Shown: positions 1 through 64,000 of the stretch, piece after piece
Position numbering within the stretch: the first letter of the stretch is position 1
Layout: each line of letters opens with the position of its first letter
NCBI GenBank assembly: GCA_013032095.1
Contig: WQBJ01000001.1
Coordinates: 248,001-312,000, forward strand
Direction of reading: 5' to 3'
Length of the DNA stretch: 64,000 bases
Origin: Ruegeria atlantica
Lineage (GTDB): Bacteria > Pseudomonadota > Alphaproteobacteria > Rhodobacterales > Rhodobacteraceae
Program-made: the position numbers and the translations under genes
The notes under the pieces: generated by a model
The model's database searches: none
What the model was told of the DNA's origin: nothing
Seen by the model: only the letters and a program-made list of their open reading frames with translations

Positions 1-219
1 CCTGTTCCATTTGAATTTGCTGGCGCGCCCTTAAAGCCCAATAGGGTTAAACGGACAAAGCGATTCATTCGTGAGGACACTCTATCTATTCATTTTTGGG
101 GAAGACGATTTAGAAATATCGCAAAGAAATTCAATGGCTTGCCGCCGGAAGGTAGTTATGTGTATGACCTGTTGGTCAAACACAATATTGATCCGGCAGA
201 GGCACCGTGTAACGTGTAA
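1..219 (+). CDS. C-terminal end of an unrecognised protein (cut by window start)
   Basis: An open frame enters from the left edge and stops at TAA 217-219, giving 72 visible residues. The fragment is basic in the middle (IHFWGRRFRN) and ends in LVKHNIDPAEAP. This kind of tail (a His, aromatic, Gly, Arg, Arg stretch followed by a short helix) resembles C-termini of Rhodobacteraceae polysaccharide-related proteins that sit beside glycosyltransferases, which would fit the three genes that follow, but that is a resemblance from memory, not a domain match. It reads toward the glycosyltransferase cluster, which is on the opposite strand, so it is convergent with it. No terminator hairpin with a T-tract is visible between 220 and 303. 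Confidence 0.6.
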   Translation, partial: PVPFEFAGAPLKPNRVKRTKRFIREDTLSIHFWGRRFRNIAKKFNGLPPEGSYVYDLLVKHNIDPAEAPCNV

Positions 220-303
220 TAGGTAATACCTGACATAGTGGAAGTTAGAACGGAGAGGATAACCCTATGAGCGCTCTGTTATTTGTTTAGTAGGGATATT
301 AGT

Positions 304-1302
304 TCACCCGTACTTCTCAGTGTGGTCATCGATTATTGCCTTGTACAAGTCTTTGAACTTCGGTTGAGAGACAAGATTTTCGAAGCGATTTTTATGCCAT
401 TCCAATGACGCGTGGTGCAGGCTGCGCAGTTCTGGATCAAGCAAAAGTTCTTCTACGAAACTTTGTGTTTTTGGAACTTCATCTACTAGAAAGATATCGA
501 CATCGTCATTTTTGTTGAACTTTCGCCAGTACTTCAACGCCTTTGCTAGATTGTCGTACCCCGAATTCGGTAATGGATTGGCACTGCCTCGGTCCCGTTG
601 AACAATGAACCCCTGAGCTGTTCGAACTGCAAAATGAGCTATATCAGCGAGAGCAACGCCGTTATGCGGTCGCTGTAGGTTTTTGAATTTTGAACTACCG
701 CAGATTTCTTCAGGTATGGGTTTTCCACTACCGTTTACCCAATTTACTTTGGCCAGATGATCTTTTGATATAACAGGCGCGTTATTGTTCAACCTCAATA
801 TATGATTGTTTGGCCGCGCAAAATACTTGACCGGCATTTGTGGGCTGTTCAACGGCTGTCTTTTAATGAACTTCTCAATCTGAAGCCCGGTAGAAATTTC
901 GTTCTCTCCGCAAGATCCGAAAGAATGCAAAGAAAGAGAAATAATGTGGGCGTCGGGCAAGGCTTCGAAGAGATCCTTTAACCTTCTGCCACCAGTCTTG
1001 ACCCTCACAAATTCGTCAGCGTCCAAGTGCGTCACCCAATCCGAGCGTCTTAGTCTAGGGAAATGATTAATGTATCGAACCAGGTGAATGTGATGCCTGA
1101 CATTCTGGTGCAGGATAGAAGGGTTTGGAATGTGGCGAACCAGACCCATTTCATCAAGGCGTTCTAGTATTTGATCGGTTCCATCGTCACAATCGTTTGT
1201 GAAGACAAGCATGTCGTTTATGCCAAGCATTCTATGGTACGCGACCCATTCAACTATGTACGGGCCTTCGTTTTTCATCGGAGTTATAGAGGTAACGCGC
1301 AT
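304..1302 (-). CDS. Glycosyltransferase, Glyco_tranf_2_4/GT92-like (paralog 1 of 3)
   Basis: Predicted nucleotide-sugar glycosyltransferase of 332 residues. It begins with the family pattern (MKNEG, then EW, YH, and NDCDDGT) and carries the metal/nucleotide-sugar DxD motif as DADEF about a third of the way in. A longer reading from 1329 adds nine residues, but the inner ATG at 1302 gives the usual family N-terminus (MRVTSITPMKNEG); neither start has a strong Shine-Dalgarno (SD) site. No signal peptide or transmembrane segment is visible, so it is likely cytoplasmic. Last of three tandem paralogs, about 230 bp after paralog 2. The region is AT-richer than the genes after 4.3 kb. Acceptor and sugar cannot be told from sequence; surface polysaccharide synthesis is an inference. 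Confidence 0.85.
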   Translation of the reverse strand: MRVTSITPMKNEGPYIVEWVAYHRMLGINDMLVFTNDCDDGTDQILERLDEMGLVRHIPNPSILHQNVRHHIHLVRYINHFPRLRRSDWVTHLDADEFVRVKTGGRRLKDLFEALPDAHIISLSLHSFGSCGENEISTGLQIEKFIKRQPLNSPQMPVKYFARPNNHILRLNNNAPVISKDHLAKVNWVNGSGKPIPEEICGSSKFKNLQRPHNGVALADIAHFAVRTAQGFIVQRDRGSANPLPNSGYDNLAKALKYWRKFNKNDDVDIFLVDEVPKTQSFVEELLLDPELRSLHHASLEWHKNRFENLVSQPKFKDLYKAIIDDHTEKYG

Positions 1303-1533
1303 TCGGGCTTCTCGTGGTTCTCTCAGCACATGATTTTGGGAGATGATTACAAGGTTATTTCAACCTTGGACCCTACGAAGGTAAAGGTCTTTCCAACAAG
1401 GGTCGGAAGAACACCCAAGTAATTGGGACTCTGTTCGCTTCCAACTGTTTTAGTAGCGCTCGATGCATCCAAGTGGTCGCTGGCTTGAAGTATGTTGCTG
1501 CGAAATGAAGTCTTAATCTCATGAGGCCTCAAA

Positions 1534-2538
1534 TCATTGTGTCTGATAGTGCCCAGTGTCAACAAACTGCCGAAACTCGGGTGCCTCTAATTGATAGTCC
1601 AGAACGCGGCGCGCGCAGTCACGGCACGAACGAACCAACGCGGCTAAATCATCATCAGTTAACCAATCAGATATGATCGAGCGAATGGCGAGAGTATCGA
1701 TTGAATCGTCATGGTTGGTGTTGATGTCGTATTTTTCAAAATACCCCATGTCGATGCGGTCCTTGTTTTTTGAGTTTGCAGTTCCACGCAACCGCTTGAG
1801 CAAAAACTCTTCCCGACTTTTTACGGCGTAATGGTTCACTTGCGCACTTTTGCCCGTGACATTGTCTTTGCTTCCGCGCCATCCTTTTTGGAGAATATTC
1901 CCCCCCATTGGGTTCCCGTCAGCGTTGGTCCAGCGCGCCATGTCAGGCTCGATCTCTCGGTGTTTGAAAAAGCGCGGACGGTGCACCCCAAAATAGTCGA
2001 ACGATGCCGGGCGAAACAGCGTTTTGAACCCCCAGACCAAACCATTTTCCGGGGCGTCGAAAGTAGAACCGCGCGTGAAGCGTTCAGTGACCAATGCTTC
2101 TGGATCCCAATGTTCCAATCCACACGATCCCATGAGGCGCCAATTGATTGATATCGCGTCCGGTGCGCCACAGTTTTCGATCAAAGCATCTATGCTGCGA
2201 TCGCCCACGTGGATGTTCAGGAACTCGTCGGCGTCAACGATTAGTACCCAGTCCGCATCCCTGACCCAGTCCATTCGGTTTGCTCTGGAGTATGCGGCGC
2301 GTTGCGGGTCCATTCTCGGACCAAGAGGGTTGTCGAAGTGACGGACTACGCCCAACTGATCGAGGCGGTTGAGCATCAAATTTGTGCCATCGCTGCAGTC
2401 ATTGGAAAATATGCAGAAATCATCGATGCCTATTGATTTGTGATAGGCCAGCCATTCCAGCAGATATATCCCTTCGTTTTTGACCGTAGATACCAAAAGT
2501 TTCCGGCCTGCGTTCGGAGGAAGGTCCTCAGTTTTCAT
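1534..2538 (-). CDS. Glycosyltransferase, Glyco_tranf_2_4/GT92-like (paralog 2 of 3)
   Basis: 334 residues with the same architecture as its two neighbours: an N-terminal VKNEGIYLLEW/YHKSIGID/NDCSDGT signature and a DxD motif as VDADEF. The C-terminal part holds the shared HYAVKSREEFLLKRLRG element, followed by a short helical tail. The start ATG at 2538 lies inside the last codons of paralog 3 (11-bp overlap), so the two are probably translationally coupled. Likely cytoplasmic or peripheral at the membrane. Substrate unknown. Paralogs 2 and 3 share more visible motifs with each other (GSCGLEHWDPE versus GSNNVTRWDPG) than with paralog 1, suggesting local duplication. Confidence 0.87.
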   Translation of the reverse strand: MKTEDLPPNAGRKLLVSTVKNEGIYLLEWLAYHKSIGIDDFCIFSNDCSDGTNLMLNRLDQLGVVRHFDNPLGPRMDPQRAAYSRANRMDWVRDADWVLIVDADEFLNIHVGDRSIDALIENCGAPDAISINWRLMGSCGLEHWDPEALVTERFTRGSTFDAPENGLVWGFKTLFRPASFDYFGVHRPRFFKHREIEPDMARWTNADGNPMGGNILQKGWRGSKDNVTGKSAQVNHYAVKSREEFLLKRLRGTANSKNKDRIDMGYFEKYDINTNHDDSIDTLAIRSIISDWLTDDDLAALVRSCRDCARRVLDYQLEAPEFRQFVDTGHYQTQ

Positions 2539-4036
2539 CCTCGCCCCCGTGCGTCGGTCGCTTAAGGGAGGCTTCAGAATCCGTCTTACTGTCTACAACG
2601 CCCCGAGAGCTAAGACTTTTGGCTCGGTTTCTGCTCACCGCTTGTTTTATGGTTCGGGCTTTTCCTACCACGTCCGCGACGCTTTCGTCGGCCTGATCTA
2701 CGGCTTGGGCCGCCAGAGCCATTTTGAGGGTGCGGTCTTTCGATAATGGCACTCCCAAACTTGCCGCTGCCTCGGTATTCATAAATGGGTTTTCCAATTC
2801 GTTTTGGACATCTGTTTGTCTGCTCGCGTCTGGTTTGTCGCCTTCAGCTTGGTTTGCCGTGGCCTTACCTGATAGTTCGAGCAACTCTCGGCGAGTTTGA
2901 CCCTTCTTCGCCGTTTGGGTCTGAGCTATCATTTTGGCTATGTCGCCGTCAGGTACACCTTGTGCCTGAAGTTCTTTGACCTTCAACTGCCATTCTTTCG
3001 GCAAGTGTTGAATGAAGAGAACTTCATCGAGTTTATCCAGCGGAACTTGGCCCGCTTTTTTCAACTCGTCCAACCATTCTTCGTATTCTTCGGTCTCGCG
3101 TAGTTGTTGGACGCGGTTTTGGTGGTGCAAGATAGCTTTTCGTTGCAACTCTCGCATTATAGGGTCGGCCAAAATAGTTTCGATTTTTCGCTTGGTGGCA
3201 CGAACATGACGTTGCACGTTTGTGACTTCTAACTCGTTTCGGTCAAAAAGCGCGAAATATGCGGCATTATACTTGTCAGGTTTGTTGTTCACGTTGCCGC
3301 GAATACGCCTGAGCAAGTATGACTCGTAGGACTTAACAGCATAGTGGTTCATCTCAACCAAGTTGTATCCCAGGGTCGGTTTCGTGGAACGCCAGCCTGA
3401 CAACGAAAACTCGTGGGGCATGGGATCCCCAGAACCGTTCAGCCATAATTGGTCCAATAGCAGTTTGGCGTTAGCAGGGACCTTTTTGGCTTTCTTTATG
3501 TGCGGACGATGTATCCCGAGTTTCATGTCCCGATACGGTTTGAAAAGGGTTTTTACTCCCCAGCCTTTCGGAAATTTGTCAGGTGCGGATCGTGTGTAGG
3601 ACTCAATTGCCAACCCGGGGTCCCACCGCGTCACGTTATTTGATCCGAAAAAACGCCAGGTGATAGCAATGCCGTCTGCTTTTGGGTCCATATTGTCGAC
3701 GAGGTCTGTAATCCAACCACGACCAACTTTGATGGATAGGAATTCATCCGCATCCATTGTCAGAATCCATTCGCTGTCGGTAACTTCCGGATTTCTGGTT
3801 CCAAGCGCGAGGGCGTTTGGCTGCGGCTTTCGCCCTTCTGGAACGTCGTTACGGAAGTGTTGCACCCAGCCCAATTCCTCTAGGCGGATCAGCATGTCGT
3901 CGGTGCCGTCAGTGCAGTCGTTCGTGTAAACGACGATATTATCGAAACCTATGTGTTTGTGGTAAGCGACCCATTCCACCAATGAATGACCTTCGTCCTT
4001 CATCATCGACATTATCGTGAAACGGTGCTTGGGCAT
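2528..4036 (-). CDS. Glycosyltransferase with long C-terminal extension (paralog 3 of 3)
   Basis: 502 residues. Residues 1 to about 310 repeat the family fold (MKDEGHSLVEW, NDCTDGT, and the DxD motif MDADEF). The remaining about 190 residues have no counterpart in the two shorter paralogs: a charged helical stretch followed by a polar, Ala/Lys/Glu-rich and probably disordered tail ending GGEDEN. SD GGAG lies 5 nt before the ATG at 4036. First gene of the tandem set, and its stop overlaps the start of paralog 2. The extension could be a partner-docking or oligomerisation segment (inference). Its tail reads in frame to the stop with no sign of frameshift. Confidence 0.87.
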   Translation of the reverse strand: MPKHRFTIMSMMKDEGHSLVEWVAYHKHIGFDNIVVYTNDCTDGTDDMLIRLEELGWVQHFRNDVPEGRKPQPNALALGTRNPEVTDSEWILTMDADEFLSIKVGRGWITDLVDNMDPKADGIAITWRFFGSNNVTRWDPGLAIESYTRSAPDKFPKGWGVKTLFKPYRDMKLGIHRPHIKKAKKVPANAKLLLDQLWLNGSGDPMPHEFSLSGWRSTKPTLGYNLVEMNHYAVKSYESYLLRRIRGNVNNKPDKYNAAYFALFDRNELEVTNVQRHVRATKRKIETILADPIMRELQRKAILHHQNRVQQLRETEEYEEWLDELKKAGQVPLDKLDEVLFIQHLPKEWQLKVKELQAQGVPDGDIAKMIAQTQTAKKGQTRRELLELSGKATANQAEGDKPDASRQTDVQNELENPFMNTEAAASLGVPLSKDRTLKMALAAQAVDQADESVADVVGKARTIKQAVSRNRAKSLSSRGVVDSKTDSEASLKRPTHGGEDEN

Positions 4037-4322
4037 TAGTTCTCCACGCCTATAGGATCCAGCGATAGATAGTTCTTACGAGGGTTTTTCGCAATCAAGG
4101 AGGCTTGAGGCATTCTTTTTTTGCGCGTTTTGAAGTTCACAAACATTCTGTAGCAAATCCAATGAACGGGTTAAATTCCGCAATCAGTTTGGACCAAAAC
4201 TTTTGGGTCTCGAATGAGCGCTTGTGAGATTGAAGCTACAGAACATTCTCAATGGGATTGTGTACCATGATCAATCTATTGAAACAGGAACCAAACTAAA
4301 CACAATTGGTCTCTCAACAGAG

Positions 4323-4625
4323 CTACTCGACTTGAACCTCACTGCGCAGTCTGCCCGTCGTTTTGTCAAAGATCAAAATGCGGTTGTCATCGGTCACTAC
4401 CGCGTACCAGTTGCTTCCGATCGTCACGGCCTGCGCTTTTGCCCCGTCGGGCAGTTCGACCTGATCGGGTAGGGTGGGGGTTCTGTCCGATAGCCGGATG
4501 ACAATCAGTGCGAATGTCACTAGAACCCCGCCAATCATCACCGCGGTCAGCAGCATGACCATTCTCCGCAGCAGACGAAGCTGTGGCGTTTCCTGCGGTT
4601 CTTGGGGTTCGGAAGGGACAGTCAT
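4323..4625 (-). CDS. DUF6476-like small membrane protein
   Basis: About 100 residues with one transmembrane helix near residues 22-45 (MVMLLTAVMIGGVLVTFALIV), then a periplasmic beta-rich part (WYAVVTDDNRILIFD). The pattern matches the Rhodobacteraceae family usually labelled DUF6476; its function is unknown. Two starts are possible: GTG at 4631 or ATG at 4625. The ATG at 4625-4623 shares the CATG with the rluD start on the other strand, so the two divergent genes have overlapping start codons. A GGCGGG stretch precedes it as a possible SD. Confidence 0.75.
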   Translation of the reverse strand: MTVPSEPQEPQETPQLRLLRRMVMLLTAVMIGGVLVTFALIVIRLSDRTPTLPDQVELPDGAKAQAVTIGSNWYAVVTDDNRILIFDKTTGRLRSEVQVE

Positions 4626-5658
4626 GGGCACCCGCCAGATTGAATTTCAGATCGCGGCCGATCCGCCGCCACGCCTTGATAAGGCGCTTTCGCGGGATGT
4701 GCCAGCCGAGGAAAACCTCTCTCGGACACGGTTGGCCAAGCTGATCGACGAAGGCGCCGTTCTGATCGACGGCACCGAGGCCCGTGACCCCAAGGCCAAG
4801 GTGGCCGAGGGCGCATCCGTGACGATCACTGTGGCCGAAGCCGAAGACAGCCATATCGGGCCGGAAGATATCCCGCTGGAGATCGTTTTTGAGGATGCCG
4901 ACCTGATCGTCATTAACAAACCAGCGGGCATGGTGGTGCATCCCGCGCCGGGATCCCCGAACGGGACGTTGGTGAATGCGCTGCTGCATCACTGCGGGAA
5001 CGACCTGTCTGGGGTAGGTGGGGTGAAACGCCCCGGTATCGTGCACCGCATCGACAAAGAAACCAGCGGTCTCCTGGTTGTCGCGAAATCGGACGCAGCG
5101 CATCACGGTCTCGCCGCTCAGTTCGAGGTGCACACGGTTGAGCGGTACTACCGTGCGATCTGCTACGGCGTGCCGGATGCGAATGATCCGCGTCTGCGCG
5201 GGGTTAAAGGCGTCAGTTTTGAACCCGGAAACATCATGCGGCTGACCACGCAACTGGCTCGGCACAAGACCGACCGGCAACGGCAGGCAGTACTGTTTCA
5301 TGGCGGGCGCCATGCCGTGACACGTGCTCGTGTAGTTGAGACCTTTGGCGCTCCGGCAGGGTTGGCGTTGGTCGAATGTTGGCTGGAAACTGGTCGTACA
5401 CACCAGATTCGCGTTCATATGGCCCATGCCGGGCACGGTTTGGTGGGCGATCCGGTTTACGGAGGTAAACGTAAACTGGCCGCTAAGGCGTTCAGCGTGA
5501 CTACGGCCGAGGCCGTGCGCGCCTTTCCACGGCAGGCGCTTCACGCCGCTGTTTTGGGATTTGAACACCCGGTTACTGGGGAAAATCTGCGGTTTGAGGC
5601 CGGTTTGCCGGAAGACATGGAAAATCTCATTGAACAGCTGCGCACGCCGCTGACATAA
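4624..5658 (+). CDS. rluD: RluA/RluD-family 23S rRNA pseudouridine synthase
   Basis: 344 residues. Converts uridines to pseudouridine in large-subunit rRNA; the closest named relative is RluD (23S 1911/1915/1917). An N-terminal S4 RNA-binding domain (about 15-75) is followed by the catalytic domain with the signature HRIDKETSGLL, the nucleophilic Asp being residue 144. The start is ATG 4624 with a GGAAGGGA SD inside the divergent gene; a longer in-frame reading from 4474 would run wholly through the opposite gene and is not credible. The family is well known; RluD versus another RluA-type enzyme cannot be settled by eye. Confidence 0.9.
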   Translation: MGTRQIEFQIAADPPPRLDKALSRDVPAEENLSRTRLAKLIDEGAVLIDGTEARDPKAKVAEGASVTITVAEAEDSHIGPEDIPLEIVFEDADLIVINKPAGMVVHPAPGSPNGTLVNALLHHCGNDLSGVGGVKRPGIVHRIDKETSGLLVVAKSDAAHHGLAAQFEVHTVERYYRAICYGVPDANDPRLRGVKGVSFEPGNIMRLTTQLARHKTDRQRQAVLFHGGRHAVTRARVVETFGAPAGLALVECWLETGRTHQIRVHMAHAGHGLVGDPVYGGKRKLAAKAFSVTTAEAVRAFPRQALHAAVLGFEHPVTGENLRFEAGLPEDMENLIEQLRTPLT

Positions 5659-5733
5659 TGCGCAAAGTTACGTGAATAAGAATTTCTTAGGTTTCCTTTA
5701 TCTGTCGTTAATTCCAAACTGTTAACGGTACCT

Positions 5734-5762
5734 CTTGAACGGATTGGGACGGCTTCCCATAT
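5734..5762 (+). promoter_or_regulatory. Candidate sigma-32 (heat-shock) promoter for rpoH
   Basis: CTTGAA at 5734-5739, 15 nt, then TCCCATAT at 5755-5762. This matches the E. coli RpoH consensus CTTGAA / CCCCATnT in all six -35 bases and 7 of 8 -10 positions including the n, with normal spacing. It lies 42 nt before the rpoH ATG, whose SD is GGAGGGA. Autoregulation of rpoH by its own product is known in other alphaproteobacteria such as Caulobacter. Confidence 0.6.
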
Positions 5763-5803
5763 CCATGTTAACGACTTAAACATTTGTCGGAGGGACATGA
5801 AAC

Positions 5804-6700
5804 ATGGCAAATTACGCAAATCTCCCCGCGCCGACGCCGGAAGGCGGACTGAACCGCTATATGCAGGAAATTCGTAAGTTTCCGCTGCTGGAACCGGAAG
5901 AAGAGTACATGCTCGCCAAGCGTTGGGTAGAAGAGCAAGACACTGAAGCGGCTCATAAAATGGTCACCTCGCACCTGCGACTGGCGGCCAAGATCGCTAT
6001 GGGCTATCGCGGCTATGGCTTGCCGCAAGCTGAGGTGATTTCCGAGGCCAATGTGGGCCTGATGCAGGCAGTCAAACGGTTTGATCCCGAAAAAGGCTTC
6101 CGTCTGGCGACCTATGCAATGTGGTGGATCCGCGCCTCGATCCAGGAATACATCCTGCGGTCGTGGTCGTTGGTGAAACTGGGCACGACCTCGGCGCAGA
6201 AAAAGCTGTTCTTCAACCTGCGCAAGGCCAAGGCTCGCATCGGTGCGCTGGAAGAGGGCGACCTGCGTCCAGAGAACGTCAAGCAGATCGCCAATGATCT
6301 GGGCGTGACCGAAGAGGAAGTTATCAGCATGAACCGCCGCATGTCCGGTGGCGATGCCTCGCTGAACGCGACAGTCGGGTCCGAAGGCGAAGGCACCATG
6401 CAATGGCAGGACTGGCTTGAGGATGAAGACGCTGATCAGGCGGGCGACTACGAAGCCCGCGACGAGCTGGACGCCCGGCGCGAGCTTCTGGCGGCTGCTC
6501 TGGACGTCCTGAATGATCGGGAAAAGGACATCCTGACTCAGCGCCGCCTGATGGATCAACCCGTCACGCTGGAAGAGCTGAGCACGCAGTACAATGTTAG
6601 CCGCGAGCGGATTCGGCAGATCGAGGTACGTGCCTTCGAAAAGCTGCAGAAGAAAATGCGTGAACTCGCTCGGGAAAAGGGCATGCTTGGTACGGTCTAA
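5804..6700 (+). CDS. rpoH: RNA polymerase sigma-32 factor RpoH (RpoHI type)
   Basis: 298 residues. Directs RNA polymerase to heat-shock promoters. Visible: region 2 with RLAAKIAMGYRGYGLP and the -10 contact helix ATYAMWWIRASIQEYI; the RpoH box QKKLFFNLR, diagnostic for sigma-32; and region 4 ending in the HTH VSRERIRQIEVRAFEKL. The N-terminus (NYANLPAPTPEGGLNRY) resembles RpoHI rather than RpoHII of Rhodobacter, from memory. SD GGAGGGA precedes ATG 5804. A sigma-32-type promoter lies upstream and a clear intrinsic terminator follows the stop, so it appears monocistronic. Confidence 0.96.
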   Translation: MANYANLPAPTPEGGLNRYMQEIRKFPLLEPEEEYMLAKRWVEEQDTEAAHKMVTSHLRLAAKIAMGYRGYGLPQAEVISEANVGLMQAVKRFDPEKGFRLATYAMWWIRASIQEYILRSWSLVKLGTTSAQKKLFFNLRKAKARIGALEEGDLRPENVKQIANDLGVTEEEVISMNRRMSGGDASLNATVGSEGEGTMQWQDWLEDEDADQAGDYEARDELDARRELLAAALDVLNDREKDILTQRRLMDQPVTLEELSTQYNVSRERIRQIEVRAFEKLQKKMRELAREKGMLGTV

Positions 6701-6720
6701 AGGTGCCCTTAGAAAACCTA

Positions 6721-6752
6721 AAAGCCCGCCGGATGTGGCGGGCTTTTTTGTT
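6721..6752 (+). terminator. Intrinsic terminator of rpoH
   Basis: AAGCCCGCC (6722-6730), loop GGATGT, GGCGGGCTT (6737-6745), then a T-rich run: a 9-bp perfect stem with a T-tract 20 bp after the rpoH stop. It also lies just beyond the stop of the convergent RTX gene. Confidence 0.85.
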
Positions 6753-6753
6753 T

Positions 6754-7827
6754 TTAGGCGAAAATGAAGTCGCTTTCCGAGAGACGGTTGGCGTTAACGC
6801 CTAGGAGGTCGATGCTATCGCCATCACCCAACTCAATCTCAGTCCGGAAGAAGCTGCTAGAGATGTGGTCTTCGATGTCTTCGAAGCTTTCAATGCCCTC
6901 ATAACCGCTTAGGTCGATTTTATCTCTTCCGACCCTGAAGTCGGCGATAGTGTCGTGTCCATCACCGTCTTCAATGACAAAGGTGTCGCGGCCTCGACCG
7001 CCGAACAGGAAGTCATCGTCGGCACCTCCATCGATAATATCCTTGCCGCGGCCTCCGAAGATATTGTCTTGGCCGGCGTCGCCGCGCAGGATGTCCTTGC
7101 CGCGGCCTCCAAAAATGGTGTCGTCACCATCTCCGCCTAGGGCTACATCGTTGCCGCGCCCGGTACCGATGACGTCATTGCCACCTCCACCATGTACGAA
7201 GTCATCTCCGCGACCAGTAAAATGAAATTCATCCGAGTCGCCGCCCAAGATGAAATCGGTATTCTTTTTACTAAGAATACCTGTCACTGATACGGGCAAC
7301 AGAACTCCGTCCAGAATGTGAATGATCCCATTTGACGCAGGCACGTCAAAACCGATCAGTCCGGGATCATCGAGACCGGGATCTTTGTCTCCCAAACTCA
7401 GTGTCGACAAGTTCAGTTCCACGTCGCCGCCTTGCAATGTTTCAATTTCTGCGCCGTCGCCAAGACCTACAACCTGCTCTTTGGTAAAAGACTCGTCTAC
7501 GACGTGATAGGTCAGAATTTCGGTCAGCAAGGGGATAGGGTCACCGCCGCCCAATAACGTCAGGGCTTTTACGATGTGGTTGAGTGCTCCGGCTTCGTCT
7601 GACCCTTCGAACCCCAAATTCTGGGCGAGGCCGATGAATGCTGAGTCCTCGGGCGCAAAGACGGTTAGATCCGCGTGGGGATCCGCTAAAGCGACATCAA
7701 GACCCGCGGCGAGCACAGCCTCGCGCAAAATGTCAAAATCGCTGCCGTCTGAGTCAAAAGTTCCCGGAGCGCCGCTTGCAGCTACAACGGTATCGGTAAT
7801 CGTCTGAGGTTCTGAAGTGTCAGGCAT
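6754..7827 (-). CDS. Fasciclin domain fused to RTX calcium-binding repeats (predicted secreted)
   Basis: 357 residues from ATG 7827, which has the SD GGGAGAG 8 nt upstream; an upstream in-frame start at 7938 lacks one. No N-terminal signal peptide. Residues about 10-185 form a fasciclin (FAS1) domain, with LTVFAPEDSAF and the second block NGIIHILDGVLLP. Residues about 195-300 hold about nine RTX-type nonapeptides (GGxGxDxxx, here mostly GRGxD or GGGND). The tail ends in a short acidic and hydrophobic segment (SESDFIFA) typical of type I secretion signals. Predicted role: extracellular, calcium-folded, possibly adhesive. No type I exporter is encoded beside it. Confidence 0.88.
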   Translation of the reverse strand: MPDTSEPQTITDTVVAASGAPGTFDSDGSDFDILREAVLAAGLDVALADPHADLTVFAPEDSAFIGLAQNLGFEGSDEAGALNHIVKALTLLGGGDPIPLLTEILTYHVVDESFTKEQVVGLGDGAEIETLQGGDVELNLSTLSLGDKDPGLDDPGLIGFDVPASNGIIHILDGVLLPVSVTGILSKKNTDFILGGDSDEFHFTGRGDDFVHGGGGNDVIGTGRGNDVALGGDGDDTIFGGRGKDILRGDAGQDNIFGGRGKDIIDGGADDDFLFGGRGRDTFVIEDGDGHDTIADFRVGRDKIDLSGYEGIESFEDIEDHISSSFFRTEIELGDGDSIDLLGVNANRLSESDFIFA

Positions 7828-8033
7828 ATCTGTTACTCTCCCACCCTGGTTGGCGCCTAGTCCGGGAGAGGCAAACGTCACATCACATCTCTCCTTCGGC
7901 GATAAAACTTCTACGAGGCGAGTGCGCAGTCGGATCACGAAATTCGAATTTCATGATGTGGTGCCGAAGGTCTTGGTAGTCCGAAAACGCCGGGTTCTAT
8001 TGTGAATTCAAGGATATGCAGCTGCTTCTTCAG

Positions 8034-9212
8034 CTAGTCCAGCTGTTGACGGAATACGCGAACCATATTCTCGCCCATGACCTTGCGAACTTGCGTTTCG
8101 CTCAAACCTTGATCCAGCAAGGCAGAGGTCAACGCGGCCAACTCCGATGTATCAAACGCGGTTTCGACCGAACCGTCATAGTCCGACCCCAAGGAGACGT
8201 GATCCTCGCCGACTGTTTCAACCGCCGCTTTGATCATCTTAGCGATACCCGCTGGCGTTATATCTCCGCAGGTCACATCCGCCCAATAACCCATGCCGAC
8301 AACGCCGCCCGTTGACGCGATGGCCTGCATCAAGTCATCCGGGTAATTGCGCTTCACCGGGCAGAATCCGTGTAGCCCACCATGGCTGACGATCAGGGGT
8401 ACATTGGTCATCTCGATAACCTCTCTCGCTACCTGTGGGCTGGAATGCGCTAGGTCGATGACCACTGGTCGTTGCTCCAGTTCCATCACAACCTGACGGC
8501 CAAACTCGGTCAAACCTGTGTCGCCGAAACCGTGTAGTGATCCACCCAGTTCATTGTCGAAGAAATGATGCAGCCCAAAGACTCGGTGCCCCGCGTCGAA
8601 CAGAGTATCCAAGTTGTTTAGATCGCCTTCCAAAGCGTGAGCACCCTCAATACCGAGGATACCGCCGACGACAGGCAGACCGGCCGCGCGTGCGGCAAGC
8701 ACAGCGTCCAAATCAGCGCGGGTTTTAACGACCTTGAGGCGACCATCTGAGGCGGACTCAAACTGGTGCAGCTTTTCCGCTTGATAGACGGCACGTTCCT
8801 TCAGGCTGTCCCAGGTGCGCAGCGGCCAGAGCTGACCAATTGCCAAAAGGGTAATGTTGTCAAAGGTCTCGGCCGAATTCACCTCGTAGTTCTGTCCGGC
8901 GGGGGATTTGGTGACTGCGGTGAACACCTGTAGGGCCACATTGCCTTCGATCAGGCGTGGGATGTCGACCTGTCCGCGTGTGCCGCGCTCAGTCAGGTCA
9001 CGGCTCCAGAGCAAAGGGTCTGCGTGCAGGTCGCCAACTATCAGGATCTCGTGCAAAGAAACCGCTTGACCAGACACCTCATACGGATCGTGGTCAATCA
9101 CACTGTTGCGCCCCGCCTCGATATAAGGCGGCAGAAATCCAAAAAACACGACTGCACCTGCGATGAGCGCTAGAAGGGTGAGCCCTCCTATCCATTTCAT
9201 AAACCTCCGCAT
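8034..9212 (-). CDS. Membrane-anchored M19 (renal dipeptidase-like) peptidase
   Basis: 392 residues. A hydrophobic N-terminal segment (about residues 7-30) looks like an uncleaved anchor placing the enzyme in the periplasm. The M19 amidohydrolase features follow: the first metal site as GDLHAD (usual DxHxD), the glutamate in GIEGAHAL, later His sites in DLAHSS and VSHGG, and GSDYDG near the end. Predicted Zn-dependent dipeptidase; D-amino-acid-containing dipeptides are possible substrates in bacterial members. It stands alone; the next minus-strand gene is 206 bp downstream with no hairpin between them. Confidence 0.88.
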   Translation of the reverse strand: MRRFMKWIGGLTLLALIAGAVVFFGFLPPYIEAGRNSVIDHDPYEVSGQAVSLHEILIVGDLHADPLLWSRDLTERGTRGQVDIPRLIEGNVALQVFTAVTKSPAGQNYEVNSAETFDNITLLAIGQLWPLRTWDSLKERAVYQAEKLHQFESASDGRLKVVKTRADLDAVLAARAAGLPVVGGILGIEGAHALEGDLNNLDTLFDAGHRVFGLHHFFDNELGGSLHGFGDTGLTEFGRQVVMELEQRPVVIDLAHSSPQVAREVIEMTNVPLIVSHGGLHGFCPVKRNYPDDLMQAIASTGGVVGMGYWADVTCGDITPAGIAKMIKAAVETVGEDHVSLGSDYDGSVETAFDTSELAALTSALLDQGLSETQVRKVMGENMVRVFRQQLD

Positions 9213-9343
9213 CTTCGCCCCCCTGTTTTGTTTGTGGACGCAGATTACGGGGGATCAATGAAGAGAAAAGCCTGACTTAACGTCGTTTGCTTGATAGAGA
9301 TGCGATGTTAGCGATAACTGCAAGATTCGTCGCGGAGTCACAG

Positions 9344-10333
9344 ATGTCAGAGAACTACATGCAAAAACCCGTTCAGTGGGGCATTTTGGGCGCTGCCAAA
9401 TTCGCGCGTCAGTACATGGCACCCGCAATTCACGCCGCCAACGGTGCGCAACTTGCGGGGTTGGCGACCTCAAGCGCAATAAAGGCTGAACCGTTTCAGG
9501 CCTTTTGCCCAGATCTAACAGTCTATGAAAGCTATGAGGAGCTGCTGGCGGACCCCCAGATTGAAGCGGTCTACATCCCACTGCCCAACCATCTGCATGT
9601 GGAGTGGAGTCTCAAAGCGCTGGACGCTGGCAAGCACGTGCTGTGTGAAAAGCCGATGGCCATGACCGCAGCCGAGTTTGGACCATTGATCCAGAAACGC
9701 GATCAGGCGGGGGTGCTGGCGGCCGAGGCCTATATGATCGTTCATCACCCGCAGTGGCAGTTGGTGCGCAAGCTGATCGCTGATGGGGCTATCGGTAAAC
9801 TGGTCCACGTGACTGGAGCGTTCAGTTTTGACAATCGTGCGGACACTGAGAACATCCGCAACCGGGCTGAAACAGGTGGCGGAGGGCTTCGCGATATCGG
9901 TGTCTATGTCATCGGAGGCGCTCGGTTCGCGACAGGGCAAGAGCCTGTTGAAGTACAATCTGCAATCCGGTGGGAAGACGGGATCGATGCCTTCACTGAA
10001 ATTCGGGCGCAATTCCCGGACTTTACATACTCCAGCTATGTCTCGATCCGTATGCACCCGCATCAGGAAATGGTGTTCCACGGTGAAGGCGGTGTTATCC
10101 GCCTGACCGCCCCGTTCAACGCGCGGGTTTTTGGCGAGGCGCGGGTCGAACTGCACCGCCCGGGCTTGGAGCTACAGGTCACAAGGTTCCCTGGCGACGA
10201 CCACTACAAACTGCAGGTCGAGGCATTTTGCCGATCAGTGCGAGCTGGGGAGGACTATCCGTGCCCGTTGGAATTTTCGCGCGGAACCCAAGAGATGATT
10301 GACCGAGTTCTGGAAGGGGCCGTCTCCCTCTGA
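9344..10333 (+). CDS. Gfo/Idh/MocA-family NAD(P)-dependent oxidoreductase
   Basis: 329 residues from ATG 9344, chosen because GGAG lies 6 nt upstream; an earlier TTG at 9287 has no SD. The N-terminal Rossmann domain has WGILGAAKFAR and the family's CEKPMAM signature near residue 100 (the Lys expected to be catalytic). The C-terminal half is the beta-sheet substrate domain. Members oxidise sugars, inositols or related polyols; the substrate cannot be told here. Divergent from the dipeptidase. Confidence 0.88.
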   Translation: MSENYMQKPVQWGILGAAKFARQYMAPAIHAANGAQLAGLATSSAIKAEPFQAFCPDLTVYESYEELLADPQIEAVYIPLPNHLHVEWSLKALDAGKHVLCEKPMAMTAAEFGPLIQKRDQAGVLAAEAYMIVHHPQWQLVRKLIADGAIGKLVHVTGAFSFDNRADTENIRNRAETGGGGLRDIGVYVIGGARFATGQEPVEVQSAIRWEDGIDAFTEIRAQFPDFTYSSYVSIRMHPHQEMVFHGEGGVIRLTAPFNARVFGEARVELHRPGLELQVTRFPGDDHYKLQVEAFCRSVRAGEDYPCPLEFSRGTQEMIDRVLEGAVSL

Positions 10334-10390
10334 CTTGCCACGTCGCGCGTAGCCGGTCTAATCTGGCGGGCACCTGATCAGGAGGAGACC

Positions 10391-10660
10391 ATGGCAGGCG
10401 GCTGGGCGCGTGACGGCGCGGTGAGTGAACAGATCGAAGCATCCATTTCGGACGAACTCGCCCGGATGCAGGCGCAAAAGCGCCCTGTGGGCGAAAGCCT
10501 GACGCATTGCGCTGAATGTGAGGAGCCCATCCCTGAGAAACGACGCCTGGCTTTACCGGGCGTCAAACTATGCCTGGATTGCCAGCAAGAGCGGGACGGA
10601 GCTTTCAAGGCGCGCGTGGGGATCAACCGACGCGGCTCCAAAGACAGTCAGTTGAAGTAA
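10391..10660 (+). CDS. Short DksA/TraR-type zinc-finger protein
   Basis: 89 residues. A C4 zinc finger is formed by Cys40, Cys43, Cys61 and Cys64 in the spacing typical of DksA/TraR, after a short helical N-terminus. It lacks the long coiled coil of full DksA and is closer in length to TraR and the YbiI-like proteins. It may bind RNA polymerase (family knowledge), but this is unproven for such short forms. SD AGGAGGAG before the ATG. It ends 13 bp before the transporter gene and likely shares its transcript. Confidence 0.8.
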   Translation: MAGGWARDGAVSEQIEASISDELARMQAQKRPVGESLTHCAECEEPIPEKRRLALPGVKLCLDCQQERDGAFKARVGINRRGSKDSQLK

Positions 10661-10673
10661 ACGGGGCTAAGGT

Positions 10674-11549
10674 ATGCCCGGCTCCAAACTGATGCAAAAC
10701 GGTATGGTTCTGGGTTTTTTGGCGGCCTTCCTTTGGGGCACGCACAGCGTTATCGTGCGCTACCTCACCAGTGATTTGGGCGGATTGCAGATTGCTGTGA
10801 CACGCCTGTTTATCGCCGCACTCGCCATCTATTGCATGCTGAGGGTTATGCGGATTGCGGTGTCGATTCAACTGGGGGATTGGAACTTTAGGCTCGCGGT
10901 TCTGTCCACGGTGGTCAACTACATCCTCTTTCATATCGGGTTGGAACATACCGGTGCTGCGAATGCGATGGTGCTGGAAAACACCGCTCCGTTCTTCGTT
11001 CTGGTGTTTTTGTATTTCTTTGCCGACACGCCTGTCACACGCACCGATGTTCTGGCCACAGTGTTGGCAATTTTGGGTGTTTTTCTTACCGTTTACCGCG
11101 ATTTTCAGGGTGGCGGAGAACCTTTGTTTGGTGACCTGCTTGAGATAGGCGCGGGCCTTAGCTGGGCCGTGTTCTTGATCAGCAGCAGCCGAGCGATGCG
11201 GAATTCGGAATCGACCGGCGAGCGATTGAATTTCCTGTTTGGAATCTTTCTGTGTTCAGGCGTTCTACTGGTGCCCTTGGCTGCGTTTTCCTTGCAAGTT
11301 CCCACTGCCAATGATGTGGTGTTCTTAGTCTTGCTGGGCGTTCTGCCAACCGCTTTGGCATATTACCTTTGGTATGAGGCTGCGGCCCGGGTGTCGACGT
11401 TGACTGCGACCCTAATGTTTGCAGCATCCGTGGTGTTCACGTTCATCAACTCAGCCCTGTTCCTGGGGGCCGCAATCACACCGATCGCGGCCCTTGGGGG
11501 TGTGTTGATCGTGGTCGCCGTATTCCTGACGACCAAAAGCCAGAAGTGA
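10674..11549 (+). CDS. EamA/DMT-family transporter
   Basis: 291 residues forming about ten hydrophobic helices in two EamA repeats. The first repeat starts GFLAAFLWGTHSVIVRYL and the second LLEIGAGLSWAVFLISS, the usual position of the conserved Trp. Inner-membrane drug/metabolite exporter superfamily; substrate unknown. Convergent with pepF, with 9 bp between stop codons and no hairpin. Confidence 0.88.
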   Translation: MPGSKLMQNGMVLGFLAAFLWGTHSVIVRYLTSDLGGLQIAVTRLFIAALAIYCMLRVMRIAVSIQLGDWNFRLAVLSTVVNYILFHIGLEHTGAANAMVLENTAPFFVLVFLYFFADTPVTRTDVLATVLAILGVFLTVYRDFQGGGEPLFGDLLEIGAGLSWAVFLISSSRAMRNSESTGERLNFLFGIFLCSGVLLVPLAAFSLQVPTANDVVFLVLLGVLPTALAYYLWYEAAARVSTLTATLMFAASVVFTFINSALFLGAAITPIAALGGVLIVVAVFLTTKSQK

Positions 11550-11558
11550 GTTCTGGGG

Positions 11559-13379
11559 TCAGTCCTCCATGGCCTCCAATTCGTCGATGAAGCCCGAGAT
11601 CATCGACAGACCCTTGTCCCAGAATTTCGGATCGCTCGCATCCAGTCCGAACGGTGCCAGCAGTTCCTTGTGGTGTTTGGACCCACCGGCGCGCAGCATC
11701 TCGAAATATTTGTCCTCGAACCCTTCCGAGCCGCTTTCGTAAACGGAATAGAGGGCGTTAACCAAACCATCACCGAAGGCATAGGCATAGACATAGAAGG
11801 GTGAATGGACGAAGTGCGGGATATAAGCCCAGAAGGTCTCGTACCCTTCCATGAATTCAAACGCAGAGCCAAGGCTTTCGGCCTGAACGCTCATCCACAG
11901 GGCGTTGATGTCGTCCGGGGTCAACTCGCCTTCGCGGCGTGCGGCGTGCAGCTTGCACTCAAAGTCGTAGAACGCGATCTGGCGGACGACCGTGTTGATC
12001 ATATCCTCAACCTTACCGGCCAGCAGCACCTTGCGCTGTTCGGGTGTTTCCGCCTGATCCAGCATCTTGCGGAAGGTCAGCATCTCACCAAAAACCGATG
12101 CCGTCTCGGCCAATGTCAGCGGAGTTGACGACAGCATTTCACCCTGATCGGCAGCCAGCACTTGATGGACGCCATGGCCCAGTTCGTGCGCCAGCGTCAT
12201 CACATCGCGCGGTTTGCCGAGGTAGTTGAGCATCACATAGGGGTGAACGTCAGTCACTGTGGGGTGCGCAAACGCACCGGGGGCTTTGCCGGGTTTTACC
12301 GCCGCGTCGATCCAACCTTTCGAGAAGAATGGCGAGGCGATTTCTCCCATGCGGGGATCGAAGGCATTGTAAGCATCCATCACCGTTTTTTCGGCCTCGT
12401 CCCAGCCGACGATGCGGGTGTCTTCCATTGGTAGGGGCGCGTTACGATCCCAGACTTGCATGACGTCCAGACCCAGCCATTTACGTTTCAGCTCGTAGTA
12501 GCGGTGGCTCAGTTTGGGGTAGGCGGCGACAACCGCCTCTCGCAGCGCCTCGACGACCTCGGGCTCGACGTCGTTCGACAAGTGACGACCGGTCTGAGCA
12601 GTCGGCATGTTGCGCCAGCGATCGATGATTTCCTTCTCCTTGGCCTGCGTGTTGTGAACCCGGGCGAAGGTTTTGACGTTTTCCTGGAACACTCGGGCCA
12701 GTTCGCGCGCAGCAGCTTCGCGTTTGCTGCGGTCTTGTTCCGTCAACAGGTTCAGAGTGCCTTCGATATTCAACTCATCTTCGTCGACGGTGAAAGTAAG
12801 ACCAGCGATGGTTTCGTCGAACAGGCGTTCCCATGCGTCCCCGACCACGCCCAGATCGTGCATGAATTTCTCAAGCTCGTCCGACAGCTGGTACGGTTTC
12901 ATTGCGCGGATACGGCGGAAGACGGGTTCGTAACGAGCCAGATCGGCGTTTGCATCGAAATGCGCCTTTAGCGCGTCATCGTCGATGCGGTTGATTTCCA
13001 ACGTGAAGAACACCAGTGGGGTGGTGAAGATTGTGATCTTTTCCTGCATGTCTGACAGGAATTTGGCGCGCTCTGCGTCGGTGGTCAGCTGGTAATAGCG
13101 CAGACCGGCGAAAGACATAATGCGACCGGCAATCGAGTTGATCTTTTCGTTGCGCTGAACGCAGGTCAGAAGGCCTTCGGCATCCAGATCGGCCAGCTTG
13201 CCTTCGTAATCGGAGGCGAAGGCCGCGCATTCTCCCTCAAGCCATTCCAGATCCCGGTCCAGTTCCGGCGCTTCTTCCGAACTGTATAGATCGGTCAGAT
13301 CCCATTCTGGCAGGTCGCCAAGATCGCCGGCTCCTCCGGCTGCGTTTGCGTCACGTACGGGAAAGGGAAGGTCGCGCAT
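11559..13379 (-). CDS. pepF: M3-family oligoendopeptidase F
   Basis: 606 residues, the usual length for PepF. The zinc-binding HExxH is present as AHELGHGVHQ near residue 395, followed by the third-ligand glutamate region LAETASVFGEML. Cytoplasmic metallopeptidase that cleaves medium-length peptides (family knowledge). SD GAGG stands before the ATG. It follows the SCP2/hydrolase pair on the same strand after 82 bp. Confidence 0.92.
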   Translation of the reverse strand: MRDLPFPVRDANAAGGAGDLGDLPEWDLTDLYSSEEAPELDRDLEWLEGECAAFASDYEGKLADLDAEGLLTCVQRNEKINSIAGRIMSFAGLRYYQLTTDAERAKFLSDMQEKITIFTTPLVFFTLEINRIDDDALKAHFDANADLARYEPVFRRIRAMKPYQLSDELEKFMHDLGVVGDAWERLFDETIAGLTFTVDEDELNIEGTLNLLTEQDRSKREAAARELARVFQENVKTFARVHNTQAKEKEIIDRWRNMPTAQTGRHLSNDVEPEVVEALREAVVAAYPKLSHRYYELKRKWLGLDVMQVWDRNAPLPMEDTRIVGWDEAEKTVMDAYNAFDPRMGEIASPFFSKGWIDAAVKPGKAPGAFAHPTVTDVHPYVMLNYLGKPRDVMTLAHELGHGVHQVLAADQGEMLSSTPLTLAETASVFGEMLTFRKMLDQAETPEQRKVLLAGKVEDMINTVVRQIAFYDFECKLHAARREGELTPDDINALWMSVQAESLGSAFEFMEGYETFWAYIPHFVHSPFYVYAYAFGDGLVNALYSVYESGSEGFEDKYFEMLRAGGSKHHKELLAPFGLDASDPKFWDKGLSMISGFIDELEAMED

Positions 13380-13461
13380 GGATCACCTCGGAATATCTGC
13401 TTTGGCAACCATCTAGGCTTGGGCGGCCTGGATCACAAGCCGCCTTTGCGTAAGGTTTTCT

Positions 13462-14439
13462 TTAGCGGGATTGTGCTGTCGCGGCGGGCGCCCCCGATTG
13501 TGTGGCCAGAAAATGAGCCGACAGTTGATCGAAGACCGGCCCACGCACATCGGGAGCTTCCATCAGCACTTCGTGTTCGCCGTCTGGGATTTCGACCAGA
13601 ACGCCGCTGGGCCAATTTGCCATTCGTGCGCGGATCGCCTTTCGGTCCACGATTTGTTCATGACTTCCCAGAAAGGTCAGGCCGGGCGTTGCGGGCGCAG
13701 TTTGCTCCATCAACCAAGCACACTCGTCCAACGCCTCGCGCAGCCAAATAGTAGAAGGCGCCCCAAGCGCCAGCTCCGGGTATGCTGCCAGTTGGTCTTT
13801 CATCATCTGATACATCGCCGGATCGCGCGTCAGCATGTTTCCGTCAAAAGGTTGGGACGCAACATAACTTTCCAGAGATGTGGTCGGAGGGGCCTTTTCC
13901 CCAAGCCCAATCCGTGGTCCCCAATAGGCGGTCAACCGGCTCAGCGGCTTCATGATGGGCGTGAAGAAGATACCCCACATCGGGCCGGTAAAGGCGCAGG
14001 CGGCAAAACAGTCGCGCTCCAGAACCGCACGCAGGCCGATGGCCCCACCCATCGAGTGACCGATTACGTACCAAGGTTTGGGCAAGCCAAGCTTGGCGGC
14101 GAGGCCTAAAGTGACATGCACATCCTGCTGATAGTCGGTGAACTGATCGACATGCCCGACGCGCGGGTCATCCAACAGGCGATCCGCCAGCCCCTGACCG
14201 CGCCAGTCGACAGCCAGGAACGCAAAGCCCCGGCCGACAAATTCAGCCGCCGCGTTGCCATACTTCTCGATATACTCCGTCCGGCCGGGGAACATCATCA
14301 CCGTGCCGTTTGCCTCGCTCTCGGCACGCCAGTGCCCGACGCGGATACGGGTATTGTCTGCAGTTCTCAGCCAATGGGCCGCACCACCGGCGGGTCCGCC
14401 GGCCACGTCTTCATAGAAAGGGGCCGGCGAGCACTCCAT
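13462..14439 (-). CDS. Alpha/beta hydrolase, monoacylglycerol lipase/lysophospholipase-like
   Basis: 325 residues. The nucleophile elbow is GHSMGG (Ser), with the oxyanion region FPGRTEYIEKYG upstream and the catalytic His near the end in DGEHEVLM. The VDWRGQG segment is typical of the Hydrolase_4/PldB group. No signal peptide. Its ATG shares one base with the TGA of the SCP2 gene upstream (TGATG), so the pair is coupled; a lipid-related role for both is an inference from this pairing. Confidence 0.88.
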   Translation of the reverse strand: MECSPAPFYEDVAGGPAGGAAHWLRTADNTRIRVGHWRAESEANGTVMMFPGRTEYIEKYGNAAAEFVGRGFAFLAVDWRGQGLADRLLDDPRVGHVDQFTDYQQDVHVTLGLAAKLGLPKPWYVIGHSMGGAIGLRAVLERDCFAACAFTGPMWGIFFTPIMKPLSRLTAYWGPRIGLGEKAPPTTSLESYVASQPFDGNMLTRDPAMYQMMKDQLAAYPELALGAPSTIWLREALDECAWLMEQTAPATPGLTFLGSHEQIVDRKAIRARMANWPSGVLVEIPDGEHEVLMEAPDVRGPVFDQLSAHFLATQSGAPAATAQSR

Positions 14440-14729
14440 CAGGCCAGCACCGAGGCGAGTTTCATAGCAATACCCATATCGCCGTCCACACTCAGCTTAC
14501 CGGACATGAACGCACCGGTGGGGTTCAATTCTCCGCTCAGGATCTGTTCGAACGTATCCGCATCCGCGGTCAGGGTAACGTCTGCTTCGTCATCGCTGAC
14601 GCGTGCGCCGTCTGCGTCCAGCACGATGGCTCCCAGATCCGAGATGGCAAACTTGGCCGATGCGTCGAAATCGCCGCCGGACAGCTTTTCGTTCAGCGCC
14701 GCTGCGGCTTTTTCAAGAATGTCGCTCAT
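14439..14729 (-). CDS. SCP2-type sterol/lipid-carrier domain protein
   Basis: 96 residues, a stand-alone SCP2 domain (for example DLGAIVLDADGARV and the closing block GKLSVDGDMGIAMKLASVL). SCP2 domains bind hydrophobic ligands such as acyl chains. The start is taken at 14729 (MSDIL) because an AGGAAC motif lies just upstream; an in-frame start four codons earlier is possible. It precedes and is coupled to the alpha/beta hydrolase. Confidence 0.85.
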   Translation of the reverse strand: MSDILEKAAAALNEKLSGGDFDASAKFAISDLGAIVLDADGARVSDDEADVTLTADADTFEQILSGELNPTGAFMSGKLSVDGDMGIAMKLASVLA

Positions 14730-14798
14730 GGTGTTCCTCATATTGTTTCTGCGCCGTGAATGGACATCCCCGGTCGCAACGCTACACTGAACATTGTT

Positions 14799-15368
14799 AT
14801 GGGCATTGCAATCATCAATCTCAAACGTACCGTCGCGGCACTTTTTGTCACGGTCATTTTTTCCACCAGTTCGCTTGCGCAGCAGGCGGACTCGCGGGAT
14901 GAGTCCGAGCTATTGCAGCAACTGGTGCAATCCACGCCGGAACAGGCTGTTGGCATCGACCGTCAGCTTAAGGCTTTGTGGTCGCAATCGGGCTCTGCTT
15001 CGGCTGATCTTCTACTGGAACGTGGGCGCGAGGCATTGGACGACGGAGATACAGTGGCGGCCATAGAACACCTGACGGCACTGACCGATCACGCACCGGG
15101 GTTTGCCGAAGGCTGGCATCTGCGAGCGTCTGCATTTTTTGGTATGGATCGCTTTGGCATGGCCGCGGCCGATCTTGAGCATGCGATAACACTCAACCCT
15201 AACAATTACGAAGCCATTTTTGGGTTGGGCCTGATTTTTGAGATCATCGAACAGCCCGATAAAGCGCTCGAGGCCTATGAGCGCGCGCTGGCTATACATC
15301 CTCATCACGAAGAAGTAACCAATGCGGTGAATCGACTGAAGCCTCAGGTCGAGGGCTCGGCCCTCTAA
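14799..15368 (+). CDS. TPR-repeat protein with signal peptide
   Basis: 189 residues. It starts with a hydrophobic export signal ending in SSLAQQA, then a linker and about three tetratricopeptide repeats (ALDDGDTVAAIEHLTAL, the AFFGMDRFGMAAADLEHAI pair, and the final repeat about DKALEAYERALAIHPHHEE). Probably periplasmic, mediating protein contacts. The start is uncertain: neither ATG 14799 nor the earlier in-frame ATG 14760 has an SD. It is divergent from SCP2 and followed after 22 bp by the helicase. Confidence 0.8.
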   Translation: MGIAIINLKRTVAALFVTVIFSTSSLAQQADSRDESELLQQLVQSTPEQAVGIDRQLKALWSQSGSASADLLLERGREALDDGDTVAAIEHLTALTDHAPGFAEGWHLRASAFFGMDRFGMAAADLEHAITLNPNNYEAIFGLGLIFEIIEQPDKALEAYERALAIHPHHEEVTNAVNRLKPQVEGSAL

Positions 15369-15390
15369 AGAACCGGGGCAGGGGGCAAAG

Positions 15391-18198
15391 GTGAGCGGGT
15401 CATCCCGAATCGTGGCCGTACTTGGCCCGACAAACACAGGTAAAACTCATTACGCGATCGAGCGGATGCTCGGGTACCGAACAGGTGTGATCGGTCTTCC
15501 GCTGCGTCTGCTGGCGCGCGAGGTCTATGACAAGATCGTCGCCATTCGTGGTCCCTCTGTCGTGGCATTGGTCACGGGAGAGGAACGCATTGTGCCGCCG
15601 CGCACCCAGTATTGGGTTTGCACGGTTGAAGCGATGCCGGAAGGTAAGGGCGCGGATTTCGTTGCGATCGATGAGATCCAACTCTGTACCGATCCCGAAC
15701 GCGGTCATGTCTTTACTGATCGTCTGCTGCGGGCGCGCGGTACGAGTGAGACGCTGTTTCTAGGGTCGGACACCATGCGCGGCCCCATCGCGGCTTTGGT
15801 CCCCGAGGCTCAGTTCGTCCGACGCGAACGCATGTCCCAACTGGTTTACGCGGGATCAAAAAAGATCAGCCGGATGCCTCCGCGCAGCGCCATCGTTGGG
15901 TTTTCGGTCGATAGCGTCTATGCCATCGCCGAGCTGCTGCGCCGCCAAAAAGGCGGGGCGGCCGTGGTTATGGGGGCCCTCAGCCCTCGCACGCGGAATG
16001 CGCAGGTAGAACTATATCAGAATGGCGAAGTCGACTATCTCGTTGCTACTGACGCCATCGGGATGGGTCTAAATCTGGACGTAAACCACGTCGCGTTCTC
16101 CTCTCTAAGCAAGTTCGACGGTCGTCGGATGCGCCCGCTGGCCCCCAATGAACTGGCCCAAATCGCTGGGCGTGCAGGAAGAGGGATGTCGGACGGCACC
16201 TTCGGGGTGACTGGAGAGGCTCCGCCGCTGGACGAAGGTGTGGCGCAGGCGATCATGGACAGCCGTTTCACGCCGATGAAAAAACTGAACTGGCGGAATG
16301 CTGCCTTGCGGTTCGGATCGGTTGACGCGCTGATCGACTCGCTTGAGATCAGCCCGAACGACGAACATCTGATTAAAGCGCGGCCCGCAGACGATCTGAA
16401 CGTGCTCAAGTCGCTGTCGCAAGTGACCGAAGTCGCAGCCCGCGCCAGCGATCCGCAATCCATCCGTTTGCTGTGGGATGTGTGCCGAATCCCCGATTTT
16501 CGCGGCATCAGCCATGCTGAACACGCCAGCCTGCTCGAAGTGATATATGGCCACTTGCACGAACGCGGTTCGATCCCGGATGACTTTATGGCTAGGCAGA
16601 TACGCCGGATCGACCGTACGGATGGCGATATTGACGCACTCTCCAAAAGGTTGGCATATATTCGCACTTGGACATATGTTGCGCAGCGAAACGGTTGGGT
16701 GCGTGACGAATCGCATTGGCGAGACGAAACGCGCACTGTAGAAGACAGGCTGTCGGATGCATTACATGACCGACTGACGCAAAGATTTGTGGACCGGCGC
16801 ACATCTGTGTTGCTGCGCCGGCTCAAACAGAAGGAGGCCCTTTTGGCCGAAGTAAATGACAAGGGTGAAGTGACCGTCGAAGGCGAATTCGTCGGTCGTC
16901 TGGAAGGGTTCCGGTTTAGTCCGGACAAAAGCGCGCAAGGAACCGAGGCGAAAGCTTTGAAATCGGCGTCCCTGCAAGCACTCGCGCCGCAATTCCATCT
17001 GCGTGCTGATCGCTTCTACAATGCGCCCGATACCGAAATTGATTTCACCGATCAGGGTGGCCTGATGTGGGGCGAATATGCCGTCGGCAAACTGGTTGCC
17101 GGGGCAGAGCCTCTTAAGCCGATGGTCGAGGTTTTCGTGGACGAGGCCGCAGGGCCGGAGGTTGAGCAGAAGGTGCAGCGCCGCCTGCAGCATTTTATCG
17201 ACCGCAAAGTGGCCGCGCTGTTCGAGCCGCTGCTGACCCTGTCGCGTGACGAAGAACTGACTGGCCTCGCCAAAGGGTTCGCCTTCCGTATGGTCGAAGC
17301 GTTGGGTGTGCTGCCTCGCGCTGGCGTTGCGCAAGAGGTCAAGGATCTGGATCAGGACGCCCGCGGCGCGCTGCGCAAGCACGGCATCCGATTCGGACAG
17401 TTCACCATCTTCATGCCGCTGCTGCTCAAACCCGCGCCAACGCGCCTGCGTCTGGTTCTGTGGGCGCTGGCCAATGGCCTTCAGGAATTCCCCGAAGCGC
17501 CGCCTCCGGGTCTGGTCACCGTTCCGGTCGCCAAAGACGCGCCCGAGGGCTACGACACCATGTGCGGCTACCGTGATGCAGGTGAACGCTCGATCCGGAT
17601 CGACATGCTGGAGCGTCTGGCGGATATGCTGCGCGCCGAAGACAGCCGGGGCGGGTTCGAAGCCAAGCCCGATATGCTGTCGATCACCGGCATGACGTTG
17701 GAGCAGTTCGCCGATCTGATGCAGGGCTTGGGTTACAAGGCTGAACGCGGCGAGCGTGAAAAGGTGAAACCTGCTCCGGCAGAACAACCCACCGCCGAAG
17801 CGACCGAGCAACCGGCGGCCGAAGAGACCCCAACGCCTGAGGCGGCAGCCGAAGAGGTTGCCGCACCCACCGAGGCACCGGTCGAGGCCACCGAAAGCAC
17901 CGAGGCAGCAGCCGAGGCTCCTGCATCGGAAGAACCTGAGATCGAGGTTTTCTATACCTTCACTTGGGGGCGTCAACGTCAACAGAGCCGTGGCCCGCGT
18001 CGTGAGCAGCGGCAGGGGCAAGGCAAAGGCAAACCTCGTGGCAAGCCTCAGGACGGACGTGGCAAGCCGCAGGGCAAGAAGGGCGGTAAGCCGCAAGGTG
18101 CCAAGACCTTCTCCTCCCGGCCGCCGAAAAAGGAAAAGGCGATCGATCCGGATAACCCGTTTGCAGCAGCGCTGATGGGTTTGAAAGACGGTAATTAA
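15391..18198 (+). CDS. SUV3-like ATP-dependent RNA helicase with charged C-terminal tail
   Basis: 935 residues from a GTG start. Walker A is GPTNTGKT, the DExH-box equivalent is DEIQ (about residue 91), and motif VI is QIAGRAGRG. This is the arrangement of SUV3, the mitochondrial degradosome helicase, and its alphaproteobacterial relatives. About 200 C-terminal residues are unusual: an Ala/Glu/Pro/Thr-rich acidic stretch followed by a strongly basic Gly/Gln/Lys/Arg-rich tail, expected to be disordered and possibly RNA-binding. It is followed after 6 bp by an S4 RNA-binding protein, suggesting joint work on RNA. Confidence 0.88.
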   Translation: MSGSSRIVAVLGPTNTGKTHYAIERMLGYRTGVIGLPLRLLAREVYDKIVAIRGPSVVALVTGEERIVPPRTQYWVCTVEAMPEGKGADFVAIDEIQLCTDPERGHVFTDRLLRARGTSETLFLGSDTMRGPIAALVPEAQFVRRERMSQLVYAGSKKISRMPPRSAIVGFSVDSVYAIAELLRRQKGGAAVVMGALSPRTRNAQVELYQNGEVDYLVATDAIGMGLNLDVNHVAFSSLSKFDGRRMRPLAPNELAQIAGRAGRGMSDGTFGVTGEAPPLDEGVAQAIMDSRFTPMKKLNWRNAALRFGSVDALIDSLEISPNDEHLIKARPADDLNVLKSLSQVTEVAARASDPQSIRLLWDVCRIPDFRGISHAEHASLLEVIYGHLHERGSIPDDFMARQIRRIDRTDGDIDALSKRLAYIRTWTYVAQRNGWVRDESHWRDETRTVEDRLSDALHDRLTQRFVDRRTSVLLRRLKQKEALLAEVNDKGEVTVEGEFVGRLEGFRFSPDKSAQGTEAKALKSASLQALAPQFHLRADRFYNAPDTEIDFTDQGGLMWGEYAVGKLVAGAEPLKPMVEVFVDEAAGPEVEQKVQRRLQHFIDRKVAALFEPLLTLSRDEELTGLAKGFAFRMVEALGVLPRAGVAQEVKDLDQDARGALRKHGIRFGQFTIFMPLLLKPAPTRLRLVLWALANGLQEFPEAPPPGLVTVPVAKDAPEGYDTMCGYRDAGERSIRIDMLERLADMLRAEDSRGGFEAKPDMLSITGMTLEQFADLMQGLGYKAERGEREKVKPAPAEQPTAEATEQPAAEETPTPEAAAEEVAAPTEAPVEATESTEAAAEAPASEEPEIEVFYTFTWGRQRQQSRGPRREQRQGQGKGKPRGKPQDGRGKPQGKKGGKPQGAKTFSSRPPKKEKAIDPDNPFAAALMGLKDGN

Positions 18199-18204
18199 AC
18201 GCCG

Positions 18205-18570
18205 ATGGCCGAGGCCAAGCTGCGGGTAGACAAATGGCTGTGGCAGGCGCGGTTCTTCAAGACCCGCAGCCTGGCCGCCAAGCAGGTCAGCGGCGGCCAT
18301 GTGCGGCTGAACGGAAACCGGGTCCTGAAACCGGCGCAAGCAGTTGGACCCGGGGACGTTCTGACCTTCCCTCAGGGGCGTGTCGTGCGGGTGGTTCGTG
18401 TCGAAAAACTGGGCGAACGGCGCGGACCGGCGCCTGAGGCCCAGGCGTTGTATTTCGATATGACGGAAAAGAAGGACACGCCTCCTAAAAACCCTAGTTT
18501 TGAGGGAAAAGGTCGTCCGACTAAGAAAGATCGACGCGCGCTTGATCTTTCTCGCACCAAAGAGGGCTGA
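18205..18570 (+). CDS. S4-domain RNA-binding protein (Hsp15/HslR-like)
   Basis: 121 residues. The S4 domain occupies residues 4-65 (RVDKWLWQARFFKTRSLA, GHVRLNGNRV), matching Hsp15, which binds stalled 50S subunits carrying nascent chains. The remaining C-terminus is basic and polar. Six base pairs after the helicase stop, so co-transcribed. Confidence 0.88.
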   Translation: MAEAKLRVDKWLWQARFFKTRSLAAKQVSGGHVRLNGNRVLKPAQAVGPGDVLTFPQGRVVRVVRVEKLGERRGPAPEAQALYFDMTEKKDTPPKNPSFEGKGRPTKKDRRALDLSRTKEG

Positions 18571-18587
18571 TCCGCCCTTGAAGACGG

Positions 18588-18593
18588 TATAAT
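18588..18593 (+). promoter_or_regulatory. Possible -10 element for fdxA
   Basis: A perfect TATAAT lies 43 nt before the fdxA ATG, but no convincing -35 hexamer stands 16-18 nt upstream. Only the -10 match is seen. Confidence 0.3.
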
Positions 18594-18636
18594 ACTGGAT
18601 TAGCTAGACGCCCAAACCGTATATGGGATTCCGACT

Positions 18637-18975
18637 ATGACCTATGTTGTCACCGAAAACTGCATTGGCTGCAAATACACCGACTGCGTCGAAGTATGCC
18701 CGGTGGACTGCTTCTACGAAGGTGAGAACACGTTGGTCATTCACCCTGACGAATGCATCGACTGCGGTGTGTGTGAACCGGAATGCCCCGCCGACGCCAT
18801 CCGCCCCGACACCGAGCCGGGTATGGACCAGTGGGTCGAGTTCAACCGCAAATACTCTGAACAATGGCCGGTGATCGTCACCAAGAAAGATCCGCTGCCC
18901 GAGGCCGAGGAACGCGACGGGGAAGAGGGCAAAATGGAGAAGTATTTCTCCGAAGCACCCGGCGAAGGGGGCTAA
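18637..18975 (+). CDS. fdxA: 7Fe-8S ferredoxin FdxA
   Basis: 112 residues, the standard size for FdxA. The N-terminal cluster Cys are 9, 12, 17 and 21; the second set is Cys 40, 43, 46 and 50 with the CxxCxxCxxxCP pattern. The C-terminal region ([14 protein letters not shown]) is typical of bacterial 7Fe ferredoxins. Cytoplasmic electron carrier; partner not identifiable. The same gene neighbourhood (helicase, S4 protein, FdxA, CarD) recurs in Rhodobacteraceae, from memory. Confidence 0.94.
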
Positions 18976-19186
18976 GCGATTCGCCCTCTGAACTTGTCGG
19001 TTCAGGTATAGAAACAGGTTTCAGCGCTTTGAAAAATATAGGGTTTCACCTCCGGATTCGGGCGTGACCTTTCGGGCGTCGTAAATTTGTGATATACTCT
19101 GAAGCTGAATGATGAATGAGATGGGGATGTGCTCCGTAAGTATGATTGCTTTGGAGTTCTGATTTTATGACAAAATAACCGCCTGA

Positions 19187-19216
19187 CGGAGCCGAAAGAT
19201 GCTCCGGCTAGTGGTT
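19187..19216 (+). promoter_or_regulatory. Hairpin with T-rich tail in the carD leader
   Basis: CGGAGC (19187-19192) can pair with GCTCCG (19201-19206) over an 8-nt loop; an alternative AGCCG/CGGCT pairing overlaps it. A GTTTTTG run follows. It sits about 210 bp after fdxA and about 40 bp before carD, so it could be an fdxA terminator, a carD leader attenuator, or the end of a small RNA starting near a TATACT at 19093-19098. Only the pairing is seen. Confidence 0.35.
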
Positions 19217-19258
19217 TTTGTCGTCCGTGTCTCGCTCTGTAACCAAGGATGAACCTGA

Positions 19259-19768
19259 ATGTCTAAGTCGAAAAAGCTTGAGTTCCGCCCGAATGACTAT
19301 GTTGTATATCCTGCGCATGGCGTAGGTCAGATCATCTCGATCGAAGAACAGGAAGTCGCGGGATTTTCGCTTGAGCTGTTCGTCATCTCCTTTGAAAAAG
19401 ACAAGATGACCTTGCGGGTGCCTACCAACAAGATTACCGAATCCGGTTTGCGGTCGTTGAGCTCGCCCGATGTCATCAGCCAGGCGATGAAAACGCTGAA
19501 AGGCAAGGCCAAGGTAAAACGCGCCATGTGGTCACGCCGTGCGCAGGAATACGAACAAAAGATCAACTCGGGTGATCTGATCTCGATTGCCGAAGTGGTC
19601 CGTGACCTGCATCGCACCGACGACCAGCGCGAACAGAGCTATTCCGAGCGTCAGCTGTACGAAGCTGCGCTGGAGCGTTTGACCCGCGAAGTCGCCGCTG
19701 TGTCCGGTGCAGGTGAGGTATCTGCCGCCAAGCAGGTGGACGAGGTTCTGACCTCCCGCGCAGCCTGA
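19259..19768 (+). CDS. carD: CarD-family RNA polymerase-interacting regulator
   Basis: 169 residues. The N-terminal RNA-polymerase-interacting Tudor-like domain (FRPNDYVVYPAHGVGQI; KMTLRVPTNK) is followed by the helical DNA-contact domain (WSRRAQEYEQKINSGDLISIAEVVRDL). Alphaproteobacterial CarD stabilises open complexes at housekeeping promoters (known for Rhodobacter and Caulobacter). A strong intrinsic terminator follows. The long 283-bp leader suggests its own regulation. Confidence 0.94.
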   Translation: MSKSKKLEFRPNDYVVYPAHGVGQIISIEEQEVAGFSLELFVISFEKDKMTLRVPTNKITESGLRSLSSPDVISQAMKTLKGKAKVKRAMWSRRAQEYEQKINSGDLISIAEVVRDLHRTDDQREQSYSERQLYEAALERLTREVAAVSGAGEVSAAKQVDEVLTSRAA

Positions 19769-19789
19769 TTGCAGAAAAGACTCATTTCT

Positions 19790-19820
19790 AGGCCGTTCCT
19801 GCTTGGGGGCGGCCTTTTTC
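19790..19820 (+). terminator. Intrinsic terminator of carD
   Basis: AGGCCG (19790-19795) pairs with CGGCCT (19810-19815) across a 14-nt loop, followed by a T5 run, 22 bp after the carD stop. Confidence 0.7.
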
Positions 19821-19881
19821 ATGCCAGCTCTTGGTGAATTTCACCTTTGCCGCTAATTTTCCAACAGGCAGAGGCGGATAC

Positions 19882-20652
19882 ATGGTCAGGATAAAGCAAA
19901 CCATTAAGTTTTTGTATATTGCGCATGAGCCGATTTCGATCTGGTTCCGCTACTGCCTGATCCTTTTTGATGCCGCGTCGATCATTTTTTTCGTGGCCAC
20001 GGCGAATGTACCGCACGGGCCGGGTATTACCCTAGCCAGCTTGGGCGTTGGGTTTGTTATTCTTCTGGATTTTCTAGCTCGGCTCTGGATCGCGAAGGAC
20101 CGGTGGAAGCTGCTCCGCAAGATTTACACGCTGGCTGATATCGTTGTGATTGCTTCTCTACTGCTCGAGCCGTTTTTGCCTGGAAATCTGGCCTTCGTAC
20201 GAATTTTACGCGCCTTACGTCTGATCCACTCCTACCATTTGCTTAGGGATCTTCGGCGTGACAGCCAATTCTTTCGTACACATGAGGACGCAGTCATTGC
20301 GGCCATAAATCTGCTGGTGTTTGTATTTGCCACGTCAACGGCTGTTCTGGTGTTTTTTATCCCGGATAACAGCCCCAATGCGTATATCGATGCGCTGTAT
20401 TTCACCATGGCGACGCTCACCACGACTGGGTTTGGTGACATCACCCTGGCGACACCGTGGGGTAAGCTGTTTTCGGTGTTTATCATGGTGGTCGGCGTGG
20501 CCTTATTCGTGCGTTTGGCGCAGGCAATTTTCATGCCGCAGAAAGTGCGCCACAAATGCCCAAGCTGTGGCCTTTATCGCCACGACCCAGACGCGGTGCA
20601 CTGCAAGCACTGCGGTGAGAGACTGAGGATCGAAACGGGCGGAACCTCTTAA
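19882..20652 (+). CDS. Voltage-gated-type potassium channel with C-terminal zinc ribbon
   Basis: 256 residues from ATG 19882, preceded by SD AGGCGGA; a longer reading from 19831 has none. Six hydrophobic segments fit S1-S6. S4 carries spaced arginines (FVRILRALRLIHSYHLLRDLRR). The pore loop has the selectivity filter TTGFGD at 181-186, so K+ selectivity is likely. The unusual part is the short cytoplasmic C-terminus with Cys226, 229, 241 and 244 in a CxxC/CxxC zinc-ribbon pattern. Its stop TAA shares the TTAA at 20649-20652 with the stop of convergent cobS. Confidence 0.88.
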   Translation: MVRIKQTIKFLYIAHEPISIWFRYCLILFDAASIIFFVATANVPHGPGITLASLGVGFVILLDFLARLWIAKDRWKLLRKIYTLADIVVIASLLLEPFLPGNLAFVRILRALRLIHSYHLLRDLRRDSQFFRTHEDAVIAAINLLVFVFATSTAVLVFFIPDNSPNAYIDALYFTMATLTTTGFGDITLATPWGKLFSVFIMVVGVALFVRLAQAIFMPQKVRHKCPSCGLYRHDPDAVHCKHCGERLRIETGGTS

Positions 20653-21413
20653 AGCACGGCTGCGGCTGCGGTTAGAAATGTAAGCTCTGCCAGTTGCTGC
20701 GTTGCGCCCAGAATGTCACCAGTTTGACCACCAATCTTGGCTCGTGCTGTCGCAGCGAGCCCGGCAGTGACTAGCGCAGCAATGGCCGTGGCCCAAACTG
20801 CGCCTGCACCCATCAGAAGCACGGCGCAAATCAGTGCCAGCACCAGACCTGTTATGGTTGTCACAGCCTGTGGCCCTCCAACAGAGTGGCTCAGGCCACT
20901 GTTCCGTGCATTCGGCAGTGTGGTCATCAGAACCGGCATGAATGCGCGGGACATGATGCAGGCTGCGAGGATTGTGGCAAAAGCACCGGCCATTAGTAGC
21001 GTCGCGATCAGTGCAACGCGTGCAAGCTGCGAGAATATCAGCGCCAGAACACCATAGGTGCCGATGTGACTGTCTTTCATGATCTCCAACCGGCGCTCTC
21101 GTTTGAAGCCGCCCCACAATCCATCGACAGTATCGGCCAAACCGTCTTCATGCATCGCACCCGTGGTCATGACCAGAACCGCAACCAGGAGAACGGCACC
21201 GACCGTTGCGGGCAGGTTTAACACCATTGCAACCCAACCGACTGCGCAGGCCAGTAGACCCACGACCAACCCGACCAAGGGGAAGGCCCAAGCAGCGTTG
21301 GCTTGGCGTGAAAAGACGTTTTCCGGCAAATGCGGCAGGGGCAAGCGGGACAGCAGGACCAGCGCAAGTGGAATGTCCCACGCGGAAATCAGGTTGGTGT
21401 CGCTTTTATGCAC
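20649..21413 (-). CDS. cobS: Adenosylcobinamide-GDP ribazoletransferase CobS
   Basis: 254 residues. Joins adenosylcobinamide-GDP with alpha-ribazole in the last step of cobalamin assembly, at the inner membrane. About six hydrophobic helices and the conserved DGLADTVDGLWGG segment are visible. The start is taken at the GTG at 21413 (MHKSDTNL) because related proteins begin this way; an earlier GTG at 21461 would add 16 residues and has no SD. Divergent from cobT, the enzyme that provides alpha-ribazole phosphate. Confidence 0.88.
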   Translation of the reverse strand: MHKSDTNLISAWDIPLALVLLSRLPLPHLPENVFSRQANAAWAFPLVGLVVGLLACAVGWVAMVLNLPATVGAVLLVAVLVMTTGAMHEDGLADTVDGLWGGFKRERRLEIMKDSHIGTYGVLALIFSQLARVALIATLLMAGAFATILAACIMSRAFMPVLMTTLPNARNSGLSHSVGGPQAVTTITGLVLALICAVLLMGAGAVWATAIAALVTAGLAATARAKIGGQTGDILGATQQLAELTFLTAAAAVL

Positions 21414-21492
21414 TCCCACGCCTTTCAGGGTCTTGTTGGACTGGACGCTTCGGTTAAACACGCAGGACCACTCTGATGCAACGAGGCTTTAG

Positions 21493-22506
21493 ATGCTGCC
21501 CGAACTTATTGATCTGAAAACCTTCCGCGACGCCCTCAAACAGGCGCCCGGCCCGGATGATGGCGCACTGCAAGGAGCGACTGACCGCAACGGGCAGTTG
21601 ACCAAACCGCCAGGTGCTTTGGGCCGGCTTGAGGATTTAGCGATCTGGTATGCTGGTTGGCGCGCGGACGCTCGCCCACAGATTGCCGCGCCGCAGGTCA
21701 TCGTGTTTGCGGGGAATCACGGCGTAACCGCGCAGGGCGTATCGGCCTTTCCACCTGAAGTGACCGTGCAGATGGTGATGAATTTTGAACACGGTGGCGC
21801 GGCGATCAATCAACTTGCCAAAGCCGCCGGTGCGACGATGAATGTGCACGCGCTGGAGTTGGACCGGCCAACCGCGGATTTCACCGCAGGCCCAGCCATG
21901 TCCGACGATGAGTTGCTGCAAGCCCTACGCACCGGTTGGACCGCCGTTGACCCCGATGCCGATCTGCTGGTGGTTGGCGAAATGGGAATCGGGAATACCA
22001 CCCCGGCTGCTGCAATCGCTTGCGCCCTGTTTGGTGGAGACGCTGCGGACTGGACCGGACGCGGCACAGGTGTGGACGACGCCGGGTTGGCCAACAAAAC
22101 TCGTGTGGTGGCGGAAGGTGTGGCTCTGCACTCAGAGGTCGGAGACGGGCTGGACATCCTGCGTTGCCTCGGTGGGCGTGAGATCGCGGCCATGGCCGGA
22201 GCTATTGCAGCCGCTCGCGTATTGCGTATTCCGGTTATTCTGGACGGCTTCATCTGCTCGGCCGCGGCGGCCTGTCTGGCAGACGTTTCCGCCGGAGCAT
22301 TGGACCATGCTGTGGCAGGGCATCAAAGCGCAGAAGGCGCGCATGGTGCGGTGCTCGACAAGCTGGGCAAGCAACCATTGTTGAACCTCGGCCTCAGGCT
22401 TGGCGAAGGTTCGGGTGGGGCGCTAGCCATCAATATCCTGAAAAGCGCGGTTGCCTGTCATTCAGGCATGGCGACCTTTGCCGAGGCTGGAGTATCAGAC
22501 AGTTAA
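21493..22506 (+). CDS. cobT: Nicotinate-nucleotide-dimethylbenzimidazole phosphoribosyltransferase CobT
   Basis: 337 residues. Transfers phosphoribose from nicotinate mononucleotide to dimethylbenzimidazole, making alpha-ribazole phosphate for cobalamin. Visible family blocks: [48 protein letters not shown] and the C-terminal [14 protein letters not shown]. Cytoplasmic. Divergent from cobS (about 80 bp). Confidence 0.93.
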
Positions 22507-22513
22507 CATTATA

Positions 22514-22541
22514 GGCCTGATCCGAAGATCCGGATCAGGCC
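22514..22541. terminator. Bidirectional hairpin between cobT and the antiporter gene
   Basis: GGCCTGATCC (22514-22523) pairs perfectly with GGATCAGGCC (22532-22541) over an 8-nt loop. The minus-strand stop codon of the antiporter gene lies inside the right arm. T-tracts are weak on both sides. Confidence 0.55.
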
Positions 22542-24415
22542 GATTTCTTCGCGTGTTTTTCAGCCAACTCCAAAAGCTCGGTTTCCAGATCTTTTTCGAA
22601 CTGCTGAGCACGTTCGATGTATTTCTTGTTTTCCGCTGTGGGCATTCCGGGAATCCAAAGCTCGGCCAGATCGCGGATCGAGTCTCGGTCGTGGTGGTAA
22701 AACGTCTGCTCGGCTTGCGCGGCCTCGTATTCGCTGAGGCCAATATTCTCAAGCACGTAGCGACCGGCCCGTAGGGAACTGTCGAACATCTCGCGTACGA
22801 TGTCGTTGGCACCAGCCTGATACAGCTCATACACATGGGTTCGGTCATGAGCGCGGGCGATGATGTGCAGGTCCGGGCGTTGACGCCTGGCGTAACTGAC
22901 CAGACGCGTTACGTTCTTTGGGTCGTCCATCGCGGCGACCAGAACAGTTGCTTTTTCCAGCCCCGCCGCGCGCAACAACTCAGGACGGGTGGGGTCGCCC
23001 AAAAACCCTTTCACACCAAAGCGGCGCATCAGTTGAACGGTTTCAATATCGTGATCCAGAACGATCGTTTTAAATCCGCTGGCGCGAACCAGGCGGTTTA
23101 CGATCTGACCAAATCGGCCGATACCGGCGATGATCACTGGACCTTGCTCGTCGATTTCATCCGGTTCCGGCTGTGGGCCACTGTCTCTGATCCGGCGGGA
23201 CAAAAGGTCGTAAATGATGAAGAGTAGCGGCGTGATCAGCATGGTCAGTGCGATGATCATGAGCAGTTTCTGGGACAGATCGGGCGGAATGACGTTCTGC
23301 TGAGTTGAAAAGGCCAGCAGAACGAAGCCGAACTCACCAGCTTGTGCCAGACCAAGTGTGAACAACCAGTGATCCCGCCCCCGCAACCTGAAAGCGCGCC
23401 CGACGAGAAACAATATGATGCCCTTGGTCAGGATAACCAGAAGAGCCAGCCCGATTAGCTCTAGCGGATCGTTGAAGAAGTAGGCGACATCAATTCCGGC
23501 ACCGACGGTAATAAAGAACAGGCCGAGGAACAGGCCCTTGAAGGGCTCAAGGTCGCTTTCCATCTCATGCCGGAATTCCGAACTGGCCAGAACAACGCCC
23601 GCCAGGAACGCACCTAGAGCGGGGGAAAGGCCAACTAGGGTCATCAGGAAGGAAATGCCGACCACGATCATCAGGGCCAATGCAGTATACATCTCGCGCA
23701 GGCGAGTCGCGTGAATAAAGCGGAACAGGGGGCGCGTCAGGTAAACACCGGCAAGGATAACAAATGCGATCGCACCAATGGTAACCAGCGTGACAGCCCA
23801 CCCTGGTAAACCATCGACCAGCGAAAGGCTGTGATGGGCGGTATCGTGCAGGTCTTTCACCCCGCGGTCTATGGAGCCATCGCTTTCGAGATGCGGCATG
23901 GCTGGTAGCGCCAGCAGTGGCAACAGGGCCAGAATGGGGATGACCGCAATGTCTTGCGTCAGCAGCACCGAAAATGTGGCACGACCACCATTCGTTTGCA
24001 TCAGCCCTTTTTCCGACAGGGTTTGCAGCACGATCGCGGTCGAGGACAGCGAAAGTGTCAACCCGACGGCCAGAGCGACAGACCAAGGGTGGTTCGCGTA
24101 AACTGCCACCACGGCAATAGCTGCGGTCGAAAGCCCAACTTGCAATCCGCCAAGTCCCAATAGCCTGTCGCGCATATCCCAAAGGGCGCGCGGCTCCAGT
24201 TCCAAACCGATGAGGAACAGCATCATGACAACGCCGAACTCGGCCACGTGCTGCAGGCTTTCGGTTTCGGCTCCTACAAGGCCAAACACGGGCCCGATTA
24301 CTATTCCTGCGGCCAGATATCCCAGCACAGAACCCAGCCCCAGACGCGCCGATAACGGCACGGCGATCACGGCAGCAGCCAGATAGATCGAAGCCTGGTA
24401 AAGGAAATCGTCCAT
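22535..24415 (-). CDS. CPA2-family cation:proton antiporter with RCK/TrkA-N domain (KefB-like)
   Basis: 626 residues. About twelve transmembrane helices of the Na+/H+ exchanger fold (residues 1 to about 385) contain the family block MMLFLIGLELEPRALW and the discontinuous-helix region GLSPALGAFLAGVVLA. A cytoplasmic TrkA-N domain begins about residue 410 with the nucleotide-binding turn IAGIGRFGQIVNRLV. A short charged C-terminus with EFEKDLETELLELAEKHAKK-like helices ends the protein. Likely K+/H+ efflux, gated by nucleotide or glutathione adducts in relatives. Confidence 0.9.
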   Translation of the reverse strand: MDDFLYQASIYLAAAVIAVPLSARLGLGSVLGYLAAGIVIGPVFGLVGAETESLQHVAEFGVVMMLFLIGLELEPRALWDMRDRLLGLGGLQVGLSTAAIAVVAVYANHPWSVALAVGLTLSLSSTAIVLQTLSEKGLMQTNGGRATFSVLLTQDIAVIPILALLPLLALPAMPHLESDGSIDRGVKDLHDTAHHSLSLVDGLPGWAVTLVTIGAIAFVILAGVYLTRPLFRFIHATRLREMYTALALMIVVGISFLMTLVGLSPALGAFLAGVVLASSEFRHEMESDLEPFKGLFLGLFFITVGAGIDVAYFFNDPLELIGLALLVILTKGIILFLVGRAFRLRGRDHWLFTLGLAQAGEFGFVLLAFSTQQNVIPPDLSQKLLMIIALTMLITPLLFIIYDLLSRRIRDSGPQPEPDEIDEQGPVIIAGIGRFGQIVNRLVRASGFKTIVLDHDIETVQLMRRFGVKGFLGDPTRPELLRAAGLEKATVLVAAMDDPKNVTRLVSYARRQRPDLHIIARAHDRTHVYELYQAGANDIVREMFDSSLRAGRYVLENIGLSEYEAAQAEQTFYHHDRDSIRDLAELWIPGMPTAENKKYIERAQQFEKDLETELLELAEKHAKKSA

Positions 24416-24434
24416 GTTGGTCCTTTCGGTCAGG

Positions 24435-24890
24435 TCAGGTGGGCAGAGGGGCGTCGCGTTTCAGTTGGTCCATCACGATTTGGCTTTGGACTCGTGCCAC
24501 CGCAGGATGCGGCAGTATCACCTGATGAAGCAAGCGATTGAGCGCGGCTAGATCGTCACAATAGACATGCAGCAGATAGTCTGCTTCTCCGGTCATCGTC
24601 CAAGCGCTGGTGATCTCAGGGCGGGTGTCTACCATCCGCGCAAAACTTTCGGATTGCTCGGGGCCGTGGGTGCCCAGATGCACTTGAACAAATCCTTGCA
24701 CATGTAGCCCGAGTTTCAGCGGGTCCAACCGTGCGGCATAGCCGGTGATGTAGCCCTCGGCCTCAAGCCGCTGCCGTCGCCGCCCGGCCTGACTGGGTGA
24801 CAGGTTCAGCAATTCGCCAAGCTGATGAGCGGTCAAGTGTGCGTCCACCTGTAGGGCGGACAGCAAACGCATATCGGTGGAATCCAGCAT
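24435..24890 (-). CDS. Lrp/AsnC-family transcriptional regulator
   Basis: 151 residues. Winged helix-turn-helix at 5-60 (HQLGELLNLSPSQAGRRRQRLEAEG) and an AsnC ligand/oligomerisation domain at 65-145 (AWTMTGEADYLLHVYCDDL). Divergent from the 4-hydroxyphenylpyruvate dioxygenase gene, with a paired inverted repeat in the 145-bp gap, so control of hpd by an aromatic amino acid or related effector is likely (inference). Confidence 0.92.
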   Translation of the reverse strand: MLDSTDMRLLSALQVDAHLTAHQLGELLNLSPSQAGRRRQRLEAEGYITGYAARLDPLKLGLHVQGFVQVHLGTHGPEQSESFARMVDTRPEITSAWTMTGEADYLLHVYCDDLAALNRLLHQVILPHPAVARVQSQIVMDQLKRDAPLPT

Positions 24891-24928
24891 ATGCGGAATT
24901 TCTCCAAAATTTTACCAAATAATGCGTG

Positions 24929-24972
24929 TTCTGCGCACTCAAACTTAGTTTACACGAAAACTATGCGCAGAA
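24929..24972. promoter_or_regulatory. Paired inverted repeat, candidate Lrp-type operator
   Basis: TTCTGCGCA at 24929-24937 and TGCGCAGAA at 24964-24972 are perfect 9-bp inverted arms 26 bp apart. Between them lies a second smaller inverted repeat, AGTTT/AAACT, at 24947-24962. Position between the divergent lrp-like and hpd genes suits shared control. Confidence 0.5.
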
Positions 24973-25035
24973 ACAGCGCGGAATAAGGCGTATTTTGGAA
25001 TCAGCAAAGAAATTCCTGTTTTAAGGAGACACACC

Positions 25036-26133
25036 ATGGGTCCTTTCCCTCATAACGCCCCGAAGTCCACCATCAGCAAAGAAAATCCAGTCGGCACTGA
25101 CGGGTTTGAATTCGTGGAATTTGCCCACCCCGATCCACAGGAACTGCGCGACCTGTTTTCCAAAATGGGTTTCGAAAAGGTTGCTCACCACACGGACAAG
25201 CCCGCAGTCGAACTTTGGCAGCAAGGCGACGTGACCTATATTCTCAACGCTGATCCCGAAAGCTTCGCCGCGCGTTTTGTCCAAGAACATGGCCCATGCG
25301 CCCCAGCGATGGGTTGGCGTGTGGTGGATGCCCAGAAAGCCTATGTGCATGCGGTAGCCAAAGGCGCAGAGCCTTATGACGCGGCGGACAAGACGATGAA
25401 TGTACCGGCGATCAAGGGGATTGGCGGCTCTCTGATCTACTTTATCGACCAGTACCATGACACTTCGCCCTATAATCATGAGTTCACATGGACCACCAAA
25501 TCCAAGCCGCGCGGTGATGGGTTCTATTACCTCGATCACCTGACGCATAACGTCTATCGCGGAAATATGGACAAATGGTTCAAGTTCTACGAGAGCCTGT
25601 TCAACTTTCGCGAAATCCGGTTTTTTGACATTCAAGGCAAGTACACCGGTCTTTTCAGCCGTGCTCTGACTTCGCCGTGCGGGCGCATTCGTATTCCGAT
25701 CAACGAAGATCGGGGCGAGACCGGGCAGATCGTATCGTACCTCAACAAGTACAAGGGTGAGGGGATTCAGCATATCGCGGTGGGGAGTGAAGACATCTAT
25801 GCTTCGACAGATGCGATTGCTGAAAAGGGGCTGAAATTCATGCCTGGCCCGAACCAGGCCTACTATGACATGTCCAAAGATCGCGTTGCAGATCACGAAG
25901 AACCGCTGGACCGGATGATGAAGCACGGTATTCTGATTGATGGCGAGGGGGTTCTGGACGGCGGTGAGACCAGAATTTTGCTGCAAATCTTCTCGAAAAC
26001 CGTAATCGGGCCGATCTTTTTCGAGTTCATCCAGCGCAAAGGCGACGATGGGTTCGGTGAGGGGAACTTTCAGGCGCTGTTCGAATCCATCGAGCGCGAA
26101 CAGATCGAAAGCGGAGAGATTACAGCGGCTTGA
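25036..26133 (+). CDS. hpd: 4-Hydroxyphenylpyruvate dioxygenase
   Basis: 365 residues, normal for bacterial HPPD. Converts 4-hydroxyphenylpyruvate to homogentisate in tyrosine breakdown. Iron ligands visible in the C-terminal half: His in YLDHLTHNV, His in GIQHIAVGS, and Glu in IFFEFIQRKG. SD AAGGAGA before the ATG. The other homogentisate-pathway genes are not in the window. Likely controlled by the divergent Lrp-like protein. Confidence 0.95.
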   Translation: MGPFPHNAPKSTISKENPVGTDGFEFVEFAHPDPQELRDLFSKMGFEKVAHHTDKPAVELWQQGDVTYILNADPESFAARFVQEHGPCAPAMGWRVVDAQKAYVHAVAKGAEPYDAADKTMNVPAIKGIGGSLIYFIDQYHDTSPYNHEFTWTTKSKPRGDGFYYLDHLTHNVYRGNMDKWFKFYESLFNFREIRFFDIQGKYTGLFSRALTSPCGRIRIPINEDRGETGQIVSYLNKYKGEGIQHIAVGSEDIYASTDAIAEKGLKFMPGPNQAYYDMSKDRVADHEEPLDRMMKHGILIDGEGVLDGGETRILLQIFSKTVIGPIFFEFIQRKGDDGFGEGNFQALFESIEREQIESGEITAA

Positions 26134-26150
26134 ATGCCGGGTTTGATTCA

Positions 26151-26176
26151 GCACGGGCGGGGGAACTCGCCCGTGC
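26151..26176. terminator. Hairpin between convergent hpd and the PilP-like gene
   Basis: GCACGGGCG (26151-26159) pairs perfectly with CGCCCGTGC (26168-26176) over an 8-nt loop. No T-tract on either side, so it may be a Rho-linked or bidirectional stop. Confidence 0.5.
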
Positions 26177-26178
26177 GC

Positions 26179-28086
26179 TTATCCACGTGGCATTTTCAGC
26201 GTCAAGTTCCTACCTTTTTTCTGATAGCGTAGTTCGGTATCGCCTATCGCGATGACTCTACCGCCATCCAGCCTGTCTCCAACTTTCAGCTTTTTGTAAC
26301 GACCACTCGGCAAACGCACCAAGGCGCGGCGGTTGGCCGGTGTGCCGTAAACCCCGATCAGGTTCAACTTGCGCAGGTTCAGCGCATTGTCGATCGTCGC
26401 TTGCCGTGCGACGGATGCGGATGAAGGGATTTTAGGGGCAACGGCCCTTGGCTGGAACGACCCGGCCTCATCGTGAGCGATTGCGGCCGTCGAACCCAGG
26501 TTGGCGGTTTGCGTGCCTGAAGATGGTGTCAATCCCGCCGGGCGCGGCTTTGGGCGCGGGACACGGACGACGGCGAGAGCGGTCGGGGTGTAGTCGATTT
26601 CCTTTTGCTGCAGCGACACGGGGCGCAGCTTGGGGCGTAGCACGGCAAGTTCTTCCCGCGTGCGGCCACCCAGTTGCTGCCGCTCAAACCGCTCAATCAG
26701 GTCTTGGGGGCGCAGTTTGGGGCGCAACTCGGCCAGCCTGTCCGATGTATCATCAAGCGCTGGCTCCTCTTCGAACCGAACGGGCGGTTCTGGAGGTACT
26801 TTCGACGGACGCCCCAGGTAGACGACGACCCCAGCAGGGTTGAGCGTACCTTCGACGCTGGGCGTGACCAGACCACGCTCATCCAGTTCGAACCGGGTAC
26901 CTGCGTTGCCGGGCAACGCGAACTGCTCAAACGGGGCGTCGGTGGCGAAACTCTCACTCGGTGGGAGGGCAATCGCGTCGTTGGAAAGGTCGGAGTTATC
27001 AATGGAAGTCAGAAATGGTTCTTCTTCAGGGGCGATAGCAGGCGCCACCAAAAGGCCGGGTACCGAGATGGAAACGGCAGATTGAGGGGGCAACACTTGC
27101 GGTTCGGGGTCGCGGGGGACCTCGTCGACAACTGTTGGCGCGATGTTTAGCGCTTCGAGGATTGCGGCATCCGTTGGCGATAAATCGGGCTGGGGTGTGC
27201 CTGCGGGATCCGGTTGGTTCGGTTCGGGTGAGGCGACTTCCGAGGGCAATTCAGTTGCTTCAAGGGGAGCCGTTTCGATTTCTGTTAAAATTTCGGTAAT
27301 GACGTCCGACTGAGCTTCCGATGCCGTTGGTGTATCTTCGGTTTGGGCCGTTTGCGGGGCAGGTGGCTCAACTTTTTCCGACCCGGACAGCGCCCAGACA
27401 CCCAGCACTGCCACAATAGCCAAAGCAGCGACTGCCGGAATTGCGTAACGTTTGGTGACTGGTTTTGTGACGGCACTGGATTGTGCGCCCGCATCTGGTG
27501 TCGATCGGAAAACCTCCGAAGGCGTTACATCCGCAATGGGGTGGGCCGTCGGGGTCGGAACGTCTGCTTCTTTCCTTGCGTTTTCGGCGGTAGGCTCGAT
27601 CACAGTGGCCGGAGTTTCAGACGTCAGAAACTGTGGTTCGGTCGGGAAAACGCTAGGATCAGCTTTTACCGTGAACTGGACGGGAACAAATCCGTGTTCC
27701 GTTGTAAAATTTCGGGCTTCGTCCAATGTCTGCAGCGTGACGGCGGCCACATAGGTGGTGGAGCCAACGGTTGCAGAATCAAAGACCAGTTCCTCGATCG
27801 AATAGGGGGTGGCCTCGGCCAATGCAGCTTGCACGCGCTGCGCGCTTTCCTCAGCGGGCTGCCCCTCTGTTTCTGCCGACATGAAACGAACCTGATCGGT
27901 AGGAAGCACGACTTTGCAGCTCAGGTTGTTTTCTAAGGCAAAGGCTTTGTCCCGCAACGTGTTCAACTGCGCGTTCAGGTCTGGCGCGTCCAGAGCAACC
28001 TCACCAATGCCGAACCAATCGTCATCCGATTGGTGGTGCACAGTTATTCCGGTTGAAGAAAAAGACAGCGCAAAGGCGGGTTTCAT
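26179..28086 (-). CDS. Bitopic protein of unknown function with PilP-like C-terminal domain
   Basis: 635 residues. Residues 1-150 form a folded cytoplasmic part (FALSFSSTGITVHHQ; KVVLPTDQVRFM) that faintly recalls the GspL/PilM type of N-domain. One transmembrane helix lies at about 214-234 (AIPAVAALAIVAVLGVWAL). A long acidic, Pro/Thr/Glu-rich periplasmic linker follows. Three near repeats stand at about 452-461, 480-489 and 505-518 (ELRPKLRP, VLRPKLRP, RVPRPKPRP). Residues 570-635 resemble PilP/GspC-type domains (NLIGVYGTPANRRALVRLP, KVGDRLDGGRVIAIGD). No pilus or secretion genes are near. Function unknown; a scaffold spanning the periplasm is an inference. Confidence 0.75.
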   Translation of the reverse strand: MKPAFALSFSSTGITVHHQSDDDWFGIGEVALDAPDLNAQLNTLRDKAFALENNLSCKVVLPTDQVRFMSAETEGQPAEESAQRVQAALAEATPYSIEELVFDSATVGSTTYVAAVTLQTLDEARNFTTEHGFVPVQFTVKADPSVFPTEPQFLTSETPATVIEPTAENARKEADVPTPTAHPIADVTPSEVFRSTPDAGAQSSAVTKPVTKRYAIPAVAALAIVAVLGVWALSGSEKVEPPAPQTAQTEDTPTASEAQSDVITEILTEIETAPLEATELPSEVASPEPNQPDPAGTPQPDLSPTDAAILEALNIAPTVVDEVPRDPEPQVLPPQSAVSISVPGLLVAPAIAPEEEPFLTSIDNSDLSNDAIALPPSESFATDAPFEQFALPGNAGTRFELDERGLVTPSVEGTLNPAGVVVYLGRPSKVPPEPPVRFEEEPALDDTSDRLAELRPKLRPQDLIERFERQQLGGRTREELAVLRPKLRPVSLQQKEIDYTPTALAVVRVPRPKPRPAGLTPSSGTQTANLGSTAAIAHDEAGSFQPRAVAPKIPSSASVARQATIDNALNLRKLNLIGVYGTPANRRALVRLPSGRYKKLKVGDRLDGGRVIAIGDTELRYQKKGRNLTLKMPRG

Positions 28087-28250
28087 ATTCCCGAGGAACC
28101 ATAATTGTCAGCATCAATGCAAACGGGTTTCCGTCCGCAGGCAGACATTAGAGCAGGATCCTGCCGAGGAAAAGAAAAAGCCAGTACTTCCCCTTGTTCC
28201 GCGGTACTTGGCAGCCCCATGTTGAACGTGAAGAAATTGGAGGGAAGACC

Positions 28251-28946
28251 TTGAAGAAAATTGCTTTTTTGGCTGCGATGCTGGCCGTGACTGCCGTAGG
28301 CATGGCGCATGCGGAAGAACGTCGCATCATGGTGGATGCTGTCGGCACCGTACAGGCTGAACCTGATATGGCAACAATCACATTGGGGGTGACCAACGAA
28401 GACCCGCAGGCATCTAACGCGATGCAGGCGACATCTGATGCCGTGGCGCAGATTCTGAAGCGGCTGGAAGACATGGGGATCGAGGCACGGGACGTTCAGA
28501 CCCGTGATCTGTCGCTTTCGCCAGTCTGGTCCGGGCGTAACAGTTCGAGCGGTGAACAGCCCGAGATTTCCGGATTTGTTGCCTCCAACAATGTTCAGGT
28601 CCGTGTTCGCGATCTTACGCAGCTTGGAACGATCATGGACGCGGTCATTCAGGACGGGGCCAATAACTTTGGCGGGCTAAACTTTGGTGTGCAGGATCCC
28701 ACGCCGCTGCAGACTCAGGCGCGCGCCAAGGCCGTGGCAGAGGCGACCGCGAAGGCCGAGCAATTGGCGCAGGCGGCCAATGTGACGTTGGGCGAGGTTC
28801 AGCAGATCAGCGAGCAGGTTGGTGGCATCCGACCAGCGCCTCAGATGCGAGCAATGGCCATGTCCGAGGCGGGCGGTGTGCCCGTCGCAAGTGGTGAGAT
28901 ATCGGTATCGGTCAGCGTGTCGATGGAATTTGAAATTTCAAACTAA
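28251..28946 (+). CDS. SIMPL-domain periplasmic protein
   Basis: 231 residues from a TTG start at 28251, chosen because GGAGGG lies about 7 nt upstream; the longer in-frame reading from 28194 adds non-signal sequence. It begins with a signal peptide cleaved after AHA. The SIMPL domain then follows (VDAVGTVQAEPDMATITLGV; FVASNNVQVRVRDLTQLG; the Ala-rich helix ARAKAVAEATAKAEQLA). The family is widespread in the cell envelope with unclear biochemical role. Its stop overlaps that of the convergent GNAT gene by 4 bp. Confidence 0.87.
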   Translation: MKKIAFLAAMLAVTAVGMAHAEERRIMVDAVGTVQAEPDMATITLGVTNEDPQASNAMQATSDAVAQILKRLEDMGIEARDVQTRDLSLSPVWSGRNSSSGEQPEISGFVASNNVQVRVRDLTQLGTIMDAVIQDGANNFGGLNFGVQDPTPLQTQARAKAVAEATAKAEQLAQAANVTLGEVQQISEQVGGIRPAPQMRAMAMSEAGGVPVASGEISVSVSVSMEFEISN

Positions 28947-29653
28947 CCTTCGACACGGGCCTTCAGCGGCTCTCGCTGTTGGCCCGTCTGGTCGAAATTC
29001 TCCGGAGATAACCAGGCCTCGAACGCGCTGCGAATACGGGGCCACTCACTGTCGAGGATCGAATACCACGCCGTGTCCCGGTTGCGGCCCTTGTAGTGGG
29101 TGGCCTGCCGGAAGATGCCTTCAAAAGTAAAACCCAACCGTTCAGCCGCGCGGCAGGATGGGGCATTCAGGGCATCGCATTTCCATTCGTATCTGCGGTA
29201 TCCCAACTCGTCGAATACACGGCGCATCATCAGGAACATGGTCTCGGTAGACTGAGGGCTGCGCTGCAATAGGGGCGAGAAGTGGATATGGCCGACCTCG
29301 ATCGCTCCAGCAGCTGGTTCTATTCGCAGAAACGAGGCCATGCCGACAGGCGTTTCGTTGTTGTCCAAAACCGTATGGAACATTGGGTCGGCGTCCATAC
29401 AGTTTGCGCGGGTCCAATCCTCGAAGTCCTGTTCCGAACCGAACGGCCCGTAGGGTAGATAAGTCCAATTGCGACCGTCCGTATCGTTGGCAAAGGCCCG
29501 GAACAATCCGGGCGCATGCCTGTTCACGTCGAGCGGCACGACAGAACAATACTGGCCTTCCATTGGCGTGTAAGGCGGCGTCGGGCGAGGGAAATCACCC
29601 GAAACCGGTAGGCCGATGGGTTGGCCCAGATCGTTGGTGTCGTGCTTGCTCAT
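28943..29653 (-). CDS. GNAT N-acetyltransferase, RimJ/RimL-like
   Basis: 236 residues. A GNAT fold of the RimJ/L group: LDVNRHAPGLFRAF at the start, the central strand IEVGHIHFSPLLQ, and the acetyl-CoA helix region LNAPSCRAAERLGFTFEGIFRQ. A protein or amino-acid acetylating role is expected; substrate unknown. The ATG at 29653 lies right after the metY stop (a GTG at 29656 is also possible), so it is coupled to metY. Confidence 0.87.
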   Translation of the reverse strand: MSKHDTNDLGQPIGLPVSGDFPRPTPPYTPMEGQYCSVVPLDVNRHAPGLFRAFANDTDGRNWTYLPYGPFGSEQDFEDWTRANCMDADPMFHTVLDNNETPVGMASFLRIEPAAGAIEVGHIHFSPLLQRSPQSTETMFLMMRRVFDELGYRRYEWKCDALNAPSCRAAERLGFTFEGIFRQATHYKGRNRDTAWYSILDSEWPRIRSAFEAWLSPENFDQTGQQREPLKARVEG

Positions 29654-29656
29654 CAC

Positions 29657-30949
29657 TCAGGCCGTGGCTTTGGCCAGTGCCTGATCCAAATCGGCAATTA
29701 GGTCGTCGGCGTCTTCGATGCCGATAGAGACGCGTACAACTCCTGGCCCGGCACCTGCGGCTTCTTGCTGTTCCGGGGTTAGCTGGCGGTGTGTGGTCGA
29801 GGCCGAGTGGATGATCAGCGACCGCGCATCACCCAAGTTGGCGACATGGCTGAAGATTTCCAACGCGTTGACCAACTTGATGCAGGCATCATATCCACCT
29901 TTGACTGCAAAGGTGAACAGCGCACCGGCACCCTTTTTGTACTGCGCTTGGACACGGTCATGATACGGCGAAGAGGGCAGGCCTGCGTAGGTGACATATT
30001 CAATTCGGTCGTCCGCTTCGAGCCAGGCGGCGATCTTCTGTGCGTTCTCTACGTGACGATCCATCCGCAAGGACAGGGTCTCGATTCCCAGCAGCGTGTA
30101 ATGCGCGGCCTGTGGGTTCATGGTCATTCCCAGATCACGCAGGCCAATTGCGATACCGTGGAAGGTGAACGCCAGAGGGCCGAAGGTTTCGTGGAATTTC
30201 AGCCCGTGATAGGCGGATTCCGGTTCGCTGAGCGAGGGGAACTTGCCATTTGCCGACCAGTCAAACTTACCCGAATCCACGATGCAGCCGCCTGTGACTG
30301 TGCCATTGCCCGTCAGGTATTTTGTGGTCGAATGCACCACGAGAGTCGCGCCATGTTCGATCGGGCGGCACAGGTATGGTGTAGCAGAGGTGTTGTCGAC
30401 GATCAGTGGAATGCCCGCTGCATCAGCTATATCCGCCAGTGCGCGAATGTCAGTGACATAACCGCCGGGGTTGGCGATGGACTCACAGAACACTGCGCGG
30501 GTGTTTTCGTCGATGGCGGCATTCACCGCGTCCAGATCATCGGTGTCGACGAACTTGGCCGACCAGCCGAAGCGTTTGATGGTCTGGCTGAACTGCGTGA
30601 CCGTGCCACCGTACAAACGTGTCGAGGCCACCACGTTGCAACCCGGCCCCATCAACGGGAACAGAGCCATGATCTGCGCCGCGTGACCCGAAGAACAGCA
30701 AACCGCGCCAACGCCACCTTCCAGCGTAGCGATACGTTCTTGCAGAACGGCCACGGTGGGGTTGGTCAGGCGGGAATAGATGAATCCAACCTCTTGCAGG
30801 TTGAACAGGGCAGCCGCGTGATCGGCATCGCGAAAGACATAAGCTGTTGTTTGATAGATCGGAGTCTGACGCGCCCCGGTTGCGGGATCAGGCCGTGCGC
30901 CTGCGTGAATCTGCAGAGTGTCAAAACCGTAAGTCGGGCCGTCTGACAT
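29657..30949 (-). CDS. metY: O-acetylhomoserine sulfhydrylase (Cys/Met-metabolism PLP enzyme)
   Basis: 430 residues from ATG 30949, with GGAG 9 nt upstream; an upstream in-frame extension to 31021 is unsupported. Cys/Met metabolism PLP family: the N-terminal signature GFDTLQIHAG and ARQTPIYQTTAYVF, and the cofactor lysine in VVHSTTKYLTGNG. Length and the early block fit the longer MetY (sulfide to O-acetylhomoserine) rather than MetB/MetC. Cytoplasmic. Followed immediately by the GNAT gene. Confidence 0.92.
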   Translation of the reverse strand: MSDGPTYGFDTLQIHAGARPDPATGARQTPIYQTTAYVFRDADHAAALFNLQEVGFIYSRLTNPTVAVLQERIATLEGGVGAVCCSSGHAAQIMALFPLMGPGCNVVASTRLYGGTVTQFSQTIKRFGWSAKFVDTDDLDAVNAAIDENTRAVFCESIANPGGYVTDIRALADIADAAGIPLIVDNTSATPYLCRPIEHGATLVVHSTTKYLTGNGTVTGGCIVDSGKFDWSANGKFPSLSEPESAYHGLKFHETFGPLAFTFHGIAIGLRDLGMTMNPQAAHYTLLGIETLSLRMDRHVENAQKIAAWLEADDRIEYVTYAGLPSSPYHDRVQAQYKKGAGALFTFAVKGGYDACIKLVNALEIFSHVANLGDARSLIIHSASTTHRQLTPEQQEAAGAGPGVVRVSIGIEDADDLIADLDQALAKATA

Positions 30950-31021
30950 CGTTAAAATCTCCTGTTGGAATGTGTGTTGCAGAATCTCTAGGCGATTGAC
31001 GGCCTTCGCACAACAACCCAA

Positions 31022-32017
31022 TCAGCGCATCCACAGGCCGTTGTTCCTGATCGTGTTGCGAATGGCCTGTTCGCGCTGCGGCAGGTTTTCGCGATCGAAC
31101 AGATCGCGAATCTTGTGACCCTTGCGTTGCAGGACCAGTTTCTTGATTGGTTCATAGCCCTTGAGCACTTTCTTGACCCGGTTGGGCGCCGCAACGGTTT
31201 CCAGCACCTCGACCACATGGTCGCTTTCACGGGCATAAAGCAGGGGAAACAGTCGGTAGTGACAGCTGACGGAACCGTCCAGTAGACCCGGAGGCAACAC
31301 ATCGCGCCCTCCGCCAAAGGAGTGAATGACCAACGGTAGTGCCGCCTGATCCAGCCACGGATCAAGGTTCTGGCCAGCCAGTTCTGGAATCTCTTCATCC
31401 CGGATCGTACGGGTATATTCCAGAAACCGTTGTCCGAACTTTTGCGGGCAGGAGTGGAAAAAATAGCCGGCGTTGAAATACAGATACCTTCGCCAGTAAT
31501 CCACGGGTTGGCTGGTATCCAAAGAACTTTCGAAATCCAGCTCAAACCGGCGGTAAAGGGCGCTCCAGATACCATCGAAACCGGGGCCATAGAGAGTTGG
31601 CTTTGGCCATGTGCCTTCAACCTTTTGCGATGCCCCCGGTTTATCGAAGTTGAAGGGGACAGAGGCCAGATCTCCCGTAATTAGAGTGTCGCTGTCGAAG
31701 AACACGAACGGTTCACCTTCGCGCAAGGCCAGCAAGGCTTCAATCTTGTTGCCGTAAGGATAGCTTTGCCCAAATACATGGTTGTCAAACGGCAGGATTT
31801 CGGCGTCCAGCTGTCGCAGCGCCTTCAGCACATCCTCGTTCTGAATGCTAGGGTCCTGTTGCCAGCGCTGGCCCGGCCGAGGGACCGCCACAAACAACCG
31901 GCCAGTGAAATTCGGAGAGCTGTGGCGCAGAGATGCCGCAAACAGAAGTGCTTCGTATTGTAGTCGGTTGTTTTGCCCGATGATGACGATGTTGAACTTC
32001 GAAGGGCTGGCCTGCAT
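31022..32017 (-). CDS. Putative GT-A-fold glycosyltransferase
   Basis: 331 residues. It starts NIVIIGQNNRLQYEALLFAASLR, the first strand and helix of a nucleotide-diphospho-sugar transferase, and carries a DxD-type metal motif in FVFFDSDTLITG near residue 108. A YFNAGYFFHSCPQKFGQRF block corresponds to the substrate-side loop of GT8-like enzymes. C-terminal part is basic and helical. Not one of the three GT92-like proteins at the left end. Substrate unknown. 72 bp upstream of metY, no hairpin between. Confidence 0.75.
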   Translation of the reverse strand: MQASPSKFNIVIIGQNNRLQYEALLFAASLRHSSPNFTGRLFVAVPRPGQRWQQDPSIQNEDVLKALRQLDAEILPFDNHVFGQSYPYGNKIEALLALREGEPFVFFDSDTLITGDLASVPFNFDKPGASQKVEGTWPKPTLYGPGFDGIWSALYRRFELDFESSLDTSQPVDYWRRYLYFNAGYFFHSCPQKFGQRFLEYTRTIRDEEIPELAGQNLDPWLDQAALPLVIHSFGGGRDVLPPGLLDGSVSCHYRLFPLLYARESDHVVEVLETVAAPNRVKKVLKGYEPIKKLVLQRKGHKIRDLFDRENLPQREQAIRNTIRNNGLWMR

Positions 32018-32336
32018 CGGATGACTTTCGGATTTGCGGCCACTGTCGGCGCTTCTCGGGTTGCGTTTGAACTACAGCACGTAGTTGGGGCCGTCAAAAC
32101 CAGATACAGGGATATTTTTGAATCCTTGGAAATGAGTGCAGATTTGATGCGCGCCAACACTGCTCAGATGTTGCGACTTCGTAAGATGCCTAAAAAACTG
32201 ACGGTTTTCGCTGAAATTCAAGGGAAAAGGCGCAGTTTTTCAGTTTTTTGTCGATTTTATAAATTTTACCAATTGATAAAAAATCAGATTGTGGCAAGCT
32301 GAGGTCATAACGAACATATCTACAGGGAGTAGAGTG
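32018..32336. other. 319-bp AT-rich intergenic region before preT
   Basis: Divergent region between the GT-A-fold gene and preT. The part from about 32200 to 32300 is strongly AT-rich with T-runs. It contains the degenerate RutR-like palindrome at 32265-32280 and the preT SD (AGGGAG). No ORF or RNA gene is convincing in it. Confidence 0.6.
32265..32280. promoter_or_regulatory. Degenerate RutR-like operator before preT
   Basis: TTTACCAATTGATAAA matches the RutR consensus TTGACCAnnTGGTCAA at 11 of 14 defined positions and is itself nearly palindromic. It ends 56 nt before the preT ATG, similar to the 49 nt between the perfect site and hyuC. Confidence 0.5.
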
Positions 32337-33671
32337 ATGGCACAGGGCCAGATGGCCCCCGGCATTGTCTCCGGGAGGCTTTCCAGCGATGAGCTGACCT
32401 CGAATTTCACGGATCTGCATCCGCCATTGGCCGCGCATGAGGCCGCCGTGGCGGCGGATCGGTGCTATTTCTGCTATGACGCGCCATGCGTAACGGCCTG
32501 TCCGACGGACATCGATATTCCGCTGTTCATGCGCCAGATTCAGGCGGGGCAACCCGAAGCGGCGGGCGAAACCATTTTAGCCCAAAACATTCTGGGCGGC
32601 ATGTGTGCCCGCGTTTGCCCGACCGAGACACTGTGCGAAGAGGCATGTGTGCGCGAGGCAGCCGAAGGCGCTCCGGTCGAGATTGGCCGCCTGCAGCGCT
32701 ATGCAACCGACAGCGTGATGGTGTCCGGAGATCATCCGTTTGAGCGCGCCGGACTGACGGGTAAGACCGTTGCCGTGGTCGGGGCAGGTCCAGCAGGTCT
32801 GGCCTGCGCGCATCGACTTGCGATGCTGGGTCATGACGTTGTGATCCACGAAAGCAAGCCTAAGCCCGGCGGTTTGAACGAATACGGGATCGCGGCATAT
32901 AAATCGACCAACGATTTTGCACAGGCTGAGGTTGACTGGCTTATGAAGATCGGCGGTATCACCATCGAGACAGGATCAGTACTGGGCGAGAGCATCACGC
33001 TGGACGGTCTGGTAGAGAATTACGATGCCGTTTTCCTGTCCATCGGTCTTACTGGGGTAAACGCCCTGCGGGCAGATGGGGCTGAGAAGGAGGGTGTTCG
33101 CTTCGCCGTCAATTTCATCTCGGATGTGCGACAAGCCTCTGACTTGGCGAACCTGCCGGTCGGCCGCAACGTCGTGGTCATCGGAGGTGGCATGACCGCT
33201 GTGGACGCGGCGGTGAAATCAAAGCTGCTGGGTGCCGAGCATGTTACTATCGCCTACCGTCGCGACCGTGACGCCATGGGTGCCAGCCGATACGAACAGG
33301 ATTTGGCAGCCTCGCACGGCGTCAAGATCATGACCAATGTGCAGCCTGTCGCCATTCATGGAAATGGGGCGGCGGCTGAGATTGAATTGGAGTATACTTC
33401 CAGCCATGACGGTCAGCTATCCGGAACCGGTGAAACGGTCCGTTTGGCCGCGGATCAGGTTCTCAAGGCGATTGGTCAGAAACTTGACGGTGCGCCGGAA
33501 GGGCTTGAGTTGGACGGCAACAAGATTGCCGTGACCGAAGCTGGGCGCACATCGATGGCCGGTGTCTGGGCTGGCGGTGACTGTGCGGCAGGCGGAGAAG
33601 ACCTGACCGTGACTGCCGTGGCCGAGGGTCGCGATGCCGCGATGGATATCCACGCTAGCCTGACCGCGTGA
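32337..33671 (+). CDS. preT: Dihydropyrimidine dehydrogenase flavin subunit PreT
   Basis: 444 residues from ATG 32337 with an AGGGAG SD. Reduces uracil and thymine with NAD(P)H as part of PreTA. N-terminal Fe-S domain with many cysteines (DRCYFCYDAPCVTACPTDIDIP; GGMCARVCPTETLCEEAC). FAD-binding motif VVGAGPAGLACAHRL about residue 143, and a second Rossmann motif VIGGGMTAVDAAVK for NAD(P)H. Resembles the small subunit of glutamate synthase but the preA partner downstream sets its role. 45 bp before preA. Confidence 0.92.
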   Translation: MAQGQMAPGIVSGRLSSDELTSNFTDLHPPLAAHEAAVAADRCYFCYDAPCVTACPTDIDIPLFMRQIQAGQPEAAGETILAQNILGGMCARVCPTETLCEEACVREAAEGAPVEIGRLQRYATDSVMVSGDHPFERAGLTGKTVAVVGAGPAGLACAHRLAMLGHDVVIHESKPKPGGLNEYGIAAYKSTNDFAQAEVDWLMKIGGITIETGSVLGESITLDGLVENYDAVFLSIGLTGVNALRADGAEKEGVRFAVNFISDVRQASDLANLPVGRNVVVIGGGMTAVDAAVKSKLLGAEHVTIAYRRDRDAMGASRYEQDLAASHGVKIMTNVQPVAIHGNGAAAEIELEYTSSHDGQLSGTGETVRLAADQVLKAIGQKLDGAPEGLELDGNKIAVTEAGRTSMAGVWAGGDCAAGGEDLTVTAVAEGRDAAMDIHASLTA

Positions 33672-33716
33672 AACCAAAAGATAAGGATGCTGAACTGCAT
33701 CAGGGAGGCCGGATAA

Positions 33717-35021
33717 ATGGCTGATTTAAAGACAAACTTTCTTGGAATAGAAAGCCCGAACCCGTATTGGCTGGCCTCGGCGCCACCGACCGACAAGGAA
33801 TATAACGTCCGCCGCGCCTTTGAGGCTGGATGGGGCGGTGTCGTCTGGAAAACGCTGGGGGCCGAAGGTCCTCCGGTCGTGAATGTAAATGGCCCACGGT
33901 ACGGCGCGATCTATGGCGCGGATCGTCGGTTGCTGGGCCTGAATAACATCGAACTGATAACCGACCGTCCGCTAGAGGTGAATCTTGAGGAGATGGCGCG
34001 GGTCAAGGCCGACTACCCGGACCGTGCGCTGATCGCCTCTATCATGGTGCCTTGTGAGGAGGAGGCGTGGAAAGCAATCCTGTCGCGCGTCGCCGAGACC
34101 GGCGCAGACGGGATCGAGTTGAACTTCGGCTGTCCACACGGGATGAGCGAACGCGGTATGGGGTCTGCCGTGGGGCAGGTGCCGGAATATATCGAGATGG
34201 TGACCCGCTGGTGTAAGCAATACTATGACCGCCCGGTCATCGTGAAGCTGACGCCGAACATCACCGATATCCGCAAGCCTGCTGAGGCTGCGAAGAATGG
34301 CGGTGCGGATGCGGTGTCGCTGATCAACACGATCAACTCGATCACCAGCGTCAATCTGGATACGTTCAGCCCTGAGCCCTCGATTGACGGCAAGGGCAGC
34401 CACGGCGGCTATTGCGGTCCTGCGGTGAAGCCGATTGCGCTGTCGATGGTGTCCGAGATTTCGCGGGCCCAAGCGACGCACGGACTACCGATCTCGGGTA
34501 TCGGCGGTGTAACAACATGGCGGGATGCGGCAGAGTTCATGGCCTTGGGCTGTGGTACCGTTCAGGTCTGCACGGCAGCCATGACATATGGGTTCAAAAT
34601 CATTGATGAGCTGACCGCCGGTCTGTCCAAATGGATGGATGAAAAAGGCTACAAGGACGTATCAGAAGTTGTTGGTCTTGCTGTGCCGAACGTGACCGAT
34701 TGGCAGTATCTGAACCTGAACTACGTAGCCAAAGCTAAGATCGATCAGGACCAGTGCATCAAATGCGGCCGCTGCTACGCCGCCTGCGAAGACACCAGCC
34801 ATCAGGCGATCTCGATGTCCGAGGATCGTGTGTTCGAGGTCCTGGATGACGAGTGCGTCGCCTGTAACCTCTGCGTGGATGTCTGTCCGGTTGATGGATG
34901 TATCTCGATGGTGCCGATGGTGGCCGGAGAGGTCGACCCGCGCACTGGATTGGAAGTGCAGCCCGATTATGCCAACTGGACAACGCATCCGAACAATCCG
35001 ATGGCGAAAGCCGCCGAGTAA
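33717..35021 (+). CDS. preA: Dihydropyrimidine dehydrogenase subunit PreA
   Basis: 434 residues. A dihydroorotate-dehydrogenase-like FMN barrel at 1-310, with the active-site region NFGCPHGMSERGMG (Cys as proton donor) and TPNITDIRKPAEAA. C-terminal ferredoxin domain with two 4Fe-4S sets: CIKCGRCYAAC and CVACNLCVDVCPVDGCI. Reduces uracil to dihydrouracil together with PreT. A bidirectional terminator follows the stop, so preTA is a two-gene unit separate from hyuC-hydA. Confidence 0.94.
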   Translation: MADLKTNFLGIESPNPYWLASAPPTDKEYNVRRAFEAGWGGVVWKTLGAEGPPVVNVNGPRYGAIYGADRRLLGLNNIELITDRPLEVNLEEMARVKADYPDRALIASIMVPCEEEAWKAILSRVAETGADGIELNFGCPHGMSERGMGSAVGQVPEYIEMVTRWCKQYYDRPVIVKLTPNITDIRKPAEAAKNGGADAVSLINTINSITSVNLDTFSPEPSIDGKGSHGGYCGPAVKPIALSMVSEISRAQATHGLPISGIGGVTTWRDAAEFMALGCGTVQVCTAAMTYGFKIIDELTAGLSKWMDEKGYKDVSEVVGLAVPNVTDWQYLNLNYVAKAKIDQDQCIKCGRCYAACEDTSHQAISMSEDRVFEVLDDECVACNLCVDVCPVDGCISMVPMVAGEVDPRTGLEVQPDYANWTTHPNNPMAKAAE

Positions 35022-35040
35022 ATCGACTGGAGCAAACCAT

Positions 35041-35066
35041 AAGGGGCCGGTAGACGGCCCCTTTTT
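35041..35066. terminator. Bidirectional intrinsic terminator between preA and the rutR-like gene
   Basis: GGGGCCG (35043-35049), loop GTAGA, CGGCCCC (35055-35061), followed by T5 on the plus strand and flanked by an A-run on the left. The stop codon of the minus-strand regulator begins inside its plus-strand T-tract. Confidence 0.8.
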
Positions 35067-35674
35067 CATGGCGTCAGTAGTTTGCGATAGAGCGTGTCGA
35101 TAAACGGTTCCGCACCTTCAAATGGGTCTTCATCGCCCAGTATTGCTCGAACCTGAACATCAAAGTCGGCGTAATGTTGTGTCAGCGCCCATATCGAAAA
35201 GATCAGGTGAGACGGGTGCAGCCTGGCAATTTTACCCTGATCCATCCATTCGGTCAGGATTACCGACTTTTCGTCTACCAGAGCCTTCAGGTCGTTCGAC
35301 AATGCCTCATGAATGCGGGGCGCCCCCTGAACAAGTTCATTCGCGAACAGGCGGCTTTCACGGGGCAATTCCCGGCTCATTTGCAGTTTCCGGCGGATGT
35401 AGGAGAGAATTTCCTCCATCGGGTCTCCATTGGCATCCAGATCGTGCAATGGGGCCAGCCATGTTTCCAGCAAGCCTGACAGAAGGGCAGCGTGGATCGC
35501 CTCCTTCGACGGGAAATAATACAGCAGGTTCGGTTTGCTCAGCCCAGCTTCGGTTGCGATTTGGTCGACAGTTGCGCCGCGAAAACCATGGGCGGAAAAC
35601 ACGTTCAGCGCAGCTTCGAGAATCGCAGCACGGTTCTTTTTCTGAATTCGAGTCGGAGCGCGGTCCTTGGGCAT
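35066..35674 (-). CDS. rutR: RutR-like TetR-family regulator of pyrimidine catabolism
   Basis: 202 residues from ATG 35674 (a longer reading to 35713 adds 13 residues). HTH at about 20-65: AALNVFSAHGFRGATVDQIA, then GLSKPNLLYYFPSKEA, very close to E. coli RutR (TNLLYYFPSKEAL). The C-terminal domain keeps WLAPL, ESRLFANE and FSIWALTQHYADF, also as in RutR. RutR is released from DNA by uracil (known). The perfect RutR palindrome lies about 107 bp upstream in the gap to hyuC, and a degenerate one before preT. Confidence 0.9.
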   Translation of the reverse strand: MPKDRAPTRIQKKNRAAILEAALNVFSAHGFRGATVDQIATEAGLSKPNLLYYFPSKEAIHAALLSGLLETWLAPLHDLDANGDPMEEILSYIRRKLQMSRELPRESRLFANELVQGAPRIHEALSNDLKALVDEKSVILTEWMDQGKIARLHPSHLIFSIWALTQHYADFDVQVRAILGDEDPFEGAEPFIDTLYRKLLTP

Positions 35675-35780
35675 GTTTCCAGCGTGTCTCTTTTTTTGCC
35701 ATGCGGGAGCCAATTATGCCGAAAAATCCGGCGGCACCATGCAATTTCTTGACTGATGTCGAACCCGTGATAGCGTGAGT

Positions 35781-35796
35781 TTGACCAGATGGTCAA
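35781..35796. promoter_or_regulatory. Perfect RutR-type operator
   Basis: TTGACCAGATGGTCAA equals the known E. coli RutR consensus TTGACCAnnTGGTCAA at all 14 defined positions. It lies between the regulator gene and hyuC, 49 nt before the hyuC ATG, and so can control both. Confidence 0.8.
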
Positions 35797-35845
35797 ATCA
35801 AGACACCAAAAGCGAGCCAAATCGCAAGCAATAGGGAAAAATAAG

Positions 35846-37096
35846 ATGGCAGCTCCGGCGCAGAATCTCAGGGTCAACGGCGACAGGTTGTGGGACAGCC
35901 TGATGGAGATGGCCAAGATTGGCCCCGGCGTCGCGGGTGGTAACAACCGACAGACCTTGACGGATGAGGATGCGGAAGGGCGCGCACTGTTCCAAAAATG
36001 GTGTGAAGACGCGGGGTGCACCATGGGGCTGGACCAGATGGGCAATATGTTTGCCCGTCGCGACGGCACTGACCCCGAGGCGCTGCCTGTTTATGTGGGG
36101 TCTCATCTGGATACGCAGCCTACGGGTGGCAAATATGATGGCGTGTTGGGCGTTTTGGGAGGATTGGAAATTATCCGCACCCTGAACGATTTGGGGATCA
36201 AGACCAAGCACCCCATTGTCGCGACCAACTGGACCAATGAAGAGGGGACACGCTACGCCCCGGCGATGTTGTCTTCGGGCGTGTTTGCGGGGATGCACAC
36301 TCAGGACTGGGCCTACGATCGTGAGGATGCCGAAGGAAAGAAGTTCGGAGACGAGTTGCAGCGTATCGGTTGGCGGGGCGACGAAGAGGTCGGTGCTCGC
36401 AAGATGCATGCCTTCTTTGAATTGCATATCGAACAAGGGCCGATCCTGGAAGCCGAGGGCAAGGACATCGGCGTGGTCACCCACGGGCAGGGGCTGAGCT
36501 GGACTCAAATCACGGTGACGGGAAAGGACGCGCACACCGGGTCGACTCCGATGCCAATGCGCAAGAATGCTGGTCTGGCGATGGCGCGCATTCTCGAAAA
36601 AGTGGATGAGATCGCGTGGTCGCACGCGCCGCATGCTGTAGGAGCAGCAGGGCACATCGACGTATATCCGAACTCACGCAACGTGATTCCGGGCAAGGTG
36701 GTGTTTACTGTCGATTTCCGCTCACCTGATTTGGATGTGATCACGGATATGGAGAACCGCCTGCGCGTGGCCGCTGAAAGCATCGTAGAAGAGATGGGTC
36801 TGCAGATTGAATTCGAGAAGGTCGGCGGCTTTGACCCGGTAGAATTCGACGCAGGTTGTGTGGCGGCTGTGCGCGATGCAGCCGAACGGTTGGGTTATTC
36901 GCACAGGGATATCATCTCAGGGGCGGGGCATGACGCGTGCTGGATCAACCGTGTGGCACCGACCGCAATGGTGATGTGTCCATGTGTGGACGGGCTAAGC
37001 CACAACGAGGCGGAAGAGATCAGCAAGGATTGGGCTGCGGCCGGGGCGGATGTTCTGTTTCATGCGGTCGTCGAGACGGCTGAGATCGTGGAGTAG
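35846..37096 (+). CDS. hyuC: Beta-ureidopropionase / N-carbamoyl amino-acid amidase (M20 family)
   Basis: 416 residues from ATG 35846, with an AGGGA motif upstream; an in-frame ATG at 35789 lies in the operator and is not used here. Hydrolyses N-carbamoyl-beta-alanine (or -aminoisobutyrate) to the beta-amino acid, CO2 and ammonia. Metal and catalytic motifs of the M20/hydantoinase-carbamoylase family: GSHLDTQPTGGKYDG, NEEGTRYAP, FELHIEQGP and SGAGHDACW. Cytoplasmic dimer expected. First gene of the right-hand pyrimidine operon. Confidence 0.9.
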   Translation: MAAPAQNLRVNGDRLWDSLMEMAKIGPGVAGGNNRQTLTDEDAEGRALFQKWCEDAGCTMGLDQMGNMFARRDGTDPEALPVYVGSHLDTQPTGGKYDGVLGVLGGLEIIRTLNDLGIKTKHPIVATNWTNEEGTRYAPAMLSSGVFAGMHTQDWAYDREDAEGKKFGDELQRIGWRGDEEVGARKMHAFFELHIEQGPILEAEGKDIGVVTHGQGLSWTQITVTGKDAHTGSTPMPMRKNAGLAMARILEKVDEIAWSHAPHAVGAAGHIDVYPNSRNVIPGKVVFTVDFRSPDLDVITDMENRLRVAAESIVEEMGLQIEFEKVGGFDPVEFDAGCVAAVRDAAERLGYSHRDIISGAGHDACWINRVAPTAMVMCPCVDGLSHNEAEEISKDWAAAGADVLFHAVVETAEIVE

Positions 37097-37145
37097 GGGG
37101 GCTCAGCCCCCGTCGCCCACAGGGCGACTTCCCCGGGATATTTTT
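37097..37145 (+). repeat. Two tandem hairpins plus CCCGGGATATTTTT, intergenic element
   Basis: GGGGGC TCA GCCCCC (37097-37111) and GTCGCCC ACA GGGCGAC (37112-37128), then CCCCGGGATATTTTT. From memory, very similar GC hairpins ending in CCGGGA(G)TATTTTT recur between genes of roseobacters, so this may be a repeated element. It lies between hyuC and hydA inside the operon and may attenuate read-through. Confidence 0.5.
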
Positions 37146-37189
37146 AGCCAGATGAAGCAAGCGGCGCAGACCGCATCAGGGAGATTAAA

Positions 37190-38644
37190 ATGAGCACTGT
37201 TATCAAGAACGGAACCGTCGTGACCGCCGATCTTTCCTATAAGGCGGATGTGTTGGTTGAAGGTGGCGTGATCACCGAAATCGGGATGGACCTGAAAGGT
37301 GACAAGGAACTGGATGCAACCGGCTGTTATGTCATGCCGGGCGGGATCGACCCGCATACGCATCTGGAGATGCCGTTCATGGGAACCTACTCCAGTGATG
37401 ACTTCGAAAGCGGGACGCGGGCGGCCTTGGCAGGTGGCACCACGATGGTGGTGGATTTTGCGCTGCCGAACCCCGGTGAGGGCCTGCTGGACGCTCTGAA
37501 GCGTTGGGACAACAAGTCGACCCGCGCGAATTGCGACTACTCGTTCCATATGGCCGTGACATGGTGGGGCGAGCAGGTGTTCGACGACATCAAGACGGTG
37601 ATCGAAACGCGCGGCATCAACACGTTCAAGCACTTCATGGCCTACAAAGGCGCGCTGATGGTGAACGACGATGAACTGTATGCCTCGTTCAAGCGTCTGG
37701 CCGAATTAGGTGGCATCGCGATGGTGCATGCAGAGAACGGCGATGTCGTAGCCGAGTTACAGGCCAAGCTTATGGCCGAAGGCAACACAGGCCCCGAAGC
37801 GCATGCCTATTCGCGTCCGCCGCAGGTGGAGGGTGAGGCCACCAACCGCGCCATCATGATCGCCGACATGGCGGGTGTGCCGCTATACGTTGTGCATACG
37901 TCTTGCGAAGAGGCGCATGAGGCCATTCGCCGGGCCAAGATGAACGGCAAACGGGTGTGGGGGGAACCTCTGATCCAGCATCTGACACTGGATGAGAGCG
38001 AGTATTTCCACCACGATTGGGATCACGCGGCGCGGCGGGTCATGAGCCCTCCGTTCCGGAACAAGCAGCACCAGGACAGTCTGTGGAATGGTCTGCACTC
38101 GGGTACTCTGAGCGTAGTGGCGACCGACCATTGTGCCTTTACGACTGAGCAGAAGCGCTATGGCGTGGGGGATTTCACCAAAATTCCGAATGGCACGGGC
38201 GGTTTGGAAGACCGGATGCCGATGCTGTGGACCCATGGGGTGAATACCGGACGGCTGACGATGAACGAGTTCGTAGCTGTGACGTCAACAAACATCGCCA
38301 AGATCATGAATTGCTATCCGAAAAAGGGTGCGATCCTTGTTGGCGCGGACGCTGATATCGTGGTTTGGGACCCTGAAAAGACTAAGACGATTAGCGCGGA
38401 CACGCAGCAATCCTCGATCGACTATAACGTGTTCGAGGGCAAAGAGGTCAAAGGTCTGCCGCGCTTTACACTGACACGCGGTCAGGTGGCGGTGCATGAC
38501 GGTGAAATTCGCACTCAGGAAGGGCATGGTGAGTTTGTTGCGCGCGAACCCAACGGCCACGTGAACAAGGCGCTGAGCACCTGGAAGGAGCTGACCGCGC
38601 CGCGGCCGGTCGAGCGGACGGGTATCCCGGCGACGGGAGTCTGA
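37190..38644 (+). CDS. hydA: Dihydropyrimidinase (D-hydantoinase)
   Basis: 484 residues. Opens dihydrouracil to N-carbamoyl-beta-alanine. Amidohydrolase features: HxH metal motif in GIDPHTHLEMPF, the carbamylated lysine in FKHFMAYKGALM, metal His in MVHAENGD and VVHTSC, and the final Asp in ATDHCAF. SD AGGGAG before ATG 37190. Cytoplasmic tetramer in relatives. Operates between PreTA and HyuC. Confidence 0.94.
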   Translation: MSTVIKNGTVVTADLSYKADVLVEGGVITEIGMDLKGDKELDATGCYVMPGGIDPHTHLEMPFMGTYSSDDFESGTRAALAGGTTMVVDFALPNPGEGLLDALKRWDNKSTRANCDYSFHMAVTWWGEQVFDDIKTVIETRGINTFKHFMAYKGALMVNDDELYASFKRLAELGGIAMVHAENGDVVAELQAKLMAEGNTGPEAHAYSRPPQVEGEATNRAIMIADMAGVPLYVVHTSCEEAHEAIRRAKMNGKRVWGEPLIQHLTLDESEYFHHDWDHAARRVMSPPFRNKQHQDSLWNGLHSGTLSVVATDHCAFTTEQKRYGVGDFTKIPNGTGGLEDRMPMLWTHGVNTGRLTMNEFVAVTSTNIAKIMNCYPKKGAILVGADADIVVWDPEKTKTISADTQQSSIDYNVFEGKEVKGLPRFTLTRGQVAVHDGEIRTQEGHGEFVAREPNGHVNKALSTWKELTAPRPVERTGIPATGV

Positions 38645-38701
38645 TTGTGCGCGGGTCGTCCCTAGGGGCGGCCCAAAGCCCAACCTTTTCAAGGCAATGG
38701 A

Positions 38702-39499
38702 ATGAATACTGAAAGCACTACCCAGCCCGTGATCGAGGCAAGGCAACTGGACCTTACTTTCCAAACAAATGATGGACCGGTTCACGCGTTGAAAGATGTG
38801 AACCTGACCATCGACAAAGGCGAGTTCGTCAGCTTCATCGGCCCCTCGGGCTGCGGCAAGACTACCTTTCTGCGTTGTATCGCAGCACTGGAGACACCGA
38901 CCGGAGGGGCTTTGACCGTCAACGGCATGACCCCAGACGAGGCGCGGCGGAACCGGGCCTATGGCTATGTGTTTCAGGCGGCGGGTCTGTACCCGTGGCG
39001 CACCATTGCCAAGAACATAAAACTGCCGCTTGAGATCATGGGCTATTCGTCCGCCGAGCAGGAAGAGCGGGTGAGCAAGGTTCTGGAACTCGTTGATCTT
39101 GCAGGGTTTGGTGGCAAATTCCCATGGCAGTTGTCGGGGGGGATGCAACAGCGCGCCAGCATCGCGCGGGCACTGGCCTTCGATGCCGACATTCTGCTGA
39201 TGGACGAACCATTTGGTGCCTTAGATGAGATCGTGCGTGATCACCTGAACGAGCAGCTTCTGGCCCTTTGGGCACGGACGGAAAAAACCATCGGTTTCGT
39301 GACGCACTCGATCCCCGAGGCGGTGTATCTTAGCACCAAGATCGTAGTGATGAGCCCGCGCCCTGGGCGAATTACGGATGTGATCGATAGTCCTCTGCCG
39401 AAGGAGCGCCCCTTGGATATCCGCGACACGCCGGAATTCATTGAGGTCGCCCATCGCGTGCGTGAAGGCCTGCGGGCGGGGCATGCGGATGATGAATGA
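38702..39499 (+). CDS. ABC transporter ATPase (SsuB/TauB type)
   Basis: 265 residues. Walker A GPSGCGKTT, signature LSGGMQQR, Walker B ILLMDEPFGALDE and switch His in FVTHSIPEA. Energises the two permeases downstream. Group and context (pyrimidine degradation genes, NMT1/THI5-like binding protein) suggest uptake of a pyrimidine or related base; that substrate is inferred, not seen. Its stop overlaps the start of the next permease. Confidence 0.9.
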   Translation: MNTESTTQPVIEARQLDLTFQTNDGPVHALKDVNLTIDKGEFVSFIGPSGCGKTTFLRCIAALETPTGGALTVNGMTPDEARRNRAYGYVFQAAGLYPWRTIAKNIKLPLEIMGYSSAEQEERVSKVLELVDLAGFGGKFPWQLSGGMQQRASIARALAFDADILLMDEPFGALDEIVRDHLNEQLLALWARTEKTIGFVTHSIPEAVYLSTKIVVMSPRPGRITDVIDSPLPKERPLDIRDTPEFIEVAHRVREGLRAGHADDE

Positions 39500-40412
39500 C
39501 AGTCTTAAAGCATTCTGGGCCGTTCTCGCGGTCATTGTTGCGTTTTGGTACGCGGCATGTGTTCCAATGAACATCAAAGGCGTTTTAACCGAACAGGAAC
39601 GGGCAGGTGCCGAGGTGCAGCCTCCGTCAGCCAAAGATCGGCGGGATATGTCCGAGTTCGGATTGGCGCTGAACAACAGTTTCGCCATCCCGGCCACGTG
39701 GGAGCAGGATCGCCCGCGTCTGCCAGCGCCGCATCAGGTTGCCATCGAAATGTGGGAGACGACAGTTCAGAAGAAAATCACCTCGAAACGGTCGCTGATT
39801 TATCATGGCTGGGTGACGCTGAGTGCGACGATGCTAGGTTTCGTGATTGGTACCGGGCTAGGCATCCTGCTGGCCGTCGGGATTGTGCACAGCCGGGTCA
39901 TGGACTTGTCGGTCATGCCATGGGCCATCGTTAGCCAGACCATTCCGATCATCGCATTGGCGCCGATGATTATCGTGGTGCTGTATTCGGTGGGCATTCA
40001 GGGGATCATTCCCAAGGCGATCATCTCGGCCTATCTGAGTTTCTTCCCGGTCGTTGTCGGCATGGTCAAAGGGTTGCGCAGCCCCGACGCGATGCAGCTA
40101 GACCTGCTGCGCACCTACAATGCCAGCCGGTCTCAGGGGTTCTGGAAGCTGCGTCTGCCGGCGTCTATGCCGTACCTTTTCACCTCATTGAAGATCGGCA
40201 TTGCAGCCTCGCTGGTCGGAGCAATTGTCGGTGAATTGCCGACCGGGGCTGTCGCCGGTTTGGGTGCGCGATTGCTGGCGGGCAGCTACTATGGGCAGAC
40301 CGTGCAAATCTGGTCCGCCCTGTTTGCGGCTGCCATTCTGGCAGCTTGCCTGGTCGGTCTGCTGGGGCTGATCGAGCGAACGGTTCTAAAACGGATGGGG
40401 ATAGCGCTATGA
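39489..40412 (+). CDS. ABC transporter permease 1 (SsuC/TauC type)
   Basis: 307 residues from ATG 39489 (ATGs at 39483 and 39492 also possible), overlapping the end of the ATPase gene. The first about 100 residues include a membrane helix and an unusual polar periplasmic stretch (AGAEVQPPSAKDRRDMSEF). Then the standard permease core with several helices and the EAA-type coupling loop (LLRTYNASRSQGFWKLRLPA). Inner membrane. Its TGA overlaps the ATG of permease 2. Confidence 0.88.
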   Translation: MMNDSLKAFWAVLAVIVAFWYAACVPMNIKGVLTEQERAGAEVQPPSAKDRRDMSEFGLALNNSFAIPATWEQDRPRLPAPHQVAIEMWETTVQKKITSKRSLIYHGWVTLSATMLGFVIGTGLGILLAVGIVHSRVMDLSVMPWAIVSQTIPIIALAPMIIVVLYSVGIQGIIPKAIISAYLSFFPVVVGMVKGLRSPDAMQLDLLRTYNASRSQGFWKLRLPASMPYLFTSLKIGIAASLVGAIVGELPTGAVAGLGARLLAGSYYGQTVQIWSALFAAAILAACLVGLLGLIERTVLKRMGIAL

Positions 40413-41254
40413 TTCCTATTCTCGGTGCAATCGGCGTATGGCTATTGGGGTGGTGGTTGAACAGTCGCTTGGCCAGTGGCCCTTATGCAGATACGCGCAT
40501 GGTTCGGTTGCTGGCGCCGTTGATCTTTGGCCTGACTGTGATCGGTATATGGGAACTGGTGGTGCGGGGGCTTGATGTCCCACTGGTCATCCTGCCTGCG
40601 CCCTCGGTGATTGCGGTGCGTTTTGCCGATAGCTTGCCAGTCTTGTGGGCAGATTTCGTGCAAACCATCATTAAAGGGGCGCTGAGCGGCTATATCATCG
40701 GGTGCGGGTCAGCTTTCCTGATGGCGATTGCGGTGGATCGATGGGATTTCCTGCGCCTTGGCCTTCTGCCCGTAGGCAACTTCGTTGCTGCACTGCCAAT
40801 TGTTGGCACCGCTCCCATTCTGGTGATGTGGTTCGGGTTCGACTGGCATTCCAAGGCGGCAGTGGTCGTGGTGATGGTGTTCTTCCCAATGTTGGTAAAT
40901 ACCGTGGCGGGGTTACGAGAGGCCACGGCCATGCAGCGCGACCTGATGGAGACCTATGCGGCGACCTATTGGCAGAGCTTCCTGAAACTGCGCCTGCCTG
41001 CCGCGATGCCGTTTATTTTCAATGGGCTAAAGATTTCTACCACTCTGGCATTGATCGGCGCTATCGTGGCCGAGTTCTTTGGTTCGCCAACCCTGGGTAT
41101 GGGGTTCAGGATCTCGACCAGCGTCGGGCAACTCTCGCTGGATATGGTCTGGGCTGAGATCGTCGTGGCCGCTTTGGCCGGGACGGCGTTCTATGGGCTG
41201 GTTGCCATGATCGAAAAGGCGGTGACATTCTGGCACCCGTCGCAACGCGGATAA
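40409..41254 (+). CDS. ABC transporter permease 2 (SsuC/TauC type)
   Basis: 281 residues from ATG 40409, coupled to permease 1 through ATGA. Hydrophobic helices throughout, with the coupling loop DLMETYAATYWQSFLKLRLPAAMPF. The presence of two different permeases suggests a heterodimeric channel. Inner membrane. Confidence 0.88.
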   Translation: MIPILGAIGVWLLGWWLNSRLASGPYADTRMVRLLAPLIFGLTVIGIWELVVRGLDVPLVILPAPSVIAVRFADSLPVLWADFVQTIIKGALSGYIIGCGSAFLMAIAVDRWDFLRLGLLPVGNFVAALPIVGTAPILVMWFGFDWHSKAAVVVVMVFFPMLVNTVAGLREATAMQRDLMETYAATYWQSFLKLRLPAAMPFIFNGLKISTTLALIGAIVAEFFGSPTLGMGFRISTSVGQLSLDMVWAEIVVAALAGTAFYGLVAMIEKAVTFWHPSQRG

Positions 41255-41307
41255 CAAGACTTCAACAGACCCCGAAAACGGGGCACTAACAACTAGGAGA
41301 TATGAAG

Positions 41308-42297
41308 ATGAACAAGCTACTCAGCGGAGCGGTCGCCGCCTTCAGCCTGGCAGCCAGTGCTGCCTTGGCGGCGGATGAGGTGACATTGCAGCTCAAATGG
41401 GTCACGCAGGCGCAATTTGCGGGTTACTACGTGGCCAAGGACAAAGGGTTTTACGAGGAAGAGGGGCTGGACGTCACCATTCTGCCGGGTGGCCCGGATA
41501 TCGCACCGACGCAGGTGATCGCGGGTGGCGGCGCGGATGTGACCGTCGAATGGATGCCTGCCGCGCTGGCTGCGCGCGAAAAGGGTCTGCCGCTGGTCAA
41601 CATCGCGCAGCCGTTCAAAAGCTCGGGCATGATGCTGACCTGCTGGAAGGATGCTGGGATTGCCTCGCCTGAGGATCTGAAGAACCGCACGCTGGGCGTA
41701 TGGTTCTTTGGCAACGAATTCCCGTTCATGAGCTGGATGAGCCAGCTAGGCATCGACACAGGTGGCAAAAGCGAAAGCGGTGTTGAGGTTCTGAAGCAGG
41801 GCTTCAACGTCGATCCTCTGCTGCAGCGTCAGGCCGATTGCATCAGCACCATGACCTATAACGAATACTGGCAGGTCATTGATGCAGGCGTCAGCCCGGA
41901 TGAGTTGGTGACCTTTAAGTACGAAGATCAGGGCGTCGCCACATTGGAAGACGGTCTGTACGTTCTGGAAGAGAATCTGAGCGATGCGGCCTTCGCCGAC
42001 AAGATGGAACGGTTCGTCCGTGCCTCGATGAAGGGTTGGAAATACGCCGAGGAAAACCCGGACGAAGCAGCCGAGATCGTTCTGGAAAACGATGCCACTG
42101 GCGCCCAGACCGAAGAGCATCAGAAACGCATGATGGGTGAGATCGCCAAGCTGACCGCCGGTTCGAATGGCGCGCTGGATCCGGCGGATTTCGAACGCAC
42201 GGTGGGCACACTGCTGGCTGGTGGATCTGACCCGGTGATCACCAAGCAGCCCGAGGGCGCCTGGACCCATCAGATCACGGATGCAGCCCTGAACTGA
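41308..42297 (+). CDS. NMT1/THI5-like ABC substrate-binding protein
   Basis: 329 residues. The start is set at ATG 41308, 8 nt after the SD AGGAG; the ATG at 41302 is too close to it. Signal peptide ends at SAALAA. The mature protein begins DEVTLQLKWVTQAQFAGYYVAKDKGFYEEEGLDV, the NMT1/THI5 signature. Such proteins bind pyrimidine precursors such as hydroxymethylpyrimidine or related ligands. In this operon a nucleobase is the likely ligand (inference). A strong terminator follows, ending the pyrimidine operon. Confidence 0.9.
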   Translation: MNKLLSGAVAAFSLAASAALAADEVTLQLKWVTQAQFAGYYVAKDKGFYEEEGLDVTILPGGPDIAPTQVIAGGGADVTVEWMPAALAAREKGLPLVNIAQPFKSSGMMLTCWKDAGIASPEDLKNRTLGVWFFGNEFPFMSWMSQLGIDTGGKSESGVEVLKQGFNVDPLLQRQADCISTMTYNEYWQVIDAGVSPDELVTFKYEDQGVATLEDGLYVLEENLSDAAFADKMERFVRASMKGWKYAEENPDEAAEIVLENDATGAQTEEHQKRMMGEIAKLTAGSNGALDPADFERTVGTLLAGGSDPVITKQPEGAWTHQITDAALN

Positions 42298-42318
42298 TCC
42301 CATTCCAAGCTGAGATTG

Positions 42319-42350
42319 AACGCGGTCCCATTCGGGGCCGCGTTTTCTTT
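42319..42350 (+). terminator. Intrinsic terminator of the pyrimidine operon
   Basis: AACGCGGTCCC (42319-42329) pairs with GGGGCCGCGTT (42334-42344, one mismatch or G:T), followed by a T-rich run, about 20 bp after the binding-protein stop. Confidence 0.75.
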
Positions 42351-42403
42351 TGGAGATGTCGGAAACGTGTCTGTACTTGGTGCTCAGATGTTCTAGTATT
42401 ATT

Positions 42404-42424
42404 ATGAAATTAGGCGCATTTCAT
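42404..42424. promoter_or_regulatory. Inverted repeat just before tupB
   Basis: ATGAAAT (42404-42410) and ATTTCAT (42418-42424) are perfect 7-bp arms with a 7-nt spacer, immediately downstream of a TATTAT that could be a -10. A repressor here could control the tungstate transporter operon; the regulator encoded at 44730-45602 is a candidate (inference). Confidence 0.45.
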
Positions 42425-42429
42425 ACGAC

Positions 42430-43164
42430 ATGCAGAAAAAATGGAATAAAATGCAGGGATTTGCATCAGAATTCAGTTCCGCACTTTCTCTCATCCTGAA
42501 TGGGGATGCAGAGCTGTGGGCGATTGTGCTGTTATCCCTAAAAGTTTCTGTCTTTGCCGTGTTGATCTCTGCGCTGATCGGGATGCCGGTTGGAGCCGCT
42601 TTGGCCGTTGCCCGCTTTCCGGGACGACGGGTGCTGATCGTTTTGATGAACGCCTTGATGGGGTTGCCTCCAGTTGTAGTTGGCTTGTTGGTCTACCTGA
42701 TGTTGTCGCGTTCAGGGCCTCTGGGCGTTCTGGAATTGCTCTACACGCCGACCGCCATGATCATCGCGCAGGTGGTTCTGGTTACACCCATAGTTGCGGC
42801 TCTGACACGGCAAGTGGTCGAGATGTTGGCTGAGGAATACTCAGAGCAGCTCCGCTCTCTGGGCGTGTCGCGACTGGCTTCGGTGCCGGTATTGTTGTGG
42901 GATGCAAGGCTGGCGCTGTTGACCGCGCTGCTGGCCGGTTTTGGGCGTGCCATTGCTGAAGTTGGGGCAGTCATCATCGTGGGCGGCAACATCAACCATG
43001 TGACGCGGGTGATGACAACGACCATCGCGCTTGAAACTTCCAAGGGTAATCTGGCATTGGCTTTGGCGCTTGGCGCAATCCTGATCGGTATTGCTGTAGC
43101 CGTTAACGCTATGGTCAGTACGCTCAGCCTGCGCGCCGAGCAGGAGGGGCTGCGCCATGCGTGA
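42430..43164 (+). CDS. tupB: Tungstate ABC transporter permease TupB
   Basis: 244 residues. About five membrane helices with the permease coupling loop (EEYSEQLRSLGVSRLASVPVLLWDARLAL) and the family block FGRAIAEVGAVIIVGGNINHVTRVMTT typical of tungstate/molybdate-type permeases. The start is uncertain: ATG 42430 or the later ATG 42451, neither with a good SD. The role is assigned from tupA downstream. Its end overlaps tupC by 8 bp. Confidence 0.87.
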   Translation: MQKKWNKMQGFASEFSSALSLILNGDAELWAIVLLSLKVSVFAVLISALIGMPVGAALAVARFPGRRVLIVLMNALMGLPPVVVGLLVYLMLSRSGPLGVLELLYTPTAMIIAQVVLVTPIVAALTRQVVEMLAEEYSEQLRSLGVSRLASVPVLLWDARLALLTALLAGFGRAIAEVGAVIIVGGNINHVTRVMTTTIALETSKGNLALALALGAILIGIAVAVNAMVSTLSLRAEQEGLRHA

Positions 43165-43891
43165 CCTGGTCTCGGAAATGGCGAGTTGCCTGTCGGTGGA
43201 TGGGGTGCGGATTTCCCGCAAGGGCAAGGTATTACTGGATGTGTCGCAACTCTCGCTAGACGGCCCCGGGCCAACCTTGATCCTTGGGCCAAACGGTTCG
43301 GGTAAAAGCCTGCTGTTGCGCTGCCTGCATGGGCTGATCGTGCCGGATCGTGGTCAAGTCAGGCAGGATGGCGTGGTCCTGAATGCCAACCACAAGGCGC
43401 GGCAAGGGATGGTATTTCAACAACCCGTGCTGTTACGCCGATCGGTTGCGGCCAATTTGGATTTCGTCCTGAAGCGCCAAGGTTTTTCCCGCAGGCTACG
43501 GAAGTCCCGTATCGAAGGGTTGCTGGCTGAGGGTGGGCTGGATGGAAAAGCCCGCCAGTCCGCACGCTCGCTGTCAGGGGGTGAAGCGCAACGGTTAGCG
43601 ATTTTGCGCGCTCTCGCACTGGACCCCGAGACGCTGTTTTTGGACGAACCCACCAGCGCGCTGGATCCCAACGCCACGCAGATGATCGAACGGATGATCC
43701 TGAGGGCCTCGTCCCGAAGTGTGCGTATCGTCATGGTGACACATGACATCGGACAGGCTCGGCGGTTGGCCGCCGATATCGTGATGATGCAGGGCGGTCA
43801 TGTGGTTGAACACGGGGTCGCCAAACAGGTACTGGATGCCCCCGAAAGCGATGCCGCGCGCCGATATCTGGCAGGTGGGCTGGTCACTTAA
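43157..43891 (+). CDS. tupC: Tungstate ABC transporter ATPase TupC
   Basis: 244 residues. Walker A GPNGSGKS, signature LSGGEAQRL, Walker B LFLDEPTSALDP and switch VTHDIGQA. SD AGGAGG before the ATG within the tupB end. Powers TupB. No accessory regulatory ligand-binding domain of the ModC type is fused. Confidence 0.9.
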   Translation: MRDLVSEMASCLSVDGVRISRKGKVLLDVSQLSLDGPGPTLILGPNGSGKSLLLRCLHGLIVPDRGQVRQDGVVLNANHKARQGMVFQQPVLLRRSVAANLDFVLKRQGFSRRLRKSRIEGLLAEGGLDGKARQSARSLSGGEAQRLAILRALALDPETLFLDEPTSALDPNATQMIERMILRASSRSVRIVMVTHDIGQARRLAADIVMMQGGHVVEHGVAKQVLDAPESDAARRYLAGGLVT

Positions 43892-43909
43892 TCAAAAATG
43901 GAGATCTAA

Positions 43910-44725
43910 ATGATCCGGAATATCGTTCGGGCAGCCTTGATAGCTGTTGGTCTGTCGGCAGGGGCGGCCAATGCCGAAGAATCGTTTATCGTGGTGCAGT
44001 CGACGACTTCGACCCAGAATTCGGGACTGCTGGATTACATATTACCATGGTTTGAGGCCGAAACGGGCATTGACGTGCGCGTGGTCGCCGTTGGTACAGG
44101 GCAGGCGATAAGGAATGCGATTAATGGGGACGGAGATGTTTTGCTGGTACACGCTAAACCGGCCGAAGAACAGTTTGTGATTGACGGCTGGGGCGTTGAG
44201 CGGCTTGACGTCATGTACAATGATTTTGTGTTGGTCGGGCCAAAATCCGATCCGGCAAAGGTCAAGGGTGGCCTAGATGTGGCGGTGGCTCTAGCTGCTG
44301 TAGCCGAGGCAGAGGCCCCCTTTGCCTCGCGCGGAGATGACAGTGGTACTCACAAAGCAGAACTGCGCTTGTGGGTTGCGGCGGATACTGATCCGACTGG
44401 GGCGTCGGGGACCTGGTATCGTGAAACCGGCTCGGGCATGGGGGCAACGCTGAATGTTGCCAGCGGGATGGGAGCCTATGCGCTGACGGATCGCGCTACG
44501 TGGCAGTCCTTTGGGAATAAAGGAAACATGGAGGTTTTGGTCGAAGGTGATCCGCGTTTGTTTAACCAGTACGGTGTTATTCTGGTTAACCCCGAGAAAC
44601 ATCCACGTGTGCGTGCCGCTGCCGGGCAGAGGTTCATCGATTGGCTCACAGGCCCTGACGGGCAGGCGGCGATTTCGTCCTACAAGCTGGATGGCCAGCA
44701 ATTGTTCTTTCCGAACGCTAAATAA
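43910..44725 (+). CDS. tupA: Periplasmic tungstate-binding protein TupA
   Basis: 271 residues. Signal peptide to about residue 22 (GAANAEE). The mature start VVQSTTSTQNSGLLDYILP carries the TTST-type motif of TupA tungstate/vanadate binders, and FASRGDDSGTHKAE is the second conserved binding region. Ends in the pattern QRFIDWLTGPDGQAAISSY. Delivers tungstate to TupBC, probably for the FDH encoded next door. Convergent with the regulator gene, 4 bp apart. Confidence 0.93.
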   Translation: MIRNIVRAALIAVGLSAGAANAEESFIVVQSTTSTQNSGLLDYILPWFEAETGIDVRVVAVGTGQAIRNAINGDGDVLLVHAKPAEEQFVIDGWGVERLDVMYNDFVLVGPKSDPAKVKGGLDVAVALAAVAEAEAPFASRGDDSGTHKAELRLWVAADTDPTGASGTWYRETGSGMGATLNVASGMGAYALTDRATWQSFGNKGNMEVLVEGDPRLFNQYGVILVNPEKHPRVRAAAGQRFIDWLTGPDGQAAISSYKLDGQQLFFPNAK

Positions 44726-44729
44726 TGCG

Positions 44730-45602
44730 TCATCCACTCGCACCATTATGGTGGATTGTGCCCAGGCCGGACAGGTCATAACCACCAAATTCGGTGGCGC
44801 GGGTGCTGAAACGCTCTGATTGCACAAAGCTGAGCAGTTTCAGCATGGGGTCATCGAAATAGGCACGGCGCCAGATTGCAAGATCCAGACGTTCGGAATG
44901 GGTCGGTGCAAAACCCAGGTCGTATAGCCCAGCCAAGGCGCCCAGCCCGAACCCGGCCTCGGCTTTGCTGTCGTGCAGGGCAATGGCCAGTTCCTCTTCG
45001 GTGCGGGCGCAGGTGGGCAGGGTATCCAGATCGTCGCGTGTCAAACTGTGGGCTTCTAGCTGAGTATCGAACAGGCGTTGGCTGGCAGCGCTGTCCTGGC
45101 GCAGGATGACGCGCCGTCCTTTCAGGTCGGAAAACCCGGTGATGTCGGTGGTTTCGGGTGCCAAAAGTAGCCCGCGCTGCCTTTGTGCGATTTCGTACAG
45201 AACCACCGGGGCCTCGCCTAAGTGGTCGCGCAGGGCTTGCGTGTTGAAACCGTCGTCTTCGTGAATGTGCAGGGCGGCGGCCTGAGCACTGCGATCTTTC
45301 AGACGGTTCAGCCCGTCAAATGAGCCGTCATAATAAGTTGCCAATCCCGAACCACTTTCGCGCAGCGCCCAGTCCAGCAAAGGGTCGTGGCTGCCGGCAA
45401 CGATTGGGGGTAGCGGCGGTTCGGCGACCTGGGGTCCCGAGCGTGAGGCATTGAGCCAAGCGATAACTTCGGCCCGGGGAAACAGAAGCTTTCCCATGGC
45501 GCGCACGCATGGGACTTCACCGGATGAGGCCAGGTCATAGGCTTTCCGCTCGCCAATGCGCAGCAGGTCGGCCAACTCTTTGGTGGTCAGGTATTCGGAC
45601 AT
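44730..45602 (-). CDS. HTH regulator with PBP-like domain, candidate tungstate/molybdate sensor
   Basis: 290 residues. An excisionase/MerR-like helix-turn-helix at 3-50 (YLTTKELADLLRIGERKAYDL, then RAEVIAWL). From about residue 68 a periplasmic-binding-protein-like domain follows (SHDPLLDWALRESGSGLATYYDGSFDGLNRL; RRVILRQDSAASQRLFD), as in PBP-like regulators linked to molybdenum. No signal peptide, so it acts in the cytoplasm. Last gene of the FDH operon: its ATG directly follows the stop of the 41-residue ORF. It faces tupA. Sensing of tungstate or molybdate is an inference from fold and position. Confidence 0.82.
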   Translation of the reverse strand: MSEYLTTKELADLLRIGERKAYDLASSGEVPCVRAMGKLLFPRAEVIAWLNASRSGPQVAEPPLPPIVAGSHDPLLDWALRESGSGLATYYDGSFDGLNRLKDRSAQAAALHIHEDDGFNTQALRDHLGEAPVVLYEIAQRQRGLLLAPETTDITGFSDLKGRRVILRQDSAASQRLFDTQLEAHSLTRDDLDTLPTCARTEEELAIALHDSKAEAGFGLGALAGLYDLGFAPTHSERLDLAIWRRAYFDDPMLKLLSFVQSERFSTRATEFGGYDLSGLGTIHHNGASG

Positions 45603-45728
45603 TCAGTCTAGGCGTACCGCTGAACCGGAGCCTGCATCAGCTGCGCTGAACCCGATCTGTTGCAACGCAAAGGGGGCTGCGACAGTAATCACAACCATTG
45701 CGGCCACAGCGGCTAGAAAGGCTTTCAT
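45603..45728 (-). CDS. 41-residue membrane peptide in the FDH operon
   Basis: Small ORF encoding 41 residues: MKAFLAAVAAMVVITVAAPF, then ALQQIGFSAADAGSGSAVRLD. A single hydrophobic segment (residues 3-24) is followed by a small polar end. Its ATG overlaps the stop of the WD40-cytochrome gene (ATGA), and its stop is directly followed by the regulator's ATG, so it is coupled at both ends and very unlikely to be chance. It could be a membrane subunit or an exported peptide (the segment also resembles a signal peptide). Too short for most gene finders. Confidence 0.8.
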   Translation of the reverse strand: MKAFLAAVAAMVVITVAAPFALQQIGFSAADAGSGSAVRLD

Positions 45729-47002
45729 TGGTCTCCTCCGGTTGCGTTCCCAGGTGCTGTTGCGCGGCGCAGAAAGGCGATCAAATCGTCACGGTCCTGC
45801 GTCTGTGTAATCCGCTGCATCGGCATCTTTGACCCCGGAATGTAGTGGTCTGGCCCCTCGTCGAAAAGGGCATTTATCGTCTCGTCATTCCAAATGATAT
45901 CAGAGTCTTGCAGTGTGTCCGAGTAGAAATATCCCGGTAGTGTTCCAGCTTTGCGGCCAAAGACTCCATGCAGGGTTGGCCCCGCACGCCTTTCACCATC
46001 AGGTGTCAGGCTGTGACAGATCGAGCATTTACGGGCAAATTGGCGTTCGCCGTTGCTCATGTCGTCTGGGTTCTTCAGAAAGCTGGGTTCAGCTGAGGCC
46101 ATCTGTTCCTGATCACCAAGAGCCGAAATAGGCCAACTGTACATCGCCTCGTCAATGCCGCCTGCATGGAGGTTCTGGCCGTCCGTTGAAAAGGCCAACG
46201 CCCAGACCGGCCCGCGCAATGTGGCACGGAAGTCCTGCGCGATACGCCATTCCTGCGTATCGACGATCATGATGTAGCCCTCACCGTCGCCGACCGCCAA
46301 AATGCTGCGGTCCGGACTAAGCGCCAGCGCCAGAATAGGGCGGCGGTCGAGGGTGAAGTCGCGTTCGTCGCCGGTACTCAAGTCCAGAATGCGCGTCACT
46401 CCATCTACCGCACCATAGGCAATCCAGTTGTCTTGGGTGTTCAGAACAAGCTCGTTGATCCCGAACCCATGTTCGATCAAACGCTGTGTTTCCTGTCCAC
46501 CGGCGACATCCCACACGCGCAGCGTTCCGTCCATTCCAGCGGAGTAGAGCGTTGAGCCATCTGGTGAAAATGTAACGGCATTTACACCGCTGCCCACAGT
46601 CAGCGTTCGCGGATCCGAACCATCTTCGGGCCATATCCCGATGGTGCCATCCCAACTAGCGGTTGCCACATGGGTTTTCGAGGCCGCCAGCCCCACAATC
46701 TTTCCTTTATGCTGGCCGACGATTTCTCCTCCAGGCCAGCGGCGCAAAGTGAAATCATCTCCGGCCGAATAGATCGCACGTCCGTTGAACGCCACGGAGT
46801 TAACGGCGGCCTCGTGCCCTTCGAGCCACTCTGGCCTGCGGTCCGACCACAGGCCGACCGAGTTGTCAAAGCTGGCCGTGGCAATCCGTCCGTCCGGCGA
46901 GGTGGCGATCCCCATGATCGGCCCACCGTGACCCTTAAGCGTGAAGAACTCGGCCATGGCGGGTAGGGGAACCAGCGCCAGGGCCATGACCAGCCCCCGC
47001 AT
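45725..47002 (-). CDS. WD40 beta-propeller fused to cytochrome c
   Basis: 425 residues with a short signal peptide (to about AMAEF). Residues 18-320 hold seven WD40-like blades (e.g. KGHGGPIMGIATSPDGRIAT; SFDNSVGLW; SWDGTIGIW; GMDGTLRVWD). A class I cytochrome c domain follows, with heme site CSICH about residue 340 and a Met ligand probably in KMPMQR. Expected periplasmic, heme attached there. ATG directly follows the stop of the cytochrome-b gene. It probably takes electrons from, or docks onto, the FDH complex. WD40 domains are unusual in bacterial redox operons. Confidence 0.85.
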   Translation of the reverse strand: MRGLVMALALVPLPAMAEFFTLKGHGGPIMGIATSPDGRIATASFDNSVGLWSDRRPEWLEGHEAAVNSVAFNGRAIYSAGDDFTLRRWPGGEIVGQHKGKIVGLAASKTHVATASWDGTIGIWPEDGSDPRTLTVGSGVNAVTFSPDGSTLYSAGMDGTLRVWDVAGGQETQRLIEHGFGINELVLNTQDNWIAYGAVDGVTRILDLSTGDERDFTLDRRPILALALSPDRSILAVGDGEGYIMIVDTQEWRIAQDFRATLRGPVWALAFSTDGQNLHAGGIDEAMYSWPISALGDQEQMASAEPSFLKNPDDMSNGERQFARKCSICHSLTPDGERRAGPTLHGVFGRKAGTLPGYFYSDTLQDSDIIWNDETINALFDEGPDHYIPGSKMPMQRITQTQDRDDLIAFLRRATAPGNATGGDQ

Positions 47003-48211
47003 CTATTCCGCAGGGGAGGCCGCTGCCTTTTCGGCCTCTTTTTCCTGAACTTCTTCAAGCCATAGCGAGTGATGCTCACGCGCCCATTGCTCTTCGACCT
47101 CGCCGGTGCCCATCGCATCGAAGGCGCCTTCCATTCCGACCGAGCCGAGGTAGATATGCGCGATGATGATGGCGATGAACACATAGGCGACCATCACGTG
47201 CCAGACTTGTGCGTACTGCATCTCTTCTTGCGGAGACATCTGCGTTGGCAAGTTCAGGCCCAGCATCTGAGGAATGCCTGTGGAATTGGCGACCTCGAAC
47301 GTTTTGGCGAACATCGGTAGTTCGAACGGGAACAGCAAAGACAGGCCCGACAGGCTGATCGAAACGCCTAGCAGGATGCAGGCCCAGAAGATAACTTTTT
47401 GGCCCGCGTTGAACTTCTTGGCGGGCGGGTGGCTGCCCTTGGTGAACAAACCTCCTCCGGCGGCCAGCCATTTCAGGTCGGTGCGGTTGGGGATATTGTG
47501 AGCAATCCAGTTCACAGTGACGATGATCAGCCCCAGCATGAAGGACCATGCGAGGTTGTTGTGCAGCCATTTGCACCCCTGTGCGATGGTCGCAAAGCCT
47601 TCTTTCCCGAAGACCGGGATCAGGAAGTCGCGGCCATAAAGAGTTAGCAGGCCCGTTATCCCGAGGACCAGGAACGACCCGGCAAACAGCCAGTGACCGA
47701 AGCGTTCAAAGCCGTTGAATCGAGTGACCGTGCGGCCGGTCTTGTCTCCGTCAATGCGGATTTTTCCTCGGATCAAGAAAAACAGCACGATGATGGCAAC
47801 CATTCCGCCAAGGATATAGGTACCGTATTCGCGCAGAGGCCCGGTGCGAAAGTTCAGCCACCACATGCCGCCATCCTGTATCAGAACACCCGCTGCTGGC
47901 CCCTTGGACGAAACCGTGGTGTTCGCCGAGCCGTATCTAATCGCGCGATAAACATCGCTGTCAGAGGCAACACCGCGCGTCCCCAACTGGCCCAGAAGAC
48001 CTTCGGCGTTGCCCTGTCCGGTGTTTTCCGAGCGATAGCTGTTGTCCACCTTTTCCCCGCGCTGCCGGGCGAGAATGTCCTCAAGCGTCGTCGCTCCACC
48101 GGTTTGAGCGCGTTCATCGGTCGTAGGTGCAGGTTCGGCGTCGTTTGTCTGGGCTGCGACAGCGTTGGCCAAACCTAGGGCGAACAGAAATGCAATGAAT
48201 AAGCGGAACAT
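47003..48211 (-). CDS. fdhC: Formate dehydrogenase cytochrome b (gamma) subunit
   Basis: 402 residues from ATG 48211, chosen for the SD GAGG 5 nt upstream; an in-frame start at 48226 adds five residues. Signal peptide (FIAFLFALGLANAVAAQT), then a periplasmic part of about 100 residues. Four transmembrane helices follow (YILGGMVAIIVLFFLI; FGHWLFAGSFLVLGITGLL; NLAWSFMLGLIIVTVNWIAH; IFWACILLGVSISLSGL), with a further helix near the end (WHVMVAYVFIAIIIAHIYLG). Heme-binding histidines are in these. Passes electrons to the quinone pool. Confidence 0.92.
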   Translation of the reverse strand: MFRLFIAFLFALGLANAVAAQTNDAEPAPTTDERAQTGGATTLEDILARQRGEKVDNSYRSENTGQGNAEGLLGQLGTRGVASDSDVYRAIRYGSANTTVSSKGPAAGVLIQDGGMWWLNFRTGPLREYGTYILGGMVAIIVLFFLIRGKIRIDGDKTGRTVTRFNGFERFGHWLFAGSFLVLGITGLLTLYGRDFLIPVFGKEGFATIAQGCKWLHNNLAWSFMLGLIIVTVNWIAHNIPNRTDLKWLAAGGGLFTKGSHPPAKKFNAGQKVIFWACILLGVSISLSGLSLLFPFELPMFAKTFEVANSTGIPQMLGLNLPTQMSPQEEMQYAQVWHVMVAYVFIAIIIAHIYLGSVGMEGAFDAMGTGEVEEQWAREHHSLWLEEVQEKEAEKAAASPAE

Positions 48212-48284
48212 CTGAACCTCGGTCAAAATCCCTGATCAGGCGACCCACGGATGCGGGTCGCCTGTTTGGTTCATGAAAGCGGTC

Positions 48285-48878
48285 TTAGCCGTCTTTCTGG
48301 TCGTAGGCCGTGCCCCAACCCCATGCGCCCGAGCCAAATCCGCGCGCGACGACGCGCTCGCGGTAGATGGCCGAGACCACGTCGCCGTCACCGGCAAGCA
48401 GGGCCTTGGTGGAGCACATCTCGGCGCAGAGGGGCAGTTTGCCCTCGGCGATCCGGTTGCGACCATATTTGGCGAACTCTGCGGTCGAGTGCGTTTCCTC
48501 GGGACCACCAGCGCAGAAGGTACACTTGTCCATCTTGCCGCGTGATCCGAAGTTGCCGGCCTGCGGGTATTGCGGCGCGCCGAATGGGCACGCGTAGAAG
48601 CAATAGCCGCAACCGATGCACAGGTCCTTAGAGTGCAGGACGACCCCTTCTTCGTTTTGATAGAAGCAGTCAACCGGGCACACCGCCATGCAGGGCGCAT
48701 CCGAGCAATGCATACAGGCCACCGAGATCGAGCGTTCACCCGGGTCCCCATCATTGATCGTCACCACCCTACGGCGGTTGATGCCCCATGGTACCTCGTG
48801 CTCGTTCTTGCACGCGGTGACGCAGGCGTTGCACTCGATGCAGCGTTCAGCGTCGCAGAGAAACTTTGCTCTAGCCAT
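48285..48878 (-). CDS. fdhB: Formate dehydrogenase iron-sulfur (beta) subunit
   Basis: 197 residues. Several 4Fe-4S sets: [44 protein letters not shown] and CTFCAGG with CAEMC near the end. Carries electrons from FdhA to FdhC. The C-terminus lacks the long membrane anchor of E. coli FdnH. Fits the FDH3-type subunit. 11 bp after fdhA. Confidence 0.94.
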
Positions 48879-48889
48879 TATCGTCCTCC

Positions 48890-51784
48890 TTACGCTGCCG
48901 AGATCTTGCAGAGAGTCGCTTTGGTCTCCTGCATCTGGGTCACTGAATCGTAGCCATAGGTCTGGGCGGTGTTGGAACTTTCACCCAGCACATAGGGATC
49001 AGCACCTGCGGGGTATTTGTCCCGCAAATCCTTCCCTTGGTAATGGCCGCCGAAGTGGAATGGCATGAAGGCCACGCCGGCACCGACCCTGTTGGTCAGC
49101 ATCGCCATCACCTTGACCTTGCCGCCTTCGGGACCTTCAACCCAGACCTGTTGCCCATCACGGATACCAAGGTTGTTGGCATCGCGCGGGTTGATCTCGA
49201 CGAACATGTCTTGCTGCAGCTCGGCCAGCCACGGGTTCGACCGAGTCTCCTCGCCGCCGCCCTCATATTCGACCAAACGACCTGACGTGAGGATTATCGG
49301 ATAATCCTTTGAAAAGTCGTTCTTCTGGATCGAGGCATAAAGGGTCGGAAGGCGATAGGCCTGCCGGTCCTCGTAGGTCGGATAGTCTTCCACCAGATCG
49401 CGCCGGTTCGTATAGAGCGGCTCGCGATGGAGTGGGATCGGATCCGGGAAAGTCCAGACGACCGCGCGGGCTTTTGCGTTCCCGAAGGGCGCACACCCAT
49501 GCTCGATCGCGACCCGCTGGATGCCGCCCGAAAGGTCGGTTTTCCAGTTGGTCTTTGGACCCGCAACGGCGTCGATAGCCGCGCGTTCCTCGGGCGTCAG
49601 GTCACCGTCCCAGCCAAGGTCCATCAGCATCTGCATCGTGAATTCAGGATATCCATCCTGAATTTCCGATCCGGCGCTATAGACCCCTTCGGCCAGCAGG
49701 TTATCTCCATCGCGTTCCACACCGAAACGGGCGCGGAATGTCAGGCCGCCTTCGGCTACCGGTTTGGACATGTCATAGAGGTTTGGAGTCCCCGTATGAC
49801 CCATTTCTGGCGTTCCCCAGCAAGGCCACGGCAAACCATAGTACTCGCCGTCGTTCGGTCCACCAATGGCTTGCAGCGTGGTTCTGTCGAACGTGTGCTG
49901 GTTGGCCATATGGCTTTTCAGACGTTCAGGCGATTGCCCGGTATATCCGATGGTCCAGAGGCCCCTGTTGAACTCACGTGTGATGCTTTCAACATTCGGG
50001 GTTTCGGGATCTTCCATTTCGATATTGCGGAAGAACCGATCTGCCCAGCCGAACTTGTTGGCGAACTTGGCCATGATGACTTCGTCCGGCAGGCTTTCGA
50101 ACAACGGTTCCACCACCTTGTCACGCCACTGTAGCGACCGGTTCGAGGCCGTGACCGAGCCACGGGTTTCGAACTGCGTACAGGCGGGTAACAAGTAGAC
50201 GCCATCGGTGCGGTCATGCAGAACGGCGGAAACGGTGGGATACGGGTCGATCACGACCAGCATGTCCAGCTTCTCCATCGCCGTCTTCATTTCCGGTCCC
50301 CGCGTTTGCGAGTTCGGAGCATGACCCCAAAGGACCATGGCGCGGACGTTGTTGTCCTGATCCATGTTTGCCGGGTCTTCCAGAACACCGTCGATCCAGC
50401 GGGAAACAGGGATGCCGCGCTCATTCTGTAGCGGCTTGTCCTTGCCTTCCTTGTCCTTGATCGTGGCAAACTGACCAGCCAGCCATTCCGGTTCTTCACC
50501 CCAGACACGCGCCCAGTGCCCCCAGGCACCTGCGGATAGGCCGTAATAGCCGGGCAGGGTGTGGGACAGAACACCAAGGTCCGTCGCGCCCTGCACATTG
50601 TCATGGCCGCGGAAGATGTTGGTACCTCCACCCGATGTGCCCATGTTGCCCAGAGCAAGCTGGAGCACGCAGTAGGCTCGGGTGTTGTTATTGCCATTGG
50701 TGTGCTGCGTACCGCCCATACACCAGATCACCGTACCGGGACGGTTGTTGGCCATGGTGCGGGCCACGCGGCGCAACTGAGAGCCGGGCGTGCCGGTGAC
50801 GCGTTCAACCTCATCCGGGTTCCACTTGGCAACCTCTTCACGGATCTGGTCCATACCCCAGACACGGGTGCGGATGAACTCTTTGTCCTCCCAGCCGTTG
50901 TCGAAGATGTGCCACAGGATACCCCAAACCAAAGCGACGTCCGTGCCGGGGCGGAAGCGGACATATTCATCCGCATGCGCCGCGGTGCGCGTAAAGCGCG
51001 GGTCGCAGACGATCAGCGGGGCGTTGTTCTGCTCTTTCGCGCGCAGAACGTGCAGCAGCGAGACGGGATGCGCCTCGGCCGGGTTGCCGCCGATGATGAA
51101 GATGGCCCGAGAGTTATGGATGTCGTTGTACGAATTGGTCATGGCGCCGTAGCCCCATGTATTCGCAACACCCGCAACGGTGGTTGAGTGGCAGATACGG
51201 GCCTGATGGTCCACGTTGTTCGTGCCCCAGTAGGCGGCGAACTTGCGGAACAGATAGGCCTGTTCGTTATTGTGCTTCGCCGAGCCCAGCCAGTACACGC
51301 TGTCTGGCCCGGATTCTTCGCGGATGCTCATCATGCCGTCGCCGATCTCGTTGATCGCCTCTTCCCAGCTGATCCGCTTCCACTCGCCACCTTCCTTTTT
51401 CATCGGATACTTGAGGCGGCGTTCGCCATGGGCGTGCTCGCGAACCGAGGCCCCCTTGGCGCAGTGTGCACCCAGATTGAACGGGCTGTCCCAACCGGGT
51501 TCCTGCCCGATCCAGACGCCGTTCTGCACTTCGGCAACGACTGTACAGCCAACCGAACAATGGGTGCATACGGATTTGATATTTTCCACGGCAGTGTTTG
51601 CCGCTGTCTGGGCGCTGGCTGGCGTCACGGTTCCACCCGTGGCGCTGATCGCGGCGAGGCCGCCGATCGTCAGGCCCGAGCCACGCAGGAATGCGCGGCG
51701 ATCGACGGTTTTCTCGCCGATCTGGGACAGGATACTTGTCCGCTGGGGGCGTCTCGCAACCCCGTTGGTCTTTTTCCTTAGCAT
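48890..51784 (-). CDS. fdhA: Formate dehydrogenase catalytic (alpha) subunit, W/Mo-bis-MGD enzyme
   Basis: 964 residues. Tat signal with the twin arginines in [10 protein letters not shown] (Arg29-30) and cleavage near PASAQT, so periplasmic. 4Fe-4S cysteines 73, 76, 80 and 108. The metal ligand is Cys198 in [11 protein letters not shown], followed by the invariant [12 protein letters not shown]; no in-frame TGA, so no selenocysteine. The C-terminal molybdopterin-dinucleotide domain includes [20 protein letters not shown]. Oxidises formate to CO2. The adjacent tungstate importer suggests tungsten as metal (inference). Confidence 0.95.
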
Positions 51785-51916
51785 TGGTTTCCTCCCTTGC
51801 GCGCCGTGTAAGCCACGGCTGGCTTGGTACTGCTGATGCCGACGTCAGGGCCAATCGCAACCGTCAGTCGGTTGGTGACATCGTCCGGTCAGGAAACCGG
51901 GCGTAGTCGAGGCGGC

Positions 51917-52105
51917 TTAGAAGCGCGCGCTGTCCAGGTAAGCGCGGGTGTGCGCTGTGTCCTGCATGCGGGTTTCGTCCGTGGGCAGCTCGGCTGCTTC
52001 GGCTTTTCCGCTTAGGGTGGCTGCGGCAACGGCAGCGGGTGCTGCGGTTCCGGCCAGTTTTAGGAAGTCGCGGCGCGTTGCGCCTTCTTCCTTGGTCTTG
52101 CTCAT
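51917..52105 (-). CDS. Small Tat-signal protein of FDH loci
   Basis: 62 residues from ATG 52105, with the strong SD AAGGAGGAG; an in-frame start at 52123 lacks one. Twin-arginine motif TRRDFLKLAG, an Ala-rich hydrophobic part, then a short acidic tail (ELPTDETRMQDTAHTRAYLDS). This matches the 'formate dehydrogenase region Tat target' family, found only near such enzymes. Its role is unknown; it may be a subunit or aid export of FdhA. Confidence 0.87.
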   Translation of the reverse strand: MSKTKEEGATRRDFLKLAGTAAPAAVAAATLSGKAEAAELPTDETRMQDTAHTRAYLDSARF

Positions 52106-52166
52106 GGGCTCCTCCTTTCCCATTTGCGATCTAGCGCCAATTCGGGCGCTGGCGAGTATTGGCGGA

Positions 52167-52778
52167 TCACCCCGCCGTCATTCGGAAGGCTTCACGCTCT
52201 ATCTCCATGAACACCCGACCGGCAGTACCGACCGAGGCATAGAGAACCGAGTTTTCAGCGGCTTCCAAATCCGAATAGAAATGCGTGGCCCAGGGGCCCA
52301 CATGTTTGCTCCAGAACGCCTTTTGATCCTCCAGAGACGCAGGCGCGCCGAAGCGACCAACAATCATGCCCGCCATCATCTCCATCAGCGAGGCGATGTT
52401 ATCCTCGGGCTCAAACACGTTTTGTGCTCGCGTGATGCCGCGTGCGGCCATGTCGTTGCGCAGCTGCGCCAGAGGTTTCTCGTTCAGGAAACCTGTCAGG
52501 TAGAAGCTGGCATAGGGCAGCAACTCACCCCGGCCAAGCCCGATGAACAGAGCGTTGAACTCGCGTTCCGCGGCGGCAGGCTTTGTTACTTTGGCAACAC
52601 GGGCCATGGCCTGAATGGCTTGGCCGAGTTCGGTCTCGTCGCCCGTCAGGCCCGACATCTGGTTCAGAAGCAACTGATCGGGGGGCGCTGCCAGCAGCAG
52701 ACCGAGGAAATTGTAGAAATCCGCGCGCAGGCGATCCTCTGCTGAGATATCCAGATTGTGCGCGTTGTCTGCGGTCAT
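52167..52778 (-). CDS. TorD/DmsD-family chaperone for FdhA
   Basis: 203 residues from ATG 52778, preceded by GAAGG; a TTG at 52799 would add seven residues. All-helical with the family elements LRADFYNFLGLLLAAPP, EFNALFIGLGRGELLPYASFYLTGFL and WATHFYSDLEAA. Members bind Tat signals of molybdo- and tungstoenzymes and hold the protein until cofactor insertion. Context points to FdhA as client. Four bp after the DUF3306 stop. Confidence 0.9.
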   Translation of the reverse strand: MTADNAHNLDISAEDRLRADFYNFLGLLLAAPPDQLLLNQMSGLTGDETELGQAIQAMARVAKVTKPAAAEREFNALFIGLGRGELLPYASFYLTGFLNEKPLAQLRNDMAARGITRAQNVFEPEDNIASLMEMMAGMIVGRFGAPASLEDQKAFWSKHVGPWATHFYSDLEAAENSVLYASVGTAGRVFMEIEREAFRMTAG

Positions 52779-52782
52779 TCGG

Positions 52783-53355
52783 TCATCCTTCAAATTCAAA
52801 TTTCATGCGACGCGGGGCAGGGGGCAGTTCGACCTCTTCCGGCTCTTCCGCTTCAGCAACCAAAACTGGCTGGGGTGCAGGGTCTTCCTCCAAGTCGGGC
52901 TCCAAATCGGTTTCCGGCACTTCGGGTTCGTCTTCTGAACGGGGCTCTTCAGCCTCGGCAGCCAAGGCCTCGATATGGGCCAGCATGCCTTTGCCGACCT
53001 GATAGGCTGTTGGAATATTCTCGATCACGCAGGCGGCGTCGGTATAGTCCTCGCCGTAATCAACCAGCCCATCCACGTTGGCCAGTACCGGGTTCAGCCG
53101 CCACAACCGGCGCAGGGCGCGACGGCGCAGGCGGTCGGGTATTGCCTTGGCCATGAAACCCGAAACATCATCTCCGGCCTGCAACTGATCGGGATCGGGC
53201 AGGTTGAACTCGGCTAGAATCTCGGCGTCGCTCTTTTCTTCCAGCTCGGCCTGCTGAGCGGCGATAGCTTGTTCTTCGGCCGCGAAAACTTCCGCTTCGG
53301 TTTCCGCCTGAACGGCGGCTTTGCGGCGGGACCAGAAATCGCGGGCTTGCGTCAT
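52783..53355 (-). CDS. DUF3306 protein of the FDH operon
   Basis: 190 residues. Begins FWSRRKAAVQ and has IPDRLRRRALRRLWRLNPVLANVDGLVDYGEDYTDA, the DUF3306 core. Then an acidic, Pro-rich tail ending FEFEG. No membrane segment. Known only from its association with formate dehydrogenase genes; function unknown. ATGA overlap with DUF3305 upstream. Confidence 0.88.
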   Translation of the reverse strand: MTQARDFWSRRKAAVQAETEAEVFAAEEQAIAAQQAELEEKSDAEILAEFNLPDPDQLQAGDDVSGFMAKAIPDRLRRRALRRLWRLNPVLANVDGLVDYGEDYTDAACVIENIPTAYQVGKGMLAHIEALAAEAEEPRSEDEPEVPETDLEPDLEEDPAPQPVLVAEAEEPEEVELPPAPRRMKFEFEG

Positions 53356-53906
53356 TGCACGATCCTCCGCGGCGCGCGGTAGACGTCTGAGTCCTGACGG
53401 ATACGCGCATCACCCTTGCCGTCTTCTACAAGGTCTGTCCGTTTCTTGTCGCGGCGGCGTTTGACGAAGACCTCATCACGGTGATGTTCCAGCGCGAAAT
53501 CCCGAACCCAAGCGATCAGCCCTTCGGACATCGGAATCTTCTCAACGATCTCTTCTCCGGTATCCGCATAGTCTTGCCCTTCGAACGGGGACGCCGTGAC
53601 AAGCACCGCGTCCATCGGGCGTTCGTCATCCAGCGCATCGCGTAGAACAAGGTAGATCGAAGGTTGCCCATCCGACAGGTTGACCATGTAGGCCTCGGTC
53701 TCGTCAGCCCAGAGGGTTAGGGGAAGGGTCGCGGCGTGATATTCAACAGCTTCACCTTCGCGGCGCAACTCCTGCCAGTCGGCAGGCCCAGCACCGGGCA
53801 GCACGGCGACGGCGCGCCAGTTCCATTTCGCCCAGCGAGTAACACCGGGTGTTTTGCGAACGACGACGCCGATTGGCATTTCAATCTGGCTTGCGGCCTT
53901 GGCCAC
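53352..53906 (-). CDS. DUF3305 protein of the FDH operon
   Basis: About 184 residues. The start is placed at the GTG at 53906 because GGGGAGGAG lies 3-5 nt upstream; an ATG at 53942 is the alternative and would add 12 residues. Core IEMPIGVVVRKTPGVTRWAKWNW, typical DUF3305, with a basic C-terminus (KRRRDKKRTDL). First gene of the FDH operon. Function unknown; in relatives it always travels with DUF3306 and FDH. Probably cytoplasmic. Confidence 0.85.
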   Translation of the reverse strand: MAKAASQIEMPIGVVVRKTPGVTRWAKWNWRAVAVLPGAGPADWQELRREGEAVEYHAATLPLTLWADETEAYMVNLSDGQPSIYLVLRDALDDERPMDAVLVTASPFEGQDYADTGEEIVEKIPMSEGLIAWVRDFALEHHRDEVFVKRRRDKKRTDLVEDGKGDARIRQDSDVYRAPRRIVQ

Positions 53907-53963
53907 TGACTCCTCCCCGAAAGGCTCTCCCCTGCCTTCCATGGCGTCTACTATGGTACACAA

Positions 53964-54085
53964 ATCACCTTTGTGCCAAGTATGAAATGTCTGACGATTT
54001 AGCGATCACCTTTATTTTATTGGGTGTTACCTTAGCTTATTGATCGGGTATCCCTATTTGTTTCACGATTTCGTCAGGTGTTACC
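53964..54085. promoter_or_regulatory. Direct repeats in the divergent FDH control region
   Basis: ATCACCTTT occurs at 53964-53972 and 54005-54013 (41 bp apart), and GGTGTTACC at 54023-54031 and 54077-54085 (54 bp apart). The spacings are near four and five helical turns. Both pairs lie in the gap between DUF3305 (minus strand) and the polyferredoxin (plus strand) and may bind a regulator. Confidence 0.45.
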
Positions 54086-54155
54086 AACCGCCGGATTGCT
54101 TGTCTGGGAATACGGTCTACTGTGCTAAGCGAAGGGAATATGTCCGGGGGAGGAT

Positions 54156-56111
54156 ATGAGTACCAAACTTTTGCTTTGCAATTGCGTCGGCAGCCAAACT
54201 GTTGACGGCGACAATATTGGTGTGGCGTGCCAAGTTGACTGCTCCAAAACACATAAGGCGCTTTGCACCGATGAATTGAGCGTAGCAGCAGAGTTATTGA
54301 AAGAGGGCGAGCAGGTTGTGATTGCCTGCGGGCAGGAGCAAGAGGTGTTTCGAGCCCTTGCTGATGAATTGAATGTCGAAGCGCCGGGATTTGTGGACCT
54401 GCGCGACCGCGCCGGGTGGTCTGAGCAGGGCAGTGACGCAACGCCCAAGATGGCCGCTTTGGCCGCCGAGTCGCTGCTGCCGCAACCAATCACGCCCAGT
54501 TTAGACGTCTACAGCGACGGCACCTGTTTCATTGTCGGGCCCGGTGAGGTTGCCTTTGATCTGGCCGAGTGGCTGTCTTCTGTTTTGGCAGTGACGGTTT
54601 TGCTGACAGATGACGAACAGCCAATGACGCGGGCGTTTGACGTGGTGCGCGGACAACTTCGGTCGCTGAACGGTGCATTGGGCGGGTTCTCTTTGCAATT
54701 AAACAGCCTGCAGCAACTTCAACCGGGTGGCCGTGGGGCCTTTGCGTGGTCCAAGCCTCGCGATGGGGCGCGTTCGACCTGTGACATTGTCATTGATTTG
54801 TCCGGAGGCACCCCCTTCGTTCAAGCTCCCGCCAAGCGCGAAGGGTATTTGCGGGCCGATCCCAAAGATACGGTTGCCGTAGAACGCCTGGCCTTCGAGG
54901 CCGCCCAACTGGTCGGCACGTTTGAAAAGCCGCTCTATGTGCGGATAGAGGAGACGCTCTGCGCCCATTCTCGCGCCGAGCAGGTCGCCTGTACCAACTG
55001 TCTGGATATCTGCCCAACGGGTGCAATCACACCAGCGGGCGAGCATGTCTCTATCGACCCAATGGTATGCGCCGGATGCGGTGAATGCGCAGCGGTATGT
55101 CCTTCGACCGCGATTACCTACGAGGACCCACCGGTATCGGCCCTGTTATCGCGCATGCACATTCTGGCGCGGACCTATCGCCGGGCAGGGGGTGAGGCCC
55201 CCCGTCTTTTGGTTCATGACGCGTATGGGGCCGAGATGATCCGACTGGCTGCTCGTTTTGGGCGTGGTTTGCCTGCGGATGTCATCCCACTTGAGTTGAA
55301 CGTGATCTCGGGCTTTGGTCATGCCGAGATGCTGGCTGCTCTGGCGCATGGTTTCGCTCGGGTCGATGTTTTAATGGCCCCGACTACAGAACGTGATGCA
55401 TTGGGCCGAGAACTGGCGTTGGCCCAGGCGATTGCTGGGCCGGACGGGGTGGGGTTGATCGATGAGGCCGACCCGGATGCAATGACAGACCTGCTCTATG
55501 AGCAGGACGTACCACAACCTCTTGCCGACCCGGTTCTGCCGCTGGGCAACCGAAGGCAAATCGCGCGGCTGTCGGCACAGGCGTTGAACCCGCAGGCCGA
55601 GGCGCCTCTGCCGCTGCCAGAGAACGCGCCCTATGGGGCCGTTGCCGTGAAAACGGATGCCTGTACGCTGTGTCTGAGCTGCGTGTCGCTGTGTCCGTCC
55701 GGTGCATTGATCGACAACCCGGATAAACCGCAACTGAACTTTCAGCAGGACGCTTGTCTACAATGTGGTCTGTGCAAGGGCATCTGCCCAGAGAACGCGA
55801 TTACTCTTGTCCCGCAACTGGACCTCAGCGATGCGGCCTTGTCTCAGCAGGTGCTGAATGAGGAGGAGCCTTTTGCATGCGTCGAATGCGGCGCATTGTT
55901 TGGAGTGAAGTCCACTGTCGAACGGATTATGGAGAAGCTCTCGGGTACGCATCCGATGTTTGCCACCTCGGACAAAGCGCGGATGATCCAGATGTGCGAC
56001 AACTGCCGTGTCAACGCGCAGTTCCAGCAGCAGGACAATCCGTTCCAGTCGAAACCGAAACCCAAGGTCGTTACGACCGAAGACTATTTTTCACAACGAA
56101 AGGATCATTGA
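54156..56111 (+). CDS. Polyferredoxin (multi-4Fe-4S protein) of the FDH locus
   Basis: 651 residues. N-terminus LLLCNCVGSQTVDGDNIG with further cysteines. A middle ferredoxin pair has CTNCLDICPTGAI and CAGCGECAAVCPSTAI, and a C-terminal pair has CTLCLSCVSLCPSGAL and CLQCGLCKGICPENAI. Late cysteines (FACVECGALFG; MCDNCRVN) may hold another metal. No signal peptide, so cytoplasmic, unlike FdhA-C. Similar proteins recur divergently beside FDH3 operons; electron transfer or sulfur/metal-cofactor delivery are both possible. SD GGGGGAGG before ATG. Confidence 0.88.
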   Translation: MSTKLLLCNCVGSQTVDGDNIGVACQVDCSKTHKALCTDELSVAAELLKEGEQVVIACGQEQEVFRALADELNVEAPGFVDLRDRAGWSEQGSDATPKMAALAAESLLPQPITPSLDVYSDGTCFIVGPGEVAFDLAEWLSSVLAVTVLLTDDEQPMTRAFDVVRGQLRSLNGALGGFSLQLNSLQQLQPGGRGAFAWSKPRDGARSTCDIVIDLSGGTPFVQAPAKREGYLRADPKDTVAVERLAFEAAQLVGTFEKPLYVRIEETLCAHSRAEQVACTNCLDICPTGAITPAGEHVSIDPMVCAGCGECAAVCPSTAITYEDPPVSALLSRMHILARTYRRAGGEAPRLLVHDAYGAEMIRLAARFGRGLPADVIPLELNVISGFGHAEMLAALAHGFARVDVLMAPTTERDALGRELALAQAIAGPDGVGLIDEADPDAMTDLLYEQDVPQPLADPVLPLGNRRQIARLSAQALNPQAEAPLPLPENAPYGAVAVKTDACTLCLSCVSLCPSGALIDNPDKPQLNFQQDACLQCGLCKGICPENAITLVPQLDLSDAALSQQVLNEEEPFACVECGALFGVKSTVERIMEKLSGTHPMFATSDKARMIQMCDNCRVNAQFQQQDNPFQSKPKPKVVTTEDYFSQRKDH

Positions 56112-56833
56112 AGCTGTAAAGGAGCGCCCAGATCGGCGGCTTTGATGGCCGAGACGAAGGCTAGAATCGCGTCCAGTTCGTCCAGAGTCATCTCGACCGG
56201 GTGAATGGGCGATGGGCGTTCTGGGGCGAAAGGCAGAGTAACCCCGTCGATCTGTGTAAAGGCGGGGTGGGGGTTCAGCGCAAAGAAGGCCTCGAACCGC
56301 TCCGACCAGTCCGGCATTGCACGCAGCACCGCAAAAGACGGGGTCGAGCCCAGACCGTTCATCCGGTTTTGTGGCCCGATCACATGGCAGCGTCCGCAAT
56401 GGGTCATCGACAGCTCCTCACCCCGTGCGGCGTCCCCTTCGATCACTATGTCTTCTTGTGTGGTTGCGACTTCGAAACTGGCCGAGAAGGGCGCGCCCTG
56501 TTCCGGAGTAAAGCTTTCGACTGTGTTCTTGCCGATATCGGACAGCAGCCAGTCGCGGAATCGTTCGTGTTTGGCGTCGTCTCCGATACGCAGGTGATAT
56601 ATCACACCGTCGCGGGCAAAGACCGGGTCGCCAGGCGCAGCAGTTTCCAGCACTAAAACGCCCGCTTCGTCGGGAATAACGCGTATCCCGGTCTTGAGCG
56701 AGAAGCGTGGAAGAATATGTTGCAACAGACCAGAGTCTTTTACCTCGGCCGGGGCGGCGAGCCCCAACGCCTCTTGCGACCAAGAGGGGCTGGTAGAGAG
56801 CGTCAGGCTCAGGCACAAAAGGACAAAGCGCAT
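56105..56833 (-). CDS. Cytochrome c with a truncated TupA-like domain
   Basis: 242 residues. Signal peptide to about SWSQ. Residues 33-120 align with TupA in two blocks: DSGLLQHILPRFSLKTGIRV (34-53) with TupA 37-56, and GDP-(V)F-GVI-...-ERFRDWL-..GK.T.ES (68-117) with TupA 213-258; about 150 residues between them are missing, as is the TTST ligand motif. A cytochrome c domain follows, heme site HCGRCH at 145-150, Met ligand probably in NRMNGLG or later. Periplasmic. Convergent with the polyferredoxin (7-bp overlap). Possibly an electron acceptor of FDH. Confidence 0.85.
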   Translation of the reverse strand: MRFVLLCLSLTLSTSPSWSQEALGLAAPAEVKDSGLLQHILPRFSLKTGIRVIPDEAGVLVLETAAPGDPVFARDGVIYHLRIGDDAKHERFRDWLLSDIGKNTVESFTPEQGAPFSASFEVATTQEDIVIEGDAARGEELSMTHCGRCHVIGPQNRMNGLGSTPSFAVLRAMPDWSERFEAFFALNPHPAFTQIDGVTLPFAPERPSPIHPVEMTLDELDAILAFVSAIKAADLGAPLQLQ

Positions 56834-56897
56834 GGCTCAACCTAGCGGCCCGGCCCCAAATGCGTCAAATAAACTGAATGAGACGGAGACACATGCA

Positions 56898-56945
56898 ATG
56901 AAATTCAACCACATGGTTGGGCACCCCAAAGGAGAAAAGGCATGA
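56898..56945 (+). CDS. Possible 15-residue leader peptide before apbC
   Basis: ATG 56898 has GGAG 9 nt upstream and opens MKFNHMVGHPKGEKA, whose TGA overlaps the apbC ATG (ATGA). A palindrome CAACCAcaTGGTTG (56906-56919) lies within it. It could couple translation or gate the apbC SD. Seen: SD, ATG, stop overlap. Translation unproven. Confidence 0.35.
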   Translation: MKFNHMVGHPKGEKA

Positions 56946-58003
56946 GTGTTCGTGATGCGGTTCTGGCGAACCTGAAAAAGATCACCGATCCTGTGTCCGG
57001 TCAGGATATCGTTAGTGCAGGCGTCGTCCGCGCGCTGAATGTCGAAGGCGACACAGTTCGTTTCGTGCTGGAAATTGATCCCAAGCAGGCTGAGAGGATG
57101 GAACCCGTTCGCGCCGCCGCCGAACAGGCCGCTCAGATGGTCGAAGGGATCGACAAGGTCTCGGCCATGATGACCGCGCATTCCGATAAGGCACCGCCGG
57201 ATCTGAAGCCCAAACCAAAGCCATCGCAGACCGGACCGCAGGCCGTTCCGGGTGTGGACCGGATTATTGCCGTGGCTTCGGGCAAAGGCGGCGTCGGTAA
57301 ATCCACCGTTTCTGCCAACCTCGCTTGTGCGTTGGCCGCTGAAGGTCGTCGCGTTGGTCTGTTGGACGCCGATGTCTATGGGCCATCGCAGCCTCGGATG
57401 CTGGGTGTCTCTGGTCGCCCTGCCAGCCCGGACGGAAAGACCATCCTGCCGCTGCGCAATCACGGTGTCACCATGATGTCGATGGGCTTGATGACCAATG
57501 AAGGGCAGGCGGTCGTCTGGCGTGGCCCCATGCTGATGGGGGCGCTGCAACAGATGATGAATCAGGTGCAATGGGGCGCGCTCGACGTGCTGATCGTCGA
57601 CTTGCCGCCCGGCACCGGCGACGTACAACTTACGCTGAGCCAGAAGTTCAAGGTGGACGGTGCAATCGTTGTTTCTACCCCGCAGGACGTCGCCCTGATC
57701 GACGCCCGCAAGGGAATCGATATGTTCAATCAGCTAAAGACGCCGATCGTCGGGATGATCGAGAATATGTCGACTCATATTTGCTCGAACTGCGGGCATG
57801 AGGAGCACGTGTTCGGTCATGGCGGTGTTGCGTCCGAGGCCGAGGCGCTGGGCGTCCCGCTGTTGGGGGAAATCCCGCTGCATCTGGACATCCGGGTCGC
57901 GGCTGACGGAGGTGCGCCCATCGTGGTCAGCAAGCCCGAAAGCGCGCAGGCCGAGGCGTTCCGCAAGATAGCCCGCGACATGATCGCAAAGGGCAACGCA
58001 TGA
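56942..58003 (+). CDS. apbC: Mrp/ApbC-type Fe-S cluster carrier ATPase
   Basis: 353 residues. An N-terminal MIP18-type domain at 1-100 (VLANLKKITDPVSGQDIVSAGVV) and a deviant Walker A in ASGKGGVGKSTVSANLA about residue 112. The NBP35 core follows with VDLPPGTGDVQLT and the cluster-binding CSNCG (MSTHICSNCGH). Carries and delivers Fe-S clusters; here next to FDH genes and the polyferredoxin, so perhaps for FDH maturation. Overlaps the next gene by ATGA. SD AAAGGAG. Confidence 0.92.
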   Translation: MSVRDAVLANLKKITDPVSGQDIVSAGVVRALNVEGDTVRFVLEIDPKQAERMEPVRAAAEQAAQMVEGIDKVSAMMTAHSDKAPPDLKPKPKPSQTGPQAVPGVDRIIAVASGKGGVGKSTVSANLACALAAEGRRVGLLDADVYGPSQPRMLGVSGRPASPDGKTILPLRNHGVTMMSMGLMTNEGQAVVWRGPMLMGALQQMMNQVQWGALDVLIVDLPPGTGDVQLTLSQKFKVDGAIVVSTPQDVALIDARKGIDMFNQLKTPIVGMIENMSTHICSNCGHEEHVFGHGGVASEAEALGVPLLGEIPLHLDIRVAADGGAPIVVSKPESAQAEAFRKIARDMIAKGNA

Positions 58004-58692
58004 GCGAGCCGGTCTTCCCCCCCTTGCTAGTGGGGCATCCGGTGCAGGGTGGGGAAAGCCCATTTGAGCGCGCTCAGGCAATGGCCGCGCTGGGGTGTGA
58101 TGCAGGGTCGGTCGTGTACAACATTCAGGCCGACCGCCTGCGCGTGGCCATCGTCTTTGCGCCTGAGGTGCCATTGAAGGACGCCATGGCGATGTTGCCT
58201 CTTTGCGCTGTCGGATTTCAAAACGCGCTGGGCGCGCTGGCTCCGCCAGAGGTCGCGGTTCATCTGGGTTGGGATGGTCTGATCTGCGTGAACGGCGCGA
58301 AATGCGGGATGTTCCATTGCGTATCTTCTACTGGTGATCCCGAGACCGAACCAGACTGGCTGGTGGTCGGCTGGGAATTGGCGTTGCTTCAGACCGGAGA
58401 AGATCCGGGGAAAACGCCGGATGTCACGGCGCTCTATGATGAAGGCTGTGCCGACGTCTCGGCCGTACAACTGGTCGAAAGCTGGTCGCGGCACATGCTC
58501 ACCTGGCTCAACCGTTGGCAGGAGGATGGCAATGCCCCTCTGCATGGTGAATGGATGGGCTTACTCCGGGGTGTTGGCGAACCCTGCGAGACGGGCGTAT
58601 TTTTGGGCACGGACGAGCGGTTTGGCATGTTGATCCGCGACGGCTCGGAAACCCGGTTGCGCCCCATGACGGAATTGTTGGAGAACGGATGA
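58000..58692 (+). CDS. Biotin/lipoate-ligase-like protein (BPL/LplA-like, DUF4444)
   Basis: 230 residues. The N-terminal half looks like a biotin/lipoate protein ligase fold (LLVGHPVQGGESPFERAQAMAALG; AVHLGWDGLICVNGAKCGMFHC). The C-terminal 60 residues (HGEWMGLLRGVGEPC...GVFLGTDERFGMLIRDG) match the DUF4444 tail. The Lys-containing ATP motif of true ligases is not evident, so activity is uncertain. Coupled on both sides by ATGA overlaps to apbC and the DUF6505-like gene. Recurs in FDH loci, from memory. Confidence 0.8.
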   Translation: MSEPVFPPLLVGHPVQGGESPFERAQAMAALGCDAGSVVYNIQADRLRVAIVFAPEVPLKDAMAMLPLCAVGFQNALGALAPPEVAVHLGWDGLICVNGAKCGMFHCVSSTGDPETEPDWLVVGWELALLQTGEDPGKTPDVTALYDEGCADVSAVQLVESWSRHMLTWLNRWQEDGNAPLHGEWMGLLRGVGEPCETGVFLGTDERFGMLIRDGSETRLRPMTELLENG

Positions 58693-59171
58693 TGAAACTT
58701 GCTCGCGCGATCCATTTCGACGAAAGCGACATGAACGTGTTCCACTCGCCAGCCCGGACCGGAGAATGGTGCATCTCGGGCGGATTCGAGTTTTCGAATT
58801 GGGGGCAGTCCGATCTGGAAGGAAAGGCGCGGCAGGCGTTTTCAAACGGCTGGCTGGGAGTTGAAACCTTCGGACGTGTAACATTTGTGGCGGTCACGCA
58901 GGTTGAACCAGCCGAACTGGATCAGATCGCACAAAACCTGGCTGCGCATTTCGTGCAATTCTATGGCGCGCCTTCGGTCGAAGCAGCACTAGGGGTTGCT
59001 CAGGCTGAGATTCAGCACATGTCCGAGCTTTGCGAGGAACATGCGACCAACACCTTGCTCACGGTCGCCCGCGAATTGTCCGATACTGGCGTGCACGAAG
59101 CGTTCCGCATCATCACCCCGCAAGAGACCCAGCTCGAGGCATTGGCCGTTCACGGTTCACTTGACGAATGA
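58689..59171 (+). CDS. DUF6505-like protein
   Basis: 160 residues from ATG 58689, coupled to the upstream gene (ATGATG; TGA overlaps). Begins KLARAIHFDESDMNVFHSPARTGEWCISGGFEFSN and ends in a long helix (ELCEEHATNTLLTVARELSDTGVHEAFRI). No membrane segment or metal motif clear. Resembles the Rhodobacteraceae DUF6505 family; function unknown. Last gene of the apbC operon; convergent with the flavin reductase gene, 3 bp apart. Confidence 0.78.
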   Translation: MMKLARAIHFDESDMNVFHSPARTGEWCISGGFEFSNWGQSDLEGKARQAFSNGWLGVETFGRVTFVAVTQVEPAELDQIAQNLAAHFVQFYGAPSVEAALGVAQAEIQHMSELCEEHATNTLLTVARELSDTGVHEAFRIITPQETQLEALAVHGSLDE

Positions 59172-59174
59172 GTT

Positions 59175-59675
59175 TTAAAGCAGGTCCGCGAACCCGCCGA
59201 ACTGACCGCGTTTGAAGATCAGGCCGTTACCGGTGCGATACATCACCTGTTCAACCTCGCCAACAAGGATCAGGTGATCCCCGGCTTCGTATTTGGCGTG
59301 CAACTGACAGTCAAACCGGGCAAGACAGTCGACCAGTTGCGGACGGCCTCTGTGGTCCGGGTCCCAGTTTGCATGCGAGAAATCCAATCCGTCGCGAGCG
59401 AATTTCAAAGCTTGCTCCTGCTGTTCCTCTGCCATCACGTGGATTGAGTAGTGCTTGCAGGCGTTGAAAGAGTTGAAACGATGCGAATCCTTGGCCAAGC
59501 ACCACAGTACCAATGGTGGGTCCAGTGACACCGACGAAAACGAGTTCACGGTGATCGCGCGCGGTCCGTTCTCGGTGTTCGTCGTAATCACAGTAACGCC
59601 GGTGCCAAAGCATCCCAACGCCTCGCGAAAAGCGATGCTTTGGTCTGGGGTCGGGGTAAAGGTTTTCTCTGTCAT
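59175..59675 (-). CDS. Flavin reductase family protein
   Basis: 166 residues. FMN-binding flavin-reductase fold with FREALGCFGTGVTVITT, ITVNSFSSVSLDPPLVLWCLA and the C-terminal GDHLILVGEVEQV. Reduces FMN or FAD with NAD(P)H, often for a partner monooxygenase; no such partner is encoded next to it. Cytoplasmic. Confidence 0.9.
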   Translation of the reverse strand: MTEKTFTPTPDQSIAFREALGCFGTGVTVITTNTENGPRAITVNSFSSVSLDPPLVLWCLAKDSHRFNSFNACKHYSIHVMAEEQQEQALKFARDGLDFSHANWDPDHRGRPQLVDCLARFDCQLHAKYEAGDHLILVGEVEQVMYRTGNGLIFKRGQFGGFADLL

Positions 59676-59763
59676 CGTCCGCTCGTGCAGTGGCCTGCAT
59701 CAGGTGCCACGGCCCGCAGGAATTGTCCATGAAAAGCTGAGTCTTGCATGGACAATTTGACGC

Positions 59764-61176
59764 TTAATTCAGATCTTCCAAAAGGCGGCCGTGCTGACGA
59801 GTGGCCTCAATGACAGCACCAAAAGTTGCCATGCCGCGGGCTCGCAGCATGGGCAGCATCTTTACCAGCGCCTGCGCCGTGGCAACAGCGTCGCCCAATG
59901 CGGTGTGGCGCAACTCGTGTGGAATGGTGATTTCCAGCCTGTCGCATAGGGCGTCCAGTGTGTGTTTGTCGCTGGCTCCGAACAGGACCGCGGACAGCAG
60001 AACCGTGTCCAGAATTGGATGATCCCAGTCGACACACATACGCTTCGCGTGGCGCCGCAAAAAGGCCATGTCGAACGGCGCGTTATGGGCCACGATCACC
60101 GCGTCCCGGGCGAATTGGTGAAAAGTGCGCCCGGCCTCGCCAATATCCGGTGCGCCCTTAACCATATGATCGCTGATCTTGTGTACCTTGGTCGAGGCTG
60201 GCGGGATCGGTATGCCGGGATTGACCAGCATGTTGAGCCGCTCACCCTCGACGATACGCCCGTTCACGACACGAACAGCTCCGATCTGGACGACCTCGTC
60301 CTTGTGCGGCAGCAACCCTGTGGTTTCGGTGTCAAACACGACAAAGCACAGCTCGTTTAGAGCAAGGGTTTCGAACTGACCTCCGGCCGCACTGTTCAGC
60401 AGGTCGAAATCGTAGACCAAAGGCCGTGAAGCTTCTGGTGAGATATTGGCCGCGCTTTCGTCGAAGATCAGCAAGTACCCGGGCGCATCACCCAGAGGTT
60501 TCATCCGGGCAGTGTACGTCTGCGCGCCATCGATGCTGGACAATGTGCAGTCGACCTCAAGGCCGGATTTCGACAGTTTTTCATAAGCGTGTTGCAAGGC
60601 GTTGGGTTGCAGATATTCGAAAAGCGAGGCGTTCAAGCGGGGATGAGCGATCTGTGCCAGAACTCCTGCTGCCTGCCCGTCATAGAGCACGATTTTATGG
60701 GTTGGACTGGCCAGCACCATTGCTACCGGGATTTCGGTCAGCAACGCGGTCAGCCTTTGCTTTTCTGCAGACAGATGGGCTGTTTCGGCGGCTACGGCCT
60801 CGGCTACGTCCATGGTCTTGTCCGAGAGTTGTTCTGCCAGCCCGGCGGCCGCAGGGGCAAGATCGCCAAGATACCGTGCGGCCTGCATGTCAACATCAGT
60901 GCTGACACCCGCATGGGCGCGGGCGCGCAGTTGAGCCGATAAGCGTTCTATGGGCTTGGCGACGTTGTCGTCAAACATCAACCAGATCGCGATAATCAGG
61001 GCAATAAACCCAAAACCCATGATAATTTCAGCCAGGATGAAAGCGTTCACAAGGCTAGGATCGGCGACACGCAGATAACTGATCCAAAGCGCCACTGAAC
61101 TGACCGCCAGCGCACCTACTGCCAGCAGGCAGAAGAACAGAAATATACGAACGCGCAGGCTTAGCCGGGTCAGCAT
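59764..61176 (-). CDS. Membrane-anchored DnaQ-like 3'-5' exonuclease with PAS-like domain
   Basis: 470 residues. Two transmembrane helices (about 11-34 and 42-68), then a HAMP-like stretch and coiled region (70-140) and a PAS-like domain (about 140-240). A DEDDh exonuclease domain at about 275-440: FVVFDTETTGL gives Asp282 and Glu284, HNAPFDMAFLRRH the second motif, and RHTALGDAVATAQAL the last His and Asp. ATG is 1 bp after the stop of the gene upstream. Sensing at the membrane coupled to a nuclease is unusual. Confidence 0.87.
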   Translation of the reverse strand: MLTRLSLRVRIFLFFCLLAVGALAVSSVALWISYLRVADPSLVNAFILAEIIMGFGFIALIIAIWLMFDDNVAKPIERLSAQLRARAHAGVSTDVDMQAARYLGDLAPAAAGLAEQLSDKTMDVAEAVAAETAHLSAEKQRLTALLTEIPVAMVLASPTHKIVLYDGQAAGVLAQIAHPRLNASLFEYLQPNALQHAYEKLSKSGLEVDCTLSSIDGAQTYTARMKPLGDAPGYLLIFDESAANISPEASRPLVYDFDLLNSAAGGQFETLALNELCFVVFDTETTGLLPHKDEVVQIGAVRVVNGRIVEGERLNMLVNPGIPIPPASTKVHKISDHMVKGAPDIGEAGRTFHQFARDAVIVAHNAPFDMAFLRRHAKRMCVDWDHPILDTVLLSAVLFGASDKHTLDALCDRLEITIPHELRHTALGDAVATAQALVKMLPMLRARGMATFGAVIEATRQHGRLLEDLN

Positions 61177-61177
61177 G

Positions 61178-61696
61178 TTACACTCCGCAGGTGGCCTCGA
61201 TGATTGGGTCGCCGGCGCTGACTTTGAGCCAGTCGGCGTTTAGCAAACGGCCATCGTCCCCGAACTCGATCCCGTCAGCCAAGCTGGCGCGGCTGTTGGC
61301 GGCGCAGTCGACGGCTATCGGGAGTTTCGAGATCGGCGACCAGCGGCCATAGAAGTACATGTCAGCAAGCCGTTGTTCCGGTACCTGTTCGTTGGTGCGG
61401 ACCGAGGCTGTATCTAAGGCGGCAAACCGGTTCACGAACGGTACTGCATAGGTCCACGGGCGATAGAAGGCTTTGCTTTCAACTTCCTGCACGATTTCCA
61501 TCCCTTCGGGAAGTGTTTCAACCGTGCGGTCGTACCAGGAATACTCGCTGGCGATGGTCATCCCTATCATACCCAAACCAGCAGCCACCGGAGCTGCCCA
61601 GCGGGGCAGGCGACCACCGGTCAATTTGTTCAGCACCATCACCACGCCTGCGAATGCAAAGCCTGCAAAAATTGTGCCGATCAGTTCCAGAAACAT
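61178..61696 (-). CDS. Small membrane protein of unknown function
   Basis: 172 residues. Two hydrophobic segments near residues 2-23 and 33-50 (ELIGTIFAGFAFAGVVMVLNKL; AAPVAAGLGMIGMTIAS). The rest is a soluble periplasmic or cytoplasmic domain (ESKAFYRPWTYAVPFVNRFAAL; YFYGRWSPISKLPIAVDC). No family recognised. SD GGAGAG before the ATG. It lies between the DUF294/CBS gene and the exonuclease and overlaps neither, but spacing is tight (1 bp to the exonuclease). Confidence 0.78.
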   Translation of the reverse strand: MFLELIGTIFAGFAFAGVVMVLNKLTGGRLPRWAAPVAAGLGMIGMTIASEYSWYDRTVETLPEGMEIVQEVESKAFYRPWTYAVPFVNRFAALDTASVRTNEQVPEQRLADMYFYGRWSPISKLPIAVDCAANSRASLADGIEFGDDGRLLNADWLKVSAGDPIIEATCGV

Positions 61697-61741
61697 ATAT
61701 CTCTCCGCGTCTCGGACGTTCGCGCCCGTTCAATTTTTTGC

Positions 61742-63565
61742 CTAGCCCAGCATACCTTTGCCATGCCCTACCGCCGACTGCATTGTTTTTACAACGACAA
61801 AAGCATCGCGCAGATGGCTTCGCTCAAAGTCCGACAAGGTGGACGGTGGAAGGTAGTTGTCGGGCTTTTCTTCGGATTTGACCAGCCTTACCTGATGTTC
61901 CAGCCGCGTTTCCGCGATCAGGTCATAGGCATCCAATAAATCCTGTGCCCCTGAAGGGCTGAGTACATTTGCGGCCTCGGCCGCCTTTAAACGCGCGCGT
62001 GTATTGGCCTCGGTCAACTGACCTTGCAGGCTGTAGACACGGGCCAGATCAACCACGGGCACGACGCCATTGTGCTTCAAGTCCAGCGTGTTGCGATGCT
62101 CGCCTGAGCGAATGGTAGCAAAGCCACGCAACAGGCCCAACGGCGGCGTGTGTTTCAGTGAGTTTGAAATCATGTGTGCCACGAAGATCGAGTTCGCATT
62201 CGCGGCCGCCAGCGTGTCGGCTTGTAGATCAGCAAAAAGATCGAACGCGCCACCGATAGGGCGCAGGTCGAACATGACCGAGGCCAGCATCTGCGCCTCG
62301 GGGTTGGGTTTCGCGATCCAGCCGTTGAAATAGTCTCGCCAAACGCGCACTGGCTGACACCAACGGGGATTGGTCGCCATCATGTCGCCAGGGCAATAGA
62401 AATACCCGCAGGTGTCGAGCCCGTCCGAGACATATTTCGCCAATTCGGAAAAATAGGTCATGTCGTCGTCGGTCACGCTGTCGTCCAGCATCAGGCAATT
62501 GTCCTGGTCCGACACGCCGGTCTGCTCCTGGCGCCCCTGAGAGCCGCAGGCCAGCCATAGATAGGGCACTGGCGGCGGTCCCAGCTTCTTCTCAGCAAGT
62601 GACAGTAGACGGCGGGTGGCGGTGTCGGAAATGTCGGTAATAAGACGGGTGACAATTTCGTGCCGGTTCCCCCCGGCGACCAGTTGCACCAGTAACTGGG
62701 GAATTTCAGCTGTCACCAGTGCCATCTCGGTGGCGGAGTTCGCATGGGCGATCCGTCGAACCAATTCGGCAGAGTTGACTGCCTGGTAATGAGTCAGGTC
62801 GGTTTGAGTGACGATTCCGACCAGCTTGCCGCCTTCGGAAATCGGGATATGCCCGATCCCGCGTTCCATCATCACGTGCAATACGTCTGAGCCAATATCG
62901 GAGGGAGATAAGGTGATCGGATCAGGGGTCATGATCGCAGAAACAGGGGTGCTTTCGGGCATTCCGTCCGCTACGTATTTTCCGGAAATATCCCTCAATG
63001 TTGCGATGCCTAGAAAATTGTCACCCTCGCTGACGCAGAGAGACGAGATATGGCGGTCTCGCATCACCTGTGCCGCTTCGCGCACCGGCATCGAAGGCGG
63101 GCAGACGGCTGGGTTGCGAGCCATAAGCGTGTCAATCGAACTGGTGGCGAGGCTTTGCGGGCCAGCGCGCTCTCCTCGTGTTCGGTTGAAGAATTTGGCA
63201 ACTACGTCGTGATCGTCGATCAACTCGCGCACCACATTCGGTGGGAGAACCATTAGAACAGACGGCGTGTGTGCATGTGCATGGGTCGCGGCTTTGCCGT
63301 CTTTCAACAAGCCGCGCTCACCAAAAGAGTTGCGCAAGCCTAGATGCGAGACGACAGCGCCGTTTTCATCTGTGATCTCAACCTGTCCTTCGTAGATCAC
63401 GAAGACGCCGGGCAGGGTGTTGCCCAGTTCGTAAACAGAGGACCCTTCGTCGACTTCCCACACCTCGATCTGCTTTGCCAGTTCGTCCAGCGTTTCAGAC
63501 GGAAGAGCGTCATAAGGGTGTACGGATTTCAGAAACCGGGTGATCTGGTCATGGGACAGGGGCAT
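61742..63565 (-). CDS. cNMP-binding/CBS/DUF294 nucleotidyltransferase-like protein
   Basis: 607 residues. A cyclic-nucleotide-type sensor domain (20-115: YELGNTLPGVFVIYEGQVEI; SFGERGLLKDG), a CBS pair (about 150-275: MRDRHISSLCVSEGDNFLGIA; MMERGIGHIPISEGGKLVGIV), the DUF294 nucleotidyltransferase-like domain (GSQGRQEQTGVSDQDN), and the DUF294 C-terminal domain (about 470-600). In relatives it sits with VC2705-type sodium:solute symporters and a DnaQ-like exonuclease, as here, suggesting control of solute uptake. Confidence 0.9.
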   Translation of the reverse strand: MPLSHDQITRFLKSVHPYDALPSETLDELAKQIEVWEVDEGSSVYELGNTLPGVFVIYEGQVEITDENGAVVSHLGLRNSFGERGLLKDGKAATHAHAHTPSVLMVLPPNVVRELIDDHDVVAKFFNRTRGERAGPQSLATSSIDTLMARNPAVCPPSMPVREAAQVMRDRHISSLCVSEGDNFLGIATLRDISGKYVADGMPESTPVSAIMTPDPITLSPSDIGSDVLHVMMERGIGHIPISEGGKLVGIVTQTDLTHYQAVNSAELVRRIAHANSATEMALVTAEIPQLLVQLVAGGNRHEIVTRLITDISDTATRRLLSLAEKKLGPPPVPYLWLACGSQGRQEQTGVSDQDNCLMLDDSVTDDDMTYFSELAKYVSDGLDTCGYFYCPGDMMATNPRWCQPVRVWRDYFNGWIAKPNPEAQMLASVMFDLRPIGGAFDLFADLQADTLAAANANSIFVAHMISNSLKHTPPLGLLRGFATIRSGEHRNTLDLKHNGVVPVVDLARVYSLQGQLTEANTRARLKAAEAANVLSPSGAQDLLDAYDLIAETRLEHQVRLVKSEEKPDNYLPPSTLSDFERSHLRDAFVVVKTMQSAVGHGKGMLG

Positions 63566-63589
63566 CAGACAGTCCTGTGTTTCTGGTTG

Positions 63590-63621
63590 AAAAATCCCGC
63601 CCGGTGGTGTGCCGGACGGGA
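63590..63621 (-). terminator. Intrinsic terminator downstream of the symporter gene
   Basis: On the minus strand TCCCGTCCGG pairs with CCGGGCGGGA (63595-63621, one mismatch), followed by T5. It separates the symporter from the DUF294 gene, so either transcription stops here or it is attenuated. Confidence 0.7.
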
Positions 63622-63674
63622 ACAGTAGATCGAAAAACGCGGCACATGGAAGTTAACCATATGCCGCATCATGC

Positions 63675-64000
63675 TCATTTATTCTGAGCTGCGCCCGCGC
63701 CACGGGGAATGCGAACGCTTTCGACCAATTCCACGATCTCCTTCGGAGTCTCTTTGGTCATACCGGCGACAACAAATGCGACTGCAAAGTTGATCATTGC
63801 ACCGATGGCACCGAACGAGGTTGACTTGATCGGACCCAGCAGCGGGTCAGCATCGGTGAACGAGTTGGTGCCCGGAATGAACAGCCAGCCCTTGTGCAGG
63901 AAGATGTAGACCAGGGTTACGGTCAGACCTGCCAGCATACCGCAGACCGCGCCGGTGTTGTTGATGCGGGTCGAGAAGATCCCCATCATCAGCGCCGGGA
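63675..64000 (-). CDS. C-terminal end of a sodium:solute symporter (cut by window end)
   Basis: The frame is open to the right edge. The visible about 108 residues include TVTLVYIFLHKGWLF and FGAIGAMINFAVAFVVAGM, two late membrane helices, then the cytoplasmic tail EIVELVESVRIPRGAG. This is the end of an acetate/solute:sodium symporter of the VC2705/ActP-like group, consistent with the DUF294/CBS and exonuclease genes downstream. The start of the gene lies beyond 64000. Confidence 0.85.
   Translation of the reverse strand, partial: PALMMGIFSTRINNTGAVCGMLAGLTVTLVYIFLHKGWLFIPGTNSFTDADPLLGPIKSTSFGAIGAMINFAVAFVVAGMTKETPKEIVELVESVRIPRGAGAAQNK

Follow-up and report, generated by a model that had tools for sequence, protein, structure and literature searches.

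Gene content of the formate dehydrogenase locus

The window, a stretch of 64,000 nucleotides from Ruegeria atlantica (contig WQBJ01000001.1), carries tup genes beside a formate dehydrogenase (FDH) locus. The ABC permease and ATPase genes tupB and tupC (42430..43891, forward strand), assigned from sequence and from their order before tupA, have homologues in other loci as well. They are followed by tupA (43910..44725, forward strand), which encodes a full two-lobe TupA-type binding protein of 271 aa (PF12849, E 7.2e-46); against NCBIfam NF041772 this protein reached 217.5 bits (E 2e-64), with a curated cut-off of 400. The reverse strand then holds a regulator with HTH_17 and PBP_like domains (44730..45602; PF12728, PF12727), a WD40-cytochrome c protein of the FDH operon (45725..47002; PF00400, PF00034), and three subunit genes. 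The product of 47003..48226 is presumably FdhC, the cytochrome b-type membrane subunit, judged from the open reading frame (ORF) and the conserved order; 48285..48878 encodes the 4Fe-4S subunit FdhB (Fer4 families), and 48890..51784, again from ORF and order, encodes what we take from its sequence to be the catalytic subunit FdhA. Accessory genes for a TorD/NarJ-type chaperone (52167..52799; PF02613), DUF3306 (52783..53355; PF11748), and DUF3305 (53352..53963; PF11749) complete the reverse-strand series.

The gene under study occupies 56105..56833 on the reverse strand and is an intact ORF with an ATG start, encoding 242 aa, in which a reduced TupA lobe A is joined to a cytochrome c. It stands alone in the window. 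A forward-strand 4Fe-4S protein gene (54156..56111; Fer4 families) converges on it with a 7-base overlap, and an Mrp/NUBPL-type ATPase gene (56942..58003, forward strand; PF10609) diverges from it at a distance of 108 bases. Further along the forward strand lie genes for a BPL_LplA_LipB_2/DUF4444 protein (58000..58692; PF16917, PF14563) and DUF6505 (58602..59171; PF20115). No PQQ methanol dehydrogenase gene is present among its neighbours in the window, which comprise fdh, DUF3305/DUF3306, TorD, and Mrp genes.

The protein starts with a putative Sec-type signal peptide of about 19 residues (56777..56833), judged by eye from the sequence, where the pLDDT of the structure model is low. The reduced lobe A domain follows (N-domain, residues 20-122, 56468..56776), with the segment R43-F44-S45-L46-K47 in its helix 1 (56693..56707), and a variable linker (residues 123-131, 56441..56467) leads to the cytochrome c domain (residues 132-242, 56108..56440). 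As the earlier note had pointed out, a heme attachment motif lies behind the N-domain, here CGRCH at residues 146-150 (56384..56398). All of these parts are on the reverse strand.

Relationship of the N-domain to TupA

The earlier note read the N-terminal half as a TupA lacking about 150 central residues, with the shared motifs still in order. BLASTP against the window's own TupA returned two colinear pieces, residues 1-52 with TupA 6-56 (E 8e-5, partly signal peptide) and residues 62-108 with TupA 207-258 (E 0.002), and the gap between them corresponds to the missing centre. For family-wide comparison, the 118 fusion-type ORFs collected, which include the window gene twice (window and L001), three cytochrome-only genes, and near-duplicates, were reduced without L001 from 117 to 101 sequences at 85% identity, 98 of them with an N-domain. 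Profile-profile comparison of these 98 N-domains with 25 TupAs gave a probability of 97.2 (E 8.1e-11); under different settings it was 95.2 (E 2.6e-8). When the N-domain HMM was run against 15,250 ORFs (2.2 million residues), it matched 115 of the 118 fusion-type ORFs and 24 of the 25 TupAs, and beyond fusions and TupAs there was no match at E up to 10; the three fusion-type ORFs missed were the cytochrome-only genes L065, L066, and L068. Pfam found no family for the window's N-domain alone and NCBIfam none for the window's fusion protein, and Pfam solute-binding models, counted by family, matched 4 of 40 relatives at E<=0.01.

The single-sequence matches are short, which would be expected if the likeness to TupA were due to chance, but 50 column-shuffled TupA profiles scored at most 1.5 in probability against the fusion N-domains and 16 further gene families from the window at most 1.8; these controls rule out chance similarity, which the profile scans and the fold also make hardly credible. 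Descent from another periplasmic-binding protein (PBP) family, such as ModA or the XoxJ/MxaJ type, with convergence on TupA inside the superfamily, is very unlikely, because TupA-type chains rank first by sequence profile and TupA first by structure, while the N-domain profile matched no further PBP in the ORF set from the fetched loci. Two of the 16 control families are other periplasmic-binding types, and hhalign gave them probabilities of 0.2 (NMT1-type) and 0.1 (the HTH-PBP regulator) from profiles of just 2 and 12 sequences; on this comparison, descent from these types was rejected.

The predicted fold of the N-domain has the first-lobe topology of PBPs, with TupA as best structural match, and the outcome that the earlier note had named as refuting did not arise. 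In a Foldseek search with the whole model nothing matched at E<=0.001, yet ranks 2 and 3 were two TupA structures. None of the 50 N-domain fold matches listed is named as a XoxJ/MxaJ structure, which carries no weight either way. The alignments behind the structure models (A1 and A3) comprised 27 loci and the window, with more diverse loci left out.

PBPs are usually seen as two-lobed clam-shells that close on their ligand. In all 98 fusion N-domains, the longest of 143 residues, there is no room for lobe B. The region of the TupA lobe B site (R118, T124, and D170 in 5my5 numbering) is missing from the fusion, while the residues motif-matched to these sites are present in 49/49 TupAs. The TTST ligand motif, also noted earlier as absent, is indeed lost, TTS occurring in none of the 98 fusions as against 48 of 49 TupAs. 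Thus, the reduced-TupA reading is borne out by sequence profiles and predicted fold, with the refinement that what remains is lobe A and what is missing includes lobe B. Common descent with TupA, the absence of lobe B, and the loss of the oxyanion motif are computational results. Compared with TupA (Pfam PBP_like_2, NCBIfam NF041772; structures 5my5 and 3lr1), the fusion shares the lobe A fold and, in order, the SGL, LP, W95, and C-terminal F positions, but differs in having no lobe B and no TTS/H/R/T/D oxyanion site and in carrying a cytochrome. Other positions are conserved in their own right: R43 and F44 are found in 98/98 fusions and K47 in 96/98, the R and K positions being variable in TupA, and W95 is present in 98/98 and G101 in 97/98 N-domains.

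Cytochrome c domain and selection

C146, C149, and H150 are present in all 131 aligned cytochrome domains. The window fusion scored 19.5 bits against Pfam Cytochrom_C (PF00034, E 0.0026), under the curated cut-off of 21.3, and PF00034 matched 22 of 40 aligned family members at E<=0.01. The model of this domain is poor (mean pLDDT 62.5), and Foldseek returned no match for it at E<=10. H189, located in a PHPxF motif (56267..56269, reverse strand), is likewise invariant (131/131), while no Met is conserved in the 131 domains. H189 is a candidate for the sixth heme ligand; it may instead be structural, because the distant relative L160 carries a Met-containing version of the motif, PHPVMPQM.

Median dN/dS was 0.146 for the N-domain, 0.845 for the linker, and 0.052 for the cytochrome, as rough values, since median dS exceeded 1 and was partly saturated. 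The sample consisted of the window and 22 of the loci L002-L028 (without L024, L025, L026, and L028, and with L018 excluded by length). Pairs with dS uncomputable or <=0.05 were excluded, which left 251 of 253 pairs for the N-domain, 163 for the linker, and 234 for the cytochrome. A decaying pseudogene was rejected on the strength of the intact window ORF and low dN/dS.

Distribution and locus conservation

Fusion homologues were found in 136 of 394 family genomes. This count derives from 150 matched genomes, of which three were set aside as cytochrome-only and 11 because their matches were weak (E 1.7e-5 or worse); four of these 11 lack a listed row, and the rows that are listed mostly show short matches to frames the size of TupA. 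In genomes without a fetched locus, the N-domain was counted from alignment coverage. The plasmid collection added five records, each covering at least 80% of the fusion protein. The earlier note placed the fusion in the FDH system and proposed a survey of FDH loci for the same architecture, and its place in the FDH locus is indeed conserved: fdh genes lie in the same locus in 27/27 loci of the first locus set, DUF3306 is present in 135/136 fusion genomes, and 54 of 57 fusion loci share the 4Fe-4S and DUF3305 neighbours. The fusion is missing from 55 of 190 genomes with DUF3306, and in 9 of 18 fusion-less loci the Mrp-type gene directly adjoins the 4Fe-4S gene with no member of the fusion family between them; therefore, it is not required by every such FDH. 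Where the fetched stretch was long enough, 20 fusion loci could be followed downstream: 18 carry the cytochrome b subunit gene (FdhC) and 15 the WD40-cytochrome. As the WD40-cytochrome is present in 10 of 18 fusion-less loci, its replacement by the fusion was rejected. Since a cytochrome b gene already belongs to this FDH and the WD40-cytochrome is frequently there too, the fusion would not be the sole electron exit.

Of the 139 family genomes with the cytochrome, three have cytochrome-only forms, distant from FDH genes, and the other 136 retain the N-domain. Another family has a cytochrome-only gene in the same locus slot (L155). In other families of the class, the cytochrome has a gene of its own, which in four genomes neighbours tup genes. 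Stages that look intermediate (a whole lobe A, a shortened lobe A, and a stand-alone cytochrome beside tup genes) can be seen in relatives. In a tree of 91 of 128 cytochrome domains (at least 80 residues, thinned for likeness, without weaker relatives such as L156, L157, and L160), three label changes were needed, of which the starred branches force at least two; we read them as one gain and two losses.

Possible function of the fusion protein

Judged from sequence, half of a tungstate-capturing protein that has evidently lost its metal site is now the front of a heme protein in many marine relatives of Ruegeria. The gene product would be an exported c-type cytochrome of a membrane FDH locus found in Rhodobacteraceae together with tungstate uptake of the TupA type. 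It may have arisen when a former tungstate protein fused with a small cytochrome from its own system, lobe B being lost first and a portion of lobe A later. The lobe A remnant could act as a rigid docking domain and no longer as a metal binder. Through its new conserved face (R43, F44, and K47) it would keep the heme domain docked to some component of the FDH system in the periplasm, with the FDH complex as the most likely candidate, and the heme could then take electrons from formate oxidation or hand them on. It might work as XoxGJ does for methanol dehydrogenase, where one dehydrogenase of the periplasm is served by a PBP-derived domain together with a heme domain. We give this explanation as a whole an even chance. 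More tentatively, a tungsten FDH could have a dedicated heme partner that docks by means of the one-lobe PBP, and electrons from formate would thereby reach the cytochrome c pool by an unrecognised route, with evolutionary intermediates kept in relatives; this we consider possible but somewhat doubtful. The FDH presumably uses tungsten, and the curated cut-off of NF041772 was reached by no TupA-type match in the 394 family genomes.

Other functions have to be weighed against a docking domain. By analogy with XoxJ, which is thought to activate XoxF, the protein might not be a respiratory carrier but an assembly or quality-control factor that, in the periplasm, helps to insert or check the FDH's W/Mo cofactor, its subunits, or its redox state. 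The neighbouring genes are mostly accessory (TorD type, DUF3305, DUF3306, Mrp type, 4Fe-4S protein, and DUF6505) and a paper on extorquens (PMC7391723) is cited in support, but the fusion is missing from many FDH loci with identical accessory genes, and conservation is stronger in the cytochrome half (dN/dS 0.052), as would suit a redox role; we regard such a factor as unlikely. Lobe A could also bind half of TupBC, or a related partner, while the heme reports or gates tungstate import. The N-domain does descend from a TupB-binding protein, a TupA-type protein is encoded in 134/136 fusion genomes, and a TupA gene lies in 24 of 60 family loci fetched (with flanks of about 9 kb where the contigs were long enough). 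However, the FDH locus itself accounts for the tie across genomes: among genomes with DUF3306, a TupA-type protein is found in 133/135 with the fusion and 54/55 without it (p = 1), so no link beyond the FDH locus is left. Moreover, lobe B, which would contact the other half of the transporter, is missing, and two genomes with the fusion (G227 and G290) have no TupA-type protein at E<=0.001, so that docking to TupB is not obligatory unless these assemblies are incomplete there. A redox gate or sensor on the transporter is thus quite improbable. Less probable again is that the cytochrome alone matters and the N-domain is no more than a spacer or passive remnant. The domain can be lost, as the cytochrome-only forms within the family and at the same slot elsewhere show, but its retention in 136/139 genomes, its median dN/dS, and the near-invariant R43, F44, W95, and G101 speak against mere passivity.

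Comparison with known systems

The earlier note knew of no described fusion of this kind. According to PMC8498564, cytochrome cGJ (XoxGJ) of Methylacidiphilum joins the cytochrome c XoxG to the PBP-type XoxJ, so a fusion of this general type had already been described. Both combine a PBP-derived domain and a c-type cytochrome in one chain for a periplasmic dehydrogenase (in our case a proposed one), and both are fused in one genus and encoded by two genes in another. The partner of XoxGJ is a PQQ methanol dehydrogenase, whereas that proposed here is FDH, and its PBP part is of the XoxJ type. Small c-type cytochromes of other Alphaproteobacteria (e.g., L148, L149, L150, and L183) belong to the same family (HMM 91-121 bits) and have similar FDH-locus and tup surroundings, but lack the TupA-derived domain. 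Operons of fdh associated with DUF3305, DUF3306, and TorD have been described with an identical accessory gene set (PMC4464133), and the accessible part of that description does not mention a TupA-cytochrome gene.

In many genera, then, a single PBP lobe has been kept under constraint after the loss of its ligand site, and the graded intermediates make visible a path from a binding protein to what is likely a protein-interaction module. An unstudied heme protein joins the gene set of an FDH that is widespread in Rhodobacteraceae and goes with tungstate uptake, which raises the question of whether formate oxidation feeds cytochrome c besides quinone. Together with XoxGJ, the protein would mean that PBP-cytochrome pairs for periplasmic dehydrogenases arose more than once.

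Fusion Gene and FDH Locus

The fusion gene (56105-56833, minus strand; protein P0001) encodes 242 residues: behind the signal peptide come the N-domain (about 100 residues), a short linker, and a CGRCH-containing domain. Its neighbors are a divergent Mrp-type ATPase gene, separated by 108 bases, and a convergent gene for a 4Fe-4S protein, with which it shares 7 bases. Beyond the latter lie, in order, genes for DUF3305, DUF3306, a TorD-type chaperone, the formate dehydrogenase (FDH) subunits FdhA, FdhB, and FdhC, and a WD40-cytochrome, followed by a PBP-type regulator and then tupBCA (the names fdhA, fdhC, tupB, and tupC were given from sequence and gene order, not from a family scan). The WD40-cytochrome (45725-47002), in which cytochrome c forms the C-terminal part after a WD40 propeller, is a second fused cytochrome of the FDH system, and was found in 15 of the 20 other fusion loci traced downstream (FdhC in 18). 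The regulator between tupA and the FDH operon (44730-45602) carries HTH_17 and PBP_like domains and is likely oxyanion-responsive; PBP-type domains thus occur in three different settings within one locus. Adjoining tupBCA is what we take from the sequence to be an NMT1-type ABC transporter (39441-42297; two permeases and a binding protein), and 7 of the 20 fusion loci also have a relative of this binding protein downstream of FDH.

The earlier note suggested looking for the same architecture in other FDH loci, and there it recurs. All neighbor genes are present in each of the 27 homologous loci from the search (21 with Ruegeria in the name, at 75-89% identity), and among 60 further loci, 57 carry the fusion, with the 4Fe-4S and DUF3305 genes adjoining it in 54, allowing for small variants such as absence of the Mrp gene. 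The three exceptions are L074, at a contig end, and L085 and L090, where DUF3306 lies elsewhere in the genome.

Across 394 Rhodobacteraceae genomes, nearly one per genus, the fusion was found in 136 and a cytochrome-only form in three. DUF3306, the marker used for this FDH locus, was detected in 190 (189 above the cut-off) and in none of 14 control genomes; it is present in 135 of the 136 fusion genomes, the exception being G008 (source of L074), an 82% complete assembly with the fusion gene near the contig end. The fusion is accessory to this FDH, because 55 DUF3306 genomes are without it (52 without a strong cytochrome relative, three with the cytochrome alone), and the slot is empty in 9 of the 18 loci retrieved from such genomes.

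N-Domain Derived from TupA

The N-domain descends from TupA. BLASTP aligned the window fusion with the window TupA as two colinear segments (E 8e-5 and E 0.002). From 117 fusion sequences including that of the window, reduced to 101 at 85% identity, 98 N-domains were cut out, and HHalign matched their profile to 25 TupAs with a probability of 97.2 (E 8.1e-11; 95.2 and 2.6e-8 under other settings); the first alignment spans all 108 columns and is interrupted by some 150 unmatched positions. The maximum probability was 1.5 for 50 column-shuffled TupA profiles and 1.8 for 16 other window gene families, which include two further PBP types represented by small profiles (2 and 12 sequences). Both the resemblance to TupA and the loss of about 150 central residues, proposed in the earlier note, are thereby borne out. 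Against 15,250 ORFs, the N-domain profile matched 115 of 118 fusion-type ORFs (the three missed are cytochrome-only genes), 24 of 25 TupAs, and nothing else. The top matches of the full-length family profile among PDB sequences were 3muq, 3cvg, and the TupA structures 5my5 and 3lr1, then cytochrome c2.

The reduction has proceeded to different extents, with N-domains of 97-143 residues. Those of L061 (TupA profile positions 20-116, then 232-274) and L058 (24-117, then 249-283) retain roughly the complete lobe A without lobe B, while the window N-domain additionally is without the middle part of lobe A. In 23 Ruegeria-type sequences, the N-domain had a median dN/dS of 0.146, the linker 0.845, and the cytochrome 0.052 (dS partly saturated), indicating that constraint persists on the reduced protein.

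The TupA metal site, as described in the accessible part of the source, comprises TTTS, H59, R118, T124, and D170 (PMC5517513). Of 49 TupAs from the compared loci, 48 keep the TTS positions, 48 the motif-matched H, and all of them R, T, and D, whereas TTS occurs in none of the 98 fusion N-domains (closest, PTS in L077). TupAs and fusions alike retain structural positions such as G35, P42, and W95, and R43 (98/98) and K47 (96/98) are fixed in the fusions only; these two read as a new conserved face, which may be a contact surface.

With 217.5 bits, the window TupA stays below the NF041772 cut-off (400), as do all TupA-type matches across the 394 family genomes; tungstate as the ligand here therefore rests on family and site motif, and the cut-off seems too strict for Rhodobacteraceae. 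Many FDH loci (L077, L083, L086, L095, L097, L100, and others) also encode, directly adjoining a DUF6505 gene, another TupA of a divergent type, which scores about 244-272 bits against the window TupA. Of the 49 aligned TupAs, 27 have S and 20 have V directly before the site motif, and 26 have T and 20 have F directly after it, suggesting two putative subtypes, across which the core site residues are kept.

Heme Domain

All 131 aligned cytochrome domains have C146, C149, H150, P165, F167, P188, and H189, in agreement with the predicted CxxCH heme domain, and no Met is conserved among them. Since H189 is invariant and Met is not conserved, a bis-His or five-coordinate heme is plausible. Alternatively, H189 may be a structural remnant of an older Met-ligated motif, as the distant relative L160 has PHPVMPQM. 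P0001 falls just below the Pfam Cytochrom_C cut-off, and 22 of 40 family members match at E<=0.01.

Origin of the Fusion

Among 385 sampled alphaproteobacterial genomes, full-length fusion matches were found in Rhodobacteraceae and in two genomes from a single further family, as loci L158 and L159 confirm; of 398 genomes sampled from the phylum (E<=1e-12), seven had such matches, all of them Rhodobacteraceae. The cytochrome alone occurs in nine genomes of other families, which form one side of a 95/96 branch. Four of the nine genes have tup genes within 2 kb and FDH-locus genes in the same stretch (L148, L149, L150, and L183); those of G471, G575, and G1001 have neither nearby. In L151 (8489-14195), a cytochrome-only relative is followed by what are presumably a Tat-type oxidase-like gene and a MoaA-like gene, then a 4Fe-4S gene, possibly another link to molybdopterin enzymes.

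On the tree, three changes between fusion and cytochrome-only forms are needed, for which the simplest account is a single fusion event followed by loss of the N-domain on two occasions. The cytochrome-only gene at the same slot in L155, from another family, would then represent loss or transfer rather than the ancestral state. As the alignment has 112 columns and many forks are open, a single origin is likely, not proven.

Proposed Role

According to the accessible parts of the sources, the electron acceptor of XoxF in Methylacidiphilum is a cytochrome c, XoxG, fused to the PBP-type XoxJ, the two being separate genes in Methylacidimicrobium (PMC8498564); XoxJ has been proposed as an activator of its enzyme, and in lanthanum methanol medium, losing XoxJ has the same effect as losing the enzyme (PMC7391723). 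XoxGJ, with a PBP-type part and a cytochrome c in one chain, is the closest described design in the literature accessible to us. PBP-cytochrome fusions are thus already known, and the earlier note's statement that it knew of no such fusion holds in a narrower form: our literature search (titles and abstract openings, with subscription journals mostly outside coverage) found no description of a TupA-cytochrome fusion. Nor do we know of a described TupA remnant reduced to one lobe within an FDH locus.

By analogy with XoxGJ, the fusion protein, presumably exported and carrying attached heme, could be a dedicated periplasmic redox partner of FDH, in which the PBP-derived domain would serve for docking. 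The analysis shows descent from TupA, reduction, loss of the metal site, persisting constraint, and the place in the locus; the docking partner, probably FDH, and the direction of electron flow are inferred. The main rival is a role in FDH assembly. Presence of the fusion does not strengthen the association with TupA among DUF3306 genomes. A TupA-type protein occurs in 187 of 190 DUF3306 genomes and in 70 of the 204 without DUF3306; this difference links the FDH with tungstate uptake and suggests that the DUF3306-type FDH uses tungsten.
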